A stretch of DNA of 64,000 nucleotides from Candidatus Rifleibacteriota bacterium (GTDB lineage: Bacteria > Muiribacteriota > Ozemobacteria > Ozemobacterales > Ozemobacteraceae), in assembly GCA_012517355.1 (NCBI GenBank), contig JAAYVD010000126.1, positions 62,001-126,000 of the forward strand, written 5' to 3'. A program made the position numbers and the translations under genes. The notes beneath the pieces were generated by a model. That model was given only the letters and a program-made list of their open reading frames with translations, was not told the DNA's origin and searched no databases. This document shows positions 1 through 64,000 of this stretch, piece by piece; the stretch's first letter is position 1, and the number at the start of each line of letters is the position of its first letter.

Positions 1-1869
1 CTCAACCGCAACAAGCTGACCGAATCGGGCCAGGCCGCCCTGGTCACCGAGGAGGGGTTGCTGGGGGCGGCGCGCGCCCTGGGTGAGATCGGCAACCCCA
101 TGTGCCTGGGCCTTCTGCGCAAGCTCGTGCTGCAGGAGACCAACGCCAGGATCCGCGCCACCGCGGTGGCCGCGCTCTGCCTGAAGCCAACGGACGCCCT
201 GATGCCCATTCTGCAGGGGCTGCTGAAGGATCCCGACGCCCGGGTCCGGGCCAACGCCATCGAGGGGATCCAGCGGCTCGACAAGGCTTCGGCCATCGGC
301 ATCCTCCAGCCCTACCTGTACGATGCCCACCAGCGCGTGCGGGCCAATGCCGCCAAGGCGATCTGGAAATTCGGCGACTACGAGGTGAGCAGCACCATCC
401 GCGAAATGCTGGCCAACAAAGACAAGCGGCAGGTGGTGTCGGGCATCTACGCCATCGGGGAGATCCGTCAACCCACCTTCTTCAAGAACCTGACCGGCTA
501 CTTGGGCCATGCCGATGCCGACGTGCGTCGGAACGCGGTGATCGCCCTGAAGAAATTCGCGAAGCCCGAGTCCGCCCCCGACCTGGCCCGGATGGTGGCC
601 GACGCCGCCCCCGAGGTCCGCATCCAGGCCGCCGGGGCCCTGGCCGAGATCGACGCCACCCTCGCCCGCGACACCCTCACCGCCCGCCTCGCCGTCGAAC
701 CGGAGGCAGGCGTCCGGGCGGTGCTCATCGGCCACCTCGGGCGTCTCGGCGGAGACAAGGGCCCCGAGGCCCTGGCCCGTTACCTGGACGACCCCGACGA
801 ACGGGTGGTCATGGCCACCATCGAAACCCTCGCCCGGCTCATCCCCCGGGATCCCTCACCCACCGTGGTCCTCGGCATCGAGAAATACCGGGCGGGCAAG
901 GACCGCCCCCTCATGCGACGGGCGGTCTGGGCCTTGTGGCATTGGGGATTCCTGGACGCCCTGGACACGGTGGCCCGGGAGATGGGTTCATCCGACCCGG
1001 AAAGCCAGATCAGTGCTCTGCAGACCGCGGGGGAGATCTTCGCCGAGGTGTCGGAACGCGGCCCCGAAATCCTGGCCGGGTTCGACCAGTGCCTGCGCCA
1101 GACCCTCGATGAGTTCCGGCGGACCCTGAACAAGGCCAGTTCCGAAGCGGCCGAGAAGGAGATCCAGGAGTTGTTCCAGAAGGTCCAGGAGGACATCAAG
1201 GAAAAACGGCTGGTCGAGGCCCGGGCGGGGCTGGCCCGGATCCTCGGGATGGTCCCCGATCACCTTCCCGCCTGGCAGGCCCAGGGAGAACTGTTCCTGG
1301 CCGCCAACGAACTCGAGGAGGCCGAACGCAGCCTCCTGCGCGCCCTGGAAATCGGCCCCAACACGGTCAAGGCCCAGTTCGCCCTCGGCCAGGTGTACTG
1401 CCGCCGCGGAGACTGGGCGAGGGCGGTGGCCCCCCTGGAAACCACCATCCGCCTGTATCCGAAGCTTCCCCAGGCCTACCTGCTGCTGGTCGACTCCCTG
1501 GAAAACCTCGGCCGGTATCCCGACGCCCGCGAGGTCCTGCGGCGCCTGATGGCCCTCACCGCCCCCCACCCCGTCATCCAGCAGCGGTATGCCCGCGTCT
1601 GCTTCCTGGCCGGCGCGGTCGGGGAAGGCCTGCAGGTCGTCCGGCCCCTGGCCGGCCAGGCCGGTCTCGACCTCGGAACCCAGGTGATCCTGGCCCTGGG
1701 AGAGGCCCTCGACGGCCAGAGCCGCCAGGCCGCCCAGACCCTGTTGCGGCTGCTGGCCGTGGCCACCGACCCCCGCGCGGGCCGGCTGCCAGCCTGGTTG
1801 CCCCGGCTGGCCCAGATCTCCGCCGAGGCCCTGGCCCGTTCTGCCGCATCGGAACCCCCTGCCCCGTGA
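1..1869 (+). CDS. HEAT-repeat and TPR protein, 5' end outside the window
   Basis: The frame is open from base 1, so the gene starts upstream of the window. The visible part (about 622 codons) begins with about ten HEAT-type helical repeats of 30-33 residues (recurring A-xx-A-L-x-x-L and DPDARVRANA-like segments), roughly the first 340 residues. A charged helical linker (KEIQELFQKVQEDIKEK) then leads into TPR units (AEGERS/ALGQVYCRRGDWARA style). HEAT and TPR solenoids are scaffolds for protein-protein contact; no catalytic motif is seen. A TTG near base 58 is an internal codon rather than a convincing start, because coding continues upstream with the same repeat pattern. Its job cannot be inferred further; it stands alone in orientation next to a minus-strand block. 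Confidence 0.85.
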   Translation, partial: LNRNKLTESGQAALVTEEGLLGAARALGEIGNPMCLGLLRKLVLQETNARIRATAVAALCLKPTDALMPILQGLLKDPDARVRANAIEGIQRLDKASAIGILQPYLYDAHQRVRANAAKAIWKFGDYEVSSTIREMLANKDKRQVVSGIYAIGEIRQPTFFKNLTGYLGHADADVRRNAVIALKKFAKPESAPDLARMVADAAPEVRIQAAGALAEIDATLARDTLTARLAVEPEAGVRAVLIGHLGRLGGDKGPEALARYLDDPDERVVMATIETLARLIPRDPSPTVVLGIEKYRAGKDRPLMRRAVWALWHWGFLDALDTVAREMGSSDPESQISALQTAGEIFAEVSERGPEILAGFDQCLRQTLDEFRRTLNKASSEAAEKEIQELFQKVQEDIKEKRLVEARAGLARILGMVPDHLPAWQAQGELFLAANELEEAERSLLRALEIGPNTVKAQFALGQVYCRRGDWARAVAPLETTIRLYPKLPQAYLLLVDSLENLGRYPDAREVLRRLMALTAPHPVIQQRYARVCFLAGAVGEGLQVVRPLAGQAGLDLGTQVILALGEALDGQSRQAAQTLLRLLAVATDPRAGRLPAWLPRLAQISAEALARSAASEPPAP

Positions 1870-1949
1870 CCCCGCCGGAACCGCTCACCGTGCCACCCTT
1901 TCCTCCCCTTGAATCCCGGGAAACCACTCCCTCCTGGAGGACCAACCAC

Positions 1950-2090
1950 ATGAGCGTGTTCGTCAGCGTATTCCTGGTGAAGACCAGGCGACCTCGAGAA
2001 GACCTGGGGAAAAGGTTCGGCTCCGTCGAACCCCTTCCCACCACCGACTGGTTCGCCTGCGGACAAGGTCAGGACATTCCGCCCAATTGA
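1950..2090 (+). CDS. Possible 46-residue ORF
   Basis: An ATG 9 bases after a CTGGAGG ribosome-site-like sequence opens a 46-residue frame (begins MSVFVSVFLVKTRRPRE). I recognise no family. It lies in the 373-bp gap between two convergent genes. A hairpin with arms GGTTCG/CGAACC at 2014-2032 overlaps it and may instead be part of a terminator for the upstream HEAT/TPR gene. The good ribosome site is the only support; it may be chance. Confidence 0.22.
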   Translation: MSVFVSVFLVKTRRPREDLGKRFGSVEPLPTTDWFACGQGQDIPPN

Positions 2091-2242
2091 CCGTCAGGAC
2101 GGGACCTTATCCGGTCTCTCCCCCCCAGACCCGGCCGGATGGTTTCCCCCGCTCCCAGCCGCCCCGGAGGGCCGTCCCTCCCCCGGAAACAGCGACGTCC
2201 GCGGAGCGGCTGCCCCACGGACGTCGGGAGGGAACGGACGGA

Positions 2243-2911
2243 TCAGTCGACGCCGAGATGGATGACGGTGCCGCCGTCCTCGATGCCTTCGACCTTGATG
2301 ACCTTGAGGATGCCCTGGCGGGCGTTCTTGATCCGCTCCTGCAGTTGCAGCAGGTCCTTGTCGATCTTGGTGGGGTTGTTGCCGAACATGACCAGTTCGG
2401 TTCCGAAGCGCTGCACCAGGCGACGCAGGTCTTCGATGTCGGTGGCATCGAGGTTGACCTTGCGCACCAACCGCGACACGTCAGGGGCCTGCAGGATCTC
2501 GAGCACCGAATCGCACACCTGTTCGAGGACACGCACGGCCAGGTATTTGTCGACCTTGCCGACGGCCAGCACCTCGCGGCTGGTGAACAGCTTGATCCAG
2601 CCTTTGTCCTGGAACTTCTGCATGATGGTCTTGAACTCGTCCTGCTTGGACAGGGGGGGCAGGGGGTTGGAGTTCCAGATGATCAGGCTGCGCTTGGAGG
2701 CCATCTTGACCGGTTTGTCCTGGATGGTGAGAGGTTCGGTCTTGGGGGGGATCCGCAGGGTCAGGGTGACCTTCTTGTTGCGGGCGGCCTCTTCGGGGAC
2801 CGGGATGGTGAGGGTGGAATCGGCCTGGGCAGTATAGGCGAACACGGCGGCGAGCAGGGAGAGCCCGATCAAGGGGAGCCAGACCCTCGACCCGGGAAGG
2901 AAACGCGACAT
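2243..2911 (-). CDS. Exported protein of unknown function
   Basis: 222 residues from an ATG preceded by GAGGAGGTCTTCC, a strong ribosome site that decides against the longer in-frame start at 2944. Residues about 8-30 form a signal peptide (basic start, LPLIGLSLLAAVFAYTAQA, likely cleavage after AQA). The mature protein begins with a strand-rich stretch rich in Lys/Pro (KKVTLTLRIPPKTEPL) and ends in an alpha/beta part with NLDATDIEDLRRLVQRFGTE. No catalytic motif or family is recognised. It is transcribed away from the aminopeptidase gene behind it on the same strand (88 bp gap), so it could end that operon. Periplasmic or outer-membrane-facing location is inferred from the signal peptide. 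Confidence 0.75.
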   Translation of the reverse strand: MSRFLPGSRVWLPLIGLSLLAAVFAYTAQADSTLTIPVPEEAARNKKVTLTLRIPPKTEPLTIQDKPVKMASKRSLIIWNSNPLPPLSKQDEFKTIMQKFQDKGWIKLFTSREVLAVGKVDKYLAVRVLEQVCDSVLEILQAPDVSRLVRKVNLDATDIEDLRRLVQRFGTELVMFGNNPTKIDKDLLQLQERIKNARQGILKVIKVEGIEDGGTVIHLGVD

Positions 2912-2999
2912 GGAAGACCTCCTCGGAGGATAGTTGACCGCCATCCCTATCGGCAGGAGGTGGGGATTGCTTAACCGGGGAACAGGGCTGGCCGGCTTC

Positions 3000-4076
3000 T
3001 CAGTCGATCTCGAGCAGCTTGTTGCTGGTGCCGGTCAGCTTGACGGGGCCCTCGTCGGTGACCACGAACACGTCCTCGATACGGATGCCCCCCCACCCCG
3101 GCAGGTAGATGCCCGGCTCGACGGTGAGGACCATGCCGGCGGCCAGGGAATCCTTCGACTTGGGGGAGTAGGCGGGCCCCTCGTGGATGTCGAGGCCCAG
3201 GGCGTGGCCGAGCCCGTGGCCGAAGTTGTCGCCGAACCCCTTCTTGGCGATGTAGTCGCGGGCAGCCTTGTCGATGTCGAAGCAGGAAGCGCCCGGCTTG
3301 ATGAGGGCGATGGCGCGCTTCTGGGCTTTGCGGACGATGCGGTAGATTTCGCGGAACTTCTTGTCGGCCTTGCCGAGGAAGACGGTGCGGGTCATGTCGG
3401 AGTGGTAGCCCTGGAAGGTGGCCCCGAAATCGATCTTGAGCATCTCGCCCCGTTTGAGGATCCGGTCGGTGGGCTGTGCGTGCGGGCAGGCGGCGTGATC
3501 GCCGGTGGCGATGATGGTGGGGAAACTGACCCCGTCGGAGCCCTCGCGCCGCATCAGGTATTCCAGGCGGGCGGCGATCTCGCGTTCGGTGCGGCCGGGC
3601 CGGATGTGGGCGAGCAGGCGGGCGAAGGCCCGGTCGGCGATGGCGAAGGCGTGGCGCAGCGCCTTGATCTCGTCGCGGTCCTTGACCTGGCGAACTTTCT
3701 CTGGGAGCCCGGCGACGATCGTCACCTTGCCGGCGAAATCCTTCTCGAGGGTTTCCCGCTGGTCGACCCGCAGGCAGCCTTCGACGCCGATGGTCTTGGG
3801 GCGGCATTCCTTCAGGGCCTCGAGAACGGCCTCGACGGTGGAGGTCTTGTAGATGACGATCTGGGCGGCGGCCCCCACCTCCTGGGCGGCCTGCTCCTGG
3901 TAGCGGAAGTCGGAAAAGAAGGTCGCGCCTCCCTTTTCCAGCAGCAGGGCGCCGGCGGACCCGGTAAAGCCGCACAGGTAGCGGACGTTGGTCAGATTGG
4001 TGACGAGCAGGGCATCGACCTTCTTGGGAAACTGGGCAACGACCGCCTTCTGGCGGGCGAGAAAGGGGTTTTTCAT
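3000..4076 (-). CDS. pepP: Xaa-Pro aminopeptidase (M24B family)
   Basis: 358 residues with the two-domain layout of prolidase/aminopeptidase P: an N-terminal creatinase-like domain (LLVTNLTNVRYLCGFTGSAG) and a C-terminal pita-bread domain. Metal ligands expected for M24 are visible: Asp in KIDFGATFQGYHSD (about residue 216) and the Asp 11 residues on, His in FGHGLGHALG, Glu in TVEPGIY and Glu in IRIEDV. It should remove the N-terminal residue from peptides with proline in second position, using two divalent metal ions, in the cytoplasm. Length is normal for the short bacterial PepP/PepQ group, which cannot be separated from the sequence alone. It lies 61 bp after the M16 protease gene, a pairing that suggests shared peptide turnover. 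Confidence 0.93.
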   Translation of the reverse strand: MKNPFLARQKAVVAQFPKKVDALLVTNLTNVRYLCGFTGSAGALLLEKGGATFFSDFRYQEQAAQEVGAAAQIVIYKTSTVEAVLEALKECRPKTIGVEGCLRVDQRETLEKDFAGKVTIVAGLPEKVRQVKDRDEIKALRHAFAIADRAFARLLAHIRPGRTEREIAARLEYLMRREGSDGVSFPTIIATGDHAACPHAQPTDRILKRGEMLKIDFGATFQGYHSDMTRTVFLGKADKKFREIYRIVRKAQKRAIALIKPGASCFDIDKAARDYIAKKGFGDNFGHGLGHALGLDIHEGPAYSPKSKDSLAAGMVLTVEPGIYLPGWGGIRIEDVFVVTDEGPVKLTGTSNKLLEID

Positions 4077-4137
4077 ACGGGTGGGTTCCTCATCTCCTCA
4101 ACTGGTACAGATCGCCTGATCCTGTCATTCCCGCGAT

Positions 4138-5562
4138 TCACTTGCGGCTCTTGCGGGTGGCGGGACCGGCTGGGGCCGCTGGTTTCCGGGCTGTCCGCCG
4201 TTTCTCGACGGGGGAGGGCCCGGCGGGGGGTTCGCCGTGGACGGCGGGCACGACCTTGGGAGTGGTCACGTTCAGGGTGCGAGGGCGTGCGGTGAAGGGA
4301 CACCGGTCGAGGATGCGCGCCACGTCTCCCCGGGGGGAGATGATGGTCATGGCCAGGCGCCGCTCGTCGAGGAGGCGGGCGGCCACGGCGCGAATCTGGT
4401 CGGCGGTGACTCCGAGGAAGGGGCGGATGGTCTCCTCGGGGGTGAGCGGGGCCACGTCGTAGAGGAAGCCGGTGGCCAGGCGGTTCATCCGGTTGGTGGT
4501 GCTTTCCAGGGCGATCAGCAGGTTGCCCTTGAGCTGTTCCTTGGCTTCGGCCAGTTCGACGCGGGTGAGGCCCTTGTCGCGGGTGCGTTCGAGCTCGAAG
4601 TGGATGAGCTCGAGGACCCGGCCCAGGTGCTCGAGGCTGGTGCCGGCGTAGATGCTGAACAGGCCGGTGTCGCGGAAGGAGGTGTGATAGGAGTAGACGG
4701 CGTAGGCCAGCCCGCGCTTCTCACGGATCTCCTGGAACAGGCGGCTGCTCATGCCGCCGCCGAAGGCGGTGTTGAGGAGGGTGACGGCGTAGCGGTCGGG
4801 GTCGCCGTAGGACATGGCCGGGGTGCCGAGAGTGAGATGGACCTGCTCGATGTCCTTCTGGTAGACGGTGGTCTCGAAGGTGGGGACGGGCCGGAACCGC
4901 CGGGTCGGGAAGCTCCCCGGGCGCTGGTTTTTCAGGTGCTTCTCGAGGAGACGGACCAGGGCGTGACCATCGAGGTTGCCCGCGGCGCAGACGAGCAGGT
5001 TCCCGGTGGTGAACTGGGAATGGTAGATGTCGGTCACCTCGTCGCGGTCGAGGGCCCCGACCGTCTGGGACGTTCCGAGGATGGGCCGGCCCAGCGAGGC
5101 GTTCCGCCAGAGGTTCTGCCCGAGCAGTTCGTGGATGATCTCGTCGGGCGAATCCTCGTACATCTTGATCTCTTCGAGGATGACGCGCCGCTCGCGTTCG
5201 AACTCGGAAGGGTCGAACTGCGAGTCCCTGACCATGTCGGCCAGGATCTCGACGGCCACGGGCAGCTTGTCGCGCACCACCCGGGCGTAGAAGCAGCAGT
5301 AGTCCTTGGCGGTGAAGGCATTGAGGTAGCCGCCGATCCGGTCGAACTGGCGGGCGATATCCTTGGCCGTCCGTTTCGTGGTGCCCTTGAACAGCATGTG
5401 CTCGATGAAATGGGAGACACCGAGCTGCCGGGGATTTTCGTAGAGGACGCCGCTCTTGAAGAAGAACCCGATCGACACACTCTGGACGGTGGGGAACGAC
5501 TCGGCCATGACCTGGACACCGTTGTCCAGGGTGGTGGAAAAGTAGGGGGAGGGCTGTTTCAT
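4138..5562 (-). CDS. M16 family zinc metalloprotease (processing-peptidase-like)
   Basis: 474 residues. The inverted zinc motif HxxEH is present as HFIEH at about residues 49-53, with the downstream Glu ligand in EEIKMYEDSPDE near residue 129. The C-terminal half carries the usual inactive M16 domain with the substrate-binding R/Y region (GGGMSSRLFQEIREKRGLAYAVYSY). The last 45 residues are a Lys/Pro-rich tail absent from the core family. Homologues (PqqL/YmxG, mitochondrial processing peptidase beta) cleave peptides of up to a few dozen residues or targeting sequences. No signal peptide is seen, so cytoplasmic. The start overlaps the ScpB stop by 4 bp (5559-5562), so it is translated in the scpAB operon. 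Confidence 0.92.
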   Translation of the reverse strand: MKQPSPYFSTTLDNGVQVMAESFPTVQSVSIGFFFKSGVLYENPRQLGVSHFIEHMLFKGTTKRTAKDIARQFDRIGGYLNAFTAKDYCCFYARVVRDKLPVAVEILADMVRDSQFDPSEFERERRVILEEIKMYEDSPDEIIHELLGQNLWRNASLGRPILGTSQTVGALDRDEVTDIYHSQFTTGNLLVCAAGNLDGHALVRLLEKHLKNQRPGSFPTRRFRPVPTFETTVYQKDIEQVHLTLGTPAMSYGDPDRYAVTLLNTAFGGGMSSRLFQEIREKRGLAYAVYSYHTSFRDTGLFSIYAGTSLEHLGRVLELIHFELERTRDKGLTRVELAEAKEQLKGNLLIALESTTNRMNRLATGFLYDVAPLTPEETIRPFLGVTADQIRAVAARLLDERRLAMTIISPRGDVARILDRCPFTARPRTLNVTTPKVVPAVHGEPPAGPSPVEKRRTARKPAAPAGPATRKSRK

Positions 5563-6434
5563 GTCTGGGGGTCCTCGGAGGGCGGAGTGGAGCCGGCGGG
5601 AGGCGGCGCGGCGGAGTCGGACGGTTCGGCGGAAGGCCCGGCATCAGGGCGGTCGGAGGAAATCCTGGCGGGGCCGGAGGGCTGCGGCGGGTCGGCGGTG
5701 GCCGGACCGGCGGTGGGGGTGGGGGTCGAAAAGGGGCCGGTGGGCCGGATCGCCGGGGGAGGGTCGGCGGGGGCCGGGGCATCGGGGTCGATGGGGGAAC
5801 CGGCCACGGCGGGAGCGGGGGGGAGCTGGGTCAGGTCTTCGGCCGGGGCGGGCAGTTCCCGGAGGCTCTTCAGGCCGAAGTAGTAGAGGAAGTCCTGGGT
5901 GGTGGAATAGAGGCGCGGCCGGCCGATGACCTGCTTCTCGCCGGAGACGTAGATGAGCTTCTTCTCGAGGAGGGTGGTGACGACGCCGTCGCAGTTGACG
6001 CCGCGGATGGCCTCGATCTCGGTCTTGGTGATCGGTTGCTTGTAGGCGATGACCGACAACGTCTCGAGGGCGGGCAGCGACAGGCTGACCAGCTTCTGCC
6101 CGTCGAGCCGCTGGATGAACGGGGCGATGCAGGCCTTGGTGGCGAGCTGCACCCCCTGTTCGTTGATGACGATCTGGAGCCCGGCGCGGGGGTCCTCGTC
6201 GAGGGCCCGCTTGCGGGCGAGGACCAGGGCTTCGGTCTCCTCGGGCGGGAGGCCGAGCAACTCGGCCAGCCGCGGATAGGCCAGGGGCTGGGTGTGGACG
6301 AACAGCAGCCCGTCGAGCGCGGCGGGCAGCAGGGCGGCTTCGGGGGAGACCGGCGGCACGCCCACCGGAGCGGGGCCAGGGGCGGGTTCGGGAGTAGGGG
6401 CGGGGGAAGCGGCGGCGGGGTGGTCGACGGTCAT
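5559..6434 (-). CDS. scpB: Segregation and condensation protein ScpB with long proline-rich tail
   Basis: 291 residues. The winged-helix ScpB core sits at about residues 35-195: PEETEALVLARKRALDE, then ALETLSVIAYKQPITKTEIE and GRPRLYSTTQDFLYYFGL, which are signature stretches. ScpB dimers bind ScpA and, with SMC, form the bacterial condensin that compacts and segregates chromosomes. Unusual are a Pro/Ala N-terminal leader and a C-terminal tail of about 90 residues made almost only of Pro, Ala, Ser, Asp and Thr, which most family members lack. It follows scpA with a 4-bp overlap, the usual coupling of the pair, and overlaps the protease gene downstream. Confidence 0.94.
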   Translation of the reverse strand: MTVDHPAAASPAPTPEPAPGPAPVGVPPVSPEAALLPAALDGLLFVHTQPLAYPRLAELLGLPPEETEALVLARKRALDEDPRAGLQIVINEQGVQLATKACIAPFIQRLDGQKLVSLSLPALETLSVIAYKQPITKTEIEAIRGVNCDGVVTTLLEKKLIYVSGEKQVIGRPRLYSTTQDFLYYFGLKSLRELPAPAEDLTQLPPAPAVAGSPIDPDAPAPADPPPAIRPTGPFSTPTPTAGPATADPPQPSGPARISSDRPDAGPSAEPSDSAAPPPAGSTPPSEDPQT

Positions 6435-7243
6435 GACGTGCCTTCCTTGATCGTGTCGGGATCGGAATCGGCGGGCGGGGCGGCCCGGTCGGCGGGATCG
6501 CGCCGGCAGACGAGGACGGGCTTGAAGTTGCCCGACTGGCGGAGGGAGATCTCCCCGGCCTTGGTCATCTCGAGAATGGCCATGAAGGCCAGGACGGTCT
6601 GGGCGCGATTGCCCGGTTCCTTGACCAGGTCGCGGAAGGGGACGGACTCCCGGCGGGCGTCGAGCAGGCGCCGGATCTCGCTGATCTTCTCCTCGACGGA
6701 CAGCCGGTCGAGGATGACGCGGTGGACGGGCGGGTTGAGGCGGCGCCGGACCAGGTTCTGGTAGAAGGTGAGGAGGTCGGCGGGGGCGAGCTGGATCTGG
6801 AGGATCTCCTCGGGGTGGAACTCGCCGGTGAGGCCGCGGGCGAAGAGGCGGGAGTTCTGGCGTTCGAGCTCCCGCAGGGAGAGGGCGAGGAGCTTGAACT
6901 TCTTGTACTCGAGCAGTTTTTCGACCAGGTCGGCGCGGGCATCGTTGTCGCCGGGCAGGCCGTCTTCGCCCTCCTCGACCTGGAAGTCGCCGGGGGCGGG
7001 TTGTTCCCGGGGGAGCAGCATCTTCGACTTGATCTCGAGCAGGGTGGCGGCCATGATCAGGAAACTGCTGGCCACTTCCATGTCGAGGATCTCCATCATG
7101 TGCAGGTAGTCGAGATACTGGGCGGTGATGGCGGCGATGGGGATGTCGTAGATGTTGACCTTCTGCTCCTCGATGAGGTGGTAGAGAAGGTCGAAGGGCC
7201 CCTCGAAGACGGGCAGTTTGACCTGGTAGGCGGGGTTGGTCAC
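6431..7243 (-). CDS. scpA: Segregation and condensation protein ScpA (kleisin)
   Basis: 270 residues with the kleisin signature at the N-terminus (VKLPVFEGPFDLLYHLIEE, then DIPIAAITAQYLDYL) that contacts the SMC neck, a central ScpB-binding region, and a C-terminal winged helix (FLAMxILEMTKAGEISLRQ-type) that binds the SMC head. It closes the SMC ring in the condensin complex with ScpB, coded directly downstream with 4 bp overlap. The SMC gene is not in the window. The start 7 bp from the TrpS stop places it in a trpS-scpA-scpB-protease run. Confidence 0.94.
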   Translation of the reverse strand: MTNPAYQVKLPVFEGPFDLLYHLIEEQKVNIYDIPIAAITAQYLDYLHMMEILDMEVASSFLIMAATLLEIKSKMLLPREQPAPGDFQVEEGEDGLPGDNDARADLVEKLLEYKKFKLLALSLRELERQNSRLFARGLTGEFHPEEILQIQLAPADLLTFYQNLVRRRLNPPVHRVILDRLSVEEKISEIRRLLDARRESVPFRDLVKEPGNRAQTVLAFMAILEMTKAGEISLRQSGNFKPVLVCRRDPADRAAPPADSDPDTIKEGTS

Positions 7244-7250
7244 GCCGGTG

Positions 7251-8234
7251 TCACCCCTGGAAGCCGAGGCCGCGGCGGACCTCGTCCATGGTCTGGGCGG
7301 CGACCTCGTGGGCTCGCCGCTCGCCGGCGGCCAGGACCTCGCGCACCAGGCCGGGCTTCTTCTCGAGATCGAGGCGCCGCTGGCGGATGGGGGCGAGCCG
7401 GCCTTCGAGCCGTTCGAACAGGATGCCCTTGCAGTCGCGGCAACCGATGCCGGCCGACCGGCAGCCGGCCGCGATCTCCGGCAGGCGGTCGGGGGTGAAG
7501 ATGCGGTGGTAGGCGTAGACGGTACAGACGTCGGGGTTGCCGGGGTCGTGACGCCGGACGCGCTGGGGATCGGTGATCATCAGGTGGATCTTCTGCTTGA
7601 GGGAGTCGGGCGACTCGCGCAGCTCGATGGCATTGCCGTAGGATTTCGACATCTTGCGGTTGTCGATGCCCAGCAGCAGGGGAACCTCGGACAGCAGTTC
7701 CTTGGGCTCAGGGAAGATGGGGGCGATCTGGCCGTTGAACCGGCGCAGGATCTCGCGTGACAGTTCGAGGTGGGGCAGCTGGTCGCGGCCGACCGGCACC
7801 ACCTCGGCCTTGTAGACGGCGACGTCGGCGGTCATCAGCACCGGGTAGGCGAGCTTTCCCAAGGAGACCTGCGACCGGCTCTCGTCGTCGCGCACGTCGT
7901 CCTTGAAGGTGGGGCAGCGTTCGAGCCAGCCCAGCGGGGTGTACATGCCCAGGATGGTCGACAGTTCGGCGTGCTCCCAGAGGGAGGACTGCCGGAAGAT
8001 GACGGCGCGGGCGGGATCGATGCCGACGCTCATCCAGTCGATGATCATCTCCTCGACGACGGCGGGCAGATTCTCGATCTTCAGCCGGTCGGTGAAGGCG
8101 TGCCAGACGGCGGCGAAGTAGAAGCAGTCGTAGTCGTCCTGCAGGCGGACCCAGTTCTCGAGCGTACCGAGAAGGTGGCCGAGGTGCAGGGAGCCGGTGG
8201 TGCGCATCCCGCTGACCAGTCGTTTCCGTGCCAT
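7251..8234 (-). CDS. trpS: Tryptophan--tRNA ligase
   Basis: 327 residues, normal length for bacterial TrpRS. Class I synthetase signatures are clear: TTGSLHLGHLLG (HIGH-type, residues about 12-23) and NRKMSKSYGN (KMSKS, about 191-200). The AGCRSAGIGCRDCKGILFE stretch near residue 265 fits the C-terminal anticodon-binding helices of this family and carries two cysteines (CRDC). The enzyme charges tRNA-Trp with tryptophan in the cytoplasm. It is followed by scpA after 7 bp, a gene order common in many bacteria where trpS, scpA and scpB are neighbours. Confidence 0.96.
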   Translation of the reverse strand: MARKRLVSGMRTTGSLHLGHLLGTLENWVRLQDDYDCFYFAAVWHAFTDRLKIENLPAVVEEMIIDWMSVGIDPARAVIFRQSSLWEHAELSTILGMYTPLGWLERCPTFKDDVRDDESRSQVSLGKLAYPVLMTADVAVYKAEVVPVGRDQLPHLELSREILRRFNGQIAPIFPEPKELLSEVPLLLGIDNRKMSKSYGNAIELRESPDSLKQKIHLMITDPQRVRRHDPGNPDVCTVYAYHRIFTPDRLPEIAAGCRSAGIGCRDCKGILFERLEGRLAPIRQRRLDLEKKPGLVREVLAAGERRAHEVAAQTMDEVRRGLGFQG

Positions 8235-8291
8235 TTGTCGTTTATCGTCCCTTTCGGGTGGAATGAGGGGTATCGGGGAAGGAAGGGTGGG

Positions 8292-9449
8292 TCATTCGAG
8301 GCTGTGCAGCGCTTCCTCGGCGATCTGGCGGGTCTCGGGGTCGGGGTTGAGCAGCAGCACCTTCCGCCAGGCCTCGCCGGCCTTCTGGCGATCGTCGGTC
8401 TTGTAGTACCCGACCCCCAGGTTGAACAGGGCCTCGTAATAGGTGGCATCGGCCTGGTAGGCCCTTTCCCACCACCGCATGGCCCCGTTGAGATCGTCGC
8501 GTTTCTCGGCGATGTTGCCGAGCGTGAAGAACAGCACCTTGTCGGAAAACCCGCGGGCCTGGAGGTCTGCCAGCATCTTTTCGGCCCGGTCGTACTCCTT
8601 CTGGTAGTACAGGACCCGGGCCAGCAGCAGCAGGTCCTTGTCGGCCAGGCGGGCCTCGTCGGCCAGGGGTTCGAGCACCTTCTGGGCGAGGGGGTATTCG
8701 CCGAGTTCGAAGGCCTGGCGGGCCAACAGAAGGGCGTCCTCGGGATCGAAGCGGGCCTGCAGGCTGATGCGGGTCAGGAAGGCCCGGGACTCGTCCTGGT
8801 TGCCGAGCTTCTGCTCGACCAGGGCCATCTGGAGCAGGAGGCGGGGGTCGGCCCCGGCCCGGCCGAGGGAGGCGTCGAGGACCTGCCGGGCCTCGAGATA
8901 CCGTTCGGCCTCGTACAGGTGGCGGCCCAGTTTGAGCCCTTCGTCCGGGGCGAGGGGGCCGGCCTGGCTCTTGTCGAAGAGAACGGCCAGATCGGGATCG
9001 CAGACGACGACCAGGGGTTCGGCGGCCCCGGTGAAGCGGAGTTCAGGCGAGCCCCGCACCTCGCCCGCCGGCACCAGGAAGACCAGGCTGCCGCGGCTCT
9101 GGGTGCCGGGGTTGACGGTGAACGGGCGGTCGAGGCTGCCCGCCCCCGCCTGGGCGACCGGGGAAAAAGGCGCGCCGCCGAACCCGAGGGTGAAATCCTT
9201 CACGGGATCGATGGGAATCGAGGCCCGGCCGGTGCTGACGAAGGTCAGCTGCACCTCGATCTGCTCCTTCTTCTCGGAGGACAGCCCGCCGGTGAAGGCC
9301 TGTCGCTGGACCTGGTTGACGCTGATGAGCAGGCCATCCGGGCCGTGGATGTCCTCGCCCATGAAGAACCGGGCGGTCTCCGCTCCGGCCAGGCCGGCGG
9401 CCAGCCCCAGGAACAGCGCGCAAAGGAGAACGGCACGTCGTCGCAACAT
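8292..9449 (-). CDS. Exported TPR protein
   Basis: 385 residues. Residues 1-23 form a signal peptide (MLRRRAVLLCALFLGLAAG, cleavage near AGA). Residues about 25-150 look like an immunoglobulin-like beta domain (DGLLISVNQVQRQAFTGG, IEVQLTFVSTGRASI), followed from about residue 170 by five to six TPR units (GRHLYEAERYLEARQVLDA, ALFNLGVGYYKTDDRQKAGE). TPRs mediate binding of partner proteins; the mature protein is likely periplasmic. The start codon lies where the predicted transcript begins (see promoter at 9457-9485), implying a leaderless message. It is 57 bp upstream of trpS. Confidence 0.85.
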   Translation of the reverse strand: MLRRRAVLLCALFLGLAAGLAGAETARFFMGEDIHGPDGLLISVNQVQRQAFTGGLSSEKKEQIEVQLTFVSTGRASIPIDPVKDFTLGFGGAPFSPVAQAGAGSLDRPFTVNPGTQSRGSLVFLVPAGEVRGSPELRFTGAAEPLVVVCDPDLAVLFDKSQAGPLAPDEGLKLGRHLYEAERYLEARQVLDASLGRAGADPRLLLQMALVEQKLGNQDESRAFLTRISLQARFDPEDALLLARQAFELGEYPLAQKVLEPLADEARLADKDLLLLARVLYYQKEYDRAEKMLADLQARGFSDKVLFFTLGNIAEKRDDLNGAMRWWERAYQADATYYEALFNLGVGYYKTDDRQKAGEAWRKVLLLNPDPETRQIAEEALHSLE

Positions 9450-9456
9450 GGCCCGT

Positions 9457-9485
9457 ATGGTAACACAGAAGGTCCCTCGAGGGAA
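9457..9485 (-). promoter_or_regulatory. Possible promoter for the exported TPR gene
   Basis: Minus strand: TTCCCT (weak -35), 17 bp, TACCAT (-10, 9457-9462). A start about 7 bp further falls at 9450, one base before the ATG at 9449, so the message would be leaderless. No ribosome site is seen upstream of the ATG. The -35 is poor. Confidence 0.4.
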
Positions 9486-9510
9486 GGGAAGAATGGCCGT
9501 GCGGAGGGGG

Positions 9511-10485
9511 TCACCCGGAAGCGGATGCCTGCGCCCCGCCAGAGGTCGCGGCGCGCTTCATCACCAGCAGGAAATCGTAGTCGTCCTCATGCCGGGAAGC
9601 CGCCTTGCACCGCACCGTCGAGACGGGAAAGAAGCCGGCAAAGGCCCGCCGGAAGGGGTCAGCCACGGTCTCCTCGTGGAACCGCGGCGGCAGGTCGCTT
9701 CCCGACCAGGTCACCACGGCGAAACGGGCGTGCCCGGCTTTGCGCAGGATGTCAGGGAAGGCGGGCGGGGCATCCCATCGTTGGATCCAGCCCCGGCGGG
9801 CCTGATCGATCTCGGTGCGCGCCGCCAAAAGGTCGCCCGCCCCCCGGAACCACGCATGGAAGAGCACTTCCAGGTCGGTTTCCGGCCGGCCCTTTTCGGG
9901 GAAGGGCAAGGGCAGGAGGAAGACCCCGGCCTCGACCTCCTCGCCCAGCTCGGCAAGGGGCAGGTTCAGCGCATAGACCGGTTCCTGCCCGGCGAAGACG
10001 AGGTCCTTCTGGCGGTCGAGCATGAGGGCCATGGCTGCTTCGGGGGCCAGCGAGGGGGCCTGGCCCTGGCGGGCCAGGCCGAGCCAGTAGGCCATGACCT
10101 GCCAGGCGGCAGCCCAGAACAGCTCGCGCTGGGACGCCTGGGGAATCTCGAGCGCCGCCTCCCGCCAGTAGAACAGGTAGTCGAGCTGGACCCGGGAGAA
10201 CGGCCGGTCTTCCCAGGTGCGGAAGGGGTTCATCGCCAGGTCGAGGGGCTTGCGGATGACCTGGTTGAACTTGCGCCGGTTCTCCTCGGAGAACAGCTCC
10301 CCCTGGTTCTGCACCAGGGCCCGCAGCAGCATGGCGCGACTCTCGACGGGATCGTTGGCGTAGATCCGGAGCCCGCGACGTTTGAACCACAGGAGGCTCG
10401 GAGCCCGCGGGGCCAGGGGCAGGAAGAGGGAATCGACCTCCCCGGCGGGCAGCGATTCGAGGATCCAGGATGGCTGGAAACGCAT
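9511..10485 (-). CDS. Methyltransferase-like protein, function unknown
   Basis: 324 residues from MRFQPSW; a longer in-frame extension to 11199 runs antisense to the HD-GYP gene and through repeat DNA and is rejected. The N-terminal segment GLRIYANDPVESRAMLLRALVQN resembles the first motifs of adenine-N6 DNA methylases that use SAM, and the end (ARFAVVTWSGSDLPPR, then YDFLLVMKR) matches the closing strands of a Rossmann-like methyltransferase. The catalytic DPPY/NPPY motif is not seen. So either the family is divergent, the enzyme is inactive, or the resemblance is superficial. It is transcribed toward the TPR gene and separated from the HD-GYP gene by two R1 repeat units. Confidence 0.6.
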   Translation of the reverse strand: MRFQPSWILESLPAGEVDSLFLPLAPRAPSLLWFKRRGLRIYANDPVESRAMLLRALVQNQGELFSEENRRKFNQVIRKPLDLAMNPFRTWEDRPFSRVQLDYLFYWREAALEIPQASQRELFWAAAWQVMAYWLGLARQGQAPSLAPEAAMALMLDRQKDLVFAGQEPVYALNLPLAELGEEVEAGVFLLPLPFPEKGRPETDLEVLFHAWFRGAGDLLAARTEIDQARRGWIQRWDAPPAFPDILRKAGHARFAVVTWSGSDLPPRFHEETVADPFRRAFAGFFPVSTVRCKAASRHEDDYDFLLVMKRAATSGGAQASASG

Positions 10486-10668
10486 GATCAGCCGCCTCTC
10501 CGAAGGATGGGACCCGCGCGCCGGCGGGCCAGGAGGCCGTCTGGGGCGCGGATGGCCACCACCGGACCGCCCGCGGCACGGCCGCGGCCCGCGACGACGT
10601 CGGGCCGTCCCGGGATCGGCCCGGGCGTGGAGCGGGCGGGAAAGGCGGCGAGGCGGCCGCCTGGCGGG

Positions 10669-10824
10669 TCGAGGAACGGGCGCTCCGCGCCGCCAGCCAT
10701 GGCGGCCAAGAGGAAGCCCTTCCGGCGTCGGGCCGGTCGGCCCCTTTGCGGTTCGCGAAACGGACCTTCCGCGCCGCCATCGGTGGCGGCAAAGGGGAAA
10801 CCCTTCCGACACCGTGCCGGTCGG
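10669..10824. repeat. R1 palindromic repeat, two tandem units
   Basis: Two units share the border GGCCGGTCGG (10731-10740). The complete second unit has CCCCTTTGC...GCAAAGGGG arms, GCGCCGCCAT/GGTGGCGGC inner arms and ends with CACCGTGCCGGTCGG. The first unit is partial but keeps CCGCGCCGCC, ATGGCGGC, CCTTCCGGCGTCGG. The pair fills most of the 340-bp gap between the methyltransferase-like and HD-GYP genes. Confidence 0.8.
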
Positions 10825-10825
10825 C

Positions 10826-11488
10826 TCATGCGTCGGCCCCGCCCTGGAGGGCGATCCAGGCCTGGACCACGACCGGGTCGAACTGCAGACCGGCCTCCCG
10901 GAGGAGTTCGGAGCGCACCTCGCGGGCCGGCCGGGCGGGGCGGTGGGGGCGGGCCTGGGCCAGGGCGGAGACGGCGTCGGCCAGGGCGAGGATCCGGGCG
11001 CCGAGGGGGATCTCTTCCGCCTGGAGACGGTCGGGGTAGCCGGCGCCGTCCCATCGCTCGTGGTGCCAACGGACCAGGGAGGGGACCTCGGAGAGGGCGG
11101 GCATGGCCTGCCGCAGGGCGAGCTCGCCGATGAGGGGATGGGTGCGTACCAGGAACCATTCCTCGGCGGTGAGGGGCCCCGCCTTCCGGAAAAGGTCACG
11201 GGGCAGGGTGACCTGGCCCGCGTCGTGGGTCAGGGCGGCGATGCGCAGGGACAGCAGGGAGGGTTCCGGCAGGCCGAGACGGCGGCCCAGGGTTGTGGCG
11301 AGATCGGCCACCGCGGTGGCATGGGGGGCGGCGTAGCCCTCGGCGGCATCGAGGAGGGAGGCGACGCCGGCGAGGCAGGCGAGGTCGGGCAGGGTCCCGC
11401 CGGCGGTCATTTCCCGCAGGCGGAGGTATTTCCAGGCGAGGAAGGTGAGACCCGCGATCAGCAGGAGATCGACGACGAGGCGGGCCAT
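10826..11488 (-). CDS. HD-GYP domain protein (putative cyclic-di-GMP phosphodiesterase)
   Basis: 220 residues. One N-terminal membrane helix (about residues 4-22, VDLLLIAGLTFLAWKYL) precedes a compact HD-GYP domain. The metal-binding motifs are visible: THDAGQVTLP (HD pair), a His in RTHPLIGE, and HHERWDGAGYPDRL, which is the GYP signature, followed by PLGARILALADAVSAL. The family breaks cyclic-di-GMP to pGpG or GMP. The domain is short, and the usual HDIGK becomes HDAGQ, so activity is not certain. It follows the barrel-like gene by 3 bp on the same strand, suggesting co-transcription. Confidence 0.85.
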   Translation of the reverse strand: MARLVVDLLLIAGLTFLAWKYLRLREMTAGGTLPDLACLAGVASLLDAAEGYAAPHATAVADLATTLGRRLGLPEPSLLSLRIAALTHDAGQVTLPRDLFRKAGPLTAEEWFLVRTHPLIGELALRQAMPALSEVPSLVRWHHERWDGAGYPDRLQAEEIPLGARILALADAVSALAQARPHRPARPAREVRSELLREAGLQFDPVVVQAWIALQGGADA

Positions 11489-11491
11489 TCC

Positions 11492-12265
11492 TCAGAACCC
11501 GAAGTTGGCTCCGAGGCAGAACCGGCTTTTGGTGTGCAGCCGGTCGGGCAGGAAGTAGCCGAAGTCGAGGGCGAGACGGTCGTCGAGCCGGTGGCGGAGC
11601 CCGAGCAGGAAGTCGGTTCCGGCGTAGTCCATGGTGATCTCGGTGTCGGGATCGATATTGAGGCGGCCGCCGAAGACGAAGAACAGGTTGTCGACGGGGG
11701 AGAGCCGGTCGGGGTAGTGGCCGAAATGGGCGTCCCGTTCGGTGCCTTCGAGGGCGAAATTGGCGCCGAGGCCGAGCACCACGCGGTTGCCCGGGGTGCC
11801 GGTCAGGAGCATGACCGAATCCTTGACCCCGGTGGTGGTGTCGATGATGGCGGCGACCGCGAGGCTCGGGCGCACCTTGTATTTGGCGGCCAGGATGGGA
11901 TCGTAGGCGAACTGGTCGTCGCCGACGCCGAACCGCTTCATGATGGCGACCTCGGCATCGTCGGAGAAAGCGAACACGCCCTTGAGGGAGCCCTGGTCGA
12001 CGGCGTCACCGCCGACCAGGTGCATGGCGGCGCGGCCGCCGCCGCGCGGCAGGACGTCGAGGCCGGGAACGAGCATGGTACCCGAGAGGCCGTAGAGGGT
12101 GGCGTCGGTGGTGGGCGGCACGCCCCCGGCGCCCGCGTCGCTGACGAAGGCTGCGGCAACGGGGGTGGCGGGCAGGCAGAGGCCGGCGAGAGCGATCAGC
12201 AGGGCGGCCAGGCAGGGCCGGCGGGAAGAGAGGGGGTGAAGGAACCGGCTAATACTCGCTTTCAA
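11492..12265 (-). CDS. Outer-membrane beta-barrel-like exported protein
   Basis: 257 residues with a signal peptide (CLAALLIALAGLCLPATPVAAA, cleavage about residue 39). The mature protein consists of alternating polar/hydrophobic strands (RAAMHLVGGDAVDQ, VVLGLGANFALEG, LALDFGYFLPDR) and ends in FCLGANFGF; a terminal aromatic residue is the sorting signal of outer-membrane barrels. The number of strands (about 10-12) fits a small barrel. This supports a Gram-negative type cell envelope. No known family is named with certainty. The start overlaps the end of the upstream TPR gene by 17 bp. Confidence 0.72.
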   Translation of the reverse strand: MKASISRFLHPLSSRRPCLAALLIALAGLCLPATPVAAAFVSDAGAGGVPPTTDATLYGLSGTMLVPGLDVLPRGGGRAAMHLVGGDAVDQGSLKGVFAFSDDAEVAIMKRFGVGDDQFAYDPILAAKYKVRPSLAVAAIIDTTTGVKDSVMLLTGTPGNRVVLGLGANFALEGTERDAHFGHYPDRLSPVDNLFFVFGGRLNIDPDTEITMDYAGTDFLLGLRHRLDDRLALDFGYFLPDRLHTKSRFCLGANFGF

Positions 12266-13577
12266 TTTTTTTCAGCTTCTCCCGGACGGTTTCGGCCTGG
12301 GCGTTGTCGGGGAACCGCTGGAGGAATTCCTCATACTGCCTCTTCGCCTCGTCGGGATCCTTCAGGGTATCGAGGTAGAGGTCCCCTTTCCGCAGATAGG
12401 CCTCGGCCGATACATCGGCATCGGGGAAGCGTTCCGTGAGCCGGTCGTAGTATTCGATGGCTTTGAGGGTGTTGTCGGTGTCCTTGCGGTACTGGACCCG
12501 GCCGTCCACCACGCGGGTGTGGTAGTTGTCGAGGTCTTTTTCGTAGATCTTCCCGAGGCGCATGAGGCTTTTGTCGATCCCCGGGGCGTCGGGGAAGCGG
12601 GAAAGCATCTCCTCGAGGGCGTCGGCGGCCCCCTTGTAGTCCTTCTCCTTTTCGTCGAGCAGGCTGACCATCTTGCGATAGGCCTCGGCGGCCTGCTCGG
12701 GGCTGGACGCCTCGGCGGCCACCTTCCGGTATTCCTCGATGGCCTGGCGGAAGTTGCCGTTCTTCGCGTGCATGGCGGCCAGGTCGAGGGCGGCCTTCGC
12801 CCCCTGCTGGTCGGTGTGGGCGGCATCGACGAGCCCCTCCTGCAGTTCGAGGGCGGCCTTGGCCCCTTCCGTGCCGGGGGAAAGGGATTTCATCCGGGAC
12901 TGGGCGGTCTGGAAATAGGAGCTGTAGGGATACTTGGCGACGAGTTCACGGTACATGCCCGCCGCCTCGTTCTGCTTTCCCAGCTTCTCGTAGCAGGTGG
13001 CCAGGTGGAAGGTGGCCTTGTCGATGGAGAGGAAGTTGGGGAAGCCCTCGACGACCTGCAGGTAGGCGTCGGCCGCCTGGGGATAGTCGCTGAGGCGTTC
13101 CTGGTAGATGCGCCCCAGCTCGTAGAGGACCTTTGGCTGTTCGGCTTCGGGAAGGCCGCCCCGCTTGACCCCTTCCGAGAGGTAGAAGGCGGCCTCGTTG
13201 AAATGGGTGAGCGAGCGGGACATCTCGCTTTCCGCCTGCCGTTGGCGGATGGTTCCCATTTCGATCTGCGCGCCGGCGGCGAACTGGGGTTGGGCCACCA
13301 GGGGCTGCAGGGCGTTGATGGCCCCTTCGAAGTCTCCCTGGGCCTGCAACTGGCGGGACTGCTGGAATTCGGCGGTCATCTGCACGGCCTGGCCGGACGA
13401 GGTGAGGGGAAGGGCCAGCATCAGCGCCAGCCAGAGGACGACCCCCTGCCGGGGTACGGAGCGGGCGTTTCCCGCCGTCGGCCGGGACGGCCTGGGGGCC
13501 CTTCCGAACTCGTGCCGGTCAGGAACCCCACCGAAGGCGTCCGGCAGGCGGGGGCGGGTGGTTCGGGCGTTCGACAT
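12249..13577 (-). CDS. Exported multi-TPR protein (BamD/YbgF-like helical scaffold)
   Basis: 442 residues from an ATG 5 bp after AGGAGG; the longer frame to 13649 lacks a ribosome site. A membrane/signal segment lies near residue 50 (VVLWLALMLALPLTSSG). The rest is about ten TPR units, many with the form DYPQAADAYLQVVEGFPN and AEAYLRKGDLYLDTLKDPD, typical of envelope TPR proteins that follow a rising FPN/YP motif (YbgF, BamD, outer-membrane assembly lipoproteins). It probably organises envelope proteins together with the barrel-like protein encoded next. Expression comes from a strong TATAAT promoter shared with the divergent parB. Confidence 0.85.
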   Translation of the reverse strand: MSNARTTRPRLPDAFGGVPDRHEFGRAPRPSRPTAGNARSVPRQGVVLWLALMLALPLTSSGQAVQMTAEFQQSRQLQAQGDFEGAINALQPLVAQPQFAAGAQIEMGTIRQRQAESEMSRSLTHFNEAAFYLSEGVKRGGLPEAEQPKVLYELGRIYQERLSDYPQAADAYLQVVEGFPNFLSIDKATFHLATCYEKLGKQNEAAGMYRELVAKYPYSSYFQTAQSRMKSLSPGTEGAKAALELQEGLVDAAHTDQQGAKAALDLAAMHAKNGNFRQAIEEYRKVAAEASSPEQAAEAYRKMVSLLDEKEKDYKGAADALEEMLSRFPDAPGIDKSLMRLGKIYEKDLDNYHTRVVDGRVQYRKDTDNTLKAIEYYDRLTERFPDADVSAEAYLRKGDLYLDTLKDPDEAKRQYEEFLQRFPDNAQAETVREKLKKIESEY

Positions 13578-13647
13578 GGGGTCCTCCTGGGGCAGGGTAC
13601 CGTCGGATTGGACCACCGGCGGGCCGGCGGACTTGGCCGACCCGGTC

Positions 13648-13677
13648 ATTATAGGACTCCCCTCCGGGATTTGACAA
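13648..13677 (-). promoter_or_regulatory. Promoter for the exported TPR operon (minus strand)
   Basis: Minus strand TTGTCA (13672-13677), 18 bp, perfect TATAAT (13648-13653). Its -35 box is the complement of the parB -35 box, shifted by one base. Confidence 0.72.
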
Positions 13678-13700
13678 GCCGGCAGGAGGTCTGCTAGTGT
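13671..13700 (+). promoter_or_regulatory. Promoter for parB
   Basis: TTGACA (13671-13676), 18 bp, TAGTGT (weak -10). It overlaps the divergent promoter on the other strand. An inverted repeat, CAGATCCAGGATCTG, sits at 13706-13720 just after the likely start site and could be an operator or a short hairpin in the leader. Confidence 0.55.
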
Positions 13701-13730
13701 CCCTCAGATCCAGGATCTGAGGATACCTTT

Positions 13731-14585
13731 GTGCCCGAAACCGAGACCGTCCCCATCGTTCCTTTGCCCGACACCGCCGGCTCCCCGCGCGAGTTCCAAC
13801 TCCTGCCGATCGGGCAGGTGACGCCCAACCCGCGGCAGCCGCGCCGCACCTTCGACCAGGAAAAGCTGCGGGAACTCGCCTCCTCGATCCGTCAGCACGG
13901 GGTGATCCAGCCCATCCTGGTGCGGCGGCTGGGCAACGGCTTCCAGATCATCTCGGGCGAACGGCGGTTCCAGGCCTGCAAGCTGGCCGGGATCAGCCAC
14001 ATCCCGGCGGTGATGAAGGAGATCGACGACCGGGAGGCCTTGCTGGCCGGGTTGATCGAGAACATCCAGCGCGAGGATCTCAACCCGGTCGAAGAGGCCC
14101 AGGCGATGCGGGAGATCCTGCTCAAGCACGGTCTGACGCACGACCAGTTGGCGGAAAAACTGGGGCGCAGCCGGTCGGCGCTCACCAACCGGCTCAGGAT
14201 TCTCCACCTTCCTGCCGATATCCAGAAATTGATCGCCGATGGAACGTTGTCGGCGGGACATGCCAAGATTCTGGCCGGCCTGCGGGACGCGAAGGAGATC
14301 CGTTCATGGGTCAGGAAGGTGCTGCGCCTCGAGCTGTCGGTCTACGAGACCGAGAAGCAGATCGCCGACGCCCGCCAGCCCCGCACCGCCGTCCGGCCGA
14401 GGAAAGGAACCGGTGGAATGGCCGCTGACCTGCACGTGGCCCAGGTGGAATCCTCGCTTCAGGAGATCCTCGGCGCCAAGGTGCGCATCCGCCAGGGTCG
14501 CGTCAAGGGCCGGATCGAGATCGAGTTCTACGACCGCGACGACCTGGAACGGGTCGTCGAATCCCTGCTGGGGAACCGGCCGTGA
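13731..14585 (+). CDS. parB: ParB/Noc family chromosome partition protein
   Basis: 284 residues from a GTG start. The N-terminal CTPase/parS-binding core is intact: PNPRQPRRTFDQEKLRELA, SGERRFQACKLAG (GERR box), IPAVM, and ENIQREDLNPVEEA. A helix-turn-helix follows (THDQLAEKLGRSRSALTNR), then the C-terminal dimer region. ParB binds parS DNA, loads CTP, slides as a clamp and, with ParA and condensin, segregates the origin. No typical ParA lies next to it; the nearest P-loop ATPase is the MinD-like protein at 15613. No parS-like site (TGTTTCACGTGAAACA type) was noticed in the window. It has its own promoter. Confidence 0.94.
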   Translation: MPETETVPIVPLPDTAGSPREFQLLPIGQVTPNPRQPRRTFDQEKLRELASSIRQHGVIQPILVRRLGNGFQIISGERRFQACKLAGISHIPAVMKEIDDREALLAGLIENIQREDLNPVEEAQAMREILLKHGLTHDQLAEKLGRSRSALTNRLRILHLPADIQKLIADGTLSAGHAKILAGLRDAKEIRSWVRKVLRLELSVYETEKQIADARQPRTAVRPRKGTGGMAADLHVAQVESSLQEILGAKVRIRQGRVKGRIEIEFYDRDDLERVVESLLGNRP

Positions 14586-14626
14586 CCGCCCGCCGGCCGA
14601 CTCCGGGAAAGTGACCTGAACGAAGC

Positions 14627-15514
14627 GTGTACATCAAATTCTGGGGGGTCCGCGGGTCGGTTCCCGTGCCAGGACGGGAGACCGTCAAGTTCGGGGGCAA
14701 CACGACCTGCATCGAGATCCGCACCTCGGACGGCCAGCTGATCATCATCGACGCGGGCACCGGCATCCGGCTGCTCGGGCTGGAGCTGATGAAGGGGGAT
14801 TTCGGGAAGGGGGCGGGCACGGCCCACATCCTGTTCACCCACTCCCATTGGGACCACATCCAGGGCTTTCCCTTCTTCGTGCCGGCCTACATCGGGTCGA
14901 AGGACGACTCGGGGAACCGCCTGGAAGGCCGGTGCAACCAGTTCCACCTGTATGGGGCCTCCGACGTCGACGACCGGCTCGAAGCCACTCTCCGGGGCCA
15001 GATGGAGCATTTCTACTTTCCCGTCGATCTGAACTACCTCAGCGCGCAGATCAACTTTCATCCGCTGGCCGGCAAGAACATCCAGATCGGCAGCGCCACG
15101 ATCACCGCGCGGCGGCTGATCCATCCCAACGGGGTCCTGGGCTACCGCATCCAGGACGGGGACAAGGCCCTGTGCGTGGCCACCGATTGCGAGCATCCGA
15201 GCGACGGCAACCTGGACAAGAACCTCCTGGAACTCGCCCAGGACTGCAATCTGCTGGTGTACGACTCGCAGTACACCCCCGAAGAGTACAACCCCGAGGC
15301 CCACGGGATGAAGGGCCCCACCAAGATCGGCTGGGGGCACTCGACGTATGCGGAGGGCATCCGCGTGGCCAACGAGTGCAAGGTGGCGCGGCTCATCCTG
15401 ACCCACCACGACCCCCTGCACAACGACGCCAAGATCGCCGACATGGAAAAGAAGGCCCAGGAGGCGTTTCCCGCCACCCTGGCCGCCTACGAGGGGCTGG
15501 TCATCCAACTGTAG
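14627..15514 (+). CDS. Metallo-beta-lactamase fold hydrolase
   Basis: 295 residues from GTG. The metal motif HSHWDHIQG (HxHxDH) sits near residues 67-75, with later ligands in the stretch CVATDCEHP (Asp) and RLILTHHDP (His). It begins with YIKFWGVRGSVPVPG, which is typical of a group of MBL proteins related to phosphoribosyl 1,2-cyclic phosphodiesterase and ribonuclease Z-like hydrolases. It is a cytoplasmic enzyme; the substrate is unknown. It is 42 bp after parB in the same direction, so may be co-transcribed. Confidence 0.88.
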   Translation: MYIKFWGVRGSVPVPGRETVKFGGNTTCIEIRTSDGQLIIIDAGTGIRLLGLELMKGDFGKGAGTAHILFTHSHWDHIQGFPFFVPAYIGSKDDSGNRLEGRCNQFHLYGASDVDDRLEATLRGQMEHFYFPVDLNYLSAQINFHPLAGKNIQIGSATITARRLIHPNGVLGYRIQDGDKALCVATDCEHPSDGNLDKNLLELAQDCNLLVYDSQYTPEEYNPEAHGMKGPTKIGWGHSTYAEGIRVANECKVARLILTHHDPLHNDAKIADMEKKAQEAFPATLAAYEGLVIQL

Positions 15515-15577
15515 GAGCCTCTGGCGCACGCCTGGGGCGGCCCTTCCCTGACTGGTACCCAGTCCAAGGATCTGCTA

Positions 15578-15606
15578 TTCCCAGGCCAACCGGCATGTGT
15601 TAGGAT
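15578..15606 (+). promoter_or_regulatory. Possible leaderless promoter of the MinD-like gene
   Basis: TTCCCA (-35), 17 bp, TAGGAT (-10, 15601-15606). A start 7 bp on falls on the ATG at 15613. No ribosome site is seen, which fits a leaderless message. Upstream, GACTGGTACCCAGTC at 15550-15564 is an inverted repeat (arms GACTGG/CCAGTC) that could end the MBL transcript or be an operator. Confidence 0.5.
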
Positions 15607-15612
15607 TCCCCC

Positions 15613-18600
15613 ATGGCACAGGGGACCTTCACCAGCCCGATCTATCTGTTCGGGTCGATCCGGGGGGGCGCGGGCAAGACCACCCTGGTCGTCGACCTGG
15701 CCATCTACCTGAACGCCCGCGGCCGGCGGGTGGCGGTCATCGATGCCAACGCCCCCTTCCCCATGCAGTTCCGGAGCGCGATTCCCAAGGGGGTCAGCCT
15801 CGAGACCTACGCGGACGTCGGCGAACTGCTGGCTTCCCCGCAGTCCCGCTTCCGGCGCTCGTTCTTCTTCACCAACACCGACCGGATCTCGCTCTTCCCC
15901 GCCCATCGCCTCGGGCAGGCCGGGGCGCTGGTCACCGACACCGGACTGCGGGACTTCCTGCTGCAGGTGCGCTCGACGTTCGACGTGGTGATGGTCAACC
16001 TGCCTCCCGGGACCGAAGCCTTCGCCGAGGTGGAGACCTTCACGGGGCGCGCCGGGAAGAGGTTCGGCACGGCACCGCTGGCGGTGCTGGTGAGCAACGC
16101 CGACCAGAAGAGCCTGGCGGCCTTCGATGCGCTGCTGCGGGAGCGGCCGGCCATCGGCCACCTGCTGCGCGAACGCCTGGTGGTGGTCTTCAACAAGGTC
16201 CCCCGCGGAGTGGAAGACCAGAACATCGCCAACCCGGTGCTGACCCTCGCCGACATCCGCCGCCTGTTTCCCCTGCCCGCCGCGGTCGGCCTGCCGTTCC
16301 TCGAGGACGTGCCACGCCAGGCCATCGAACCGGCCCCGCTGGTGCTGGCCGACCGGTCGCCGGTACGGCAGGCGGTGGCCACGCTGGCCCGATTCCTGGC
16401 CGACCTGCACGACGCCCCCACCCCCTGGGACCTCTCCCCCGAACCCGACCCCTTTTCCCCGAGCCTGGACCCCGTCCTGTTGGGACGGCTGTCGCCCCTG
16501 GTCGACCGCCTGCAGGCCACCGTGGCCCGCCGCCTGTTCGTGCCGCACCAGGGCGTCGCCACCTTCCTGGATGCCTCCGATCGCAAGGTGCGCATCCGGG
16601 TCCGGCTGGCCCGCAACACCCGGCCGAATTTCCCCCCCCTGCTCGACGTCGACCACCGCCAGCCACGGCGGCCGCCGGGGGAGGCCCGGCCCTCCTTCAC
16701 CGCCATCCGGGCCGCCATCGGCCGGCGCAGCACCTATCGGGAGCCGCTCCAGACGCCCCGCATCTCCGCCAAGCCCCTGTACCAGTTCGACGACCGGTTC
16801 GCCCTGCGCACGGAGTTCGTCCCGTCGGCCGACTGGGAGTATGTCTCCCAGCCGCGCCAGGGCCCGCCACCGGCATCGGCCGGAACGGCCGAAGAGACCG
16901 CGGTGGCGGCCCCCGATCTCCACGCGCTGGGCGGCATCCTGGAGTTGGGCCGCTCCATCCCGCTGACGCTTGCCTACCGCCATTTCCAGGTCGGAGAGGC
17001 CCCACCTCCCATCCGGCATTTTTTCCTGCCCCCGGAGTTCCCGCTGTGGGTGCGGTTCGGCTGTGCCCGCCCCGACGACTGGTGGTTCGACCCGCGGCCG
17101 AACCCGGCCAGGCCTGTCGAGCCACGCCACCGCCCCGAACCCCGACCCGCCGCCCTCGACCGGCCGCTGGTCCTGGTGGGCGACATCCCCGACCTCTTCC
17201 AGCGCAACTGGGAGCTGGCCCTCGTCGCGCCCATCGAAGAGTTCCCCCCCGCCCCCCGCCGCGAGCGGTTCGCCAAGGTGGAACGGGCTTTCGCGGCCGG
17301 TCCGCCGGCCGGCCGCCTCCGGGCCCCGCGACTCTTCCACGCCCAGCCACGGGACGAACGCCCCGAAGTGCCGCCGTTGCCGGCGCGAGGGCCCCTCCGG
17401 CTGATCGACCGGGAACCGATGGTCAGGCCCGTTCCCGGCCTCCTGGAGGCCGCCCTGCGGGGGACCGGTTACCCCTCGCGCCTGGAGCCGCGCCTCCGGC
17501 GCGAAGCCACCGCCCTGGAGGTCCGCCGGCTCCTGCGACATCCCGAGCCCGCCGAACCGGTCTTCTTCTCCTCGCCCAAGCTCCAGATGCTGACCCCCAC
17601 CGCCACCGACGCCCCCCGGCCGGCCCCCCCCCCCGGCCTGCTGGACTACCGCGAGGAGGCCAGACCCCCGATGGGAACGTTCCGGCCGGCCTGGCGGGCC
17701 CAGGGCCTGCGCGGCCGCGCCGCGGGGACCGAACCGGTGTTCCGGCCGCCCGCCGGGCGGTTCGGCATGGAGCCCTTCCTGATCGGCCACCGGTTCGGCC
17801 TGGTCCCCTGGTGGGGAACCACGATGTTCCGCGACCGCCTCCCTCCCGACAAGGCCTTTCCCGGGCTGCGGGCGGGTCATGCCTCCCTTCCCGTCCATGA
17901 CCGGGCCTGGCGGCTGCCGGTCTTCGCCGCCATGCCTCCGGCCCTGCCCACCCTGCCACGCCTTTCCTTCACCTACCGGGAATCCCTGTGGAGTTTCCGG
18001 AATCTGCGCTACCAGGGTCTTTCCATCCACACCTCGGGGCGTCACGGCATCTTCCCCGCCCGCCTGCCCGCCCGGCAGCCGCCCGCCTGGGTGGGCATCC
18101 CCCGCTGGTTCCGGGAACCGTTCGCCTTCAGCGGCGAGCTGGTGGCGGGCGCCCAGCTCCGATTGCGCCTTCCCCCCCTGCCCCGGCCCTGGGTGCCGTC
18201 GTCCAGCCCCACCCACGCCGGATGGCTCGGGTGGAAACGGGGGGTCATCCTGCGCGTCACCGAGCCCGCCGTCCGGACGGTGGCCTTCTTCACCCGTCCG
18301 GGCCCGGCGGGACCACCGGAACCCCTCTTCCAGGAACGGCCCGACCTCGGCCTCTGCCTGTTCGCGAGGGGAGTCCCGATCCGGCCCGACGCCGAGGAGC
18401 TGATCGAACGCGGGGCCAGGACCCTCGCCTACCCGCCGCCCCACCTGCGCCTGCTGGGCTACGTGCCCACCGAGGCCTGGTTCCACATCTCCTCGAAAAC
18501 CTTCACCCTGGTCTCCTTCCACCTGTCGTCGTTCCGCATCGATGGGCGGCGGGAACGCCTCGCGGTGGCCTGTCCCGACCTCCCCGCCGACGCCGGACGG

Positions 18601-19215
18601 AGCGAGCGCCCGGTTCCGGTCGGGGTTTCCGCCCCCCCGCGATTCTTCTCCCCCCTGCGCCACCGGCATCCCGGCCTGCCCGAAGTCGCCCCCGGCCGGC
18701 CGGCCATCGGCCTGCCCCCCGACGAGGAGCGGCCCTCCCTGCGCGGAACCGCCCGCCACCTCCCCGACTTTCCCCCGCCGTTCTTCCCCGAACCGCGGTT
18801 CCGGATGCCCGACTTCCGGCTGCGGTTCATCCCCTGGCGCATGCGCGGCCAGGACATCAGGGTCCTCGCCGGGCGCGGCGAGATGCCGGTCCCCCCCCCC
18901 GACGTCTGCGAGGTCCTGTTCCGGAACCTGCACGAACGGTGGCAGGCGTGGATGGCGAGCCCCATCGCCTTCCGCGTTTCCCGGCCGCAGGTCGACGCCG
19001 CCGACCGCCTGGCCGCGGGCCGGGCCGTGGTCCCACCCGCCCGGACCCCCTGCCTGCCCGACCTCCGCACCCGGCCCTTCCGAACCCCGAAGCGGATGGA
19101 CACCTTCCGGCTGGGCGGGATGCGGATCATGACCGCCCGGCTCCGCGACCTCCTGCAGGTCGCGCGCCAGACCGCCGAGGTTCCCCACCGGCTCGCCCCG
19201 CCGGGCCAGACATGA
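15613..19215 (+). CDS. MinD/ParA-like ATPase fused to a ~900-residue Pro/Arg/aromatic-rich region
   Basis: 1200 residues. The first 260 or so are a MinD/ParA-type P-loop ATPase: Walker A RGGAGKTT at residues 17-24 (the signature lysine before GG is Arg), VAVIDAN (switch), VVMVNLPPGTE (Walker B region) and LVVVFNKVPRG. The remaining 900 residues have no known domain. They are rich in Pro, Arg, Phe, Trp and Leu, poor in Lys, and repeat a pattern of short hydrophobic strands separated by proline turns (PEFPLWVRFGCARPDDWW, FGLVPWWG, LRFIPWRMRGQD). The last codon overlaps the next start as ATGA, so the two giant proteins are coupled. Membrane or polar localisation by the ATPase is a reasonable guess, unproven. 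Antisense is also open, as expected at this GC. Confidence 0.88.
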   Translation: MAQGTFTSPIYLFGSIRGGAGKTTLVVDLAIYLNARGRRVAVIDANAPFPMQFRSAIPKGVSLETYADVGELLASPQSRFRRSFFFTNTDRISLFPAHRLGQAGALVTDTGLRDFLLQVRSTFDVVMVNLPPGTEAFAEVETFTGRAGKRFGTAPLAVLVSNADQKSLAAFDALLRERPAIGHLLRERLVVVFNKVPRGVEDQNIANPVLTLADIRRLFPLPAAVGLPFLEDVPRQAIEPAPLVLADRSPVRQAVATLARFLADLHDAPTPWDLSPEPDPFSPSLDPVLLGRLSPLVDRLQATVARRLFVPHQGVATFLDASDRKVRIRVRLARNTRPNFPPLLDVDHRQPRRPPGEARPSFTAIRAAIGRRSTYREPLQTPRISAKPLYQFDDRFALRTEFVPSADWEYVSQPRQGPPPASAGTAEETAVAAPDLHALGGILELGRSIPLTLAYRHFQVGEAPPPIRHFFLPPEFPLWVRFGCARPDDWWFDPRPNPARPVEPRHRPEPRPAALDRPLVLVGDIPDLFQRNWELALVAPIEEFPPAPRRERFAKVERAFAAGPPAGRLRAPRLFHAQPRDERPEVPPLPARGPLRLIDREPMVRPVPGLLEAALRGTGYPSRLEPRLRREATALEVRRLLRHPEPAEPVFFSSPKLQMLTPTATDAPRPAPPPGLLDYREEARPPMGTFRPAWRAQGLRGRAAGTEPVFRPPAGRFGMEPFLIGHRFGLVPWWGTTMFRDRLPPDKAFPGLRAGHASLPVHDRAWRLPVFAAMPPALPTLPRLSFTYRESLWSFRNLRYQGLSIHTSGRHGIFPARLPARQPPAWVGIPRWFREPFAFSGELVAGAQLRLRLPPLPRPWVPSSSPTHAGWLGWKRGVILRVTEPAVRTVAFFTRPGPAGPPEPLFQERPDLGLCLFARGVPIRPDAEELIERGARTLAYPPPHLRLLGYVPTEAWFHISSKTFTLVSFHLSSFRIDGRRERLAVACPDLPADAGRSERPVPVGVSAPPRFFSPLRHRHPGLPEVAPGRPAIGLPPDEERPSLRGTARHLPDFPPPFFPEPRFRMPDFRLRFIPWRMRGQDIRVLAGRGEMPVPPPDVCEVLFRNLHERWQAWMASPIAFRVSRPQVDAADRLAAGRAVVPPARTPCLPDLRTRPFRTPKRMDTFRLGGMRIMTARLRDLLQVARQTAEVPHRLAPPGQT

Positions 19216-22200
19216 GCCTGCAGCCTCCCGCGTCGGGCGAAGGGCCCGTTTTCGACCGGCCCCGGCCGGCCGGCGACAGCAAGTTCCTCGTGGTCAAACG
19301 GTGGTGGACCCAGGCCACCCGCTCGCTGCTCGCCGGCAAACCCCTCTTCGCCACGGGGGTCCCGGGACCCGGCCAGCGCTGTTTCGCGGGGAAGGCGGAC
19401 GGATTGTTCCTGGTTCGGCCCCGCCCCCCCGAGCGCCGGTTCCGCCCGGGAGACCCGGCCTGGCGGGCGGGCCGGCGGGGGGAACGGGGATTCCTTCCGC
19501 CTCCCGCCTGGCACCCGCCCCAGGCCCTGCCGTATTTCCCGCGGGCCCTGCCACCCGTCCTGCGCCCGACCTGCCAGGGCCAGCCGGGCCCGGCCGACCG
19601 GTCGGACCGGCGGACGGGGGGTGGCGCCGTTTTCCTTTCCCACCCCGGACCCGCGGATCATCCCGATTGGCGGGAGCGGCCGGCCGTGCTGCATTGCCTC
19701 GGGTCGACGGCAGAGACGGCCCGTTGCCGGCGCATCCTGCCTGGGGCAGGGAACCGCGCCGGCGGGCCGGCGGGGCGGCTGGAACCCGCCGGTCCCGACC
19801 GCCGGGAGGGGTGGCCGGAACCCGCCTCCCGGGCTCCCTGGCGCCCCCCGGTCCCCTTCGAGGTCCTTGAACCTGGCCGGCTCCGGCCGCCGGCCGCGCC
19901 GGTCTGGGCCCGCCCGCCCGCCTGGCCGGTGGCGGAACGGGGATTCCGCCCCGGCCTGGCCGGAGCCGCCGCCGGTTCTCGTCTTCCGCTCTGGCAGCGG
20001 GCGGAGCGGCCACTGACCGGTCTTCCCCGGCCGCCGGCCTGGCCTGCCGCCCCCATCGCCGCCCCCCTCCTGACGGTCAGCCGCCCCGGCCCGGGCGCCC
20101 GCGGCCGGCTGGCCGCCCGTTCCGACCCGGCCACCCGCGCGGCCTGGCCCGTCGGGCCAGGCCCCGACGGAGAGACCGGTTTCGCCCTCCTGGCCCCGGG
20201 CCGGGAACCGCCGCCGGGCATGGCCCCGACGGAAGTCCCCTCCCCCGCCCTGCTGTCCGCCGGTGCCACCATCACCCCCGGACTGGCGCCGGTCAGCCGG
20301 GTCCGCCCCGACCCTGGCCGGGGTTTCCCGCCGGCGGACCACGTGGCCCGTTCGGCCCTGGCACCTCTCGCCGGCCTGATCAACACCCGCTTCCGGGTGG
20401 GGTTCCCGCCGGCCGTCTTTCGGCCTTTGCGCACGATCCGGCTGCAGGCGCGCCTGCTGCGTCTCCCGCCCGGCTGGGAAACCCGCCCGGGCGGGTTCGC
20501 GGTCCTCACCCCCTGGGGCCTCGTTCCGGCCTTCCCCGCCGGGGCGGCGGTCCGGGGGCCCGGGGTCCGGTTCCCTGACCACGCCGACTGGGAGAGGCTT
20601 TTCCGACCCCTGAAAGCGTCCGCCGAACGGGCGGAGGGATGGGCCGCCGGACGGGCGGACGGAGGGACGGAGAGACGGACGGAAGAGCAGGCCCGCGGCG
20701 GCCCCCGGGCCGTCAAAAGCGCTTCCAGAAAAGGGTTTCGCCCTGCCCGCCAACCGTCTCAGACCGCCGGCCACCCCGCGGCGACGACCGCCCAGGCCTC
20801 TCCGACCGCCGACCAGAGTGCGGAGGCGACCGCCCAGGCCTCTCCGGTCATCGCCCCCCCCGCTCCGCCCTCCGGCCGCCGGTCACCCCCTTCCAGCCTG
20901 CGACCGTCAGCGGCTGCCTGGGCCGCGCGACCGCCCCGGTTCACCCTCTTCCCCATTCCCGGCACCGGGCTGACGGAGAGCCGCGCACCGCTGGCCCGGC
21001 TGCTGCCGGGACCCGCCCGCCCCCAACCCGCCCCGCCCGCCTGGCGCGGTGAATGGACGGCCTTCGTTCAGCCAGGCCCGGTCGGCCCCTTGGCGATGCG
21101 CGAAACGGGCGTTTCGCTCCGCCCTCCGTGGCGGCCAAGGGGCCGTTCCGACATCGCGTCGGTGGGCCCTATGGCGGTGCACGAAGCGGAGACTTCGCCC
21201 CGCCCTCCGTGGCGGCCAGGGAGGAGTTCCGATTTCGGTCCGGTCGGGTTCGACACCCGCGCCGGTCCATTCCGGGACGTCATCGAGATGTGGTTGCGCC
21301 CCTTCCCGTTCAGCCTTCTGGCCCTGGAGGAACCGTTCAACGACATCAAGGACCCGCCCGGCCGCCGCCGACAACCCCTGCGGGGAAGCCTGTTCGCCTG
21401 GCTTCCACCCCAGCCCCACCCGAAGCGGACCGAGCCCCTTCGCCAGTATCGTCTGTCCTTTCCCACCCCTCCCGCCGGGTTCCAGGCGGCCCCCCGCCCC
21501 CCGCGGTCCCGGCTCCGCCCAAGGCGCCGGCGCTGGCCGCCCCTGTTTCCCGCGCCCCGCTCCGCCTTCCCCCGCCAAGCCTGGAAGACGGTCGGGCCGG
21601 TCGGCCGCGCCCCCTCCTGGCGGCTGGCCTTCACGCTGGAGACCTCGTTCGGCCACCCGCGTCCTCCCACCCCGCTGGCCCTCCTGGAACCGGCATCCGC
21701 CGTCTGGCGCCTGACGCCGGGGCAGGGAGGCCAGGCCCGGGAAGAAGCCGCCCCCCCCCGGCGCCGCCTTCCCCTCCCGGTCGCCCCCCCCGTCCGCCGG
21801 GTCGCGGAACCGCCCTTCGTCTTGCCCCCACCCTGGGCCGCCGGCCGCCGGTCCTTCGCGCCCACGGTGGGGATCGGACCGTTCCCCTTCGGGTTCCCCG
21901 TCCTGCACGAACGGGAGGGACGACTGTGGCTGCTCCACACCGCCACGGAACTGCCGCTGCTCGGGCGGTTCGCCCTGGTCGACTGGCCCGGCCCCTACCT
22001 CTACCAGCGCCGGTCCCGCCTCCGGTCCCCGACCAACCTGCGCGCGCCGCGCCGGTTCCTCGGCCCCACCCTGCGCCTGGGCACGCATTTCCCCTATGTC
22101 ATGCCCTTCCCGGACCCCTTCCGGCGGGAACCTGGCGTCCCCGAAGCCGGCCGAATCGCCCCCTGCCCGAGCCCGGAACCAGCCACCGCTCCGGTCCTGT

Positions 22201-24059
22201 CCTCCCCGACCCTTTCGTCTTCGGAGCGACTGCCCATCACGGCCGCCGGCCCGGGCTCTGACCCGTTCCCCCCAACCGCTGCCGCGTCCAGCGCCATCCC
22301 GCCCTCGGAACCGGCCACCCACATGGCGGCGCCCTCTGCCACAGGGCCCGCTACCCTTCCCTCCCCCGGCCCGCTGGGGCCCCGGCTGCGGCAACCCCCG
22401 CACCAGGCCAGGCCCCGCCTGCCGGCCCCCGGGCCGCTTCCCCGCCTGACCCAAGGCACCAGCGCCGTCCTGGCGCGGCCCCGGCCCCACCCCCGTGCCC
22501 GGCCGTCCCGCCTGCCGCTGAACCTTCCGGCGTCACCGTTCCCCTTCCATCAGGCGAGCCCCCCGCCGCCGATGCCTGACGCCGGCCCACGCCCCGGGCC
22601 CCTGGCCACCAGCCAGGCCTGCCGCTCGCCCGAGGCCTGGCTCCGCGGCGGATTGACGCCGCCCGCCGTCGACGCGGCCGCCGTGGGCCGCAGGGGAACC
22701 GGGCCGGCGACCGTCCTGGACCTGGTGGGCCTGCCCCCGGCCCTGATGTCCGGCTTCCTGCCCCATGCCGACGTGCCGGCGCCCGCCTGCTTCCCCGTGC
22801 CGTTCGCCCCGCTCGTCCCGACCCTGGCCCCGCCGCAGACCAGGCTCTACCAGGGGTTGCCGCCCTCGGGGTTCGCGCCGCTCGCCCCCCGGCTGGAGGG
22901 GGTGATCCGGGTGGAACCCGCACCGGCCCTTCCCTTCCTGTCTCTGGAGGACGAGCCATGCCTGAGCGGGCTGGAGGAAGACGGCGATTTCCACGTCCTG
23001 CAGATCCGCCTGGCACCACCGGCCTCCACCATCCCGCTTGTCCACCTCCTGCCGACCCGCACCTGGCGGCCCTGGGCGGCTCCCGAGCCCCGCCTGGACG
23101 GCCCCGCCATCCACCCCGCCCCGGCGTGGTCGACCCGGCCCGCCCCCGACCGACACGATGTCGGAAGTGCCCCCTTGCCGCCACGGATGGCGGCGCGAAA
23201 CGTGAGTTTCGCGCATCGCCAGGGGGCCGTCCCCCGGGTGGTCATGACCTCCCGCGCCGCGCTGCCGTGGCGCGGGGTTTTTCCCGACCGGTTGCCCGCC
23301 CTTTCCCGACCGGACGTGCCCCCCCACCGGCTGCTCCGGCTGCGCGTGGCCGCCCGCTTTTCCGCGATCGGCGACGCCGGCGGGCCCCGGAGCGACGCCG
23401 CCTGGGCCGCCGACATCCCGGGCACGGACATCCGCCTGCCGCCGCTGCTGCATTCCCCGTCCTCACACTGGCCGGTCGAGGCCGCCGGTTTCGCCCGCCT
23501 GGCCCTCGCCGGCGATGGTTTTCCCGCCGGCCGGAACTGGCCCGTCTCCTGGGGCAGCGCCGTCCTCGACGCCGTCGTCCATGCCCCCGCCGACCACGGG
23601 TGGCTTCCCTCCCGGAGGCATCAGGCCAGCCGTCTGCCCCTGTTCTTCCGGGTGCGGAAGGATCCCCTCGCGCTGGCCCTTCCCAAGCGCCCATTCCCGG
23701 AGCCGGAGGTGCTGGTGCCAGCCTGGACGCCGGTCCGGCCACCGCCTCGCTGGGCGGCCCGCCCCGTCTTGGTGGCCACGCCGGTCCTGTACGTTCCGGA
23801 ATCCCGTTTCCGGGTGCAGGTCCCGGCCCCCCAGGGCTTCGACGAGGTCCTGACCGGTCCGGCGCCCGGAACCCTGCCCGCCCCTCTCCCCGTCATCAGC
23901 CAGCCCGGAAGGGATTGGCGCTGCCCGACCGACTTCCCCGTCCGGTCCCCGACGCCCCGACGCCCCCCGCCCCGCCAGCCCGATCTCCCCGACTGGCTGG
24001 ATCTGCCGACCGGCCGCCCCGACCACGCCCGCCGGCCGACCTTCCCCATCGGGTTCTGA
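19212..24059 (+). CDS. Giant 1615-residue Pro/Arg/aromatic-rich protein of unknown function
   Basis: The start is set by the ATGA overlap with the previous gene; the frame is open further upstream only through the other gene. The protein resembles the extension of its neighbour: short hydrophobic strands between proline turns (GFAVLTPWGLVPAFPAG, RFALVDWPGPYLYQRR), with little Lys and much Arg, Trp and Pro. No signal peptide, membrane helix or known domain is seen. A disordered stretch at about residues 480-570 includes a 14-residue tandem (TAQASP...). Two R1 repeat loci lie within the frame and are translated. Third-position GC is high throughout. Because stop codons are rare here, openness alone is weak; coupling and composition are the main support. 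It may be a structural partner of the MinD-like ATPase. Confidence 0.75.
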   Translation: MSLQPPASGEGPVFDRPRPAGDSKFLVVKRWWTQATRSLLAGKPLFATGVPGPGQRCFAGKADGLFLVRPRPPERRFRPGDPAWRAGRRGERGFLPPPAWHPPQALPYFPRALPPVLRPTCQGQPGPADRSDRRTGGGAVFLSHPGPADHPDWRERPAVLHCLGSTAETARCRRILPGAGNRAGGPAGRLEPAGPDRREGWPEPASRAPWRPPVPFEVLEPGRLRPPAAPVWARPPAWPVAERGFRPGLAGAAAGSRLPLWQRAERPLTGLPRPPAWPAAPIAAPLLTVSRPGPGARGRLAARSDPATRAAWPVGPGPDGETGFALLAPGREPPPGMAPTEVPSPALLSAGATITPGLAPVSRVRPDPGRGFPPADHVARSALAPLAGLINTRFRVGFPPAVFRPLRTIRLQARLLRLPPGWETRPGGFAVLTPWGLVPAFPAGAAVRGPGVRFPDHADWERLFRPLKASAERAEGWAAGRADGGTERRTEEQARGGPRAVKSASRKGFRPARQPSQTAGHPAATTAQASPTADQSAEATAQASPVIAPPAPPSGRRSPPSSLRPSAAAWAARPPRFTLFPIPGTGLTESRAPLARLLPGPARPQPAPPAWRGEWTAFVQPGPVGPLAMRETGVSLRPPWRPRGRSDIASVGPMAVHEAETSPRPPWRPGRSSDFGPVGFDTRAGPFRDVIEMWLRPFPFSLLALEEPFNDIKDPPGRRRQPLRGSLFAWLPPQPHPKRTEPLRQYRLSFPTPPAGFQAAPRPPRSRLRPRRRRWPPLFPAPRSAFPRQAWKTVGPVGRAPSWRLAFTLETSFGHPRPPTPLALLEPASAVWRLTPGQGGQAREEAAPPRRRLPLPVAPPVRRVAEPPFVLPPPWAAGRRSFAPTVGIGPFPFGFPVLHEREGRLWLLHTATELPLLGRFALVDWPGPYLYQRRSRLRSPTNLRAPRRFLGPTLRLGTHFPYVMPFPDPFRREPGVPEAGRIAPCPSPEPATAPVLSSPTLSSSERLPITAAGPGSDPFPPTAAASSAIPPSEPATHMAAPSATGPATLPSPGPLGPRLRQPPHQARPRLPAPGPLPRLTQGTSAVLARPRPHPRARPSRLPLNLPASPFPFHQASPPPPMPDAGPRPGPLATSQACRSPEAWLRGGLTPPAVDAAAVGRRGTGPATVLDLVGLPPALMSGFLPHADVPAPACFPVPFAPLVPTLAPPQTRLYQGLPPSGFAPLAPRLEGVIRVEPAPALPFLSLEDEPCLSGLEEDGDFHVLQIRLAPPASTIPLVHLLPTRTWRPWAAPEPRLDGPAIHPAPAWSTRPAPDRHDVGSAPLPPRMAARNVSFAHRQGAVPRVVMTSRAALPWRGVFPDRLPALSRPDVPPHRLLRLRVAARFSAIGDAGGPRSDAAWAADIPGTDIRLPPLLHSPSSHWPVEAAGFARLALAGDGFPAGRNWPVSWGSAVLDAVVHAPADHGWLPSRRHQASRLPLFFRVRKDPLALALPKRPFPEPEVLVPAWTPVRPPPRWAARPVLVATPVLYVPESRFRVQVPAPQGFDEVLTGPAPGTLPAPLPVISQPGRDWRCPTDFPVRSPTPRRPPPRQPDLPDWLDLPTGRPDHARRPTFPIGF
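20785..20846 (+). repeat. Two 20-bp direct repeats inside the giant gene
   Basis: CGACCGCCCAGGCCTCTCCG occurs at 20785-20804 and again at 20827-20846. The 42-bp period equals 14 codons, so the reading frame is kept (TAQASP twice). Confidence 0.8.
21077..21248. repeat. R1 palindromic repeat, two tandem units inside a CDS
   Basis: Unit 1 (21077-21166) carries GGCCCCTTGGCGATGCGCGA, CGTTTCG and TGGCGGCCAAGGGGCC; unit 2 (21167-21248) repeats the plan with ATGGCGGTGCACGAAGCG and TGGCGGCCAGGGAGG. They are translated in the 1615-residue protein as VGPLAMRET...PPWRP and VGPMAVHEAETSPRPPWRP. Orientation is opposite to the copy at 23146. Confidence 0.85.
23146..23231. repeat. R1 palindromic repeat inside a CDS
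   Basis: Complete unit: CCGACCGACACGATGTCGG, CCCCCTTGCCGCCAC, GATGGCGGCGCGAAACG, TTTCGCGCATCGCC and AGGGGGCCGTC. It is read through in the 1615-residue protein as DRHDVGSAPLPPRMAARN followed by VSFAHRQGAVP. Confidence 0.88.
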
Positions 24060-24060
24060 G

Positions 24061-24236
24061 CCGACCGGCACGACGTCGCAAGGGCCCCCTTGGCCACCAC
24101 GGATGGCGGTGCAAAACGCCCGTTCCGCTCACCACAAGGGAACCGGACACCACCAGGCCGGCCACCCTCCTCCAGCCCAGCGGATAGCGCGAAGCCCCCG
24201 TTCCGCGCAACGCCGAGGGACCGTCCGGCAGCCGGG
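24061..24236. repeat. R1 repeat, one full and one partial unit, intergenic
   Basis: The full unit at 24061-24146 begins two bases after the giant gene stop: CCGACCGGCACGACGTCG, CCCCCTTGGCCACCAC, GATGGCGGTGC, AAAACGCCCGTTCCGC. A decayed second unit spans about 24180-24236 (GCGCGAAGCCCCCGTTCCGC...GGGACCGTCC). Same orientation as the copy at 23146. Confidence 0.75.
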
Positions 24237-24267
24237 CGGGATGGGCGAATTTCCCGCCCAGACTGCA

Positions 24268-24296
24268 TTGACAGGTATTCGGAAAGCCGTTAGAAT
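24268..24296 (+). promoter_or_regulatory. Strong sigma-70-type promoter for the PP2C gene
   Basis: TTGACA (24268-24273), 17 bp, TAGAAT (24291-24296): a near-consensus promoter. The predicted start is near 24303, giving a leader of about 23 nt with the ribosome site GGGAGAAGGAC ahead of the ATG at 24326. Confidence 0.85.
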
Positions 24297-24325
24297 GCGC
24301 CAGAGATTCCTTGCGGGAGAAGGAC

Positions 24326-25117
24326 ATGAATTTTTTCACCCTGTCGCACAAGGGGCAGGTCCGCCCCAACAACGAGGATTACGCCGAGAGTTTCCAGCTC
24401 CGATGGTGCACGCTCGACGGCACCGCCAACACTTTCACCGCCCTTCTCCTCTCCGATGGAATGGGTGGGGCCGCGGCCGGCGAGTATGCCTCCGGCGAGA
24501 CCATCAAGATCTTCAGAGACCTCATCCAGAAGGAACTTCTGGGCGACTCCCCGGAGAAGTTCGCCTCCTCCGACCTGAAGAAATTCATCTGCGACACCAC
24601 CGTCCTGGCCAACCAGACGGTTCACCAGAAGGCCAAAGACAACCCCGACATGGAGGGAATGGGCGCCACCCTGGTGGTGGGCCTGATCTACCAGGACATG
24701 CTCACCCTCGGCCACGTCGGCGACAGCCGCTGCTACCTCCTGCGGGAAGGGAAGTTCAAGCAGATCACCCATGACCACTCCTTCGTCCAGGAACTGGTCG
24801 ATCAGGGCAAGATCACGGCCGACCAGGCCGAGAAGCACCCGAACAAGAACGTCATCACCCGGGCCATGGGCGTGAGCCCGACCGTGGAGGCCGAGTGCAA
24901 GACGATGCCCCTGTTCGTCGGCGACGTCCTGCTGCTGTGCAGCGACGGCTTGTCCGGGTATGCCGACATGAAGGCCGTCCAGCGCCTGCTCAAGGAAAAG
25001 GCCGAGGAGCGGTTCGTCAACCTTCACGCCATCAGCCAGGAGCTGATCGACATGGCCAACGGCGGCGGAGGCGGAGACAACGTCTCGGTCTGTCTGTACC
25101 GCCACCATTCGGCTTGA
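24326..25117 (+). CDS. PP2C-family serine/threonine protein phosphatase
   Basis: 263 residues, the length of a stand-alone bacterial PP2C (PrpC/Stp). All motifs are present: GQVRPNNEDY (metal Asp region), LLSDGMGGAAAGE, GMGATLVVGL, LGHVGDSRCYLL, HPNKNVITRAMG, LLCSDGLSGY and GGGGGDNVSV. It should remove phosphate from Ser/Thr of proteins with Mg/Mn. The in-frame TTG 15 bp upstream is rejected, because the ribosome site GGGAGAAGG fits the ATG at 24326. No cognate Ser/Thr kinase is in the window. It starts a transcription unit with the coiled-coil and TPR genes after it. Confidence 0.94.
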   Translation: MNFFTLSHKGQVRPNNEDYAESFQLRWCTLDGTANTFTALLLSDGMGGAAAGEYASGETIKIFRDLIQKELLGDSPEKFASSDLKKFICDTTVLANQTVHQKAKDNPDMEGMGATLVVGLIYQDMLTLGHVGDSRCYLLREGKFKQITHDHSFVQELVDQGKITADQAEKHPNKNVITRAMGVSPTVEAECKTMPLFVGDVLLLCSDGLSGYADMKAVQRLLKEKAEERFVNLHAISQELIDMANGGGGGDNVSVCLYRHHSA

Positions 25118-25179
25118 CCGGCCGGCCCGGCCCGGCCGCCGGCCGGCGCTGACCCCGCCGACGGAACGACCGCGCAATC

Positions 25180-27021
25180 ATGGCCGACCGCGACAACCAC
25201 AAGGACCAGCCATCATCGCCCACCCCCGGGACGGATGAGGCCGAGCGGCTGACCGGCCAGATCGAAACCTGGATCCGCCAGCGGAGCCACCTGCTGGAGC
25301 GGATGCAGCAGAATGCCCCGCCGGCGGCCCCCGCGCCCGCCCCCGAGCCCGCCGCCCCGCCACAGGAGGCCCTGAACCGCCGGATCGAGCAGCTCGCCGC
25401 CGAGAACCTCGAACTCCGGCAGCGCCTGGCGGAACGGGACAAAAACCCGCCCCCCGCCCCGGCCGCGCCCCGCCGGCCATCCATCAGCGAGGCCGACTTC
25501 CAGAGCCTGCAGAACCAGAATGCCATCCTGCGCGCCCGGGTCTCCCGCCTGGAGGCGGTCCAGGACAGCAGCCTCGCCCAGAAGACCGCCGCGGAGGAGC
25601 ATCTCAAAAAGATGCAGGCCGACCTCGGACAGGCCAAGACCCTCCTGGCCGAGCGCGAGAGGTTCATCGACCAGCTGAAGGTCCGGCTGGCCGATGCCGT
25701 CCTCGAGCAGAACCGCCTGGCCAACGAGATGCGCGAGGCCCGTGACGACTACGAGAAGCGGCTGCGGGAATTCTTCCAGGTCAAGGCCGAACACGCCGAA
25801 CTCACCCAGCGCCTGGAGAGCGCCGCCCGGAACGAAAAGACCCTCCTCGAGGAGGTCCACCGCCTGTCCGAGGAGCTCCGCCAGGCCCGGGAGGACCAGG
25901 TCGAAGCCCGCCACGCCCACGAGGCGCTGGTCAAGGAACTCGACCAGCGGACCATCGAACTCAACCGGGCCCGCGAGGTGGCCAAGAAGGTGGGGGACAA
26001 AGCCGTCGACGCCGAGCACTTCCGCCACCAGCTCCTGGCCGCCGAGGCCCGGGAACGGGAACTGGTCGCCGCCCTCGAGGGGACCACCGCCGAGCGCAAC
26101 CGCCTGCGCGACCGGATCAGCCGCCTGCTGACCGGGGTCCAGCAATACGTGGCCGGCCCCCCCGCCACCCTGGCCGGCGAGTCGGGCCCGCCCGCCGAGC
26201 CGTTCGCCCCCTTCCTGCCGTTCTGCTTCCCCGACCGTCTGCCGCAAGCCCTGCGCCTCTCCTGGACCCGCCGCCTCGCCCAGGACCTGCCGCCCCACCA
26301 GGCGGCCCCCTCCCCCGCCACCCTCGCCCCCCGCGCCCGCCACGGCCGGCCCCACTATTTCCAGTTGAACCTCAGCCTGCCCCATCACCTGCCGCTGCTG
26401 CCGATCCCCCTCCTCGAGGTGCGCCTGGAACCACGGCTGGAAGAGGCCACCGTGATGCCCATGCTCGAGATCGGCCCCACCCCGGCCCCGGCGTTCGGCT
26501 TCCCCGAAGACGGGAATGTCCGCCCCCTGTCGGCCCGGCAGATGGTGCCGCGCTCCTGCGCCATCCACGCCCGCTCGCTGCCCGCCCCCGCCCGGGTCTA
26601 CATGACCCCGCAGGCCCTGCCCGTCCTGACCTGGTCCACCGACCTCTACCTGGGCTTCCTGTTCTCGACCATCAGCCATCTCCGCCAGGCCTTCGCCCGC
26701 TCCCTGGAACACCGGCCGCCCAAGCCGATCGACCACCTCCAGATGGACCGGTCGCTCGGCCGCCACGTCGATTCCGAAAAATTCCTGCGGGAAAGGGTTG
26801 CCTATCGAGACCTTTCCCGGCTAAAATTCGCCCGGTTGCCGGTGCCCCGCGAGAACCTCGTCTTCGACTTCCAGCGGCGCCGCCTGCAAACGATCTTCAA
26901 GACCTTCGGTGATTCCATTTCCTCGATGTACTCCCGGCTCGAACGCATGCTGCAGCCCTCTTCCCCGCCACAGGAAGAGCCTCCGGCCAAGAAACCCACC
27001 GGTCCACAGGAGGACGTATGA
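25180..27021 (+). CDS. Coiled-coil protein with Pro/aromatic-rich C-terminal half
   Basis: 613 residues. After a Pro/Ala-rich linker (residues 45-65), residues about 65-325 form a long coiled coil (LAAENLELRQRLAER, LQNQNAILRARVSRLEA, REDQVEARHAHEALVKEL). From about 335 on, the sequence changes to short hydrophobic strands with proline turns (PHYFQLNLSLPHHLPLLPIP, LLEVRLEPRLEE), the same style as the two giant upstream proteins, and ends in an amphipathic helix (IFKTFGDSISSMYSRLERML) and a Pro-rich tail. No known family. It overlaps the TPR gene by 4 bp (ATGA) and lies 62 bp after the PP2C gene. A filament-like or scaffold role is a guess. Confidence 0.85.
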   Translation: MADRDNHKDQPSSPTPGTDEAERLTGQIETWIRQRSHLLERMQQNAPPAAPAPAPEPAAPPQEALNRRIEQLAAENLELRQRLAERDKNPPPAPAAPRRPSISEADFQSLQNQNAILRARVSRLEAVQDSSLAQKTAAEEHLKKMQADLGQAKTLLAERERFIDQLKVRLADAVLEQNRLANEMREARDDYEKRLREFFQVKAEHAELTQRLESAARNEKTLLEEVHRLSEELRQAREDQVEARHAHEALVKELDQRTIELNRAREVAKKVGDKAVDAEHFRHQLLAAEARERELVAALEGTTAERNRLRDRISRLLTGVQQYVAGPPATLAGESGPPAEPFAPFLPFCFPDRLPQALRLSWTRRLAQDLPPHQAAPSPATLAPRARHGRPHYFQLNLSLPHHLPLLPIPLLEVRLEPRLEEATVMPMLEIGPTPAPAFGFPEDGNVRPLSARQMVPRSCAIHARSLPAPARVYMTPQALPVLTWSTDLYLGFLFSTISHLRQAFARSLEHRPPKPIDHLQMDRSLGRHVDSEKFLRERVAYRDLSRLKFARLPVPRENLVFDFQRRRLQTIFKTFGDSISSMYSRLERMLQPSSPPQEEPPAKKPTGPQEDV

Positions 27022-29162
27022 GTCTGAAACGCACCTATCTCCAGGACGAAGCCAACACCCACTACAACCTGGGCATCGCCTACTACACGAAGGGGCAGTA
27101 CGAACTGGCCATCTCCGAATGGATCCAGTCGTTGATCAAGAACCCCCAGAACAGTGAGGCGCGTTTCAAGCTCGGCGTCGCCTACTACCAGCTGAACCGG
27201 ATCGACGAGGCCCTGAAGGAATGGGAGATCGCGGTCTCCCTCGACCCGAAGAACTTCGAGGTCCTGCACAATCTCGGCATCGCCTACTACAACAAGGGCG
27301 ACGACGCCAAGGCCATCGAGAACTGGGAACAGTGCCTCGAGATCCGCGCCCACGACGCCGAGATCCACTTCAAGCTCGGCATCGCCCACTACAACCTGGG
27401 CAAGGAGGACCGGGCCATCGCCCTGTGGGAAAAGGCCTCCAACCTGAACCCCGAGGATTCCGACGTCTTCTTCCGGCTCGGCGTGGCCTACTACAACAAG
27501 GGCCTCGACGACAAGGCGGTCATCGCCTTCTCGAAGGCCATCGAGCTGAACCCGAAGAACAGCGAGGCCCACAACAACCTCGCCATCGTCTACTACCGGC
27601 TCGAGATGTTCCCGCAGGCCATCGACGAGTGGAAGAAGGCCCTCGCCCTCAATCCCCGCCAGCCCGAGATCTACAACAACCTCGGCAACGCCTTCAGCAA
27701 GCTGAACCAGCACCGCGAGGCGATCGAGATCTGGCAGAAGATCCTCGAGATCACCCCCGCCAACGCCGAGGTCTACTTCAAGCTCGGCTCGGCCTACGCC
27801 AAGCTCGACGACCTCGACCGGGCCATCGAGTGCTGGCAGCAGTGCATCTCGATCAACCCCAACGACATCGAGGCCCACTTCAACCTCGGCGTCGCGCACT
27901 ACAACACCGGCAACTTCAAGAAGGCCATCACCTACTGGAACACCGTGCGCGAGAAGCGCAGCGAGGACGCCGACATCTGCGAGAAGATCGGCAACGCCTA
28001 CTGCGGCATGGAGGATTTCGCCGAGGCCGCCAAGTTCTGGAACCGCGCCATCTCCTACGTGCCCGACGACCCGCAGCTCCACCACAAGCTGGGCATCGCC
28101 TACAGCAAGCTGAACAAGACCCAGGAGGCGGTGTTCCAGTGGCAGAAGGCGGTCGAGATCGACCCCAACCACTTTGAGGCGCACCACAACCTGGGCATCG
28201 CCTTCTACAATCTGCAGCGCTTCGACGAAGGCCTCCGGGAATGGGAGAAGGCCCGCGACCTCAACCCCACCGACGCCGACATCTTCTTCAAGCTCGGCCA
28301 CGTCTACCGGCAGAAGCGCCGGCTCGACGACGCCATCGTCTCCTGGAAGAAAGCCATCGAGCTCGACCCCAACAACCCCAACACCCACTTCGTGCTGGGC
28401 AACGCCTTCGACGAGAAGGGCCTGCTCGACGACGCCATCCTGTCCTGGCGCCGGGTGATCGACCTCGCCCCCAACGACGTCGATGCCCACAACAATCTCG
28501 GCATCGCCTATTTCCAGAAGAACCTGTTCGACAAGGCCATCGCCGAATGGGAGGACGCCATCCGCATCACCCCCGAAAACGGCGAGCTGTACAACAAGCT
28601 CGGCATCGCCTACATCAAGATGGACCTCTTCGAGAAGTCGGTGGAATGCTGGGAAAAGGCCCTGAAGTACAAACCCGAGGATTCGGACATCCTGTCGAAT
28701 CTTGCCACCGCCTACCACAACCGCGAGATGTACGACAAGGCGATCGAGATCTGGAAACGCGTCATCAAGTACAACCCCCAGGACGCCGAGGCCCGCAACA
28801 AGCTCGGCATCGCCTACTACAACAAGGGCATGTACGACCAGGCCATCGAACTCTGGAAGAAGGCCATCGAGCTCAATCCCAAGGACGCCGCCGCCTACTA
28901 CAACATCGGCACCGAGGAGTTCGAGAAGGGCCGCATCAACGAGGCCATCACCGCCTACCGCCGCGTGCTCGAGATCGACCCGAAGTTCACCCAGGTCTAC
29001 TACAACCTGGCCATCATCTACGCCCGCAAGCGCCTGTTCCGCGACGCCATCGACGCCGCCCGCCGGTTCCTGCAGACCACCCCGACCGGGGTCGAGGCCG
29101 AGAACCTCAAGACCCTCGTCGAACAGTGCGAGCAGGAGATGGAGCAATCGGCCGAGGTCTGA
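27018..29162 (+). CDS. Protein made of about 21 tandem TPR units
   Basis: 714 residues, nearly all TPR. Each 34-residue unit follows the consensus NLGIAYYNKG-x-x-DKAI-x-x-W-x-KAIELNP, with very regular spacing, so it should form a long right-handed superhelix. Units differ by only a few residues in places, which implies recent internal duplication. No signal peptide, so cytoplasmic. Coupling by an ATGA overlap to the coiled-coil gene argues for a complex of the two in similar amounts. TPR arrays bind partner peptides; the PP2C phosphatase and the Pro-rich proteins are candidate partners, not shown. Confidence 0.93.
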   Translation: MSLKRTYLQDEANTHYNLGIAYYTKGQYELAISEWIQSLIKNPQNSEARFKLGVAYYQLNRIDEALKEWEIAVSLDPKNFEVLHNLGIAYYNKGDDAKAIENWEQCLEIRAHDAEIHFKLGIAHYNLGKEDRAIALWEKASNLNPEDSDVFFRLGVAYYNKGLDDKAVIAFSKAIELNPKNSEAHNNLAIVYYRLEMFPQAIDEWKKALALNPRQPEIYNNLGNAFSKLNQHREAIEIWQKILEITPANAEVYFKLGSAYAKLDDLDRAIECWQQCISINPNDIEAHFNLGVAHYNTGNFKKAITYWNTVREKRSEDADICEKIGNAYCGMEDFAEAAKFWNRAISYVPDDPQLHHKLGIAYSKLNKTQEAVFQWQKAVEIDPNHFEAHHNLGIAFYNLQRFDEGLREWEKARDLNPTDADIFFKLGHVYRQKRRLDDAIVSWKKAIELDPNNPNTHFVLGNAFDEKGLLDDAILSWRRVIDLAPNDVDAHNNLGIAYFQKNLFDKAIAEWEDAIRITPENGELYNKLGIAYIKMDLFEKSVECWEKALKYKPEDSDILSNLATAYHNREMYDKAIEIWKRVIKYNPQDAEARNKLGIAYYNKGMYDQAIELWKKAIELNPKDAAAYYNIGTEEFEKGRINEAITAYRRVLEIDPKFTQVYYNLAIIYARKRLFRDAIDAARRFLQTTPTGVEAENLKTLVEQCEQEMEQSAEV

Positions 29163-29192
29163 GACCTCCCCCGCTCCACCCCAGCCTTGCTC

Positions 29193-29226
29193 CCGGCGCT
29201 TCCCCCGCGGAAGCGCCGGTTTCCTT
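29193..29226 (+). terminator. Hairpin terminator after the TPR gene
   Basis: CCGGCGCTTCC / GGAAGCGCCGG arms with a short loop (29193-29219) followed by TTTCCTT. A strong stem with a poor T-run, 31 bp after the stop of the TPR gene. No gene is seen between here and 29317. Confidence 0.65.
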
Positions 29227-29316
29227 ACGGCCCCGAGGCCGTCCGAAACCCGGGGGCCGGGAAGACGCAAGGCTTCGCTGGACGCGGAGGGAGCCGGGAC
29301 CGGACGGCCGCCGCCG

Positions 29317-29700
29317 TTACGGGGCGGCCGGGGGAACCCGCCGGGGGGAGGGCGGGGAAGACGACAGCAACCGGCGCCACCAGCCGCCGACGAGGGAACG
29401 AACCCGCAGCAGGACACGCGCCGGCAGGCTTTGCAGGCGGCTGAGCAGGAAGAGCGGGTAGTCGGCGTCGGTGTAGGGGCGGCGCTTCCCGTCGGGCCCG
29501 GTGATGGTGTCGAGGTAGCGGACCCCGGGCACGGGAGCCCCCTTGCCCAGGGAGCGGAAGGGGCGCACGGGGATGGCCAGGTCCTGGTAGATGAGCCATC
29601 CCAACACGAGCAAGGCCATCAGGGCGGCGGAGGTCGGCCACCACCGCCCCGGGCGGGCTTCCCCGGCAGGGTCCCCGTCAGGCGGCGGGAGGGGCGGCAA
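29317..29700 (-). CDS. Small membrane protein
   Basis: 127 residues. One membrane helix near residues 24-42 (SAALMALLVLGWLIYQDLA), an N-terminal Pro/Gly-rich part and a C-terminal Arg/Pro-rich tail. A conserved-looking middle (YLDTITGPDGKRRPYTDAD) could be functional. No family recognised. It overlaps the STAS gene by 23 bp on the same strand, so it belongs to the same transcription unit and could be a membrane partner of that signalling module. High GC makes this frame less certain than its neighbours. Confidence 0.55.
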   Translation of the reverse strand: MPPLPPPDGDPAGEARPGRWWPTSAALMALLVLGWLIYQDLAIPVRPFRSLGKGAPVPGVRYLDTITGPDGKRRPYTDADYPLFLLSRLQSLPARVLLRVRSLVGGWWRRLLSSSPPSPRRVPPAAP

Positions 29701-30025
29701 AGGCGGCCAGGGCCTCGGTGCGGTCGGCGTGGACGGGGATCTTGCTCCCCAGCCGGACCATGCGGAACAGCGTCTGGACGTGGGGCCCGGGCCGGCACAG
29801 GCGCAGTTCCCCGCCGCTGCCTTTCAGCTGCCGGAAGATGCCCAGGATCACCCCCAGGCCTGTGCTGTCGAGAAACTGGATCTTTTCGAGGTCGAGCAGC
29901 ACCCGGGAACCCAGCGCCAGGTGGGCATCGACCTGCAGCCGGAACGCCGCCGCGTTGGCGGCGTCGAGCCGGTCGATGGTCGGGGCCAGGATGGTGACGC
30001 GATCGGCGGTTTCCACGGTCAGCAT
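29678..30025 (-). CDS. STAS-domain anti-sigma-factor antagonist
   Basis: 115 residues of a single STAS domain. The phosphorylation signature FLDSTGLGVILG holds the Ser that the HATPase kinase of the pathway modifies. Begins VETADRVTILAPTIDRLDA. In the SpoIIAA/RsbV family, the dephosphorylated form binds the kinase and frees its partner. It begins 1 bp after the stop of the SpoIIE/HATPase gene, so the phosphatase, kinase and substrate are likely co-translated. Confidence 0.92.
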   Translation of the reverse strand: MLTVETADRVTILAPTIDRLDAANAAAFRLQVDAHLALGSRVLLDLEKIQFLDSTGLGVILGIFRQLKGSGGELRLCRPGPHVQTLFRMVRLGSKIPVHADRTEALAAFAAPPAA

Positions 30026-30026
30026 G

Positions 30027-33000
30027 TCAGGGCTCCTTGGCGCGGCCGGGGGTGGCGGCGAACTTGATCAGGGCGAGCCGGGCGGTCCGGGCGTCAAGCC
30101 GGTCGTAGACGACCTCGTCGACCGCCTCGCGGATGATGTAGAGCCCGAGGCCGCCCTCGCGGCCCTGGGTGAGATCGGGTTCGGAAACCACCGGGGGGGT
30201 GAACTCCGGGCCGTCGTAGAGCAGCCAGACCTCGAGCCGGTCCTCGAAGGTCCAGACCTGGATCCGCAGGCGCGCCTCGGCGCGGCCGGCGAGCCCGTGC
30301 AGCACGATGTTGGCCGCCCCCTCGCTGGCGGCCAGGATCAGCGCCGCCAGCCGGTCGGGGTCGAGGATCTCGCGGGCGGCGCGGTCGTGCGTGACCTGGA
30401 TGAACTCCCGCAGGGGGGCGAGGTTCCCCAGGTCGGCCGCGAACTCGGCCTCGGCGCACGAGGAGCCCGATCCGGCCGGGGTTTCCTGCGCGATGCGGAC
30501 CACGACCACGGTCAGGTCGTCGTCGAACGTCCGCGACCCCGTGAAGTCGACCACCCGCTGGTGCAGGGCCTCGAGCAGGTGATCGGGCGGCAGGCCCTGC
30601 AGATCGCGGATGGCCTGCTCCAGGCGTTCGGTCTCGAACAGGTCGCCCGCCGGGTTGGCCGCCTCGGTCAGGCCGTCGCTGTAGAAGACGAGGATGTCGC
30701 CCTCCTGCAGGGCCGCCTCGCCCTCGGCATAGACCTCATCCTCGTCGAACCCGAGCGGGCTGTTGTCGGCCGCCAGCCAGTCGCACCGCCCGGTGGCGGG
30801 GTGGAAATGCAACGCCTTGGTGTGGCCCGCGTCGACGAAGGTCAGCCGCCGCGCCTCGAGGTCGAACCGGGCGAAGCAGAGGGTCAAAAACCGCTGCAGG
30901 TGGATCAGCTGGCGCGTCAGGTAGCGGTGGGCGAGGTTGGTCAGCGCGGCGGGAGCCGGCACCCCGGGGCCCGGCGGAGCGGCCGCGGACCCGGCGGCAT
31001 CCGTTCCCGCCGCCGCCTTGCCGCCCGACGGGGCCGGTTCGACCCGGCCTGCCGTGGCCGGGCTCCCGGGGCCGGGGGTGGCCCCGTCGCGGGCCAGCCG
31101 GGCCAGAGCCCGCAGGAACGCGCTCTTGGCCGCGGCACCGATCAGGGCCGCGGGGATGCCCTTCCCCATGACGTCGCCGATGACCAGGTCGAAACAGGTG
31201 GGGGAATGGAGCAGGAAATCGTAGAAATCGCCGTCGACCCCGCCCGAGGGAATGGTCATCGACGCCACCTGCGCCCCGCGCAGGCCCTCGGGAGGCTGGC
31301 CGATCAACAGCGTCTGCTGGATCTTCCCGGCGATCTCCACCTCCTTCTGGCGGGCGGCCTGCAGGGCGCGGGCCGCCTCCTTGCGGGGGGTGATGTCGCG
31401 GAACTGCCAGACATGCCCCTGGAAGACGTCGTCGACGAACAACGGGATGAAGTCCTGCTCGAGGGTCTGCCCCCCCCGCAGTTCGAGCTCCCGCCCGATC
31501 TCCGGCCGGCGGGCGCCCATCAATTCCTCCAGGTGGGCCAAAAACTCGTCCTGCCCGAAGGCCAGGCGCTGGGCCACCAGGGATCCCCAGTCGAGGTCGG
31601 CCGGCGGCTCGGCCCCGGGACCTGCCTCGGAACCTGCCTCGTGGCCCGCGACGGGAGCCGGCTGACCGGCCGCGGATGGGGTCTCGGGGCCGGAGGTGGG
31701 CCCTTCATCCTGGGAGGCGGCTGGGATGGTGGCTGGGATGGCGACAGGGGCGGCGGCCGCCCCGCCCGCGGTCGCCGGGGGACACGCCGCTCCTTCGCTC
31801 GCGCGGAACAGTCGCGAGAACTGCCGGTTGAGGTGCTTGAGACGCCGTTGTCCGTCGGTGACGAGGATCCCCGACTGCAGGTTCTCGATCAGGTTGGTCA
31901 GCAGGTTCTGCTGGGCCCGCAGCCGCTCCTCGGCCTCGACCCGCGTGGTGATGTCGGTGGCGATGCCGTCGATGCGGTCGGGGGCGCCCGACACGCTGAA
32001 GGCCATCCACAGCCGCACGAACAGCCACCGCCGCTCCCCGTCGGGCCGCAGGATGCGATACTGGAACTCGGCCTGGCCGGCCTCCTCCACCTCCTCGCGC
32101 CAGCGGGCGACCAGGGGACGGTCGTCGGGGTGGGCCACCTCGAACCAGAGGCCCGGGTTGGCCAGCAGCTCGACCATCGACCGCCCGAGAATCCGCTCGG
32201 CCACCGGGTTGACGAACAGCAGGGTGGACCGCTGCGGGTCGATCGCCCAGACGGCGTCCTCGAGCGAGTTGAGGATGCCGTTCAGCCGCTCCTGGCTCTG
32301 GGCGCGATAGGCCTCCAGCTGGCGACGCTCGAGCGCCCCCGCCAGCAGGTCACCGAGGATGCGCAGCGAGTCGAGATCCCCCACCGGGGTGGCCGACAGG
32401 TCGGCCACCAGGAAGGCCAGAAACCCGCTGGCCGTCGGCCCGGCCACCAACGGCACCAGCAGCCACCCGGCCACCGACGGGGTCGGGGGGGCCCCGCCGC
32501 CGCGCGACAGGACAGGCACCGGACCCGCCGGGCCCGCCGTGCCGGGACCGGACGCGGCCAGGGTGGCCGGCAGGGGGAAGGCCCGCGCCGGCCGCCCCTC
32601 GCGCAGAATGGGCGCCAGCCAGGGGAAGTCGTCGGCGGCGACGGTTTCCGGCAACTGCCAGCCCCCGGCCGCGCCGGCCGGCCAGGTGCGGACCCGCTCG
32701 TAGGCGGTCTCGGTGCCGCCGGGCTGGTAGAGGGCCCCCTCCATCGCCCCCAGGAAGGCCCCCACCCGCTCAAGCAGCAGATCGACCGCGGCATCGAGGC
32801 TGGCCGGGTCCTGGCCGCCCGCCGCCGCCGACACCGCCGCGATCAGCTCGTCGAACCACCGGCGTCGTTCCTGGGCCAGGCGCAGGGTCCGGGTCTCGGT
32901 GACGTCGCGGCCGACCAGCACCCCCCCGCCTTCCGGCAAGGGCACCGGGATCAGCTCGAACCATCGCCGGTCACCGGCCTCGGCCCCAGCGGCGGAGCCT

Positions 33001-33359
33001 GTTCCCGGCCAGTCGGGCGCCGAGAGCCTCAGCGCGGGTCCTTCGGTGAGCCCGTCCGCTGCCCCGCCCGCCTCCGGCCCGGGATCGACGACGAGGGCCA
33101 GCCGCCGGACGGGAAAGACAGGGGTCTTCTCCCCGGGGGCCGGGGTCACCTCGCCGACGATCTCGGCCCAGTGGCGCCCGACCCAGGCGGCCTGGGGCAA
33201 CCGCCCCTGCCAGCGGGCGGCAACCTGGACGCCACGGACGACCCCGGTCGCATCGACCTGCCACAGCAGGTCGGCGGCAACGGGGTCGGTCTCCGGAGGG
33301 GACGTCACGGGCTCGGAATCATCCCTGGGGGAAGGGAAAGGAAAGGAGTCGCCCAACAT
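30027..33359 (-). CDS. PAS-GAF-PAS-PAS-SpoIIE phosphatase with C-terminal HATPase kinase domain
   Basis: 1110 residues. Order: PAS-like (about 20-160), GAF-like (190-340), PAS (355-470), a third PAS with a long Ala/Pro-rich insert, SpoIIE-type PP2C (about 650-960; VDGDFYDF, GDVMGKGIPAAL, DAGHTKALHF, SDGLTEA, DDDLTVVVV) and an RsbW/SpoIIAB-type HATPase (about 980-1110; SEGAANIVLHG N-box, GREGGLGLYIIREA G-box). So one chain can, in principle, both dephosphorylate and phosphorylate the STAS protein coded next to it. The sensor domains suggest a redox or ligand signal. No membrane helix. The -10-like TAGTCT at 33367-33372 puts the transcript start at the ATG. Confidence 0.9.
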   Translation of the reverse strand: MLGDSFPFPSPRDDSEPVTSPPETDPVAADLLWQVDATGVVRGVQVAARWQGRLPQAAWVGRHWAEIVGEVTPAPGEKTPVFPVRRLALVVDPGPEAGGAADGLTEGPALRLSAPDWPGTGSAAGAEAGDRRWFELIPVPLPEGGGVLVGRDVTETRTLRLAQERRRWFDELIAAVSAAAGGQDPASLDAAVDLLLERVGAFLGAMEGALYQPGGTETAYERVRTWPAGAAGGWQLPETVAADDFPWLAPILREGRPARAFPLPATLAASGPGTAGPAGPVPVLSRGGGAPPTPSVAGWLLVPLVAGPTASGFLAFLVADLSATPVGDLDSLRILGDLLAGALERRQLEAYRAQSQERLNGILNSLEDAVWAIDPQRSTLLFVNPVAERILGRSMVELLANPGLWFEVAHPDDRPLVARWREEVEEAGQAEFQYRILRPDGERRWLFVRLWMAFSVSGAPDRIDGIATDITTRVEAEERLRAQQNLLTNLIENLQSGILVTDGQRRLKHLNRQFSRLFRASEGAACPPATAGGAAAAPVAIPATIPAASQDEGPTSGPETPSAAGQPAPVAGHEAGSEAGPGAEPPADLDWGSLVAQRLAFGQDEFLAHLEELMGARRPEIGRELELRGGQTLEQDFIPLFVDDVFQGHVWQFRDITPRKEAARALQAARQKEVEIAGKIQQTLLIGQPPEGLRGAQVASMTIPSGGVDGDFYDFLLHSPTCFDLVIGDVMGKGIPAALIGAAAKSAFLRALARLARDGATPGPGSPATAGRVEPAPSGGKAAAGTDAAGSAAAPPGPGVPAPAALTNLAHRYLTRQLIHLQRFLTLCFARFDLEARRLTFVDAGHTKALHFHPATGRCDWLAADNSPLGFDEDEVYAEGEAALQEGDILVFYSDGLTEAANPAGDLFETERLEQAIRDLQGLPPDHLLEALHQRVVDFTGSRTFDDDLTVVVVRIAQETPAGSGSSCAEAEFAADLGNLAPLREFIQVTHDRAAREILDPDRLAALILAASEGAANIVLHGLAGRAEARLRIQVWTFEDRLEVWLLYDGPEFTPPVVSEPDLTQGREGGLGLYIIREAVDEVVYDRLDARTARLALIKFAATPGRAKEP

Positions 33360-33504
33360 GGGGAAAAGACTACCACAGAAGACCCTCGCGATGCCAGGAC
33401 CGGAACCTGGCCCGGCAGGGGAAACGCAAGGTTGAAACCAGCATGGTCAGCAGAGACACACGGCCTTTTGGCCGCCCGCGGAGCGGGCGGCTGGCAGAAA
33501 AACG

Positions 33505-33654
33505 ATGATCCGCATAAAGGCTTGCCGAAGGGGCTTTGCCCCTTCACCCCACCAGGGCCGATGGCCCTGGACCCTTTCTGCTGGCGAGGGGAACGCTGAG
33601 GCGTTCACCTCGCGGAAGCTCCGCTTCGCGGTCCGTTAGCCCTTGACCGGACGG
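33505..33654 (+). repeat. R2 multi-hairpin repeat, copy A
   Basis: 150-bp unit from ATGATCCG to CCGGACGG. It holds consecutive hairpins: AAGGGGC/GCCCCTT, CCAGGGCC/GGCCCTGG, GCGAGG...CCTCGC and a GGAAGC/GCTTCG pair. It lies in the 498-bp divergent gap before the HDOD gene. Upstream of it, GCCGCCCGC/GCGGGCGGC at 33471-33491 is a further hairpin; downstream, TCCAGGG/CCCTGGA and CCAGGGC/GCCCTGG are more. No other gene is seen in the gap. Confidence 0.85.
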
Positions 33655-33857
33655 TAGCAGAAAAAAGGGGTCCAGGGGCCTGTGGTCCCTGGAGAGGTGG
33701 TCGGGGGGAGCGGAGCTCCTCCCGCTCTGACAGCGTTTCCAGGGCTTGCGCTTGCCCTGGCGAAGCCCGCCCCACGGCGTCGGCACCCGTGGTATACTGC
33801 GCCAGCGACGGAAACCAGACCGGCCCCCGCCCCACGGGCCCCAACGCGGAGGATCCC

Positions 33858-34691
33858 ATGCCCCCCATGCAGACCATGGAAACCATTCTGAAGCGGTTGC
33901 GCGACCTGCCCATCCTCAACAGCGAAGCCTTCCGCCTGATCGAATACTGCAGCTCGCCGAAACCCGCCTTCGAGGTCCTCGAGGGGATGGTGAAGAACAA
34001 CCCCAACCTCGCCGGCCAGATCGTGCGCCTGGCCAATTCCGCCTTCTACAAGCGCAGCAAGCCGACCGAGACCCTGATGGACGCGTTGGTCCTGCTGGGC
34101 CTGACCACCCTCAAGCAGGTCTTCGTCCAGTCCTTCTACGCCAGCGTCGGCAAGATGCTCAACACCCAGTCACGGGTCCTCGAGCACGGCCGGGAATGCG
34201 CGCTGCTCGCCGAGTTCATCGGACGCGGGGCGGGCCTCGACGCCGCCGAGTGCGGCCGCCACCGCCTGGGGGGCCTGCTGCACGACATCGGCAAACAGTT
34301 CCTGGCTTTCTTCTTCCCACAGCCCTACGAGCAGGTCACCCGCATGATGAAGCTGGAACGGACCCCCTCCTTCCAGGCCGAGAAGAAGATCTTCGGCGTC
34401 ACCCACCAGGAGGTGGGCGCCACCCTGTGCGCCCGCTGGAACTTCCCTTCCTTCCTGGTCGACATCATCAAGGCCCACCACGCCGAAGGCCCCGGCGGCC
34501 CACCGCCCGGCGCCCTTCCCGTGTTCTGCGCCAACGGGTTTCTGCACCAGCGTGACGGCGAGGCGTTCCAGCCCTGGGAAGCCCCCCTTCGCGCCTGGTT
34601 CGCCGCCCGCCGGGTCACCCTGCCCTGGAAGAACCTCGTCGACGAGTTCCGCGCCTTCCTGCGCACCCACACCGGCTCCCCTTTGGCCTGA
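33858..34691 (+). CDS. HDOD-domain signalling protein
   Basis: 277 residues. Start chosen at the ATG after GCGGAGGATCCC (good ribosome site); the longer frame to 33789 has none. The HDOD fold covers most of the chain: LPILNSEAFRLIEYCSSPKP, MVKNNPNLAGQIVRLANSAFYK, ALVLLGLTTLKQV, then LGGLLHDIGKQFLAFFF and THQEVGATLCARW. HDOD resembles HD domains but lacks full metal ligands; family members act in regulation of motility, stress or stalk development. A TATACT -10 candidate is at 33793-33798. The gene sits between two direct R2 copies. Confidence 0.9.
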   Translation: MPPMQTMETILKRLRDLPILNSEAFRLIEYCSSPKPAFEVLEGMVKNNPNLAGQIVRLANSAFYKRSKPTETLMDALVLLGLTTLKQVFVQSFYASVGKMLNTQSRVLEHGRECALLAEFIGRGAGLDAAECGRHRLGGLLHDIGKQFLAFFFPQPYEQVTRMMKLERTPSFQAEKKIFGVTHQEVGATLCARWNFPSFLVDIIKAHHAEGPGGPPPGALPVFCANGFLHQRDGEAFQPWEAPLRAWFAARRVTLPWKNLVDEFRAFLRTHTGSPLA

Positions 34692-34729
34692 CCCCTCCGG
34701 GGACCGATCTCCCCCCGCATCTTTGATCA

Positions 34730-34879
34730 ATGATCCGCCTAAAGGCTTGCCGAAGGGGCATTGCCCCTTCACCCCACCAGGGCCGATGGCCCTGGACCTT
34801 TTCTGCTGGCGAGGTGAACGCTGACCCGTTCACCTCGCGGAAGCTCCGCTTCGCGGTCCGTCAGCCCTGGACCGGACGG
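34730..34879 (+). repeat. R2 multi-hairpin repeat, copy B
   Basis: 150-bp unit nearly identical to copy A and in the same orientation. Its third stem, GCGAGGTGAACG/CGTTCACCTCGC, is perfect over 12 bp. It starts 39 bp after the HDOD stop. The rest of the 647-bp gap (34880-35338) holds no gene; it carries inverted repeats such as CGGACCTGCCAAGTCCG (35224-35240) and a 20-bp near-repeat around 35190 and 35295. Confidence 0.85.
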
Positions 34880-35338
34880 AAGTCTTTGATGGCGCCCTCT
34901 GAGGCGCTTGGGCCTGCGCGGTGATCTTGGCCGAAAGGCCAAAGGGGTCGCAAAGGGGGCGCCGGTCGGGGGCCCGCCGACCAAGCAGGCCCACCCCGCT
35001 TTCCCCCTTGCTGCCACGAGCGGCGCCTCGGACCAGGGATCCCCGTTGCGAGGCCTTTCCCGGCACTCCCAGGCCTTCAGCCCCCAGGAGCGGCTTTTTC
35101 TCCACCCCGGGCTCCTGGAGTGCCCTCCTCTTCTCCTCCCTCACACGGCCCCTACATCCCTTGGGGTCAGGGCTCCCCGTGCCTGTCGGAGGCCGTTCCT
35201 GAAGGAGACAGGCCCCCGCCCCCCGGACCTGCCAAGTCCGCCCGGTAAGACCTTCCCTTTCCTCCGGTCCTCCGTGTCTCTGGGCTTCTGTCGAGGCCGT
35301 TCCTGAAGGAGGCAGAGCCACGGCAGGCCAGGATCTCC

Positions 35339-36529
35339 TCAGCCGAAGAAGCTGGCCAGGCGGGCGAAGATGCCGCCCTGTTTGGGGGCGCCGGGTTGCT
35401 TGCCCAGCAGGGAGTGGACGAACCCCTCCACGTCGCGGGTGTAGTCGGAATCGGGGGCCTGCAACACGAGCGGTTGGCCGGCCACTTCGGCCTGCCGGCT
35501 GAGGAGAGGCACCGAGTGGAAGGTGAAGACCGGCCGTTTCAGCACCTTCCGGAACTGGTCGAGGTATTCCGCCGTGTCGGCCCCGGTCAGCGTGAGCACC
35601 CCCTCGAACCGTTCGAGGTTGTATCCCAGCGAGTCGAACAGGCGCATCAGCCGCTGCAGCCGGTCGAAGAAGCCGAGGTCCGGCGTGCCGACCAGCAGGA
35701 ACCGGTCGGCGCGGTCCCACAGTTGCAGGGTATGGTCGTCGATGTGGCTCTTGCACTCGACGACGACCCAGGCGTACCCGCGGCAGAGCTCGGCGAGGAT
35801 GCGCCGGAGCGCGTCGCGGGTGATGATCTCCGCGTCCTGCGGCAGGTAGGGCCCCCAGAGGAAATCCACGCCGTGGTGCGTGTGCATGGCGGCCTTGATG
35901 CGGTCGAGGGACAGCTTCACCTCGGTCTGGATCAGGGTGCTGATGTTCGGCGAGCGCGGCCCCTTCAAGGTTTGCGAGGCATTCCCGAGCTGGAAGTCGG
36001 CGTCGAGGTAGGCGACCGGCTTCTGGCTGTGCCGCGCCAGCATGATGGCGGTGTTGATGGCCAGCGTGGTGCGGCCCCCACCATCGCGCGGTCCGTAGAA
36101 CAGCACCACCTTCCCGCGCATCTCGGGGTCCTCGAGGACCTCGCGGTAGGACCGGCTGATCTCGAGCAGCACCCGGGTGCCGCCCGGGATCGAGTCGGCC
36201 ATCATGTCCTCGAATGCCTTCCGGCTCAGCACCTGCAGACGGGTGTTCTCGAGGGCCTTGGCGGTGTGCTGGTAGCGGTTCTTCTCGCCGATGATGGCCT
36301 CTTCCCCGAAGAAGTCCTCGGCGCGCAGAATGGAAAAGGTCTGGTCGGCGGATCCCCCTTCCTTGGTCTGCTCCGACAGGAGCCTGACCGACCCCGACTC
36401 GATGAAGAACATGGCATCGGCTCCGGAGCCGCCGTGATAGATGGCCTCCCCGCGTTTCGCATCGAAGGGGGTCAGGTGCTTGTGCAACAGCTTCCGGTCT
36501 TCTTCCGGCAACCGGTTGAGGAAGATCAT
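35339..36529 (-). CDS. Cyclic-nucleotide-binding domain fused to MinD/CpaE-like ATPase
   Basis: 396 residues. Residues about 1-115 form a cNMP-binding domain (GEAIYHGGSGADAMFFIESG, DFFGEEAIIGEKN). Residues about 135-390 are a MinD/CpaE-like P-loop domain: LFYGPRDGGGRTTLAINTA near residues 142-158, AYLDADFQLGNAS, VVVECKSHID and LVGTPDLGFFDR. The Walker A lysine (GKT) reads GRT, so ATP hydrolysis may be lost or altered. The layout suggests an ATP- and cNMP-responsive localisation or signalling switch. A relative with an intact lysine is at 59029. It precedes the STAS gene on the same strand order (13 bp gap). Confidence 0.88.
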   Translation of the reverse strand: MIFLNRLPEEDRKLLHKHLTPFDAKRGEAIYHGGSGADAMFFIESGSVRLLSEQTKEGGSADQTFSILRAEDFFGEEAIIGEKNRYQHTAKALENTRLQVLSRKAFEDMMADSIPGGTRVLLEISRSYREVLEDPEMRGKVVLFYGPRDGGGRTTLAINTAIMLARHSQKPVAYLDADFQLGNASQTLKGPRSPNISTLIQTEVKLSLDRIKAAMHTHHGVDFLWGPYLPQDAEIITRDALRRILAELCRGYAWVVVECKSHIDDHTLQLWDRADRFLLVGTPDLGFFDRLQRLMRLFDSLGYNLERFEGVLTLTGADTAEYLDQFRKVLKRPVFTFHSVPLLSRQAEVAGQPLVLQAPDSDYTRDVEGFVHSLLGKQPGAPKQGGIFARLASFFG

Positions 36530-36542
36530 GGTCGGCCCCCTG

Positions 36543-36881
36543 TCATTCCACCGAGGCGAAGACCTCGGCCTTCGTCGGGAAGATCTTGACGTAGCGCTGG
36601 AGGTTCACCAGCTTGAAGATTTTGACCACGTTGTCGCGGCAGTTGGCGGCCACCACCCGGCCCTGCTTCCCCTTGAAGTTCGTGTACAGGCGGATCAGGG
36701 CGCCGATGCCGGTGCTGTCCATGTAGCGCACCTCGGCGAAGTCGAGCAGCAGCTTGACCGGCTGCGGCTCGGCCAGCAGCTGGGCGAAGGTGGGTTCGAG
36801 GGCCTGCAGGTGGTCGGCGTTGAAACGCTCGGGCAGCACGATCACCACCCACCCGTTTTCCCTGGTCATGGCGTTGTCCAT
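36543..36881 (-). CDS. STAS-domain anti-sigma-factor antagonist
   Basis: 112 residues; the start at 36881 or the ATG at 36869 (MTRENG) are both possible. The STAS phosphosite is YMDSTGIGALIRL. Begins with WVVIVLPERFNADHLQALEP, the usual strand-helix start. It lies 13 bp before the cNMP-ATPase gene, and a TAGAAT -10-like element is at 36911-36916. It likely links partner switching to the ATPase. Confidence 0.9.
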   Translation of the reverse strand: MDNAMTRENGWVVIVLPERFNADHLQALEPTFAQLLAEPQPVKLLLDFAEVRYMDSTGIGALIRLYTNFKGKQGRVVAANCRDNVVKIFKLVNLQRYVKIFPTKAEVFASVE

Positions 36882-36920
36882 GGGCTTCTCCTCGTTGCGG
36901 ATGCGGCCATTCTAGCACAC

Positions 36921-38834
36921 TCACCAGACCGCCGAGAGGGGGGCCGGCGGCCGGTCACCCGTTTCGACGAACAGGTTGTCGCCCGGGAACCAGAGCGTCT
37001 GCGAGGCCGTCCGGCAACAGAACTTGGCCTCGAACACCGCGTGCCGGGGCACCTCGACCGTGGCCCGCCAGCGGCCCGGCCCCGCCCGCGTCATCTCGGG
37101 AAGGGCGGCCCCGGCATCCCAGGAGCCGAGTTCGGCGATCCCGCCGATGACCAGGGGAACCGCCCCGCCCGGCAGGTTCTCGGCCCGCAGCAGGAAGGTC
37201 ACGGGCACCTTCCCGGCCGAGCGGGGGTCGGCGTGCAGGGCCAGGGCCTGCCGCCAGGCGGCGGCCCTGGCGGCGGACAGCCCGGCGTCGAGGAACACCG
37301 CCACCTGTCCGGGCCGCACCTCGCACTCGAACCGGGGGCCCCAGACCTCGGCCACACCCGTCCCCAGGCGGTCGGGCAGCCGCGTGCGATCGGCGAACAG
37401 CCGGCCGGCCGGCAGTTCCAGCCACGCCGTGGCGGTGCCGGTGTTGGCCGCCACGATCGCCACCTCGTCGGGCAGGATCCGGGCGAACGCGTAGGTGGTG
37501 GGCGACATCGCCAGGTGCACCTGCCGTCCCTGCCGCAGGGACGGGTGGCGCCGGCGCAGCCAGGCCAGGGCCTGCACCCAGGACGCCAGGGCGGGGTCGG
37601 CGCCGAACCGCATGTCGCCGCGGTTGTCGGGCCGCGGTTCCGCCGCCCCGGCCAGCCCGGCCTCGGTGCCGTAGGTCAGGGTGGGCATCCCGCGCACCGT
37701 GAAGAGCAGGGCCAGGGCCTGCCGCAGCCGCCCGCGGTCGCCGCCGCAACTGGTCAGGAACCGGTCGAGGTCGTGGTTGTCGAGAAAGGTGCCCAGCCGG
37801 TTGGGGTCGGGATACCGGCAATCCTCGAAGAACCGGCTGCCCAGCTTCCGGGCGTCGGCCCCGCCGGCAATGACATCTTTCAGCGTGTAGTACAAGGGAA
37901 AGTCGAACAAAGAACTGAAGCGGCCTTCCTGCAGGTAGCGGGCGATCACCCGCGGGTCGCCGTCGAGCATCTCCCCGAGCAAAAGGAACCCCGGCCCGCC
38001 CCGGCGGGCGGCGAGGCGCCCGTTGAACTCGCGCCAGAACGAGAGGGGGACGTGCTTGACGGCATCGAGCCGGAAGCCGTCCGGGTGCACTTGGTCGATC
38101 CAGTGCCGGGCCACCGCCTGGAACAGGACCTGCACCACCGGCCGCTCGGAGGCGAAGTCGGGCAGTCCGTAGATCCGGTGGGTCTCCCGCTCGGTGGGGT
38201 CCTCCCAGTTGCCGATATTGCCGGTGGCGTGGAACCACGCGGGAAAATGGTCTGCCAACGGGGCGTTGTAGCCGGCATGGTTGACCACGAAGTCCAGCAC
38301 CAGTTTCATGCCCCGCCGGTGCAGGTCGCGGCTCAGGGCCTGCAGCTCCTCCAGGGTGCCGAACCGCGGGTCGACCTCGAGGAAGTTCCACGGCCAGTAG
38401 CCGTGGTAGGGCTGGTGCTCGTAAAACCGCCCCGGCCGGTTGCGAAAGACCGGACTGATCCACAGGGCGGTGGCCCCCAACTGCTGCAATTCGTCGAGAT
38501 GGTCGCGCACCCCGCGCAGGTCGCCGCCGTGGAACCCGTAGGGGTCGGCCCGGTCGACTTCAGCGTTGTTCGACGGGTCGCCATCGGCGAACCGGTCGAG
38601 GAGGATGAAATACAGGATCTCGGACGACCAGTCGGCCCCGGCCACCGGCACCGGCGGGGCGGCCGACGCTCCCGCCAGGCCCGTCAGCCCGAGCAGGACC
38701 GCCAGGAGCGCCCCCACCGCCACCGCCCCGGCCCTGACCGGGCCCGGCCGGGAGAACCCGCCTGGGGCAGGAAACCTCCCGCCCCGGCCCCCCGCCGGCA
38801 CTGCTCGTCGTCCCTCCGCTCCGCGCTGGACCAT
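36921..38834 (-). CDS. Secreted alpha-amylase (GH13) with C-terminal starch-binding domain
   Basis: 637 residues from the ATG at 38834; an earlier in-frame ATG (38933) overlaps the next gene's promoter and is rejected. A signal sequence near residue 45 (VAVGALLAVLLGLTGLAGAS) precedes the GH13 barrel: LDFVVNHAG (region I, about 180), GFRLDAVKHV (nucleophile Asp near 253), GEMLDG (acid/base Glu near 286) and FLDNHD (about 350). The last 95 residues (VTFLLRAENLPGGAVPLVIG, GIAELGSWDAG) look like a CBM20 starch-binding domain. It cleaves alpha-1,4-glucans outside the cytoplasm. Transcribed divergently from the phosphatase gene at 38958. Confidence 0.9.
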   Translation of the reverse strand: MVQRGAEGRRAVPAGGRGGRFPAPGGFSRPGPVRAGAVAVGALLAVLLGLTGLAGASAAPPVPVAGADWSSEILYFILLDRFADGDPSNNAEVDRADPYGFHGGDLRGVRDHLDELQQLGATALWISPVFRNRPGRFYEHQPYHGYWPWNFLEVDPRFGTLEELQALSRDLHRRGMKLVLDFVVNHAGYNAPLADHFPAWFHATGNIGNWEDPTERETHRIYGLPDFASERPVVQVLFQAVARHWIDQVHPDGFRLDAVKHVPLSFWREFNGRLAARRGGPGFLLLGEMLDGDPRVIARYLQEGRFSSLFDFPLYYTLKDVIAGGADARKLGSRFFEDCRYPDPNRLGTFLDNHDLDRFLTSCGGDRGRLRQALALLFTVRGMPTLTYGTEAGLAGAAEPRPDNRGDMRFGADPALASWVQALAWLRRRHPSLRQGRQVHLAMSPTTYAFARILPDEVAIVAANTGTATAWLELPAGRLFADRTRLPDRLGTGVAEVWGPRFECEVRPGQVAVFLDAGLSAARAAAWRQALALHADPRSAGKVPVTFLLRAENLPGGAVPLVIGGIAELGSWDAGAALPEMTRAGPGRWRATVEVPRHAVFEAKFCCRTASQTLWFPGDNLFVETGDRPPAPLSAVW

Positions 38835-38920
38835 GTCAGATGTCCCCCCCCATCCCGGGCGTGATTCCGGGGTTCGTGGCTCCTTCCGGTCGGGAAGGGC
38901 CCCGGGGGCGGGCCGGGGTC

Positions 38921-38949
38921 TTCGCCCGACCACCCCCGTGTGCTATGAT
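38921..38949 (+). promoter_or_regulatory. Possible leaderless promoter of the SpoIIE phosphatase gene
   Basis: TTCGCC (weak -35), 17 bp, TATGAT (38944-38949). The predicted start, about 38956, is only two bases before the ATG at 38958. Confidence 0.5.
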
Positions 38950-38957
38950 ACCTGTCG

Positions 38958-41855
38958 ATGGAACCGAATGCCATGCCCGCCGGCGGCTCCGGCGCCGACG
39001 GTTTGACCCTGTGGGGCCTCCTCCGCCGGCTGCTGGGGATCCTGGTCTTCGCCGTCTTCCCCGTGCTGACCGGCCAGGTCTCCGTGCGCCATGTCGAGCA
39101 GCTGCAGGTCGAGAAGGAGATCGCCCAGCAGCGGTTGCGGCACGAACGGCTCCTGGCCCGGCTCAGCGCCGCCGACAGCGAGGGAGGCATGATCAGCCGG
39201 TCGGTGATCCGCAGTTTCGACGCCGTCCGGGCGATGGCCCGGCCCGCCGCCCAACGCCGGCAACTGGCCCGCCTGCGGCGCCTGTTCCCCGGGGTGTTCG
39301 ACCTCTACCTGTTCGACGCCGATTCCCGTGTCATCCCCGGACTCAGCGACCGCCGGCACCCCGGGCGGGCCACGGGCATGGCCTTCCAGGCCCTGCGCGA
39401 CTTCGCCGGCCCCGACAAGAAATACGACCGTGGGGCCATGGGCATCCTGCAGCAGATGCTCAGCATGCCCACCCCCCTCGAGGCCATCCGCGCCTCCCGG
39501 CAGCTGGTCAAACTGGCCGAGCGCGACCGCGAGGGGTTCGTGGTCTGGGATTTCCAGGCCGACACCCCGCCCGGCCGGCCGGCCGGGTTCCTGGCCATCC
39601 TGCACCCCGAGAGGTTCACCCCCGACCGGGCCCTGCGCGGCTCGATCCGGTGGCTGAACCGCCGGCTGCGCCACACCCAGACCGGCCTCTACGATTTCGG
39701 GGAACTGCCGATCAAGCCCTTCCCCCGCTCCCTCGACCGGATCGCCGACCTCCGCTCCAGCATGGTCAAGGCCATGTCGCAGTACGACCGCCATTTCCGG
39801 GGCCCCACCTTCCACGGATCCTTCCTGACCCGGCCCGCCCGGGGAGTGATCGTGGCGCTGACCCCTCTGCCCCGCTTCTTCCCGCACGGGTTCCTGCTGG
39901 CCGTCCACCTCGCCTCGGCGGTCTGGCTCCTGTGGGTGACCTGGCATCTGCTCCGTTACGGCGAGAGTTTCGGGGGGCGCATTCCGACGAAGCTGACCGC
40001 CCTGTTCCTGTTCGCCATCGGCACCCCTTCGCTGGTGTTGCTGATCGGCGGCTACTACGCCCTGCAGGATCACGGCACCGTCATGCTGCAGACCCTCGAG
40101 AACCAGATCCGCGACAAGCTGCGCGATTTCGACGAGCGCCTGCCCAGCCAGGTGGCCAAGGTCGAGGCGCGCGTCGCCGCCCGCATCCGCGAGGCCCGCC
40201 AGCTCGCCACCCTGGACGAGCAGAAGCCCGTCTTCGAAAAATTCAAGGCGGACAAGACGATCGATTCGGTCTTCGTCATCGATCCCGCCGGCAAGATCGT
40301 CTTCATGGTCTACCAGCGGGGGGCCTCCTCCCGCCAGACGAAGTTCATGGCCATGCTCGGCAAGGAGCTGCTGTCGCGGCTCAACAAGTCGATGAAGGTG
40401 GACTCCGGGGCGATGATGATCCAGGCCACCGAGGATCTGATGACCACGCTGGTGGGCGGTCCGGGCGGATTCGACCTCGAGCTGATCTCGCGCAACATGG
40501 GCCATTTCATGACCCTGACCCTGGGCGCGGAAAGTTCGTTCGTGCTGTTCGACGCCCTCTACAACCGCGAGGGTCAGGCCACCCTGGCGCTGGTCGCCGT
40601 CATCCACCGGGGGATCTTCGAACGCCAGTACATTGAACAGCACGTCGGCAACCTGATGCGACAACCCGACCTGCCCCTCGCCATCAACGCCGTCGGCGAG
40701 GTCAACTTCCTGGGCCGCGTCATCACCACGCCCGAATGCCGGCCGACCATCGAGCGCCTTTCCAGGGAGGTCTGGGCCAGCCGCAGCTCCACCCGCATGA
40801 TCATCGCCTCCGGCACCGAGGAGACCTTCTGGTACGCCCACCGCGGCACCAACCTGCTGCACTTCGTGGTGATGGCCACCGCCACCACCGCCCCGCTAAC
40901 GGCCCACCTGCACCTGCTGTGGTGGCTCCTGCTGGGCCTCGCGCTGCTGGTCTTCCTCTCCACCTGGTTCATCGGCACCCTGCTGTCCGACCAGTTCCTC
41001 CGCCCGATCGCCGACCTGACGTCCGGGGTCCACAGCATCGAGCGACGCGAGTTCCGGACCCTGATCCCGGTCCACGGGAACGACGAGCTGGGGGAACTGT
41101 CCACCCTGTTGAACACCGTCCTCGAGGGCATGAAGGACCTCGCCGTGGCCCGCATCGTCCAGGAGAGCCTGTTCCCCTCCCAGCCCGTGGCGGTCAACGG
41201 CTACCGCATCTGGGGGCGCAGCCGGGCCATGACCGACATCGGGGGCGATTACTTCGACTACTTCGCCCTGCCCGACGACCGGCTGATGGGCCTGGTCGGC
41301 GACGTCTCCGGGCACGGGGTCTCGGCCGCGCTGGTCATGGGCATGGCCAAGAGCACCTTCGCCAACCCCGACAACGCCCAGCGCGGCATGAAGGAACTCC
41401 TGCTTTCCTTCAACCGTTTCCTGCTGGCCAACATCAAGGCCAAGAAGATGATGACGTTGTTCCTGTTCACCATCGACACCCGCACCCACCAGATGTCCTA
41501 CGCCAACGCCGGTCACAACTACCCCTTCCTGTTCCGCGCCCGCTACGCCGGCGTCCAGTGCCTCGAGCAGACCTCCTTCCCCGTCGGCATCCGCGCCCGG
41601 GCCCAGTATGCCGTGGCCGAGGAACGGATCGACCCGGGCGACGGGCTGCTGCTCTACACCGACGGCCTGATCGAGTCGGCCAACACCGCCGGCGAGGCCG
41701 CCGGCTACGAGACCGCCCGCGACTGGTTCCGCGAGGTGGCCCCGCTCGACCCGCACCAGGTCGTCGACCGCCTGTTCCAGCAGTTCGACGCCTACACCGC
41801 CGGCATGCCCCCGGCCGACGACATCTCGGTCATCTGCCTGAAACGCGAGGCCTGA
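38958..41855 (+). CDS. Membrane SpoIIE-type phosphatase with HAMP domain
   Basis: 965 residues. N-terminal membrane helix (GLLRRLLGILVFAVFPVL), two or three further helices near residues 310-370 and one near 655-680 (LHLLWWLLLGLALLVFLSTW), so it has external sensor segments. A HAMP-like linker follows (RPIADLTSGVHSIERREF) and then a SpoIIE PP2C domain (IGGDYFDYF, GDVSGHGVSAALVMG, NAGHNYPFLF, YTDGLIES, DDISVICL). It should dephosphorylate a STAS-type antagonist in response to an external signal. The STAS protein at 36543 is a candidate substrate, by proximity only. The coding run is flanked by a 239-bp gap with no gene. Confidence 0.92.
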   Translation: MEPNAMPAGGSGADGLTLWGLLRRLLGILVFAVFPVLTGQVSVRHVEQLQVEKEIAQQRLRHERLLARLSAADSEGGMISRSVIRSFDAVRAMARPAAQRRQLARLRRLFPGVFDLYLFDADSRVIPGLSDRRHPGRATGMAFQALRDFAGPDKKYDRGAMGILQQMLSMPTPLEAIRASRQLVKLAERDREGFVVWDFQADTPPGRPAGFLAILHPERFTPDRALRGSIRWLNRRLRHTQTGLYDFGELPIKPFPRSLDRIADLRSSMVKAMSQYDRHFRGPTFHGSFLTRPARGVIVALTPLPRFFPHGFLLAVHLASAVWLLWVTWHLLRYGESFGGRIPTKLTALFLFAIGTPSLVLLIGGYYALQDHGTVMLQTLENQIRDKLRDFDERLPSQVAKVEARVAARIREARQLATLDEQKPVFEKFKADKTIDSVFVIDPAGKIVFMVYQRGASSRQTKFMAMLGKELLSRLNKSMKVDSGAMMIQATEDLMTTLVGGPGGFDLELISRNMGHFMTLTLGAESSFVLFDALYNREGQATLALVAVIHRGIFERQYIEQHVGNLMRQPDLPLAINAVGEVNFLGRVITTPECRPTIERLSREVWASRSSTRMIIASGTEETFWYAHRGTNLLHFVVMATATTAPLTAHLHLLWWLLLGLALLVFLSTWFIGTLLSDQFLRPIADLTSGVHSIERREFRTLIPVHGNDELGELSTLLNTVLEGMKDLAVARIVQESLFPSQPVAVNGYRIWGRSRAMTDIGGDYFDYFALPDDRLMGLVGDVSGHGVSAALVMGMAKSTFANPDNAQRGMKELLLSFNRFLLANIKAKKMMTLFLFTIDTRTHQMSYANAGHNYPFLFRARYAGVQCLEQTSFPVGIRARAQYAVAEERIDPGDGLLLYTDGLIESANTAGEAAGYETARDWFREVAPLDPHQVVDRLFQQFDAYTAGMPPADDISVICLKREA

Positions 41856-42056
41856 CCCGCCTCCCCCGCCTACCCCGCCCGGGACCGGGGAACGGGGCGG
41901 CACAGAAACGACAGCAATTCTCCCTATGGGCTCTGGAGGGGTTTTCCGGGCAGCTTCGGTCTGACTTGTTGATGGGACCAATGCCTGCGGAAATCCCTGT
42001 TCATCAGAAAAGCTTCGGAACGATGAGTGAGCATTCCTGCCGAAACGAGGCGACCG

Positions 42057-42085
42057 TTGCCCTCGGGGGCGTTGGCTGGTAGCAT
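42057..42085 (+). promoter_or_regulatory. Possible near-leaderless promoter of the rlmI-like gene
   Basis: TTGCCC (-35), 17 bp, TAGCAT (42080-42085). The predicted start near 42092 leaves about 3 nt before the ATG at 42095, and no ribosome site is seen. Confidence 0.5.
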
Positions 42086-42094
42086 GACAGGACC

Positions 42095-43273
42095 ATGGCC
42101 ACACACACCCTGCGCCTGAAGAAGAACCGGGAATTCGCCCTGCTCAAGGGCCATCCGTGGGTGTTCGGCGACGCCCTGACCGCCCTTCCCCCAGGACTGG
42201 CCACCGGGGACGAGGCGGCCGTCGTCTCGCACAAAGGCGAGCCCCTCGGCCTCGGCTACGTCGACACCGACTCGAACATCCTCGTCCGCCTGGTGGAAGG
42301 GGCGGCCGGCGAATCCCTCGACCAGCGGATCAACGCCCGACTGACGGGGGCCATCCGCCTGCGGCTGGGCTGCTTCGACGGAAGCGACACCACCGCCTAC
42401 CGCCTGGTCAACGGGGAAGGGGACGGCCTGCCGGGGCTGGTCATCGACCGGTATGCCGACGCCCTGTCCCTGCAGCTGTATTCCCTCGGCCTCGAGCCCC
42501 GGCTCGACCTGATCGTCCGCACGCTGGTCGCCCAGGTGCCGGGCCTGCGCTGGATCTGGCGCCGCAACCAGGTCAAGCGCGCCGCGGCCAACGCCGGGGC
42601 CGGCCTGCTGTTCGGCCGCGACCTGCCGGCCAAGATCCGGTTCCGCGAAGGGGGGCTCCAGTTCCAGACCGACCTGCAGCACGGCCAGAAGACCGGTTTC
42701 TTCCTCGACCAGCGCGACAACCGCCAGCTGGTGAGGCGGTTCGCCCGGGGGCGCCGCGTCGCCAACGTCTGCGGCTACACCGGCGGGTTCACGGTCGCCG
42801 CCATCGCGGGCGGGGCGGTCCGCACCCTGACCATCGACACCGCCCGCCCCGCCCTCGTCGAGGCCGAGGCCAACCTCGCCCTCAACCGCTTCGCCGGGCC
42901 GGCCCACGAACTGCGCGCCGCCGACATGTTCGAGTTTTTGGCCGCCCCCGGCGAGGCGTTCGACCTGATCGTGCTCGACCCGCCCAGCATGGCCCGCAGC
43001 CAGGCCGACGTCCCCCAGGCCCTGAAGGCCTACCACAAGCTCAACCACGACGCCCTGCGCCGGCTGCCCCGCGGCGGCCTCCTGTTCACCGCCTCCTGCA
43101 CCGGCCACGTCCACCGCGACGCCTTCCTCGAGATGCTGGTCCAGGCCGCCCTCCGGGCCCGCCGCCCGGTGCGCCTGCTCGCCGAGACCCACCACGCCCC
43201 CGACCACCCCGTCGCCCTCGGCCACCCCGAGGGCCGCTATCTGAAGGGCTTCCTGCTGGAGGTCGGCGGATGA
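42095..43273 (+). CDS. RlmI-like class I 23S rRNA (cytosine-5) methyltransferase
   Basis: 392 residues. An N-terminal PUA-like domain (LLKGHPWVFGDALTALPPG, then LGYVDTDSNILVRL) is followed by a Rossmann methyltransferase (NVCGYTGGFTVAAIAGGA, RTLTIDTARPALVEAEANL, DLIVLDPPSMARSQ). The LDPPS motif and C-terminal FTASCTGHV with Cys fit the RlmI/RlmO type, which makes m5C in 23S rRNA with SAM. Length is normal. The stop overlaps the NUDIX gene start by 4 bp. Confidence 0.88.
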   Translation: MATHTLRLKKNREFALLKGHPWVFGDALTALPPGLATGDEAAVVSHKGEPLGLGYVDTDSNILVRLVEGAAGESLDQRINARLTGAIRLRLGCFDGSDTTAYRLVNGEGDGLPGLVIDRYADALSLQLYSLGLEPRLDLIVRTLVAQVPGLRWIWRRNQVKRAAANAGAGLLFGRDLPAKIRFREGGLQFQTDLQHGQKTGFFLDQRDNRQLVRRFARGRRVANVCGYTGGFTVAAIAGGAVRTLTIDTARPALVEAEANLALNRFAGPAHELRAADMFEFLAAPGEAFDLIVLDPPSMARSQADVPQALKAYHKLNHDALRRLPRGGLLFTASCTGHVHRDAFLEMLVQAALRARRPVRLLAETHHAPDHPVALGHPEGRYLKGFLLEVGG

Positions 43274-43683
43274 CCGCTCCCGCCCCCCGCCCGCCCATCG
43301 ACGTGGCCGCCGCCGTCATCATCCGCGGCGGGGAGGTGCTGCTGGCCCGCCGGGTCGGGGGCTACCTCGACGGCCTGTGGGAGTTCCCCGGCGGCAAGAT
43401 GGAACCGGGAGAATCGGCTCCCGCCGCGGCCGAACGCGAGATCCTCGAAGAGCTGCACCTGCACGTGCGCGCCCGCGCCCGCGTCCTGGTCCTCGAGCAC
43501 GACTACCCCGACAAGCGCATCCGGCTGCACTTCGTCACCTGTTCCCTGCTGCCGGTGCCACCCGCCGCCACCCCCGCCCACGAGACCGGGTGGTTCCCCC
43601 CCGACCGGTTCCCGTGGGCCGAGTTCTGCCCCGCCGACCAGGTCGCCGCCCGCCACCTGCCCTGGACGGACCTGCTCACATGA
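43270..43683 (+). CDS. NUDIX (MutT-like) hydrolase
   Basis: 137 residues starting at the ATGA overlap with the methyltransferase gene. The NUDIX box GGKMEPGESAPAAAEREILE with EELHL fits G-x5-E-x7-REUxEExGU. The flanking AAAVIIRGGEVLLARRVGG and FPGGK point to the MutT group, which hydrolyses 8-oxo-dGTP. The substrate is inferred. It is coupled to rRNA methylation only by position. Confidence 0.92.
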   Translation: MTAPAPRPPIDVAAAVIIRGGEVLLARRVGGYLDGLWEFPGGKMEPGESAPAAAEREILEELHLHVRARARVLVLEHDYPDKRIRLHFVTCSLLPVPPAATPAHETGWFPPDRFPWAEFCPADQVAARHLPWTDLLT

Positions 43684-43758
43684 CCTTGTACACATTCGGA
43701 AATCCTGGCATCGGTGGCCGCCCCGCCGGCCCCCGCCATCATCGCTGAGGAGGACGCC

Positions 43759-44640
43759 ATGACCTTCGCCGAACTCGAGACCCGCCTGAAGAGCCGCAAG
43801 ACCCCGCTCGCCATCTGCCTGCCGGAAGACCCCGAGACCGTCACCGCGGCCCGCGAGGCCAGCGACCTCGGTTACGTCGACTGCCTGTTCGTGGGCCGCG
43901 AGGGCCCCATGCGCGACGCGCTGGCCAAGGCCGCCCCCGGCTTTTCCCCCCGCCTCGTGCCGGTCGGCTCCGAGGAGGAGGCCGCCGCCCGCACCGTCGC
44001 CCTCGTCCGCGCCGGCGAGGCGAAGGCCATCATGAAAGGGGCGGTGTCCACCCCCGTCCTGCTGAAAGCGATCCTGAACAAGGAGACCGGCATCCGGCAG
44101 GGGAACCTGCTGTCGCACGTGCTCGTCTACGAGTGGGAAGGCGGCCTGCGCCTGCTGACCGACGGCGGCCTGAACCCCCACCCCACCGTCGAGGAAAAGC
44201 TCGAGATCCTCACCAACGCCATCGCCTTCGCCCGCCGGCTCGGCATCGCCACCCCGCGCGCCGCCATCCTGTCGGCCGCCGAGACCGTCTCGTTCAAGAT
44301 GCCCAGCACCATGGACGCCGCCGTCATCGCCAAGATGGCCGACCGCAAGCAGATCGCCGGCTGCCTCGTCGACGGCCCCCTCGCCCTCGACAACGCCATC
44401 TCCCTCGAGTCGGCCCATCACAAGGGCCTCGTCAACGACGTGGTCGGCCGGGCCGACATCCTCGTCGCCCCCGACATCGACACCGGCAACATCCTCGGCA
44501 AGTCGATCATGTATTTCGGCAAGGTCCCCGCCGGCGGCGTCATCCTCGGCGCGAGCGTGCCCGTCGTCATGCTGTCGCGCAGCGACGACCGCCAGACCCG
44601 CCGCAACTCGATCGCCCTCGCCCTCACCGGCCAGGAGTGA
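43759..44640 (+). CDS. Phosphate acetyl/butyryltransferase (Ptb/Pta family)
   Basis: 293 residues from the ATG after GAGGAGGACGCC. Typical motifs: TAAREASDLGYVD near the N-terminus, AKAIMKGAVSTPVLLKAIL, LTDGGLNPHPTVEEKLEIL, GCLVDGPLALDNAIS and VPAGGVILGASVPVVMLSRSD. The short form is like Ptb, which converts butyryl-CoA and phosphate to butyryl phosphate, or Pta; the acyl chain cannot be fixed from sequence. No acetate or butyrate kinase is in the window. It starts 75 bp after the NUDIX gene and is followed directly by the GNAT gene (GTG one base after the stop). Confidence 0.92.
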   Translation: MTFAELETRLKSRKTPLAICLPEDPETVTAAREASDLGYVDCLFVGREGPMRDALAKAAPGFSPRLVPVGSEEEAAARTVALVRAGEAKAIMKGAVSTPVLLKAILNKETGIRQGNLLSHVLVYEWEGGLRLLTDGGLNPHPTVEEKLEILTNAIAFARRLGIATPRAAILSAAETVSFKMPSTMDAAVIAKMADRKQIAGCLVDGPLALDNAISLESAHHKGLVNDVVGRADILVAPDIDTGNILGKSIMYFGKVPAGGVILGASVPVVMLSRSDDRQTRRNSIALALTGQE

Positions 44641-44641
44641 G

Positions 44642-45310
44642 GTGACCCCGCCCCCCTTCCCCGCCCTCATCCTGCGCGCGGCCACCCCCGCGACCCTCCG
44701 GGCGGTGGCGTCCTGGCCGGATCCCGGCCGCCCCGAGGAGCGGACCTGCCGCCCGGTCGTGGCCGGGAAGCGGCTCCCCCCCGGCGGCGGCGTCTGGCAC
44801 CTGCACCTCTGCCTGGCGGCGGAAAGAAAGGCCGTCGGCCGGTTCACCTGGTTCGATGTGAACCCCCGCAACCGGTCTGCCGAGTTCGGCTACCTGGTCC
44901 ACCCGGCATGGCGGGGGAAAGGGCTGGGTCTCGAGCTCGTCCGGCAGGCTGTCAGCCACCTGTTCCGCACCACGCGGCTGAACAAGCTGTACTGCCAGAC
45001 CGCCGCCTTCAACCTGCCCTCGGTGCGGGTCCTGGAGCGCCTGGGGTTCCACCTTGACGGCCGGCTCCGGGAACATCACGAACTGGACGGGGTGCTGCAC
45101 GACGACCTGGTGTACAGCATGCTGCGGCGGGAGTGGCCGGGAAGAGGGCCGGCGGTCGCGCCGGTGGGCCGGAAAGAGGGTGGGAACCCCGGCCCGGGTC
45201 AGGGCCGCGGGTCGACGAGGGGGGCGAGGCGCCGCAGCACCGCCCGCAGTGCGGGCAGCAGGGGGCCACGGCCCGGCAGGCGGGCCAGGGCGGGGCCGAG
45301 CCGCCGGTAG
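44642..45310 (+). CDS. GNAT-family acetyltransferase
   Basis: 222 residues from a GTG start 1 bp after the previous stop. The GNAT core is at about residues 60-155: AEFGYLVHPAWRGKGLGLEL (acetyl-CoA pyrophosphate loop), LNKLYCQTAAFNLPSVRVLE and RLGFHLDGRLREHH, close to RimJ/RimL-type N-acetyltransferases. The last ~50 residues are Arg/Gly-rich and lie antisense to the end of the TPR gene coded on the other strand, so the tail may be a chance extension. Substrate unknown. Confidence 0.85.
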   Translation: MTPPPFPALILRAATPATLRAVASWPDPGRPEERTCRPVVAGKRLPPGGGVWHLHLCLAAERKAVGRFTWFDVNPRNRSAEFGYLVHPAWRGKGLGLELVRQAVSHLFRTTRLNKLYCQTAAFNLPSVRVLERLGFHLDGRLREHHELDGVLHDDLVYSMLRREWPGRGPAVAPVGRKEGGNPGPGQGRGSTRGARRRSTARSAGSRGPRPGRRARAGPSRR

Positions 45311-46689
45311 GCGGCGATCAGCAGGCGGCCCGCGGCGGCCGGACGCAGCCGCCGGTCGCGGAACCGGCGCAGGGCGTCGGTTTCCGGGGCCCGGGCTCCG
45401 AACAGGCGGGTGGCCACGAAGCAGGGGTCGGGCATGAACTCCTCTTCCCTCGTCTTCTGCCTGATCTTCGGGCCGGGCACCTTGAAATGGGGGTCGAGGT
45501 CCTTGATGCGGGCGAGCGCCTGGTGGGCCTTCAACGGGTTGTTGCCGAGCATGTGGCACCGGTAGACCCCGCCCAGGGCGAGCATGTTGGCCGGGTCGTA
45601 GTTCAGGGCCTCGAGGAAGTAATCGAGGGCCTCGTGCGCCTTGTTCACCTGGGAGGTCGACCCGGTCGGCAGATCCTCGGCCGCGGCCAGCAGTTCCTGG
45701 GCCCGGTCGAAATCGAATTCGAACCGCGCCGCCTGGATCTTGCCGCGTGCCCGGGCCGCCTCGGTGTGGTTGGGGAACCGGCGCAGGACGAGCTCGATGC
45801 AGCTCATCGCCTCCTTGAACATCTTCTTCTTCAGGAGGATCTCCCCCTTGAGCACCAGGAGGGCGGGATGGTCGGGAACCCCTTCCAGGCCGAGGTTGAG
45901 GATGCGGTTGGACAGCTCGAGGTTCTCCTCGCGGAAGGCCTTCTTCGCCTCGGTGAAGGTGTGCTCGGCCCGTTTCTGGCGAAGGCCCTCCCAATAGGCG
46001 GGCACCAGGTCGAGCCGCTCCTTCAGTCGCAGGACCTCCTCGGCATTGCCCATTTCGGAACAGCACTGGGACAACCCCGCCAGGGCGTCGGGGTGCCGCG
46101 GTTCGATGGCCAGGACCCGCTGGTAATCGGCGGCCACCTTGCCCAGCTGCTTCTTGACCTCGTCCCGTTCCTGGACGCTCAGGCCCGCCTTCTTCCCGCC
46201 GGGGGCGGCCTCTTCCGGCCGAGCTTCCGGCGCCGTGCCGTCCGGGGCGGTCTCCTCGGCGGCACCTTCCCTGTGTTCCTTTTCCGGTTGGTCTTTGGAT
46301 GCCAGGAGGGCCATCACCTGCGCCCATTGGGTGCGGGCCCGCTCCAAGGGAGGGGCGATGAACTCCTTCTTGAACTGGTCGTAATCGAAGCGGTCGGCCA
46401 TGAACACCGGGCACTGGAAATACAAGGTCTTGAGCAGTTCGTTGGCCGCCGGGTAGTCCTTCTGGCCCAGTTTGACCTTCGACATGAAATACAGGTAGTG
46501 CGGCGTTTTCCCGTATTCCACGCGGTATTGCTCGAGTTTGCGCTCGGCCAGGGAATAGTTGCCGACCCGGATCGCCTCATCGATGGTCTGGGAGGTGCCC
46601 GGGGCCTCCTCTTCGGGAAGCCGCGGCGAGAGCGGCTCCGGCCCCGACGGTGGGGTGGGTTGGCCCGGAGTGGTCTCGGGGTCGCTCAT
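45199..46689 (-). CDS. Large TPR protein
   Basis: 496 residues from MSDPETT; the longer frame (to 46878) has no supporting sequence. The first 45 residues are Pro/Glu-rich; about ten TPR units follow (AIRVGNYSLAERKLEQYRVE, LKTLYFQCPVFMAD, ALLVLKGEILLKKKMFKEA), with a charged insert rich in Glu and Ala at about residues 120-155. No signal peptide. It converges with the GNAT gene and overlaps it by 112 bp. Partner unknown. Confidence 0.83.
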   Translation of the reverse strand: MSDPETTPGQPTPPSGPEPLSPRLPEEEAPGTSQTIDEAIRVGNYSLAERKLEQYRVEYGKTPHYLYFMSKVKLGQKDYPAANELLKTLYFQCPVFMADRFDYDQFKKEFIAPPLERARTQWAQVMALLASKDQPEKEHREGAAEETAPDGTAPEARPEEAAPGGKKAGLSVQERDEVKKQLGKVAADYQRVLAIEPRHPDALAGLSQCCSEMGNAEEVLRLKERLDLVPAYWEGLRQKRAEHTFTEAKKAFREENLELSNRILNLGLEGVPDHPALLVLKGEILLKKKMFKEAMSCIELVLRRFPNHTEAARARGKIQAARFEFDFDRAQELLAAAEDLPTGSTSQVNKAHEALDYFLEALNYDPANMLALGGVYRCHMLGNNPLKAHQALARIKDLDPHFKVPGPKIRQKTREEEFMPDPCFVATRLFGARAPETDALRRFRDRRLRPAAAGRLLIAAYRRLGPALARLPGRGPLLPALRAVLRRLAPLVDPRP

Positions 46690-46938
46690 CGGCGGGGGAG
46701 GCCCTTGGTGGGGGGATGGAGCACACGACTCGGGGGCCGGGCCATGGCAAAGTTCGAGAAAGCCGTGGTGGGCGGCATGGCGGGGGTTGGTTCCACTCCT
46801 GGTTCCTCCCTGGTGATCGACCGGACATCTAGCCCGGGAAGGATCCTCGCGACCGGCGGTTCTCTCGCTGGGGGCCATCCCGTCCGACTGCCAACACTAT
46901 ACAGAACCCCCACCCCACCCCGCAAGGGGATGGAAGCC

Positions 46939-46967
46939 TTTACAGGTTTGGATTCTTCGGATAAGAT
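46939..46967 (+). promoter_or_regulatory. Promoter for the small membrane protein gene
   Basis: TTTACA (46939-46944), 17 bp, TAAGAT (46962-46967). Start near 46974, with ribosome site GGGAGG before the ATG at 46997. The 307-bp gap 46690-46996 otherwise shows no gene. Confidence 0.75.
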
Positions 46968-46996
46968 TGCAGTAATCGCCCACGGGAGGTTGCCGT

Positions 46997-47500
46997 ATGA
47001 AATCGACGTTCCGACAACTGTGCAGTGTCTTCCTGGTCGTCTCGCTCCTTCTGCAGGTCGCCCCGCTGGCCATGGCCCAGGCGGGCAAGCCGGCCGGCCC
47101 GCTGGCCGCCGTCTACAACGAGCTGCTGGAAGCCCGGCGCATCCTCGGCGAGGACGCCGGCGCCAAGCAGTCCCAGAGCGCGGTTCCCGCCCTCGATCGC
47201 GCCAAGCGCCTGGTCAACGAGCGGTCGTTCGCCAAGGAATTCCCCTGCCTCGCCCCCGATCTGCGCAAGGGCGTCGAGCAGGCCCGCCTGAAGGTGCTGT
47301 GGAACGACCGCAACGAGGCGATCGTCATCATCAACCGCCTCCTGGGTTTGATCGACGGCATGGCCAAGAAGCCGGTTCCCCCGCCCCAGAACCCGTGCGG
47401 CAACGGCCCCGGCGCTGGTACCATGCTCGGCGCCACCCTCCTCGCGGGGATGGGCGCGCTGATCCTGTTGTTCTTCACCGGCCAGGTCTCCCACCGCTGA
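46997..47500 (+). CDS. Exported small membrane protein of unknown function
   Basis: 167 residues from an ATG with GGGAGG 7 bp ahead. Residues 1-27 are a signal peptide (LCSVFLVVSLLLQVAPLAMA, cleavage near AQA). The middle is a helical soluble part (YNELLEARRILGEDAG, ALDRAKRLVNERSF) with one Cys pair (FPCLAPDL and NPCGNG). A C-terminal membrane helix (TMLGATLLAGMGALILLFF) ends in QVSHR. So the soluble part faces outward, anchored at the C-terminus. No family recognised. It has its own promoter and terminator. Confidence 0.82.
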   Translation: MKSTFRQLCSVFLVVSLLLQVAPLAMAQAGKPAGPLAAVYNELLEARRILGEDAGAKQSQSAVPALDRAKRLVNERSFAKEFPCLAPDLRKGVEQARLKVLWNDRNEAIVIINRLLGLIDGMAKKPVPPPQNPCGNGPGAGTMLGATLLAGMGALILLFFTGQVSHR

Positions 47501-47535
47501 TGTTTCCAGGCGCCCCCGAGGGCGCCACGACCACC

Positions 47536-47577
47536 CGAAACCCAGGATCCCCACCCCGGATCCTGGGTTTTCGTTTT
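47536..47577 (+). terminator. Hairpin terminator after the small membrane protein gene
   Basis: AACCCAGGATCC / GGATCCTGGGTT arms with a 7-nt loop, followed by TTCGTTTT. A second, smaller hairpin GGCGCC/GGCGCC lies just before it at 47509-47526. Confidence 0.85.
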
Positions 47578-47783
47578 CCCGGAAGTCGGCCCGCCAGGTC
47601 ACCTTCCGCCATTTCGGGATCTCCCGGCCGGGCGGGGAACCGTTCCACCCGCCAGGCCCCCCCGACCCCCGGAATGGTCCAAGGGGTTCCCCGAGGATCC
47701 TCCGGTGAACCCGGTGTCGATAGGTCCGGACTTCCCGCCCGGACTTCGGATGAGTGGGGCATAGCATCTCGGGAACCCCGGCC

Positions 47784-47813
47784 TTGACCTGCGGGGAGGT
47801 TCCCCGGTATGCT
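47784..47813 (+). promoter_or_regulatory. Possible promoter for comM
   Basis: TTGACC (47784-47789), 18 bp, TATGCT (47808-47813), with the start near 47820 and the ATG at 47886. Confidence 0.6.
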
Positions 47814-47885
47814 GGGCCCGCGCGGCCCGGCCTGACCAGGACCGCCCCTGAGAGCCAGATTCCGACGGGAGGCACGACCGGTTCC

Positions 47886-49424
47886 ATGCCGATGTTCGCC
47901 CGCGTCCTGACCGGTTCCATCAGCGGCTTCGAGCCCCTGCTCGTCGAAGTCGAGGTCGACATTGCCGGCGGGTTGCCGGCCTTCACCGTGGTGGGGCTTC
48001 CCGACACGGCCGTCAGCGAGGCGCGGGAGCGGATCCGGGCCGCCCTGAAGAACGCGGGGCTCGACCTGCCGCCCCGCCGCCTGACCGTCAATCTCGCCCC
48101 CGCCGACATCCGCAAGGAAGGCGCCGGCCTCGACGTGCCCATCGCCCTCGGCATCCTGACCGCCCTCGGGGAGATCGCGCCGGAACGCACCACCGGCCTG
48201 CTGCTCGTCGGCGAGATGTCCCTCGACGGCCGGCTGCGCCACACGCGCGGCATCCTTCCCCTGGCCCTGCTGGCCCAGGAGAAGGGACTGGCCGGCCTGG
48301 TCGTGCCCCTCGAGAACGCCGCCGAGGCCACGGCGGTTCCTGACCTGCCCGTGCACGCCTTCGCCACCCTGCGCGACCTGGTCGATGCCCTGCGGGCCGA
48401 CGGCCCCCTTCCCTCCTGCCCGCCGCCCACCGCCCGGCCCGGCGCCCCCGCCCTGTTCCAGGCGATCGACCTGGCCGAGGTCAAGGGGCAGCCGCTCGCC
48501 CGCCGCGCCCTCGAGATCAGCGCCGCCGGCGGCCACAACCTGTTGCTGGCCGGCCCCCCCGGCACGGGCAAGACCATGCTGGCCCGGGCCCTGCCCACCC
48601 TGCTGCCCCCGCTCGACTTCGACGAAGCCCTCGAGGTGACCCGGATCTACAGCATCAAGGGGCTTCTGCCCGCGGGATGCGGAGTGATCCGGGAACGCCC
48701 CTTCCGCGACCCGCACCACACCATTTCCGACGTGGCCCTCATCGGCGGAGGCCGGAACCCCGCTCCGGGAGAGGTTTCCCTGGCCCACCACGGGGTCCTG
48801 TTCCTCGACGAGCTGCCCGAGTTCAAGAAGACCGTGCTCGAGGTCCTGCGCGAGCCCCTGTCGGAGGGCCGCGTCTCGATCGCCCGCGCCGCCCACACCA
48901 CCAGCTTCCCGGCGCGGTTCCAGCTGGTCGCGGCCATGAACCCTTGTCCCTGCGGCAACTTCACCGACCCCCAGCGGGGCTGCACCTGTTCCCCCAACCA
49001 GGTCCGCACCTACCAGCAGCGCGTCTCGGGACCCCTCCTCGACCGCATCGACCTGCAGATCCCGGTGGCCCGCCTGTCCGCCGAGGAGGTCGTCAGCCAT
49101 ACCGTGGCCGAACCCTCGGAGCAGGTGCGGGAACGGGTCGTGGCCGCCCGGCAACGCCAGATCCGGCGCCACCCCCGCCGCCCCCCCATCCTCAACGCCC
49201 ACCTGCCGACCCGCGACCTGAAAAAGGACGGCGACCTGGAAGAGACGGCCCGCCACATCCTGCTCGAGGCGGTGCGCCGCTTCGGCCTGTCGGCCCGCGC
49301 CTACGACAAGATCATCCGGGTCGCCCGCACCATCGCCGACCTGGCCGGCGAAACCCGCATCGCCACCGCCCACGTGGCCGAGGCCATCCAGTACCGCACG
49401 ATGGATCCCTTCGGCTCCGCCTGA
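47886..49424 (+). CDS. comM: ComM/YifB-family Mg-chelatase-like AAA+ protein
   Basis: 512 residues from MPMFARV, chosen because GGGAGG lies upstream and ComM proteins begin with VLTGSISGFEPLLVEVEVDI. An N-terminal ChlI-type domain (GLPAFTVVGLPDTAVSEARE) precedes the AAA+ core: Walker A GPPGTGKTM (about 222-230), LFLDELPEFKKTVLEVLREP, and NPCPCGNFTDPQRGCTC (two Cys pairs). A C-terminal Mg_chelatase_C follows. ComM is a helicase that extends DNA branches during natural transformation. Length is normal. Uptake genes are not in the window. Confidence 0.94.
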   Translation: MPMFARVLTGSISGFEPLLVEVEVDIAGGLPAFTVVGLPDTAVSEARERIRAALKNAGLDLPPRRLTVNLAPADIRKEGAGLDVPIALGILTALGEIAPERTTGLLLVGEMSLDGRLRHTRGILPLALLAQEKGLAGLVVPLENAAEATAVPDLPVHAFATLRDLVDALRADGPLPSCPPPTARPGAPALFQAIDLAEVKGQPLARRALEISAAGGHNLLLAGPPGTGKTMLARALPTLLPPLDFDEALEVTRIYSIKGLLPAGCGVIRERPFRDPHHTISDVALIGGGRNPAPGEVSLAHHGVLFLDELPEFKKTVLEVLREPLSEGRVSIARAAHTTSFPARFQLVAAMNPCPCGNFTDPQRGCTCSPNQVRTYQQRVSGPLLDRIDLQIPVARLSAEEVVSHTVAEPSEQVRERVVAARQRQIRRHPRRPPILNAHLPTRDLKKDGDLEETARHILLEAVRRFGLSARAYDKIIRVARTIADLAGETRIATAHVAEAIQYRTMDPFGSA

Positions 49425-49467
49425 CCCGGGAAAGACGCGGCCCGCCGACACGCGGCCGGCCATCCAA

Positions 49468-49568
49468 CCGATACGATGTCGGAAATGCCCCTGTGCGACC
49501 TCAGAGGGCAGCGCGGATCGCCCGCTTCGCGCATCGCAAAGGGGGCCGACCGGCGTCGTGTCGGTCGG
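49468..49568. repeat. R1 palindromic repeat, intergenic
   Basis: Begins CCGATACGATGTCGG and ends GGGGGCCGACCGG followed by CGTCGTGTCGGTCGG, with a CTTCGCGCATCGCAAAG core. It lies 44 bp after comM, and the rest of the 279-bp gap to the cold-shock gene holds only its terminator. Same orientation as the copy at 23146. Confidence 0.8.
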
Positions 49569-49653
49569 GACGGACGACGGGGTTCAGCGAATCCGCGGGT
49601 GTGGCAGGAGGGGTTCGTCCTCCAGCAGGGCCGATCCGGATTCCGCGGGCAGC

Positions 49654-49686
49654 AAAAGAGGCCCCCACGAGGGGGGCCTCTTTTTT
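49654..49686. terminator. Bidirectional-looking hairpin terminator
   Basis: AAAAGAGGCCCCC / GGGGGCCTCTTTTTT: a GC stem with A-run on one side and T-run on the other, so it could end transcripts from both comM (plus) and the cold-shock gene (minus). Confidence 0.85.
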
Positions 49687-49703
49687 CAGGCTATGTCGTT
49701 AAG

Positions 49704-49910
49704 TCAGGACGCCTTCGAGACGTTGATGGCCTGGGGGCCTTTGGCGCCGCTCTCGATGTCGAACTGGACGGTCTCGCCTTCGGCGAGGGTCTTGAAGCCG
49801 GTTCCGGTGATCGACCGGTGATGGACGAAGGCATCCTTCTGCCCATTCTCACGAGTGATGAATCCGTAACCCTTCGCTTCATTGAACCACTTGACGGTAC
49901 CACGTTCCAT
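49704..49910 (-). CDS. Cold-shock DNA/RNA-binding protein
   Basis: 68 residues, one cold-shock domain. RNP1 and RNP2 motifs are clear: [15 protein letters not shown] and DAFVHHRSI; it continues [20 protein letters not shown]. The ATG has AGGAGG 8 bases upstream. Proteins of the CspA family bind single-stranded RNA/DNA and melt mRNA structure in the cytoplasm. A leader of about 110 nt precedes the gene, as in cold-regulated csp genes. Ends before a strong hairpin terminator. Confidence 0.96.
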
Positions 49911-50027
49911 TGGGGAACCTCCTGAATATTCTCTCCGAACCCGACCACCGCAGCAAGAATCCCACAATGGACCACACGGGACACCACTACAAGCAACTTA
50001 CCTGGATGTATCTGTCGAAGTTCTCAT

Positions 50028-50033
50028 ATCATA
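50028..50033 (-). promoter_or_regulatory. Candidate -10 box of the cold-shock gene
   Basis: Minus strand TATGAT, with a poor -35 region. It would give a start near 50021 and a leader of about 110 nt. The 50035-50210 stretch upstream is clearly more AT-rich than the rest of the window and holds no gene. Confidence 0.5.
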
Positions 50034-50210
50034 GCACAGCTTCGCGAAAATAGCCAGTACGAAAAATCTCATTCCAGAATGGGAAAAAAGCGGATTCCGC
50101 CCGAACTTCCTGTCAGGCTTTTTCTCATTCATCGCCCGCTCCCGGATTTTCATTCGAAAACAGGCATGTTTCCAATGGTTTCACCCGAATTCCCATCTTA
50201 AAAAAAGTTA

Positions 50211-50360
50211 CCGTCCGTTCCAGGGCGAACGGGCCGGGAAGCGGAGCTTCCGCGAGGGGAACGCGTCAGTGTTCTCCTCGCCAGCAGAAAGAGTCCAGGG
50301 CCATCGGCCCTGGTGGGGTGAAGGGGCAAAGCCCCTTCGGCAAGCCTCTATGCGGATCAT
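50211..50360 (-). repeat. R2 multi-hairpin repeat, copy C
   Basis: The 150-bp R2 unit in inverted orientation relative to copies A and B, ending GCGGATCAT. The hairpins CAGGGCC/GGCCCTG and AGGGGC/GCCCCT are kept, though several positions differ. It lies between the cold-shock upstream region and the 3' end of the Ehr operon (50437). Confidence 0.85.
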
Positions 50361-50436
50361 GGAAAAAAGCCATGAACTCTGTGCCAACGGAACGGCACCG
50401 TCAGTGAAGGACTGGTGGCCCGGCCGGGGAAGGGAC

Positions 50437-51210
50437 TCAGCGCCCCGCCGGCATGCGGCCGATCAGCCGCAGCAGACCATCGAGGATGGTCAGCGGGTGC
50501 GGCGGGCAGCCGGGAATGAACAGATCGACCGGAGCCACCTTCCCCGCCCCGTCGTTGACCTGGGGATGCCCGGCGAACGGCCCGCCGGCAATGGCGCAGG
50601 AACCCACGGCGATGACCACCCGCGGGGTCGGCGTCGCCGCCACCGTCTTCTCGAGGGCCAGCCGCATCTGGTGCGGCACCGGCCCGGTCACGGCCACGGC
50701 ATCGGCGTGCCGCGGCGAGGCGACGACCTGCAGGCCGAACCGGCCCAGGTCGAAGGCCAGCGTGCCCAGCACGTTGATGTCGGCCTCGCAGGCGTTGCAG
50801 CCGCCCGCGCTCACCTGCCTGATCTTGCACGACCGGTGGAACAGGTCGAGGACCGGGGCGGAAACCGGCTCGGCCAGCCGGTAGGGGGCATTCCCGCCCC
50901 GCACGATCAGGTCTTCCCGGCGCGAGACGGCCAGCCGGAACTCGTTCGTGAAGGCGATGGCCCCCGCCGGGCAGACGATCTGGCACTCGCCGCAGAACAG
51001 GCACCGGCCGAGGTCGATGGCCAGGTCGCCGCCCGTGCCCAGCACCGCACCGGTGGGGCAGACGCCGCGGCACCGGTCACATCCGTTCTGGCAGATCTCC
51101 GGGCGCAGGGCGGGCCGGCCGCGCAACCGGTCGGGCACCACCGCCTCGCCGTCGGGCCAGGCCATGGTCCGGTATCCTTGTTGCCATCGGGACAGCAGCA
51201 CCTGCAGCAT
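50437..51210 (-). CDS. Fused ferredoxin-small subunit of Ehr-type membrane complex (HyfH-HyfI/NuoI-NuoB-like)
   Basis: 257 residues. The N-terminal half is a two-cluster ferredoxin (CQNGCDRCRGVCP and CLFCGECQIVCP), as in HyfH/NuoI. The C-terminal half is a NuoB/HyfI-type small subunit with SAGGCNACEADI, VGSCAIAGG and IPGCPPHP, so the four cysteines for the proximal [4Fe-4S] cluster are kept. The fusion means an electron relay from a soluble donor to the complex. Last gene of the operon; 12 bp after hyfG. Confidence 0.9.
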   Translation of the reverse strand: MLQVLLSRWQQGYRTMAWPDGEAVVPDRLRGRPALRPEICQNGCDRCRGVCPTGAVLGTGGDLAIDLGRCLFCGECQIVCPAGAIAFTNEFRLAVSRREDLIVRGGNAPYRLAEPVSAPVLDLFHRSCKIRQVSAGGCNACEADINVLGTLAFDLGRFGLQVVASPRHADAVAVTGPVPHQMRLALEKTVAATPTPRVVIAVGSCAIAGGPFAGHPQVNDGAGKVAPVDLFIPGCPPHPLTILDGLLRLIGRMPAGR

Positions 51211-51222
51211 GTTCTTCTCCGC

Positions 51223-52776
51223 TCAGAGGTCGTGGCCGCAGTACGACAGGTTGAAACTCTTGTTGCACAGTGGGAAATCCGAGATCGGCTGGTCCCGGAG
51301 GGACATGGCCAGGCCCATCCAGTTGTGGAACGACGGGTCGACCACCTTGTACCAGGCGAACTTCCCCGCCGCGTCGGTCTGCGCCACGTGGCAGATCTCC
51401 CCGCGCCAGCCCTCGGTCAGCGAGACCGCGAACCGGTCGGGGGCCAGCGGCCCCGGCAGCTCCGCCCGCACCGGGCCGGGAGGCAGACCGGCCAGGGCCT
51501 GCGCGATGAACGCCTCCGACCGCTGCACCTCGAGCCAGCGCACGTAGGCCCGCGCGAACACGTCGCCGCCGGGCAGGGAAGCGACGGGCACCTGCTGGAA
51601 CCGGTAGAACCCGGTCGGGAACTCCATCCGGACGTCCCGCTCGAACCCGCTGGCGCGCGCCGCCGGCCCGACCAGCCCGAGCTGCACCGCGGTCGCCCGG
51701 TCGACCGTTCCCGTCTCCTCGAACCGCGCCATCACCGACGAGGCCGTCCACAACAGGTTGACCGCGTTCCCGACGTCGGCGACGATTGGCACCAGCCTGG
51801 CCTTCAGGGAGTCGACGCGGGCAGGCTCCAGATCGAAGGCCACCCCGCCCGGCCGCACCAGGCCACGCCCGAACCGGCTGCCGCACAGCAACGCGCTCAG
51901 GTTCAAAAAGTCGCCGCGCAGACGGCCGCAGTAGGAGGCCGTGGGCAGGAACCCCACGTCGTTGGCCAGCGCCCCCAAATCACCGACGTGGTTGGCCAGC
52001 CGCTCCAGCTCGAGCCCGACCGCCCGGATCGCCATCGCCCGCGCCGGCACCCGGCACCCGGCCAGCCCTTCGACCAGCTGCGCGTAGGCCAGGCCGTGGC
52101 CCACCGTCGTGTCGCCGGCCAGGGTCTCCATCAGCGCCATCGTCCGCGGGCCGGGCCCGCCGGCCAGGGCGGGTTCCACCCCGCGGTGCTGGTAGCCGAG
52201 CGCGATCTCGAGATGGAAGACGGTCTCGCCGTGGCACTGGAACCGGAAATGGCCCGGCTCGATGACCCCCGCATGCACCGGCCCCACCGCCACCTCGTGC
52301 ACCTCCTCGCCCTCGACCCGGTAGAAGTCGGTGACGCAAGGCAGGATCTCCCCCCCCGCCGGCCGGCCCCAGGCATCGCGGCCGGGCCGCCAGGACGGAT
52401 GGTAGCGGATCGGCTTCAGCCAGGGGTGGCCTTCCGGCCGGATGCCCCACTGCTCGGCGATCTCGCGTTCGAACCAGTGGGCCGACGGGCAGTCGGGCGT
52501 CAGGGCCCGGTAGGTGTCCCCCGCGTCGGCCGCCAGCACCTCCAGGCAACCGTCAAGCGGCCAGGTGAGCACGGCCACCAGCCGCACCTTCCCCGCGCCC
52601 GCGCCGGCGCCGGCGCCGTCCCCCGCGCCCGCGGGCAACGGGTGACCGAACAGCGCGGCCAGGGTGGCGCCGGCCGAGACCGCTTCGCAGACCCAGCCGC
52701 GGAAGCCGTCGATTCCCAGCACGGGAATCTCGTTCACCGCCAGGGTTCCCCCGTTGATCAGGTGGGCGCCGATCAT
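51223..52776 (-). CDS. HyfG/HycE-like (NuoCD-like) large subunit lacking nickel ligands
   Basis: 517 residues from MIGAHLI, preceded by GGGAGG. An N-terminal NuoC-like part (about 60-150; YRALTPDCPSAHWFEREIAE) is followed by the NuoD/large-subunit part. In HycE/HyfG the two Ni-binding CxxC motifs are RxCGxC near the middle and DPCxxC at the end. Here the matching places read LAGDTTVGHGLAYAQ and LCNKSFNLSYCGHDL, so no [NiFe] site can be built. That fits the Ehr group of complexes rather than an active hydrogenase. It probably acts as an electron-transfer and coupling subunit in the cytoplasmic arm. Confidence 0.9.
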   Translation of the reverse strand: MIGAHLINGGTLAVNEIPVLGIDGFRGWVCEAVSAGATLAALFGHPLPAGAGDGAGAGAGAGKVRLVAVLTWPLDGCLEVLAADAGDTYRALTPDCPSAHWFEREIAEQWGIRPEGHPWLKPIRYHPSWRPGRDAWGRPAGGEILPCVTDFYRVEGEEVHEVAVGPVHAGVIEPGHFRFQCHGETVFHLEIALGYQHRGVEPALAGGPGPRTMALMETLAGDTTVGHGLAYAQLVEGLAGCRVPARAMAIRAVGLELERLANHVGDLGALANDVGFLPTASYCGRLRGDFLNLSALLCGSRFGRGLVRPGGVAFDLEPARVDSLKARLVPIVADVGNAVNLLWTASSVMARFEETGTVDRATAVQLGLVGPAARASGFERDVRMEFPTGFYRFQQVPVASLPGGDVFARAYVRWLEVQRSEAFIAQALAGLPPGPVRAELPGPLAPDRFAVSLTEGWRGEICHVAQTDAAGKFAWYKVVDPSFHNWMGLAMSLRDQPISDFPLCNKSFNLSYCGHDL

Positions 52777-52780
52777 CGCT

Positions 52781-54214
52781 TCAGCCTCCCAGCAGGGCCG
52801 CGGCCTGCCGCAGCAGGTGCTGCAGGGCGGGCGGCACATACCAGCCCAGGGTCACGATGCCCAGCCACAGCAGGCCGACGGGGAGCACGCGCAGCCCGCT
52901 CTCGACCGGCTTCTTCGCGGCCAGCTCGGCGGGGGGTTCCCCGCCCGCCATCTCCAGGAAGGGGCGGGCCATGCCGACAAACACCACGGTCAACAGGCCG
53001 AGAAAGGCCAGCCCGACGAAGGGGTGCCCGTTCTGGAAGGCGGCCCCGGCCACCATCAGCTCGCTCAGGAAGGCCCCCGAGGGCGGGGCGCCGGTCAGGG
53101 CCAGGAAGCCCAGCACCCACAGCAGCCCCGACGCGGGCAGCAGTCGCCGGACCCCGCGGACCTCCGCGATGGTCTTCGTATGGTACCCCTCCAGGATGTT
53201 GCCGGCGGTCAAAAACAGCAGCCCCTTGCCGAGTGAATGATTGATCGCGTGGAACAGCGCCCCGACCGTGCCCAGCCCGCCCAGCCCGAAGCCAAGGGCC
53301 AGGATGCCCATGTGCTCGACGCTCGAGTAGGCCAGCAGCCGTTTGAAATCGGTCTGCCCGACGATGAAGACGGCCGCCACGGTCATCGACAGGAGTCCCA
53401 TGCCGATCAGCGAACCCTGGCCGAACGTGGCCAGCCCGGCCGCTCCGCAGACCTGCCGCAACCGCAGGATGCCCAGGAAGGCGTTGTTGAGCAGGGCCCC
53501 GGACAGCAGGCAGGAGACCATGGCCGGCGCCTCGCTGTGAGCGTCGGGCAACCAGGTGTGCAGCGGCGCCAGACCCACCTTCGTGCCGTAGCCGACCAGG
53601 AAGAAGACGAACGCCATCTTCAGCCACGGCGCCAGCAGCACCCCTCCCCCCGCCACCAGGTCGGCCAGGATCAGGGTCCCTTCGATGGGGTTGGCGGCGA
53701 TGCTCAGGAAGAAGGTTCCCAACAGGGCCAGGGCGATGCCGACCGAGCAGATGACCAGGTATTTCCAGGTGGCCTCGAGCGACCGGCTGCTGCGGTGGAA
53801 GTAGATCAGCGGCGCGCTGGCGAGGGTGGTGGCCTCGATGGCCACCCACAGCAGGCCCAGGTGCTGCGACAGGCAGACCAGCGTCATGGTGGCTAAAAAG
53901 ACCAGCAGGCAGCCCACGAAGACGGCCTGGTGGCCGGCCGGGTACAGGCGGCACTCCCCGCGCAGGTAGGAGACCCCGTAGATGGCCGCGGCCAGGAACA
54001 ACAGGCTGGTGATGCTCAAAAACAGCATTCCCGCGGGATCGAGCTGCAGCCAGCCGCCCCAGTCGGCAACGGCCGGCCCGCCCCACAACCGGACGGTCAG
54101 GCCCGCGTGGGAGACCGCCGTGGCCAGCAGCAGGGCGTGCAGCACCGGCTTCCAGCGCACCAGGAAGGCGAGCAGACCGGTGATGGCGGGAACGAGCAGC
54201 AGGGCGTTCAGCAT
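52781..54214 (-). CDS. hyfF: HyfF-like antiporter-type membrane subunit
   Basis: 477 residues, mostly membrane helices (about 13). NuoN/HyfF-family motifs: WVAIEATTLASAPLIYFHRS, GTKVGLAPLHTWLPDAHSEA, LLAYSSVEHMGILALGFG and FHAINHSLGKGLLFLTAG. Such subunits move protons or sodium across the membrane. It starts 3 bp from the end of hyfE and ends 4 bp before hyfG. Confidence 0.93.
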   Translation of the reverse strand: MLNALLLVPAITGLLAFLVRWKPVLHALLLATAVSHAGLTVRLWGGPAVADWGGWLQLDPAGMLFLSITSLLFLAAAIYGVSYLRGECRLYPAGHQAVFVGCLLVFLATMTLVCLSQHLGLLWVAIEATTLASAPLIYFHRSSRSLEATWKYLVICSVGIALALLGTFFLSIAANPIEGTLILADLVAGGGVLLAPWLKMAFVFFLVGYGTKVGLAPLHTWLPDAHSEAPAMVSCLLSGALLNNAFLGILRLRQVCGAAGLATFGQGSLIGMGLLSMTVAAVFIVGQTDFKRLLAYSSVEHMGILALGFGLGGLGTVGALFHAINHSLGKGLLFLTAGNILEGYHTKTIAEVRGVRRLLPASGLLWVLGFLALTGAPPSGAFLSELMVAGAAFQNGHPFVGLAFLGLLTVVFVGMARPFLEMAGGEPPAELAAKKPVESGLRVLPVGLLWLGIVTLGWYVPPALQHLLRQAAALLGG

Positions 54215-54217
54215 CGG

Positions 54218-54868
54218 TCAGTCCTTCAGGGCCGCGAGCTTGCTGGTGTCCATGTGGATCTCCTCGATCTCGCGGTTGATCTGGAAGAGCGTGATGACCA
54301 TGACGAACACGCCCACGAAGATGTCGAGCAGGATGCCCATCTCGACGAGGAAGGGGGTCGCCGCCTCGACCGCGACGCCGAAAGTGAACACCCCGTTCTC
54401 GATGACGAGGTAGCCGAGCACCTGGGTGATGGCGTTGCGCCGGGCGACGATCAAAAACAGGCCGGTAAAGATCGTGAACATCGCGGTGGGCACCAGCAGG
54501 TCGGACCGGATGACCCCCGGCAGCGGCAGCCGGCCGCCCACCCAGAGGGCGAACCCCCAGGCGGCCACCCCGGCCAGCAGCGAGGCGGTGAAACCCACGT
54601 AGGGTTCCATCTCGCGCCGCACCCCGGCCTGCCGGATGGTCCGGAACAGGAGCGAGGGGAAGACGAGCCCCTTCACCACCATGGTGACCAGCGCCAGCAG
54701 GACGATGTGGGAATGGGGCCACCCCGCCTCGCCGGTGAAGAACAGGAAGGACAGACCCACCCCCTGCATCGCCCCGGCCCTGATGTAGACCCCGAGGCGG
54801 CTGGACCCCAGCATCAGCAGGTTGGTCAGCACGATGAAGACCAGCAGGGCCTCGAGCACCATGTTCAT
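54218..54868 (-). CDS. hyfE: HyfE-like membrane subunit
   Basis: 216 residues with about six helices (LEALLVFIVLTNLLMLGSSR, VLGYLVIENGVFTFGVAVEA, LLDIFVGVFVMVITLFQI). HyfE/NuoK-like, an anchor of the membrane arm. It starts 1 bp after the hyfC stop. Confidence 0.9.
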   Translation of the reverse strand: MNMVLEALLVFIVLTNLLMLGSSRLGVYIRAGAMQGVGLSFLFFTGEAGWPHSHIVLLALVTMVVKGLVFPSLLFRTIRQAGVRREMEPYVGFTASLLAGVAAWGFALWVGGRLPLPGVIRSDLLVPTAMFTIFTGLFLIVARRNAITQVLGYLVIENGVFTFGVAVEAATPFLVEMGILLDIFVGVFVMVITLFQINREIEEIHMDTSKLAALKD

Positions 54869-54869
54869 C

Positions 54870-55772
54870 TCAACGGGCCCCCAGCACCATGGCCAGCAGG
54901 GCCAGGATCAGCGACCCCACCAGGAGTTGCGGCACCTTGTGCATCCGCAGCCGGGCGATCGTCGACTCGACGACCCCGGTGAGCACGGCCACCAGGACCA
55001 GGCCACCCACCGCGGCCGGCCAGCCGACGTACCACGGACTGCCGGCCGGGACCAGGATGCCGACCACCAGGGCCCCCAGCAGCCAAAGCTTGAGGGCGGC
55101 GCCGTACAGGATCATCGCGAAATCGGGCCCGCTGTGGTCGAGCACCATCACCTCGTGGATCATGGTCAGCTCGAGGTGGGTGTTGGGGTCGTCGACGGGG
55201 ATGCGGGCGTTCTCGGCCAGGAAGATGACGAACAGCGCGGTGGCCACCAGCAGCAGCATGGGGCCTGCCTGCAGCCACAGCCCGTGGTCGATGGCGCCCA
55301 GAATGCCGGTCAGGGACAGCGAACCGGTCTTGCGGGCCAGGATGGCCAGGGCCAAAAACAGCGGCGGTTCGGCCAGGGCCGAGAAGGTGACCTCGCGGCT
55401 GGCCCCCATCCCCTCGAAGCTCGAGCCGGTGTCGAGAGCGGCCAGTACCGTCACGAACCGCATCAGGCCCAGCAGGCAGACCATCAGCACCAGGTCCCCC
55501 GTGAAGGAGAGGAAGGCCGGCTGCCCACCCAGGGGCAGCAGGGAAAGGGCCGCCAGCACGCTGGCCAGCCCGACCACCGGCCCCGCCACGAACACCCAGG
55601 TCGTGGTGCGGCTGTAGACCGCCCCCTTGCCCAGCAACCGGCGCAGGTCGTGGTACGGCTGCCAGACAGGAGCCCCCTGCCGGCCGGCGAAGAAGGCCTT
55701 GGTCCGGTTGATCACCCCCAGCAGCAGCGGGGCGAGCAGCAACGCCAGCAGGATGGGCACCAGGCCCGCCAT
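54870..55772 (-). CDS. hyfC: HyfC/HycD-like (NuoH-like) membrane subunit
   Basis: 300 residues from MAGLVPI; an earlier GTG at 55784 overlapping the hyfB stop is an alternative. NuoH/HycD motifs are seen: RTKAFFAGRQGAPVWQPYHD, LLGKGAVYSRTT, ALAEPPLFLALAIL and ARIPVDDPNTHLELTMIHE. The NuoH-like protein joins the membrane and peripheral arms. About eight helices. Confidence 0.93.
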   Translation of the reverse strand: MAGLVPILLALLLAPLLLGVINRTKAFFAGRQGAPVWQPYHDLRRLLGKGAVYSRTTTWVFVAGPVVGLASVLAALSLLPLGGQPAFLSFTGDLVLMVCLLGLMRFVTVLAALDTGSSFEGMGASREVTFSALAEPPLFLALAILARKTGSLSLTGILGAIDHGLWLQAGPMLLLVATALFVIFLAENARIPVDDPNTHLELTMIHEVMVLDHSGPDFAMILYGAALKLWLLGALVVGILVPAGSPWYVGWPAAVGGLVLVAVLTGVVESTIARLRMHKVPQLLVGSLILALLAMVLGAR

Positions 55773-55780
55773 CGTCACGG

Positions 55781-57817
55781 TCACCACAGGTTCCACCCCA
55801 GCAGGAACAACAGCGTCAGGGCGATGTACAGCACGTAGGCCTGCACCCGGCCCGACTGGACCCACCGCCAGGATTGGAAGAACGTCTCCACCCGGCGGAA
55901 CACCGGTTCGTAGAAGCGCTCGACGCAGGCATCCCCGGGGCGGGAGGCGAACCGGGCGGTGGCGGGGAACAGGCCCGCCAGCCGAGGCCGTTCCTCGCCC
56001 CCGCCGCGGACCGCCCCGAACAGATCGTTCAGCGGCTGGGCGAAAGAGGAACCGGTATACGACATGCGGGGGGTGGGGGCGGCGTAGCCGCAGTCCCAGG
56101 TGGGTGTCTCGCCGACCTCGCGGCCGGCCAGCAGCTGGTGCCGCACCACGGCCAGGAACCCGGCCAGCACGACCAGCAGGCCGCCGCCGGCGATGACCGC
56201 CCGCAGGAGGACCCCCGCCTTCAACAGCTCCAGCTCGATCTCGAGGGGGTTGAGCCGGAGGACGGTCGTCACCACCCGGCCGAGCACCGGCAGCGACCAG
56301 GCCACGCCCAGCAGGGCCACCACGCAGCCGACCGCGAGCAGGGCCATCGCGAGGGCCATGGGGGCTTCGGGCGGGGCGGCTTCCGCCGCCTCGGCGGTGC
56401 GGGGTTCGCCCAGGAAGGCGATGCCGAACACCCGCGCGAAGCAGGCGGCGGCCAGGCCCCCGATCAGGGCGAGGCCCATGATCGCCAGGGTGAGGGGCAC
56501 GGTGGATTCGCCGTGTCTGGAGACGAGCCCGGTGAAGGCCGCCAGGAAGATCAAAAACTCGCCGAGGAACCCGTTGAGCGGCGGCAGTCCCGCGATGGCC
56601 ACGGCACCGGTCAGGGCGCTGCCGGCCACGCCGGGCATGCGCTTGAGCAGGCCGCCCAGCCGGTCGAGCTGCCGGGTGCCGGTGGCCTGGACCAGCACCC
56701 CGGCCGCCAGGAACAGCAGGCCCTTGGCCAGGGCATGGTTGAGCACGTGCACCAGGGCCCCGGCCAGGCCGAGGACGGCCACCACGGTCTGACCGGTGGC
56801 GGCGCCCCACAGGCCAACGCCGAGGCCGAGGGCGACGATGCCGAGGTTCTCGACGGTGGAATACGCCAACAGGCGCTTGAGATCGCGCTGGGCGTTGGCC
56901 ATCACGATGCCCAGGATGCCCGAGACCAGTCCTAGGCCGATCAGGGCCGCCGCCGCCGGGCGGCCGGGCAGGCCGACCAGGGTGAGGGCCCGCAGCAGGC
57001 CGTAGATGCCCGTCTTGGTCATCGCCCCAGACATCAGGGCGGAAATGTGGCTGGGGGCGGCCGGGTGGGCGTCGGGGAGCCAGACGTGCAGCGGCACGAA
57101 CCCCGCCTTGGCCCCGAACCCGATGACCGCGGCCAGGGTCAACGCCCGGCGCGCCCGGTCGGACAGGGCCAGGCCGGCCAAAGCTTCGAACGAGAAGTCG
57201 CCGGCGCGCATACCCAGGTACAGGAAGAAGAACAGCAGGAAGGCCGCCCCGATGTGGGAGGCCACCAGGTAGATCCAGGCGGCGGCGCGGTTCTCGGCCT
57301 GGGCGTCGTCGAGGGCGATGATGAAGAACGCCGCCAGCGACATCACTTCCCAGGCGACCAGAAAGCCCAAGCCGTCCTGGGCCAGCAGGACCAGCGCCAT
57401 GCCCGCCTGCAGGAACCCGGCGAACAGCCCGACGTTGGCGGGGTTCACCGGATCGGCCCCGTGGGGGGAACCGGCGGCGGGACTGTGCCCGCCGCCGTGG
57501 GAGGCGCCGAGGTAGCTGGCGCCGTAGACAGCCGTCACCGCCGACAGGAGGGAAATGGGCAGCAGGAAGAAGGCGCTGAGCGGGTCGACCGCCAGGGCGA
57601 GGGTGTACCCGGTGTCGAACCAGGGCCATTCGAAGGCGGCCCGCCCGCCCTGCCAGAGGAGCTCCCCCGCCAGGGCCAGCCCGGCCAGGCCGCCGGCCGC
57701 CCCCGCCAGGCCCGCCGTCCAGCGGGCCAGCCAGGAATGGAAGCCGAGCAGGCGGCCGAGGATCCCCCCGAGGAGGGGCAGGGCGACGGTGGCAAGGATC
57801 AGGCTGGCGGCGGTCAT
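55781..57817 (-). CDS. hyfB: HyfB-like (NuoL/MrpD-like) antiporter subunit
   Basis: 678 residues from MTAASLI, the ATG overlapping the stop of the upstream regulator by 4 bp. About 15 membrane helices with proton-antiporter motifs: LLFLVAWEVMSLAAFFI-type segment, GFGAKAGFVPLHVWLPDAHP, AYSTVENLGIVALG and HVLNHALAKGLLFLAAG. The C-terminal part (residues 560-600) has a loop GYAAPTPRMSYTGSSFAQP. It pumps ions in energy-converting complexes. First membrane gene of the operon. Confidence 0.94.
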   Translation of the reverse strand: MTAASLILATVALPLLGGILGRLLGFHSWLARWTAGLAGAAGGLAGLALAGELLWQGGRAAFEWPWFDTGYTLALAVDPLSAFFLLPISLLSAVTAVYGASYLGASHGGGHSPAAGSPHGADPVNPANVGLFAGFLQAGMALVLLAQDGLGFLVAWEVMSLAAFFIIALDDAQAENRAAAWIYLVASHIGAAFLLFFFLYLGMRAGDFSFEALAGLALSDRARRALTLAAVIGFGAKAGFVPLHVWLPDAHPAAPSHISALMSGAMTKTGIYGLLRALTLVGLPGRPAAAALIGLGLVSGILGIVMANAQRDLKRLLAYSTVENLGIVALGLGVGLWGAATGQTVVAVLGLAGALVHVLNHALAKGLLFLAAGVLVQATGTRQLDRLGGLLKRMPGVAGSALTGAVAIAGLPPLNGFLGEFLIFLAAFTGLVSRHGESTVPLTLAIMGLALIGGLAAACFARVFGIAFLGEPRTAEAAEAAPPEAPMALAMALLAVGCVVALLGVAWSLPVLGRVVTTVLRLNPLEIELELLKAGVLLRAVIAGGGLLVVLAGFLAVVRHQLLAGREVGETPTWDCGYAAPTPRMSYTGSSFAQPLNDLFGAVRGGGEERPRLAGLFPATARFASRPGDACVERFYEPVFRRVETFFQSWRWVQSGRVQAYVLYIALTLLFLLGWNLW

Positions 57818-58599
57818 GGGGTCTTCGCCGGACGGTCGGGAAGCGGGCGCGTCGCACCCGTCCCGCCCGTTTTCTGGCCTGGGGCCCCTTGGCCGGAGGC
57901 TTCCTGGCCGGCACGCCCCTGGCCACCGGTTCCCTGGCCGGCCAGTTCCTCGAGGGCCCGGAACCCTGCCAGCAGGTCGGCCGGCGCGGCCCGTTCCCGC
58001 AACCGGGCCTGGAAGGCCGGTTGGCTGAGAGAGTTGGCCACTTCCGCCAGCAGGGTCAGGTGGGCAAAGACGGTTGGGCTGATGAGCAGGAAGACGATGG
58101 AAACCGGCTTCCCGTCGAGGGACCGCCAGTCGACCGGGTTCCGCAGGAAGGCCAGGGCGGCCATCGGATGTTCCAGGAGCGGTTCGATCAGGGGCCCCTG
58201 CATGTGGGGGATGGCCACACCGTTGTCCAGGCCGGTGGGCGCGACCTTCTCGCGGGCCACCGCCATCTGGCACAACAGGTCGCGGTCGACCTCGGGCGGC
58301 AGCGGCAGGCGGTTCAGCAGTTCATGGAACACCTCGTCCGGCGTGGCACCCAGAAGGTCGTGGAAGATGCCGCCGCGAGCCAGCGCTTCGGACAGCCGTG
58401 GGCTTTCCGAGGCCGATCGGGGGCCGGTCTCGCGCACCGGATGGTGGTGGGCGGCCGCCCAGTCGAGGACCTCCTCCCGGTTGAACCGCATCTGTTCCTG
58501 CACCGAGTAGTGGGGAAGAGCCTCGCGTTGGATCCATTGCTGGACCTGCTCCTCGGTCACGTTCAGGAGACGGGCGGCATCGGGCAGGGAGAGTTCCAT
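57814..58599 (-). CDS. DNA-binding (HTH) protein fused to EIIA-Ntr-type PTS domain
   Basis: 261 residues. Residues about 1-50 form a MerR/excisionase-like helix-turn-helix (LPDAARLLNVTEEQVQQWIQ, ALPHYSVQEQMRFNREEVLD). Residues about 85-225 are a PTS EIIA type 2 domain with the phosphorylatable His in GLDNGVAIPHMQGPLIEP. A Gly/Gln-rich tail of about 35 residues (GQGTGGQGRAGQ) follows. EIIA-Ntr receives phosphate from HPr-like proteins, so the protein may be a regulator of the Ehr operon it leads. Start chosen at MELSLPDAA rather than the long upstream frame, which lies in the promoter. Confidence 0.85.
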   Translation of the reverse strand: MELSLPDAARLLNVTEEQVQQWIQREALPHYSVQEQMRFNREEVLDWAAAHHHPVRETGPRSASESPRLSEALARGGIFHDLLGATPDEVFHELLNRLPLPPEVDRDLLCQMAVAREKVAPTGLDNGVAIPHMQGPLIEPLLEHPMAALAFLRNPVDWRSLDGKPVSIVFLLISPTVFAHLTLLAEVANSLSQPAFQARLRERAAPADLLAGFRALEELAGQGTGGQGRAGQEASGQGAPGQKTGGTGATRPLPDRPAKTP

Positions 58600-58627
58600 A
58601 CGACCTCGAACCGAAAAAAGTGCCCGA

Positions 58628-58656
58628 TTATTACCACACCCGGACTCCTTTGCCAA
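58628..58656 (-). promoter_or_regulatory. Promoter of the Ehr-type operon
   Basis: Minus strand TTGGCA (58651-58656), 17 bp, TAATAA (58628-58633). Start near 58621, about 22 nt before the ATG at 58599. The 429-bp gap to 59028 contains no gene besides this and the promoter of the cNMP gene. Confidence 0.7.
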
Positions 58657-58972
58657 GAAGATTCTTTCGGTCAGGGAAGTCGGGACTTCCGCATTTCGAC
58701 AGAAGCCTCGAGGGCGGCAGGGGACAAGGGAGAAAGGGAGGGGAAATGGCGAAGGGAGTCGCCAGCACGATCTGCGCAATCAGCATCGATGGTTGGATGA
58801 AGAGCGTGGAAGGATACGTCAGTCGACATGCTGGAGTGTCGGGAAATCGTTCGAGCCGTTCCGGTCTCAGGAACAGCCCTTCCTTGCGGGGATCGGGACC
58901 GATGACGCGAGTTCGGCAAGGCCGCCGTCCAGCCCGTCGGCGTGCCAATCCCTGGCGCTTCCCTGGGCATCA

Positions 58973-59001
58973 TTGACAGGGAGCGGGGCCGACGGTAGCA
59001 T
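58973..59001 (+). promoter_or_regulatory. Promoter of the second cNMP-ATPase gene
   Basis: TTGACA (58973-58978), 17 bp, TAGCAT (58996-59001). Start near 59008, with ribosome site CGGGAGGAA before the ATG at 59029. Confidence 0.75.
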
Positions 59002-59028
59002 GTCGGCATTCCACCGGGAGGAATCTGC

Positions 59029-60474
59029 ATGAGCCAGAATGACTTTTTGCGCGGGGTGTCCCTGTTTTCCGGGCTCACCGACGATGAACTGAAGAACCTC
59101 GGCGGCAAGGCCGAAGCGGTGCAGTTCGTGCGCGACGCGTTCATCTGCAAGGAAGGCCAGGCGGCCGATTCGATGTTCGTCATCAAGTCCGGCATCGTCC
59201 AGATCTTCTGCGACGACGGCAAGGGCGGCCGCAAGATCCTCACCCACCTGAAGCTGGGTGAGTATTTCGGCGAGATGGCCCTGCTCACCGAGGAACCGCG
59301 CACCGCCAGCGCCGTCGCCCTGGCCGAGACCGAGGTCATCCGCATCAAGAAGGACGACTTCCATTCTTTGCTCCGCACCTCCCCCGGCGTGGCCCTGTCG
59401 ATCATCAAGACCCTCTGCGAGCGGTTGGCCAAGGCCAACATCGGCACCGCCTCCGAGAAGAAGACCTACGTTTACGCGGTCATGGGCCCCGACACCGGCT
59501 CCGGCAAGAGCCTGTTCGCCCGCAACCTCGCCTACGCCATGCAGCAGGTGCTGGGGCGCGACATCCTGCTCTACGACCCGAACCTGCGCGACGATAAGGT
59601 CGCCCGGTTCCTGGGCGTGGCGAAGCACTCCCGCATCATCGACGAACTGGTCGACCGCGAGCGGGTCAGCGATCTCAAGAAATACGTGGAGAAGGCTCCC
59701 TGCGGGCTCCACACCATCGTCCCCCAGGAGAACGGCCTCACCGACCTGCGGCTGAAGGAGTTCCACACCTTCTCGATCATGAAGACGGTCATGGAGACCT
59801 ACGAATTCATCGTGGTCGACTCCAGCTCCATGTTCACCAAGGTCACCAAGGAGATCGTGCAGGGCGTCGACAAGATCGTCTACCTCATCTCGAGCAGGAA
59901 CGTCTCGGTCAACGGCCTCATCAAGCATTTCGAGGACACCCGCCGCACCTGGAAAGTCGATCCGACGAAGGTCCTGTACGGCGTCAACCGCATGACCGAC
60001 GACCCTGCCAAGGAAAGCAAGATCCTCGAGGAGGACAAAGCCTTCCTCCGGTTCGAACTCCCCTACGACAAGGCCCTGGCCGACAACCGCACCCCGGACA
60101 CCCAGGTGCTCGTCCAGCGCGAGCCCAACCACCCCATCGCCAAGGCCATCACCGAGATCGCCCACGCCATGTTGTTCGACCAGGTCCTCGGCCTCTCCCT
60201 GCCGACCTTCGACACCGACCCCGGCAAGAAGGAACTGGCCCGACGCTGGGCCGAGACCGGCCTCCAGGAACTGGGGGCGCTGCTGCGCCGGACCGAGCTC
60301 AAGACCCCGGTCACCCGCAACGGCCAGACCGTCCATCTCCTCGAGGGCCGCACCGCCAAGTGGCTGCTCAACCAGCACGTGGTCGCGCTGGTCAACTTCG
60401 CCAACCGGTTCAAGCAGGAGTTCGGCCTCGACAAGGTGATCTTCACCATGAACGGCCAGGAAAGCGTGGTCTGA
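59029..60474 (+). CDS. Cyclic-nucleotide-binding domain fused to MinD/CpaE-like ATPase, second copy
   Basis: 481 residues. cNMP-binding domain about 8-125 (FICKEGQAADSMFVIKSG, EYFGEMALLTEEPRTAS). MinD-like P-loop domain from about 145: AVMGPDTGSGKSLFARNLA, with the lysine of GKS intact, ILLYDPNLRDDKV and FIVVDSSSMFTKV. A third domain of about 80 residues follows. Same architecture as the gene at 35339 but longer and with the catalytic lysine. Signature lysine of MinD (before GG) is Asp here, so dimerisation differs from MinD. It could be a cyclic-nucleotide-gated localisation switch. Followed by a hairpin terminator. Confidence 0.9.
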   Translation: MSQNDFLRGVSLFSGLTDDELKNLGGKAEAVQFVRDAFICKEGQAADSMFVIKSGIVQIFCDDGKGGRKILTHLKLGEYFGEMALLTEEPRTASAVALAETEVIRIKKDDFHSLLRTSPGVALSIIKTLCERLAKANIGTASEKKTYVYAVMGPDTGSGKSLFARNLAYAMQQVLGRDILLYDPNLRDDKVARFLGVAKHSRIIDELVDRERVSDLKKYVEKAPCGLHTIVPQENGLTDLRLKEFHTFSIMKTVMETYEFIVVDSSSMFTKVTKEIVQGVDKIVYLISSRNVSVNGLIKHFEDTRRTWKVDPTKVLYGVNRMTDDPAKESKILEEDKAFLRFELPYDKALADNRTPDTQVLVQREPNHPIAKAITEIAHAMLFDQVLGLSLPTFDTDPGKKELARRWAETGLQELGALLRRTELKTPVTRNGQTVHLLEGRTAKWLLNQHVVALVNFANRFKQEFGLDKVIFTMNGQESVV

Positions 60475-60517
60475 GCCCGACCCCATTCTCCCCGCCCTGC
60501 CCCGTCCCGCCCCGCGC

Positions 60518-60548
60518 CACGGCCGCCGCCTCCCGGCGGCCGTGTTCC
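60518..60548 (+). terminator. Hairpin terminator after the second cNMP-ATPase gene
   Basis: CACGGCCGCCG / CGGCGGCCGTG arms with a 5-nt loop, then TTCCTG. The rest of the 435-bp gap (60475-60909) has no gene; an inverted repeat TTGGTAC/GTACCAA at 60783-60816 is the only other structure. Confidence 0.75.
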
Positions 60549-60909
60549 TGTACCCGCCGGGCTCGTCCCTGCCACGAACCGGGAGGGTGTCCGGTGGGAG
60601 TGACCCCCGTCACCGGGAAACGGTCCTGGCCTACAACCAATGGAAAGGGGAAACCCCGCCATGGCGTCGGGACGACGGGGGCATCCCCCCACCGCCATCA
60701 CCCCATCGCCGAGGCTGGCGAGCCCTGCCCCCCTCCGCGGGTGGCATGCCTTCCCATCCAGATTCCGACCGCAACGAAAGGGTTGGTACAAACCATTTTT
60801 TACTGATGAGTACCAATGCCAACCCGGCCGCCCGTCTCCCTGCCCCTTCCCGGCCGGCCGGGGGTTGGGGTGAAGGGCGCGGGGCCGTCGGGGGGGCCGC
60901 GGTGTCGCC

Positions 60910-62175
60910 TCAGGGGGCGGCCGTGGCTCCGGGGGCAGGGGCAGGCGCGAGGGCTTCCGCCATGGCGATGCGGTCGATGGCGGGGGGGTGGCTGTAGAGC
61001 CAGAACACCCGCCAGGGGTGGGGCAGCAGGTCTCCCCGGTTGTCCCGGGCCAGTCGCACCTCGGCGTCGATGAAGGTCGAGGCCAGGCCGGTCAAATCGA
61101 GAGACGCCCGGTCGGCCTGCCGCTCGAAGTACTGGCTGATCTGGGCCTCCACGGGCGCCAGCAGCAGGTTGCCGGCGATGGTCAGCACCAGGAGGAACGG
61201 CACGTTGGCCGCCGACCACAGCGGTTGCAGCCGGAAGGCGGGTTCCGCGGCCAGCCAGGGGAAGATCCACCACAGGGCGAAGGCTCCCGCCAGGCCGCCC
61301 AGGAAGCCCAGGGCGATCCCCTTGGTCATGTGGTCGTGCTGCCAGTGGCCGACCTCATGCGCGAAGATGAGGGCCGCCTCGTCGACGGTATGGCTCTTGA
61401 TCAGCGTGTCGTAGAGCACGATGCGCTTGCGCGAAAACAGCCCGGTGAAATAGGCGTTGGTGTGCTTCGAATACCGGCTCTCGTCGATCTCGAAGATATC
61501 CTCCACCGGGACCCCCGCCCGTTCGGCGATGCCCAGGATGCGCTCCCGCAGGGCCCCGCCGGCGAGAGGCTTCTGTTCGTAGAACAGCGGGGTGATCACG
61601 ATCGGGAACAGGACGGTCAGCACCGCCCCGAACAGGGTGGTGGCCGCCGGCAACCCCACCGGCCAGGCCCGCGGGAAGGTGCGGATCACCCACAGCGCCA
61701 GCATCACCCCGGCCACCTGGACGGTGGTTCCCACGGCGAACCCTTTGGCCCACCGCCAGAACCACTGGCCCGCCGTCATCGTCGAGAACCCCATGCGGTG
61801 TTCGCAGACGTACCCGAGATACCAGGTCACCGGCAGGGAGACCAGGCTGTACAAAGTGTAGAAGGCCAGGAGGAACAGGACGTTCCCCAGCCAGAACCCG
61901 CCCCCGGCCAGGGCTTCGCAACGCTGGTGCAGGCCGGCGAAGAACCCCGAGAAGATCCCGAGCAGCAGCAGGCCCACCTGCCAGTACTGCGAGACCACCC
62001 GGACGGCGAAGCCGTTGCGGGAATATTCGCGCCCCCGGGCGATGTCCTCTTCCGTGAAATGGACCAGCACCCGGCTCCGGGCTGCCGGGTCGGGGTTCCC
62101 CTGCCAGGCGAGGAACAGCAGCCCTCCCCGCAGGAGGGCCCACACGATGAGGATCGTCCAGAAGAGGCGCAACAT
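60910..62175 (-). CDS. M48-family membrane metalloprotease (Ste24/CAAX type)
   Basis: 421 residues. N-terminal helices, a periplasmic loop, and then the zinc motif HEVGHWQHDH near residue 272, with the third ligand Glu in YFERQADRASL about residue 350. Type fits Ste24-like or HtpX-like M48 proteases: membrane-bound, cytoplasm-facing site, acting on misfolded or prenylated-type substrates; the bacterial role is usually membrane quality control. Six to seven helices. A -35 TTGACG and TAGGGT sit upstream. Confidence 0.9.
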   Translation of the reverse strand: MLRLFWTILIVWALLRGGLLFLAWQGNPDPAARSRVLVHFTEEDIARGREYSRNGFAVRVVSQYWQVGLLLLGIFSGFFAGLHQRCEALAGGGFWLGNVLFLLAFYTLYSLVSLPVTWYLGYVCEHRMGFSTMTAGQWFWRWAKGFAVGTTVQVAGVMLALWVIRTFPRAWPVGLPAATTLFGAVLTVLFPIVITPLFYEQKPLAGGALRERILGIAERAGVPVEDIFEIDESRYSKHTNAYFTGLFSRKRIVLYDTLIKSHTVDEAALIFAHEVGHWQHDHMTKGIALGFLGGLAGAFALWWIFPWLAAEPAFRLQPLWSAANVPFLLVLTIAGNLLLAPVEAQISQYFERQADRASLDLTGLASTFIDAEVRLARDNRGDLLPHPWRVFWLYSHPPAIDRIAMAEALAPAPAPGATAAP

Positions 62176-62187
62176 GGGCGTTCCCCC

Positions 62188-62216
62188 ACCCTAGCGGTTC
62201 CCCCGCTCCCCGTCAA
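62188..62216 (-). promoter_or_regulatory. Possible promoter for the M48 protease gene
   Basis: Minus strand TTGACG (62211-62216), 17 bp, TAGGGT (62188-62193). The start near 62181 leaves about 6 nt before the ATG, so the message would be nearly leaderless. Confidence 0.5.
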
Positions 62217-62301
62217 GCACGCCGGCAGCCGAGCCCACCCGGCGAGGTGCCGGAATGGGGGTCCCCGTGTCGCGAAGGACATCCGGAAGCGGAGGGCCAT
62301 T

Positions 62302-62331
62302 GACAAGTGAAGGCCGGAATTCCCATAATCC
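62302..62331 (+). promoter_or_regulatory. Promoter for the four-Cys small protein
   Basis: TTGACA (62302-62307), 18 bp, CATAAT (62326-62331). Start near 62338, with the ATG at 62347. Confidence 0.72.
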
Positions 62332-62346
62332 CCATGGAAAACCCGT

Positions 62347-62541
62347 ATGTCCCAGCTGCCTCCGCGCAAACGCCTCGATTGCCGCCAGTGTGCCCACTTT
62401 TATGTCACCTGGGAAAAGGCCATGCCGTTCGGCTGCCGGGGCCATGGGTTCAAGTCGGCGCAGATTCCCAGCCAGGTGGTCTTCTCCAGCTCGGGACTGG
62501 ACTGCCTGCTCTTCCAGCCCAAACCCGTCCCCCGTCGCTGA
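62347..62541 (+). CDS. Small four-cysteine protein
   Basis: 64 residues. Cys at about 12, 15, 30 and 53: CRQCAHFYVTWEKAMPFGC then SSGLDCLLFQ. This resembles a small bacterial family with the pattern CRxCxxFYVTWD...GC...GFKS, sometimes listed (without support) as uracil-DNA glycosylase. Metal or redox binding by the cysteines is likely. Its own promoter and short leader make it a separate gene. The 3' end runs into a tandem repeat. Confidence 0.8.
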   Translation: MSQLPPRKRLDCRQCAHFYVTWEKAMPFGCRGHGFKSAQIPSQVVFSSSGLDCLLFQPKPVPRR

Positions 62542-62585
62542 GACGGCCCCGTCGCTGAGGCGGCCCCCGTCGCTGAGGCGGCCCA
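62529..62585 (+). repeat. Tandem repeat, three units of about 17-18 bp
   Basis: CCCCGTCGCTGAGRCGG three times. The first unit contains the stop codon of the small four-Cys gene, so the repeat forms its end. Confidence 0.82.
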
Positions 62586-62609
62586 GGCACTGACCACGCC
62601 CATCCGGAC

Positions 62610-62672
62610 CCGACCGACACGAGGTCGGCCATACCCCTTTGCCGCCACGGATGGCGCAAGGGGGCCGTCACG
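62610..62672. repeat. R1 repeat, shortened copy
   Basis: CCGACCGACACGAGGTCGG, then CCCCTTTGCCGCCAC, GATGGCGCAAGGGGGCCGTC. The central hairpin of the complete unit is missing, by an internal deletion. Same orientation as the copies at 23146, 24061 and 49468. Confidence 0.8.
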
Positions 62673-62703
62673 GTTCGATCCCCCCCCCAACCTCTTCCTG
62701 GAA

Positions 62704-64000
62704 TCAGGGTCGGGTGCCGTCCGTGCCCGTCGTCGCTGGAACGGGGCCATTCCCCGCCGGGGAAGCGACAACGTCCACCACGGCCACGGTCAGGTCGTCG
62801 TCGAACCCCTGACCCGCGGCGTGGGCCTGCACGCCCCCGAGGAGGACCTCGAGCGCCTCCTCGGGGGTGGAGGGCGGCAGCGAGGCGATGATCGCCTCCA
62901 GGGCGGGGAAACCGAACACCTGGCCGGCGGGGTTCCGGGCCTCGATGACGCCGTCGGTGTAGAGGAACACCCGGCTGCCCGGCTCCAGCCGACGCTCCAG
63001 GTCGACGTATCCACGCGGGTTCCGCACCCCCAGGGGCAGGCCGGGGCGGCCCAGGCCGGTCGGGACCCCGTCGGGGCCTCGCAGGTAGGGGAACGGGTGG
63101 CCGGCATTGGCGAAGACCAGGTCGCCGCCTGGCCGCAGAAAGCCGACCTGGCAGGTCATCGCCTTGGACCGGCGCATCTGTTCGCGGAACATCCACCCCA
63201 TGCCGTCGAGGACCCCCGCCGGGGTCGCCCCCGGTCGCCGGGACAGGTGGGTGAACGCCGACTTGGCCATGGCCACCCCCAGGGCGGCCGACACGCCATG
63301 CCCGGTCACGTCGCCCATGACGAAGGCGAGCGTGCCGTCGGGCAGCGGCAGGGCGTCGGTGTAATCGCCCCCCACCTCCTGGTTCATGGCGCACCGGCCC
63401 AGAAACACCCCGCCGGCCCCGGTGACCCGCCCGGCGGGCAGCAGTCGGGCCTGGATGATGCGGGCCATCTCCAGCTCCTCGAGGGTTCCGAGGGTCCGGT
63501 TGAAGGCATCAGCCAGTTCGTCCCACTCGTCGCCGGTGTGGCTGTCGATCCGGTGCCCCGTCTCGCGGCGGGCCATCGCCGCGACCCCGGCCTGCAAAGG
63601 ACCCAGGGGAACCGCGGTCAGATCCCGGAGCATCCAGACAATGACCCCCAGCAGCAGAGCGATCAGAACCACCCCGCCAACGGCCTGCCCCAGCCATTCC
63701 CGCCACTGCCCCGCCAATGACGCATAGGGTTTGACCGCGAACAGGCAGTAGGAGGGAAGGTTGCGGCAGGCCAGGCCCGCCAGCAGGACCCGCTCCCCCC
63801 CGACCCAGGTGACTTCCTGCCAGGTCCGATGGCCGGCCTGCACCCGTTTCTGGAACCGCGCCAGGAAATCCGGACCCCAGGCCATCCCTCCCGCCACCGA
63901 CGCCACCGACGAACCCAACGCAACCGTCCCTCGCGACGCTCCCGTCCCTCCCGACGCCACCGATGCAACCGTCCCCCCCGACCCTCCAGTCCCCCCCGTC
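62704..64000 (-). CDS. SpoIIE-type phosphatase with HAMP domain, 5' end outside the window
   Basis: The frame stays open to base 64000, so the start lies to the right. The visible part has a Gly/Ser/Thr/Val-rich stretch, one membrane helix (AVGGVVLIALLLGVIVWML), a HAMP-like linker (RRETGHRIDSHTGDEWDELA) and a SpoIIE domain (VGGDYTDALPL, GDVTGHGVSAALGVAMAKS, NAGHPFPYL, YTDGVIEARN, DDDLTVAVVD). Same role as the gene at 38958: dephosphorylates a STAS partner in response to an external signal. Confidence 0.9.
   Translation of the reverse strand, partial: TGGTGGSGGTVASVASGGTGASRGTVALGSSVASVAGGMAWGPDFLARFQKRVQAGHRTWQEVTWVGGERVLLAGLACRNLPSYCLFAVKPYASLAGQWREWLGQAVGGVVLIALLLGVIVWMLRDLTAVPLGPLQAGVAAMARRETGHRIDSHTGDEWDELADAFNRTLGTLEELEMARIIQARLLPAGRVTGAGGVFLGRCAMNQEVGGDYTDALPLPDGTLAFVMGDVTGHGVSAALGVAMAKSAFTHLSRRPGATPAGVLDGMGWMFREQMRRSKAMTCQVGFLRPGGDLVFANAGHPFPYLRGPDGVPTGLGRPGLPLGVRNPRGYVDLERRLEPGSRVFLYTDGVIEARNPAGQVFGFPALEAIIASLPPSTPEEALEVLLGGVQAHAAGQGFDDDLTVAVVDVVASPAGNGPVPATTGTDGTRP

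Follow-up and report, generated by a model that had tools for sequence, protein, structure and literature searches.

A family-restricted gene block beside parB

Two giant, domain-less protein families and an exceptionally conserved TPR protein share a gene block that adjoins the sole ParB gene of a Candidatus Rifleibacteriota genome. This unnamed set of genes is not that of any described system. We tentatively propose that the block encodes a cytoplasmic scaffold limited to one bacterial family, in which an acidic, aromatic TPR groove would hold extended basic chains. The window (the whole stretch of DNA analysed, 64,000 nucleotides) contains the following features of the block.

13731..14585, + strand: ParB with N-terminal, HTH and C-terminal dimerisation domains (Pfam matches)
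14627..15514, + strand: MBL-fold metallohydrolase (PF12706, 4.2e-18)
15613-19215, + strand: P-loop giant (giant 1), 1200 aa; MinD-like domain, conserved middle, fast-evolving basic remainder
15655..15681, + strand: Walker A region SIRGGAGKT, Arg where the signature lysine is expected (alignment)
15997..15999, + strand: Walker B position, N129 (alignment)
19212..19215, + strand: ATGA stop/start overlap of giant 1 and giant 2 (sequence)
19212-24059, + strand: giant 2, a basic protein of 1615 aa without known domains (frame; relatives)
21885..21899, + strand: PFGFP motif, giant 2 residues 892-896, conserved (alignment of relatives)
24268..24296, + strand: TTGACA-17-TAGAAT, promoter of the second transcription unit; shared by 14 relatives
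24326..25117, + strand: PP2C Ser/Thr phosphatase, Stp1 type (NF033484, 4.5e-69)
25180-27021, + strand: coiled-coil protein, 613 aa; long helix at residues 104-317, then a basic half
26218..26232, + strand: PFCFP motif, coiled-coil residues 347-351 (PFxFP in relatives)
27018..27021, + strand: ATGA stop/start overlap of the coiled-coil and TPR genes (sequence)
27018-29162, + strand: TPR solenoid of 714 aa with 20 full units and a cap; groove positions nearly invariant
29193..29219, + strand: intrinsic-terminator-like hairpin 3' of the TPR gene; similar hairpins in several relatives by eye

All five plus-strand frames of the initial annotation, from giant 1 to the TPR gene, are present, and the overlaps of its two ATGA-coupled pairs were confirmed at 19212 and 27018. 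Its picture of a single five-gene unit did not hold, and the five genes are not the whole block: the annotation had overlooked parB, the MBL gene and a promoter that divides the block in two. The genes form two transcription units, parB-MBL-fold-P-loop giant-giant 2 and PP2C-coiled coil-TPR, the second with a near-consensus promoter that was found in 15 of 15 loci examined. In two genomes (G003 and G006), the giants unit and the TPR unit lie at separate sites. The listed PP2C frame starts with TTG at 24311; the relatives use ATG at 24326.

The gene for the P-loop giant was found in 18 of 24 Ozemobacteraceae genomes and in none of 16 genomes of other Riflebacteria families, and among the phylum genomes compared, the TPR unit was limited to the same family. 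The set is family-wide and mostly syntenic, which bears out its earlier description as an unnamed system, and the block is conserved together with parB. PP2C lies immediately 3' of giant 2 in 12 of 14 informative species that span a GC content of 31 to 71%. The parB-giant arrangement is reshuffled in G003 and G019, and the rumen clade has no coiled-coil gene between the genes for PP2C and the TPR protein. The window contains no RNA families. A known defence system was rejected as an identity of the block since the matches were only weak and generic. The phylum is reported to rank among those with the highest number of unknown families per genome (PMC10849945), and the block offers named, testable genes in it.

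The giant frames are open in AT-rich relatives

The codon-position GC of giant 2 in the window (0.775/0.664/0.858 for positions 1, 2 and 3) is a weak signal alone, and therefore the reality of the frame was settled by relatives. Homologous giant frames of about 1190 to 1240 and 1280 to 1360 aa are open in family members with 31 to 52% GC, among them the AT-rich L047, L048 and L052 (31 to 35%). For giant 2 of L047 and L048, pN was 0.31 and pS was 0.69; third codon positions take the substitutions. If the giants were spurious open frames of GC-rich DNA, the odd codon-position GC of giant 2 and the many overlapping open frames in the window would be accounted for, but neither the homologous frames at 31 to 35% GC nor the excess of third-position substitutions would be; there is practically no chance that the frames are spurious, and a GC artefact was thus ruled out as their origin. 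The initial annotation had made the idea of a system depend on giant frames in relatives, on their third-position signal and on conserved gene order, and the idea survived all three checks. The giant 2 frame is broken into three pieces in G007 and G014.

Pro/Arg richness, regarded earlier as a defining trait of the giants, is not one: in AT-rich kin, they are rich in Lys, Phe, Tyr and Asn. Their Pro/Arg content tracks GC, and the net positive charge stays. Giant 2 proteins share 13 to 39% identity among family members and have net charges of +32 to +103. Hydropathy analysis of the giants gave no clear helix or strand period.

Giant 1 carries a MinD-like P-loop domain with altered catalytic residues

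Giant 1 consists of a MinD-like domain (about residues 1 to 270), a conserved middle (280 to 560) and a basic, fast-evolving rest. Superfamily matches were obtained to CbiA (1.9e-7, above the cut-off), to MinD of the sister family (2e-14) and to MinD in the PDB (3.7e-6). A profile of the domain was nearest to sister-family MinD and did not match the ParA of sister family f3; therefore, giant 1 is not ParA by descent, and the assignment as a ParA orthologue was rejected. GK[S/T] is retained in 13 of 13 sequences, but the signature lysine (KGGxxK[S/T]) is kept in none of the 13, the residue there being R, Q, H, S or A, and the acidic Walker B residue for Mg is replaced by Asn at residue 129 in all 13. 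Given these replacements, the earlier term "ATPase-directed" is not supported as it stands. Since the signature Lys is lost and the Walker B Asp is changed to Asn, the domain may, judging from its sequence, bind ATP without normally hydrolysing it. The AlphaFold result for giant 1 (7 sequences) had a mean pLDDT of 31 and was set aside; the low value may reflect a shallow alignment rather than disorder.

The TPR protein has a nearly invariant groove

The identity of the TPR protein across the family is 81 to 97%, with a median of 71% for the neighbouring TrpS. The groove positions (2, 5, 6, 9, 12 and 13) have a mean variability of 0.013 and are 93% invariant, whereas variability is 0.056 in the core and 0.110 at other positions; none of 20,000 random position sets was this low. 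Ladder position 6 is invariant in every repeat, position 2 is acidic, and positions 5 and 12 are often aromatic. The net charge was -22 and -27. The long array that had been counted as 21 units is confirmed, with the count corrected to 20 full units and a cap, and the units cover all 714 aa, with no glycosyltransferase domain after them. Within its locus, the TPR gene usually has the most C-ending codon choice, a rough sign of high expression.

PP2C scored 232.5 bits with NF033484 (cut-off, 230), and its metal-binding motifs RxNNED, DGMGG, GDSR and DN are intact in 15 of 15 sequences. Control of the block by phosphorylation is therefore possible; no kinase was found within the block. The C-terminal half of the coiled-coil protein has no predicted structure (pLDDT < 50). 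Its proposed resemblance to the giants stood as regards composition and one motif, PFxFP, in common with giant 2, but not as regards homology: profile comparison found none among the C-terminal part of giant 1, giant 2 and the coiled-coil C-terminal half. PFxFP occurs in 11 of 11 family coiled-coil proteins and in 10 of 13 giant 2 proteins (totals in shuffles, 0.04 and 0.6, respectively).

For ParB, neither a canonical ParA nor nearby parS sites were found

ParB carries all three domains (PF02195, 2.4e-33; PF17762, 1.3e-30; PF23552, 2.7e-8), is 52 to 83% identical to its relatives, and is the product of the only HTH_ParB gene detected in the genome search. The MBL gene and a gap of about 100 bases separate the P-loop giant from parB, and the MBL gene has this intermediate place in relatives too. 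In f3, a canonical ParA adjoins ParB; no match to this ParA at 1e-10 was found in 20 of 24 family genomes, including the genome studied here. Likewise, f3 and f5 have parS sites with 0 to 1 mismatches close to parB, whereas nothing closer than 3 mismatches was found at the parB loci of the family, with isolated 3-mismatch matches only at L047, L052 and L150. The window has no parS within 3 mismatches and the genome none at one mismatch. Many family genomes have parS-like sites elsewhere, mostly with one mismatch, and those inspected lie in unrelated gene contexts. A palindrome shared between loci that might be a new type of parS or Noc site was also considered, but nothing was common to many loci.

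A proposed scaffold and its alternatives

In the proposed scaffold, giants 1 and 2 would be co-produced as a source of long chains that are positively charged and for the most part unfolded; giant 1 would join a MinD-like head that binds ATP to a long basic tail. An abundant TPR solenoid, whose groove is acidic and aromatic with an Asn/Lys ladder, would grip the extended chains by backbone contacts and by basic and aromatic side chains, much as does OGT, where a disordered stretch of OGA occupies the TPR lumen via sequence-independent Asn contacts (PMC10618255). With such a grip, the chains would be free to drift in sequence while the groove stays fixed. The coiled-coil protein, where present, would be a rod with a docking motif, PFxFP, in common with giant 2, and PP2C would set the phosphorylation state of the assembly. 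Because of the constant link to ParB, the assembly probably acts at the chromosome or in the interior of the cell. We infer the binding of chains in the groove, the assembly, ATP as a switch, the abundance and the place in the cell from the contrast in rate between the TPR protein and giant 2, the groove invariance, the opposite charges, the PFxFP motif and the adjacency of giant 2 and PP2C, and also from the C-ending TPR codons, the OGT precedent and the unpredicted C-terminal half of the coiled-coil protein. If true, the scaffold would show how a solenoid can hold very long, drifting chains, and how a lineage may do without canonical ParA.

The near-constant length of giant 1 (1162 to 1240 aa in 12 of 13 family members) is unusual for a free chain and weighs against the scaffold, as does the coiled-coil gene missing from the PP2C-TPR interval in the rumen clade. 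The separate sites of the units in G003 and G006 could mean two systems, and the invariant groove would fit a single invariant ligand other than a giant equally well. Both points, like the conserved promoter of the second unit, are expected if the units are unrelated neighbours, a housekeeping PP2C-(coiled coil)-TPR unit binding a conserved partner encoded elsewhere and the giants having a separate role. We consider this possible but somewhat less likely than the scaffold: the adjacency is kept in 12 of 14 informative species despite the GC span, both units have the same family restriction, and PFxFP is common to proteins of both units.

Less probable still is a remodelled partition or division-positioning system, in which the MinD-like giant took the role of ParA (or MinD) for ParB and the rest forms the body of a complex. 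The sole ParB two genes upstream, the conservation of the block with parB and the differences from f3 and f5 in ParA and parS argue for it, and there is a precedent, since in Streptococcus pneumoniae, a species with no ParA, the partner of ParB is the ParA-like CpsD (PMC7022226). However, the P-loop profile speaks against descent from ParA, the residues for hydrolysis are altered, many genomes of the family do have parS-like sites at other places, the MBL gene and the gap intervene, and G003 and G019 are rearranged. The more specific idea that the family swapped ParA (perhaps MinD) for a hydrolysis-impaired giant with ParB, and that the TPR protein sheathes disordered chains of >1000 residues sequence independently, is more doubtful again.

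Comparison with known systems

PomX, PomY and PomZ of Myxococcus xanthus combine a ParA/MinD-type P-loop protein with a filament scaffold and a condensate partner in a megadalton assembly (PMC10307791, PMC7993993). The block likewise has a ParA/MinD-type P-loop protein alongside putative scaffold proteins, but its P-loop domain continues into a giant tail and has neither the signature Lys nor the Walker B Asp, and by description, the 20-repeat TPR protein, PP2C, giant 2 and the ParB linkage set it apart. With ParABS, it shares a ParB with a protein of the MinD/ParA superfamily nearby; it differs in that the P-loop is MinD-like, that most family genomes gave no match to a canonical ParA, that parS is missing at the locus, and that there are giants and a TPR protein in addition. 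McdA is a small protein that is not known to have a giant tail, and in contrast to McdA/McdB, this locus has no carboxysome link. The P-loop of McdA, SGGQGKT, also lacks the signature Lys (PMC9178275), and thus a missing Lys alone does not bar membership in ParA/MinD.

OGT, with its long TPR solenoid and invariant position 6 ladder, was among the best natural PDB matches of the TPR protein (E of about 3e-48); engineered consensus TPR chains scored better. Unlike OGT, the TPR protein lacks a transferase domain, and its ladder has Lys alternating with Asn. The best NCBIfam model was MamA (518 bits), which has 204 positions and matched nine times along the protein, as expected for generic TPR similarity. 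MamA is a single protein of about 200 aa in a magnetosome cluster, whereas the protein studied here has 714 aa and parB, the MBL gene, PP2C and the giants as neighbours.

Gene content, distribution and order of the block

All five frames of the initial annotation were borne out in the window at its coordinates, as were both ATGA overlaps (giant 1/giant 2 and coiled coil/TPR), and two upstream genes that it had overlooked, encoding a three-domain ParB and an MBL-fold protein, were added. The PP2C gene probably starts at the ATG at 24326, since the PP2C of relatives begins with MxFFTLS or a similar sequence.

Genes of the block
13731-14585, three-domain ParB
14627-15514, MBL-fold protein
15613-19215, +, P-loop giant (giant 1), 1200 aa
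19212-24059, +, giant 2, 1615 aa
24326-25117, +, PP2C phosphatase (start probable)
25180-27021, +, coiled-coil protein, 613 aa
27018-29162, +, TPR protein, 714 aa

The block is real, restricted to the family Ozemobacteraceae and undescribed. A profile search matched giant 1 in 18 of 24 family genomes and in none of 16 genomes that represent seven further families of the phylum; the TPR protein, at E 1e-100, was likewise found in 18/24 and 0/16 (genomes of the phylum's other families). Among 84,980 species genomes, only Riflebacteria-type loci exceeded 80% identity to the TPR protein, and the next-best match had 36%. The source genome (7.1 Mb) has Candidatus Ozemobacter sibiricus as its closest named relative; Candidatus Rifleibacterium amylolyticum and rumen Riflebacteria are further relatives. 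A locus labelled Erysipelotrichia bacterium (L062) encodes an 87% identical TPR protein; its match position is that of family genome G023, and it is probably a mislabelled Riflebacteria genome. Six family genomes had no giant 1 match, and five of these are 64 to 82% complete. Genome G009 (91% complete) has none of giant 1, TPR and ParB, which suggests that its assembly has a gap there or that the entire block was lost.

Giant 2 immediately followed giant 1 wherever one contig carried both. Of 14 informative species, 12 have giant 2 directly before PP2C; G003 and G006 do not. In G003, three genes lie between the MBL gene and giant 1, and in G019 an unrelated gene follows the MBL gene. Three large consecutive frames replace giant 2 in G007 and G014 (locus L049, 7912-17272; locus L050, 7313-15551), and the rumen clade has no coiled-coil gene between PP2C and TPR. 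The block is divided into two transcription units, the second of which begins with PP2C: in the window and 14 relatives a promoter, TTGAC[A/T]-17-TA[G/A]AAT, lies 12 to 32 bases upstream of the PP2C start; for locus L058 the scan gave a different site, and the conserved promoter was identified by eye. A terminator hairpin lies 3' of the TPR gene in the window, and a hairpin followed by a T run is visible in several relatives.

We know of no described system with this gene set, and the block falls short of each nearest known family in one or more of the defining features that we tested; it is therefore judged to be new in kind. No paper on the locus was found in the literature searched.

The giants are drifting genes, the TPR protein is nearly fixed

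GC content of the locus ranges from 31 to 71% across the family, and the AT-rich loci L047, L048 and L052 keep open giant frames of 1204 to 1208 and 1310 to 1312 aa. Between L047 and L048, pN and pS were 0.191 and 0.714 for giant 1, 0.314 and 0.688 for giant 2, and 0.017 and 0.603 for TPR. These sequence comparisons indicate that the giants are real translated genes under weak constraint; dN/dS between the window and locus L036 was 0.55 for giant 2 and 0.05 for TPR. The Pro/Arg richness first ascribed to the giants turned out to be a GC effect, AT-rich giants being rich in Lys, Phe, Tyr and Asn. Giant 2 keeps a positive net charge across relatives (+32 to +103), and the giant 1 tail is basic in most, not all, family members.

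Identity of TPR to the window is 85 to 97% in aligned relatives and 81 to 83% in the two most distant genomes. The values are 45 to 82% for MBL, 52 to 83% for ParB, 39 to 72% for PP2C, 18 to 50% for giant 1, 16 to 58% for the coiled coil and 13 to 39% for giant 2; the nearby TrpS has a median of 71%. TPR positions 2, 5, 6, 9, 12 and 13, which we take from general knowledge of TPR structure to face the ligand, are 93% invariant, presumed core positions 75% and others 60%. Almost every repeat has N or K at position 6; acidic residues predominate at position 2, and aromatic ones are frequent at positions 5 and 12.

The P-loop domain and the ParB link

The designation of giant 1 as MinD-type was correct: the best score of its domain profile, 2e-14, was against a MinD from the sister family f5, whose gene adjoins a MinC-like gene, and the profile did not match the ParA of sister family f3. 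Walker A GK[S/T] is retained in 13/13 sequences, Lys occupies the signature lysine position in none of the 13, and Asn replaces the Walker-B Asp in all. This pattern is an argument for, not proof of, impaired ATP hydrolysis, since McdA likewise has no signature lysine (PMC9178275). Further downstream, 35339-36529 (-) encodes a 396-aa protein that joins a cyclic-nucleotide-binding domain to a MinD-like P-loop domain; weak matches in relatives include ~400-aa proteins resembling it.

The window's genome has one HTH_ParB gene. Searched with a sister-family ParA at 1e-10, 20 of 24 family genomes gave no match; the matches in the remaining four (26 to 35% identity) lie within longer frames. The parB loci of f3 and f5 have parS sites with 0 to 1 mismatches; at this family's parB loci none was closer than 3 mismatches, and near-parS sites occur away from parB in many family genomes. 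ParB without ParA has a precedent in S. pneumoniae (PMC7022226). A link of the block to the chromosome via ParB is thus supported rather than shown. Near parB on the opposite strand are ScpA-like and tryptophanyl-tRNA synthetase-like genes (6431-8234, -), whose order is kept in several relatives.

Proposed mechanism and neighboring genes

As a hypothesis for the function of the block, the fixed TPR groove would bind partner chains that drift yet remain basic and aromatic. This model fits because the groove is invariant, the partners are basic and aromatic, the TPR net charge (-22 and -27) is opposite in sign to that of giant 2, and giant 2 and the coiled-coil protein share a PFxFP motif. The TPR protein may hold these chains much as the OGT lumen is filled by a disordered OGA segment (PMC10618255); by our mapping, OGT residues 94/97 and 230/233 (N-L-G-N) would correspond to TPR positions 6 and 9. 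The catalytic motifs of PP2C are present. From the kinds of protein and their start sequences, an intracellular location is predicted.

Convergent with the TPR gene lies a partner-switching module, consisting of a STAS anti-anti-sigma protein (29678-30025, -) and the adjoining 1110-aa PAS/SpoIIE-phosphatase/RsbW-type ATPase protein (30027-33359, -). A conserved ~312-aa protein without assigned function (about 9553-10491, -) is encoded at nearly all relatives' loci and in the window sits inside a longer Pro/Arg-rich open frame (9511-11199).
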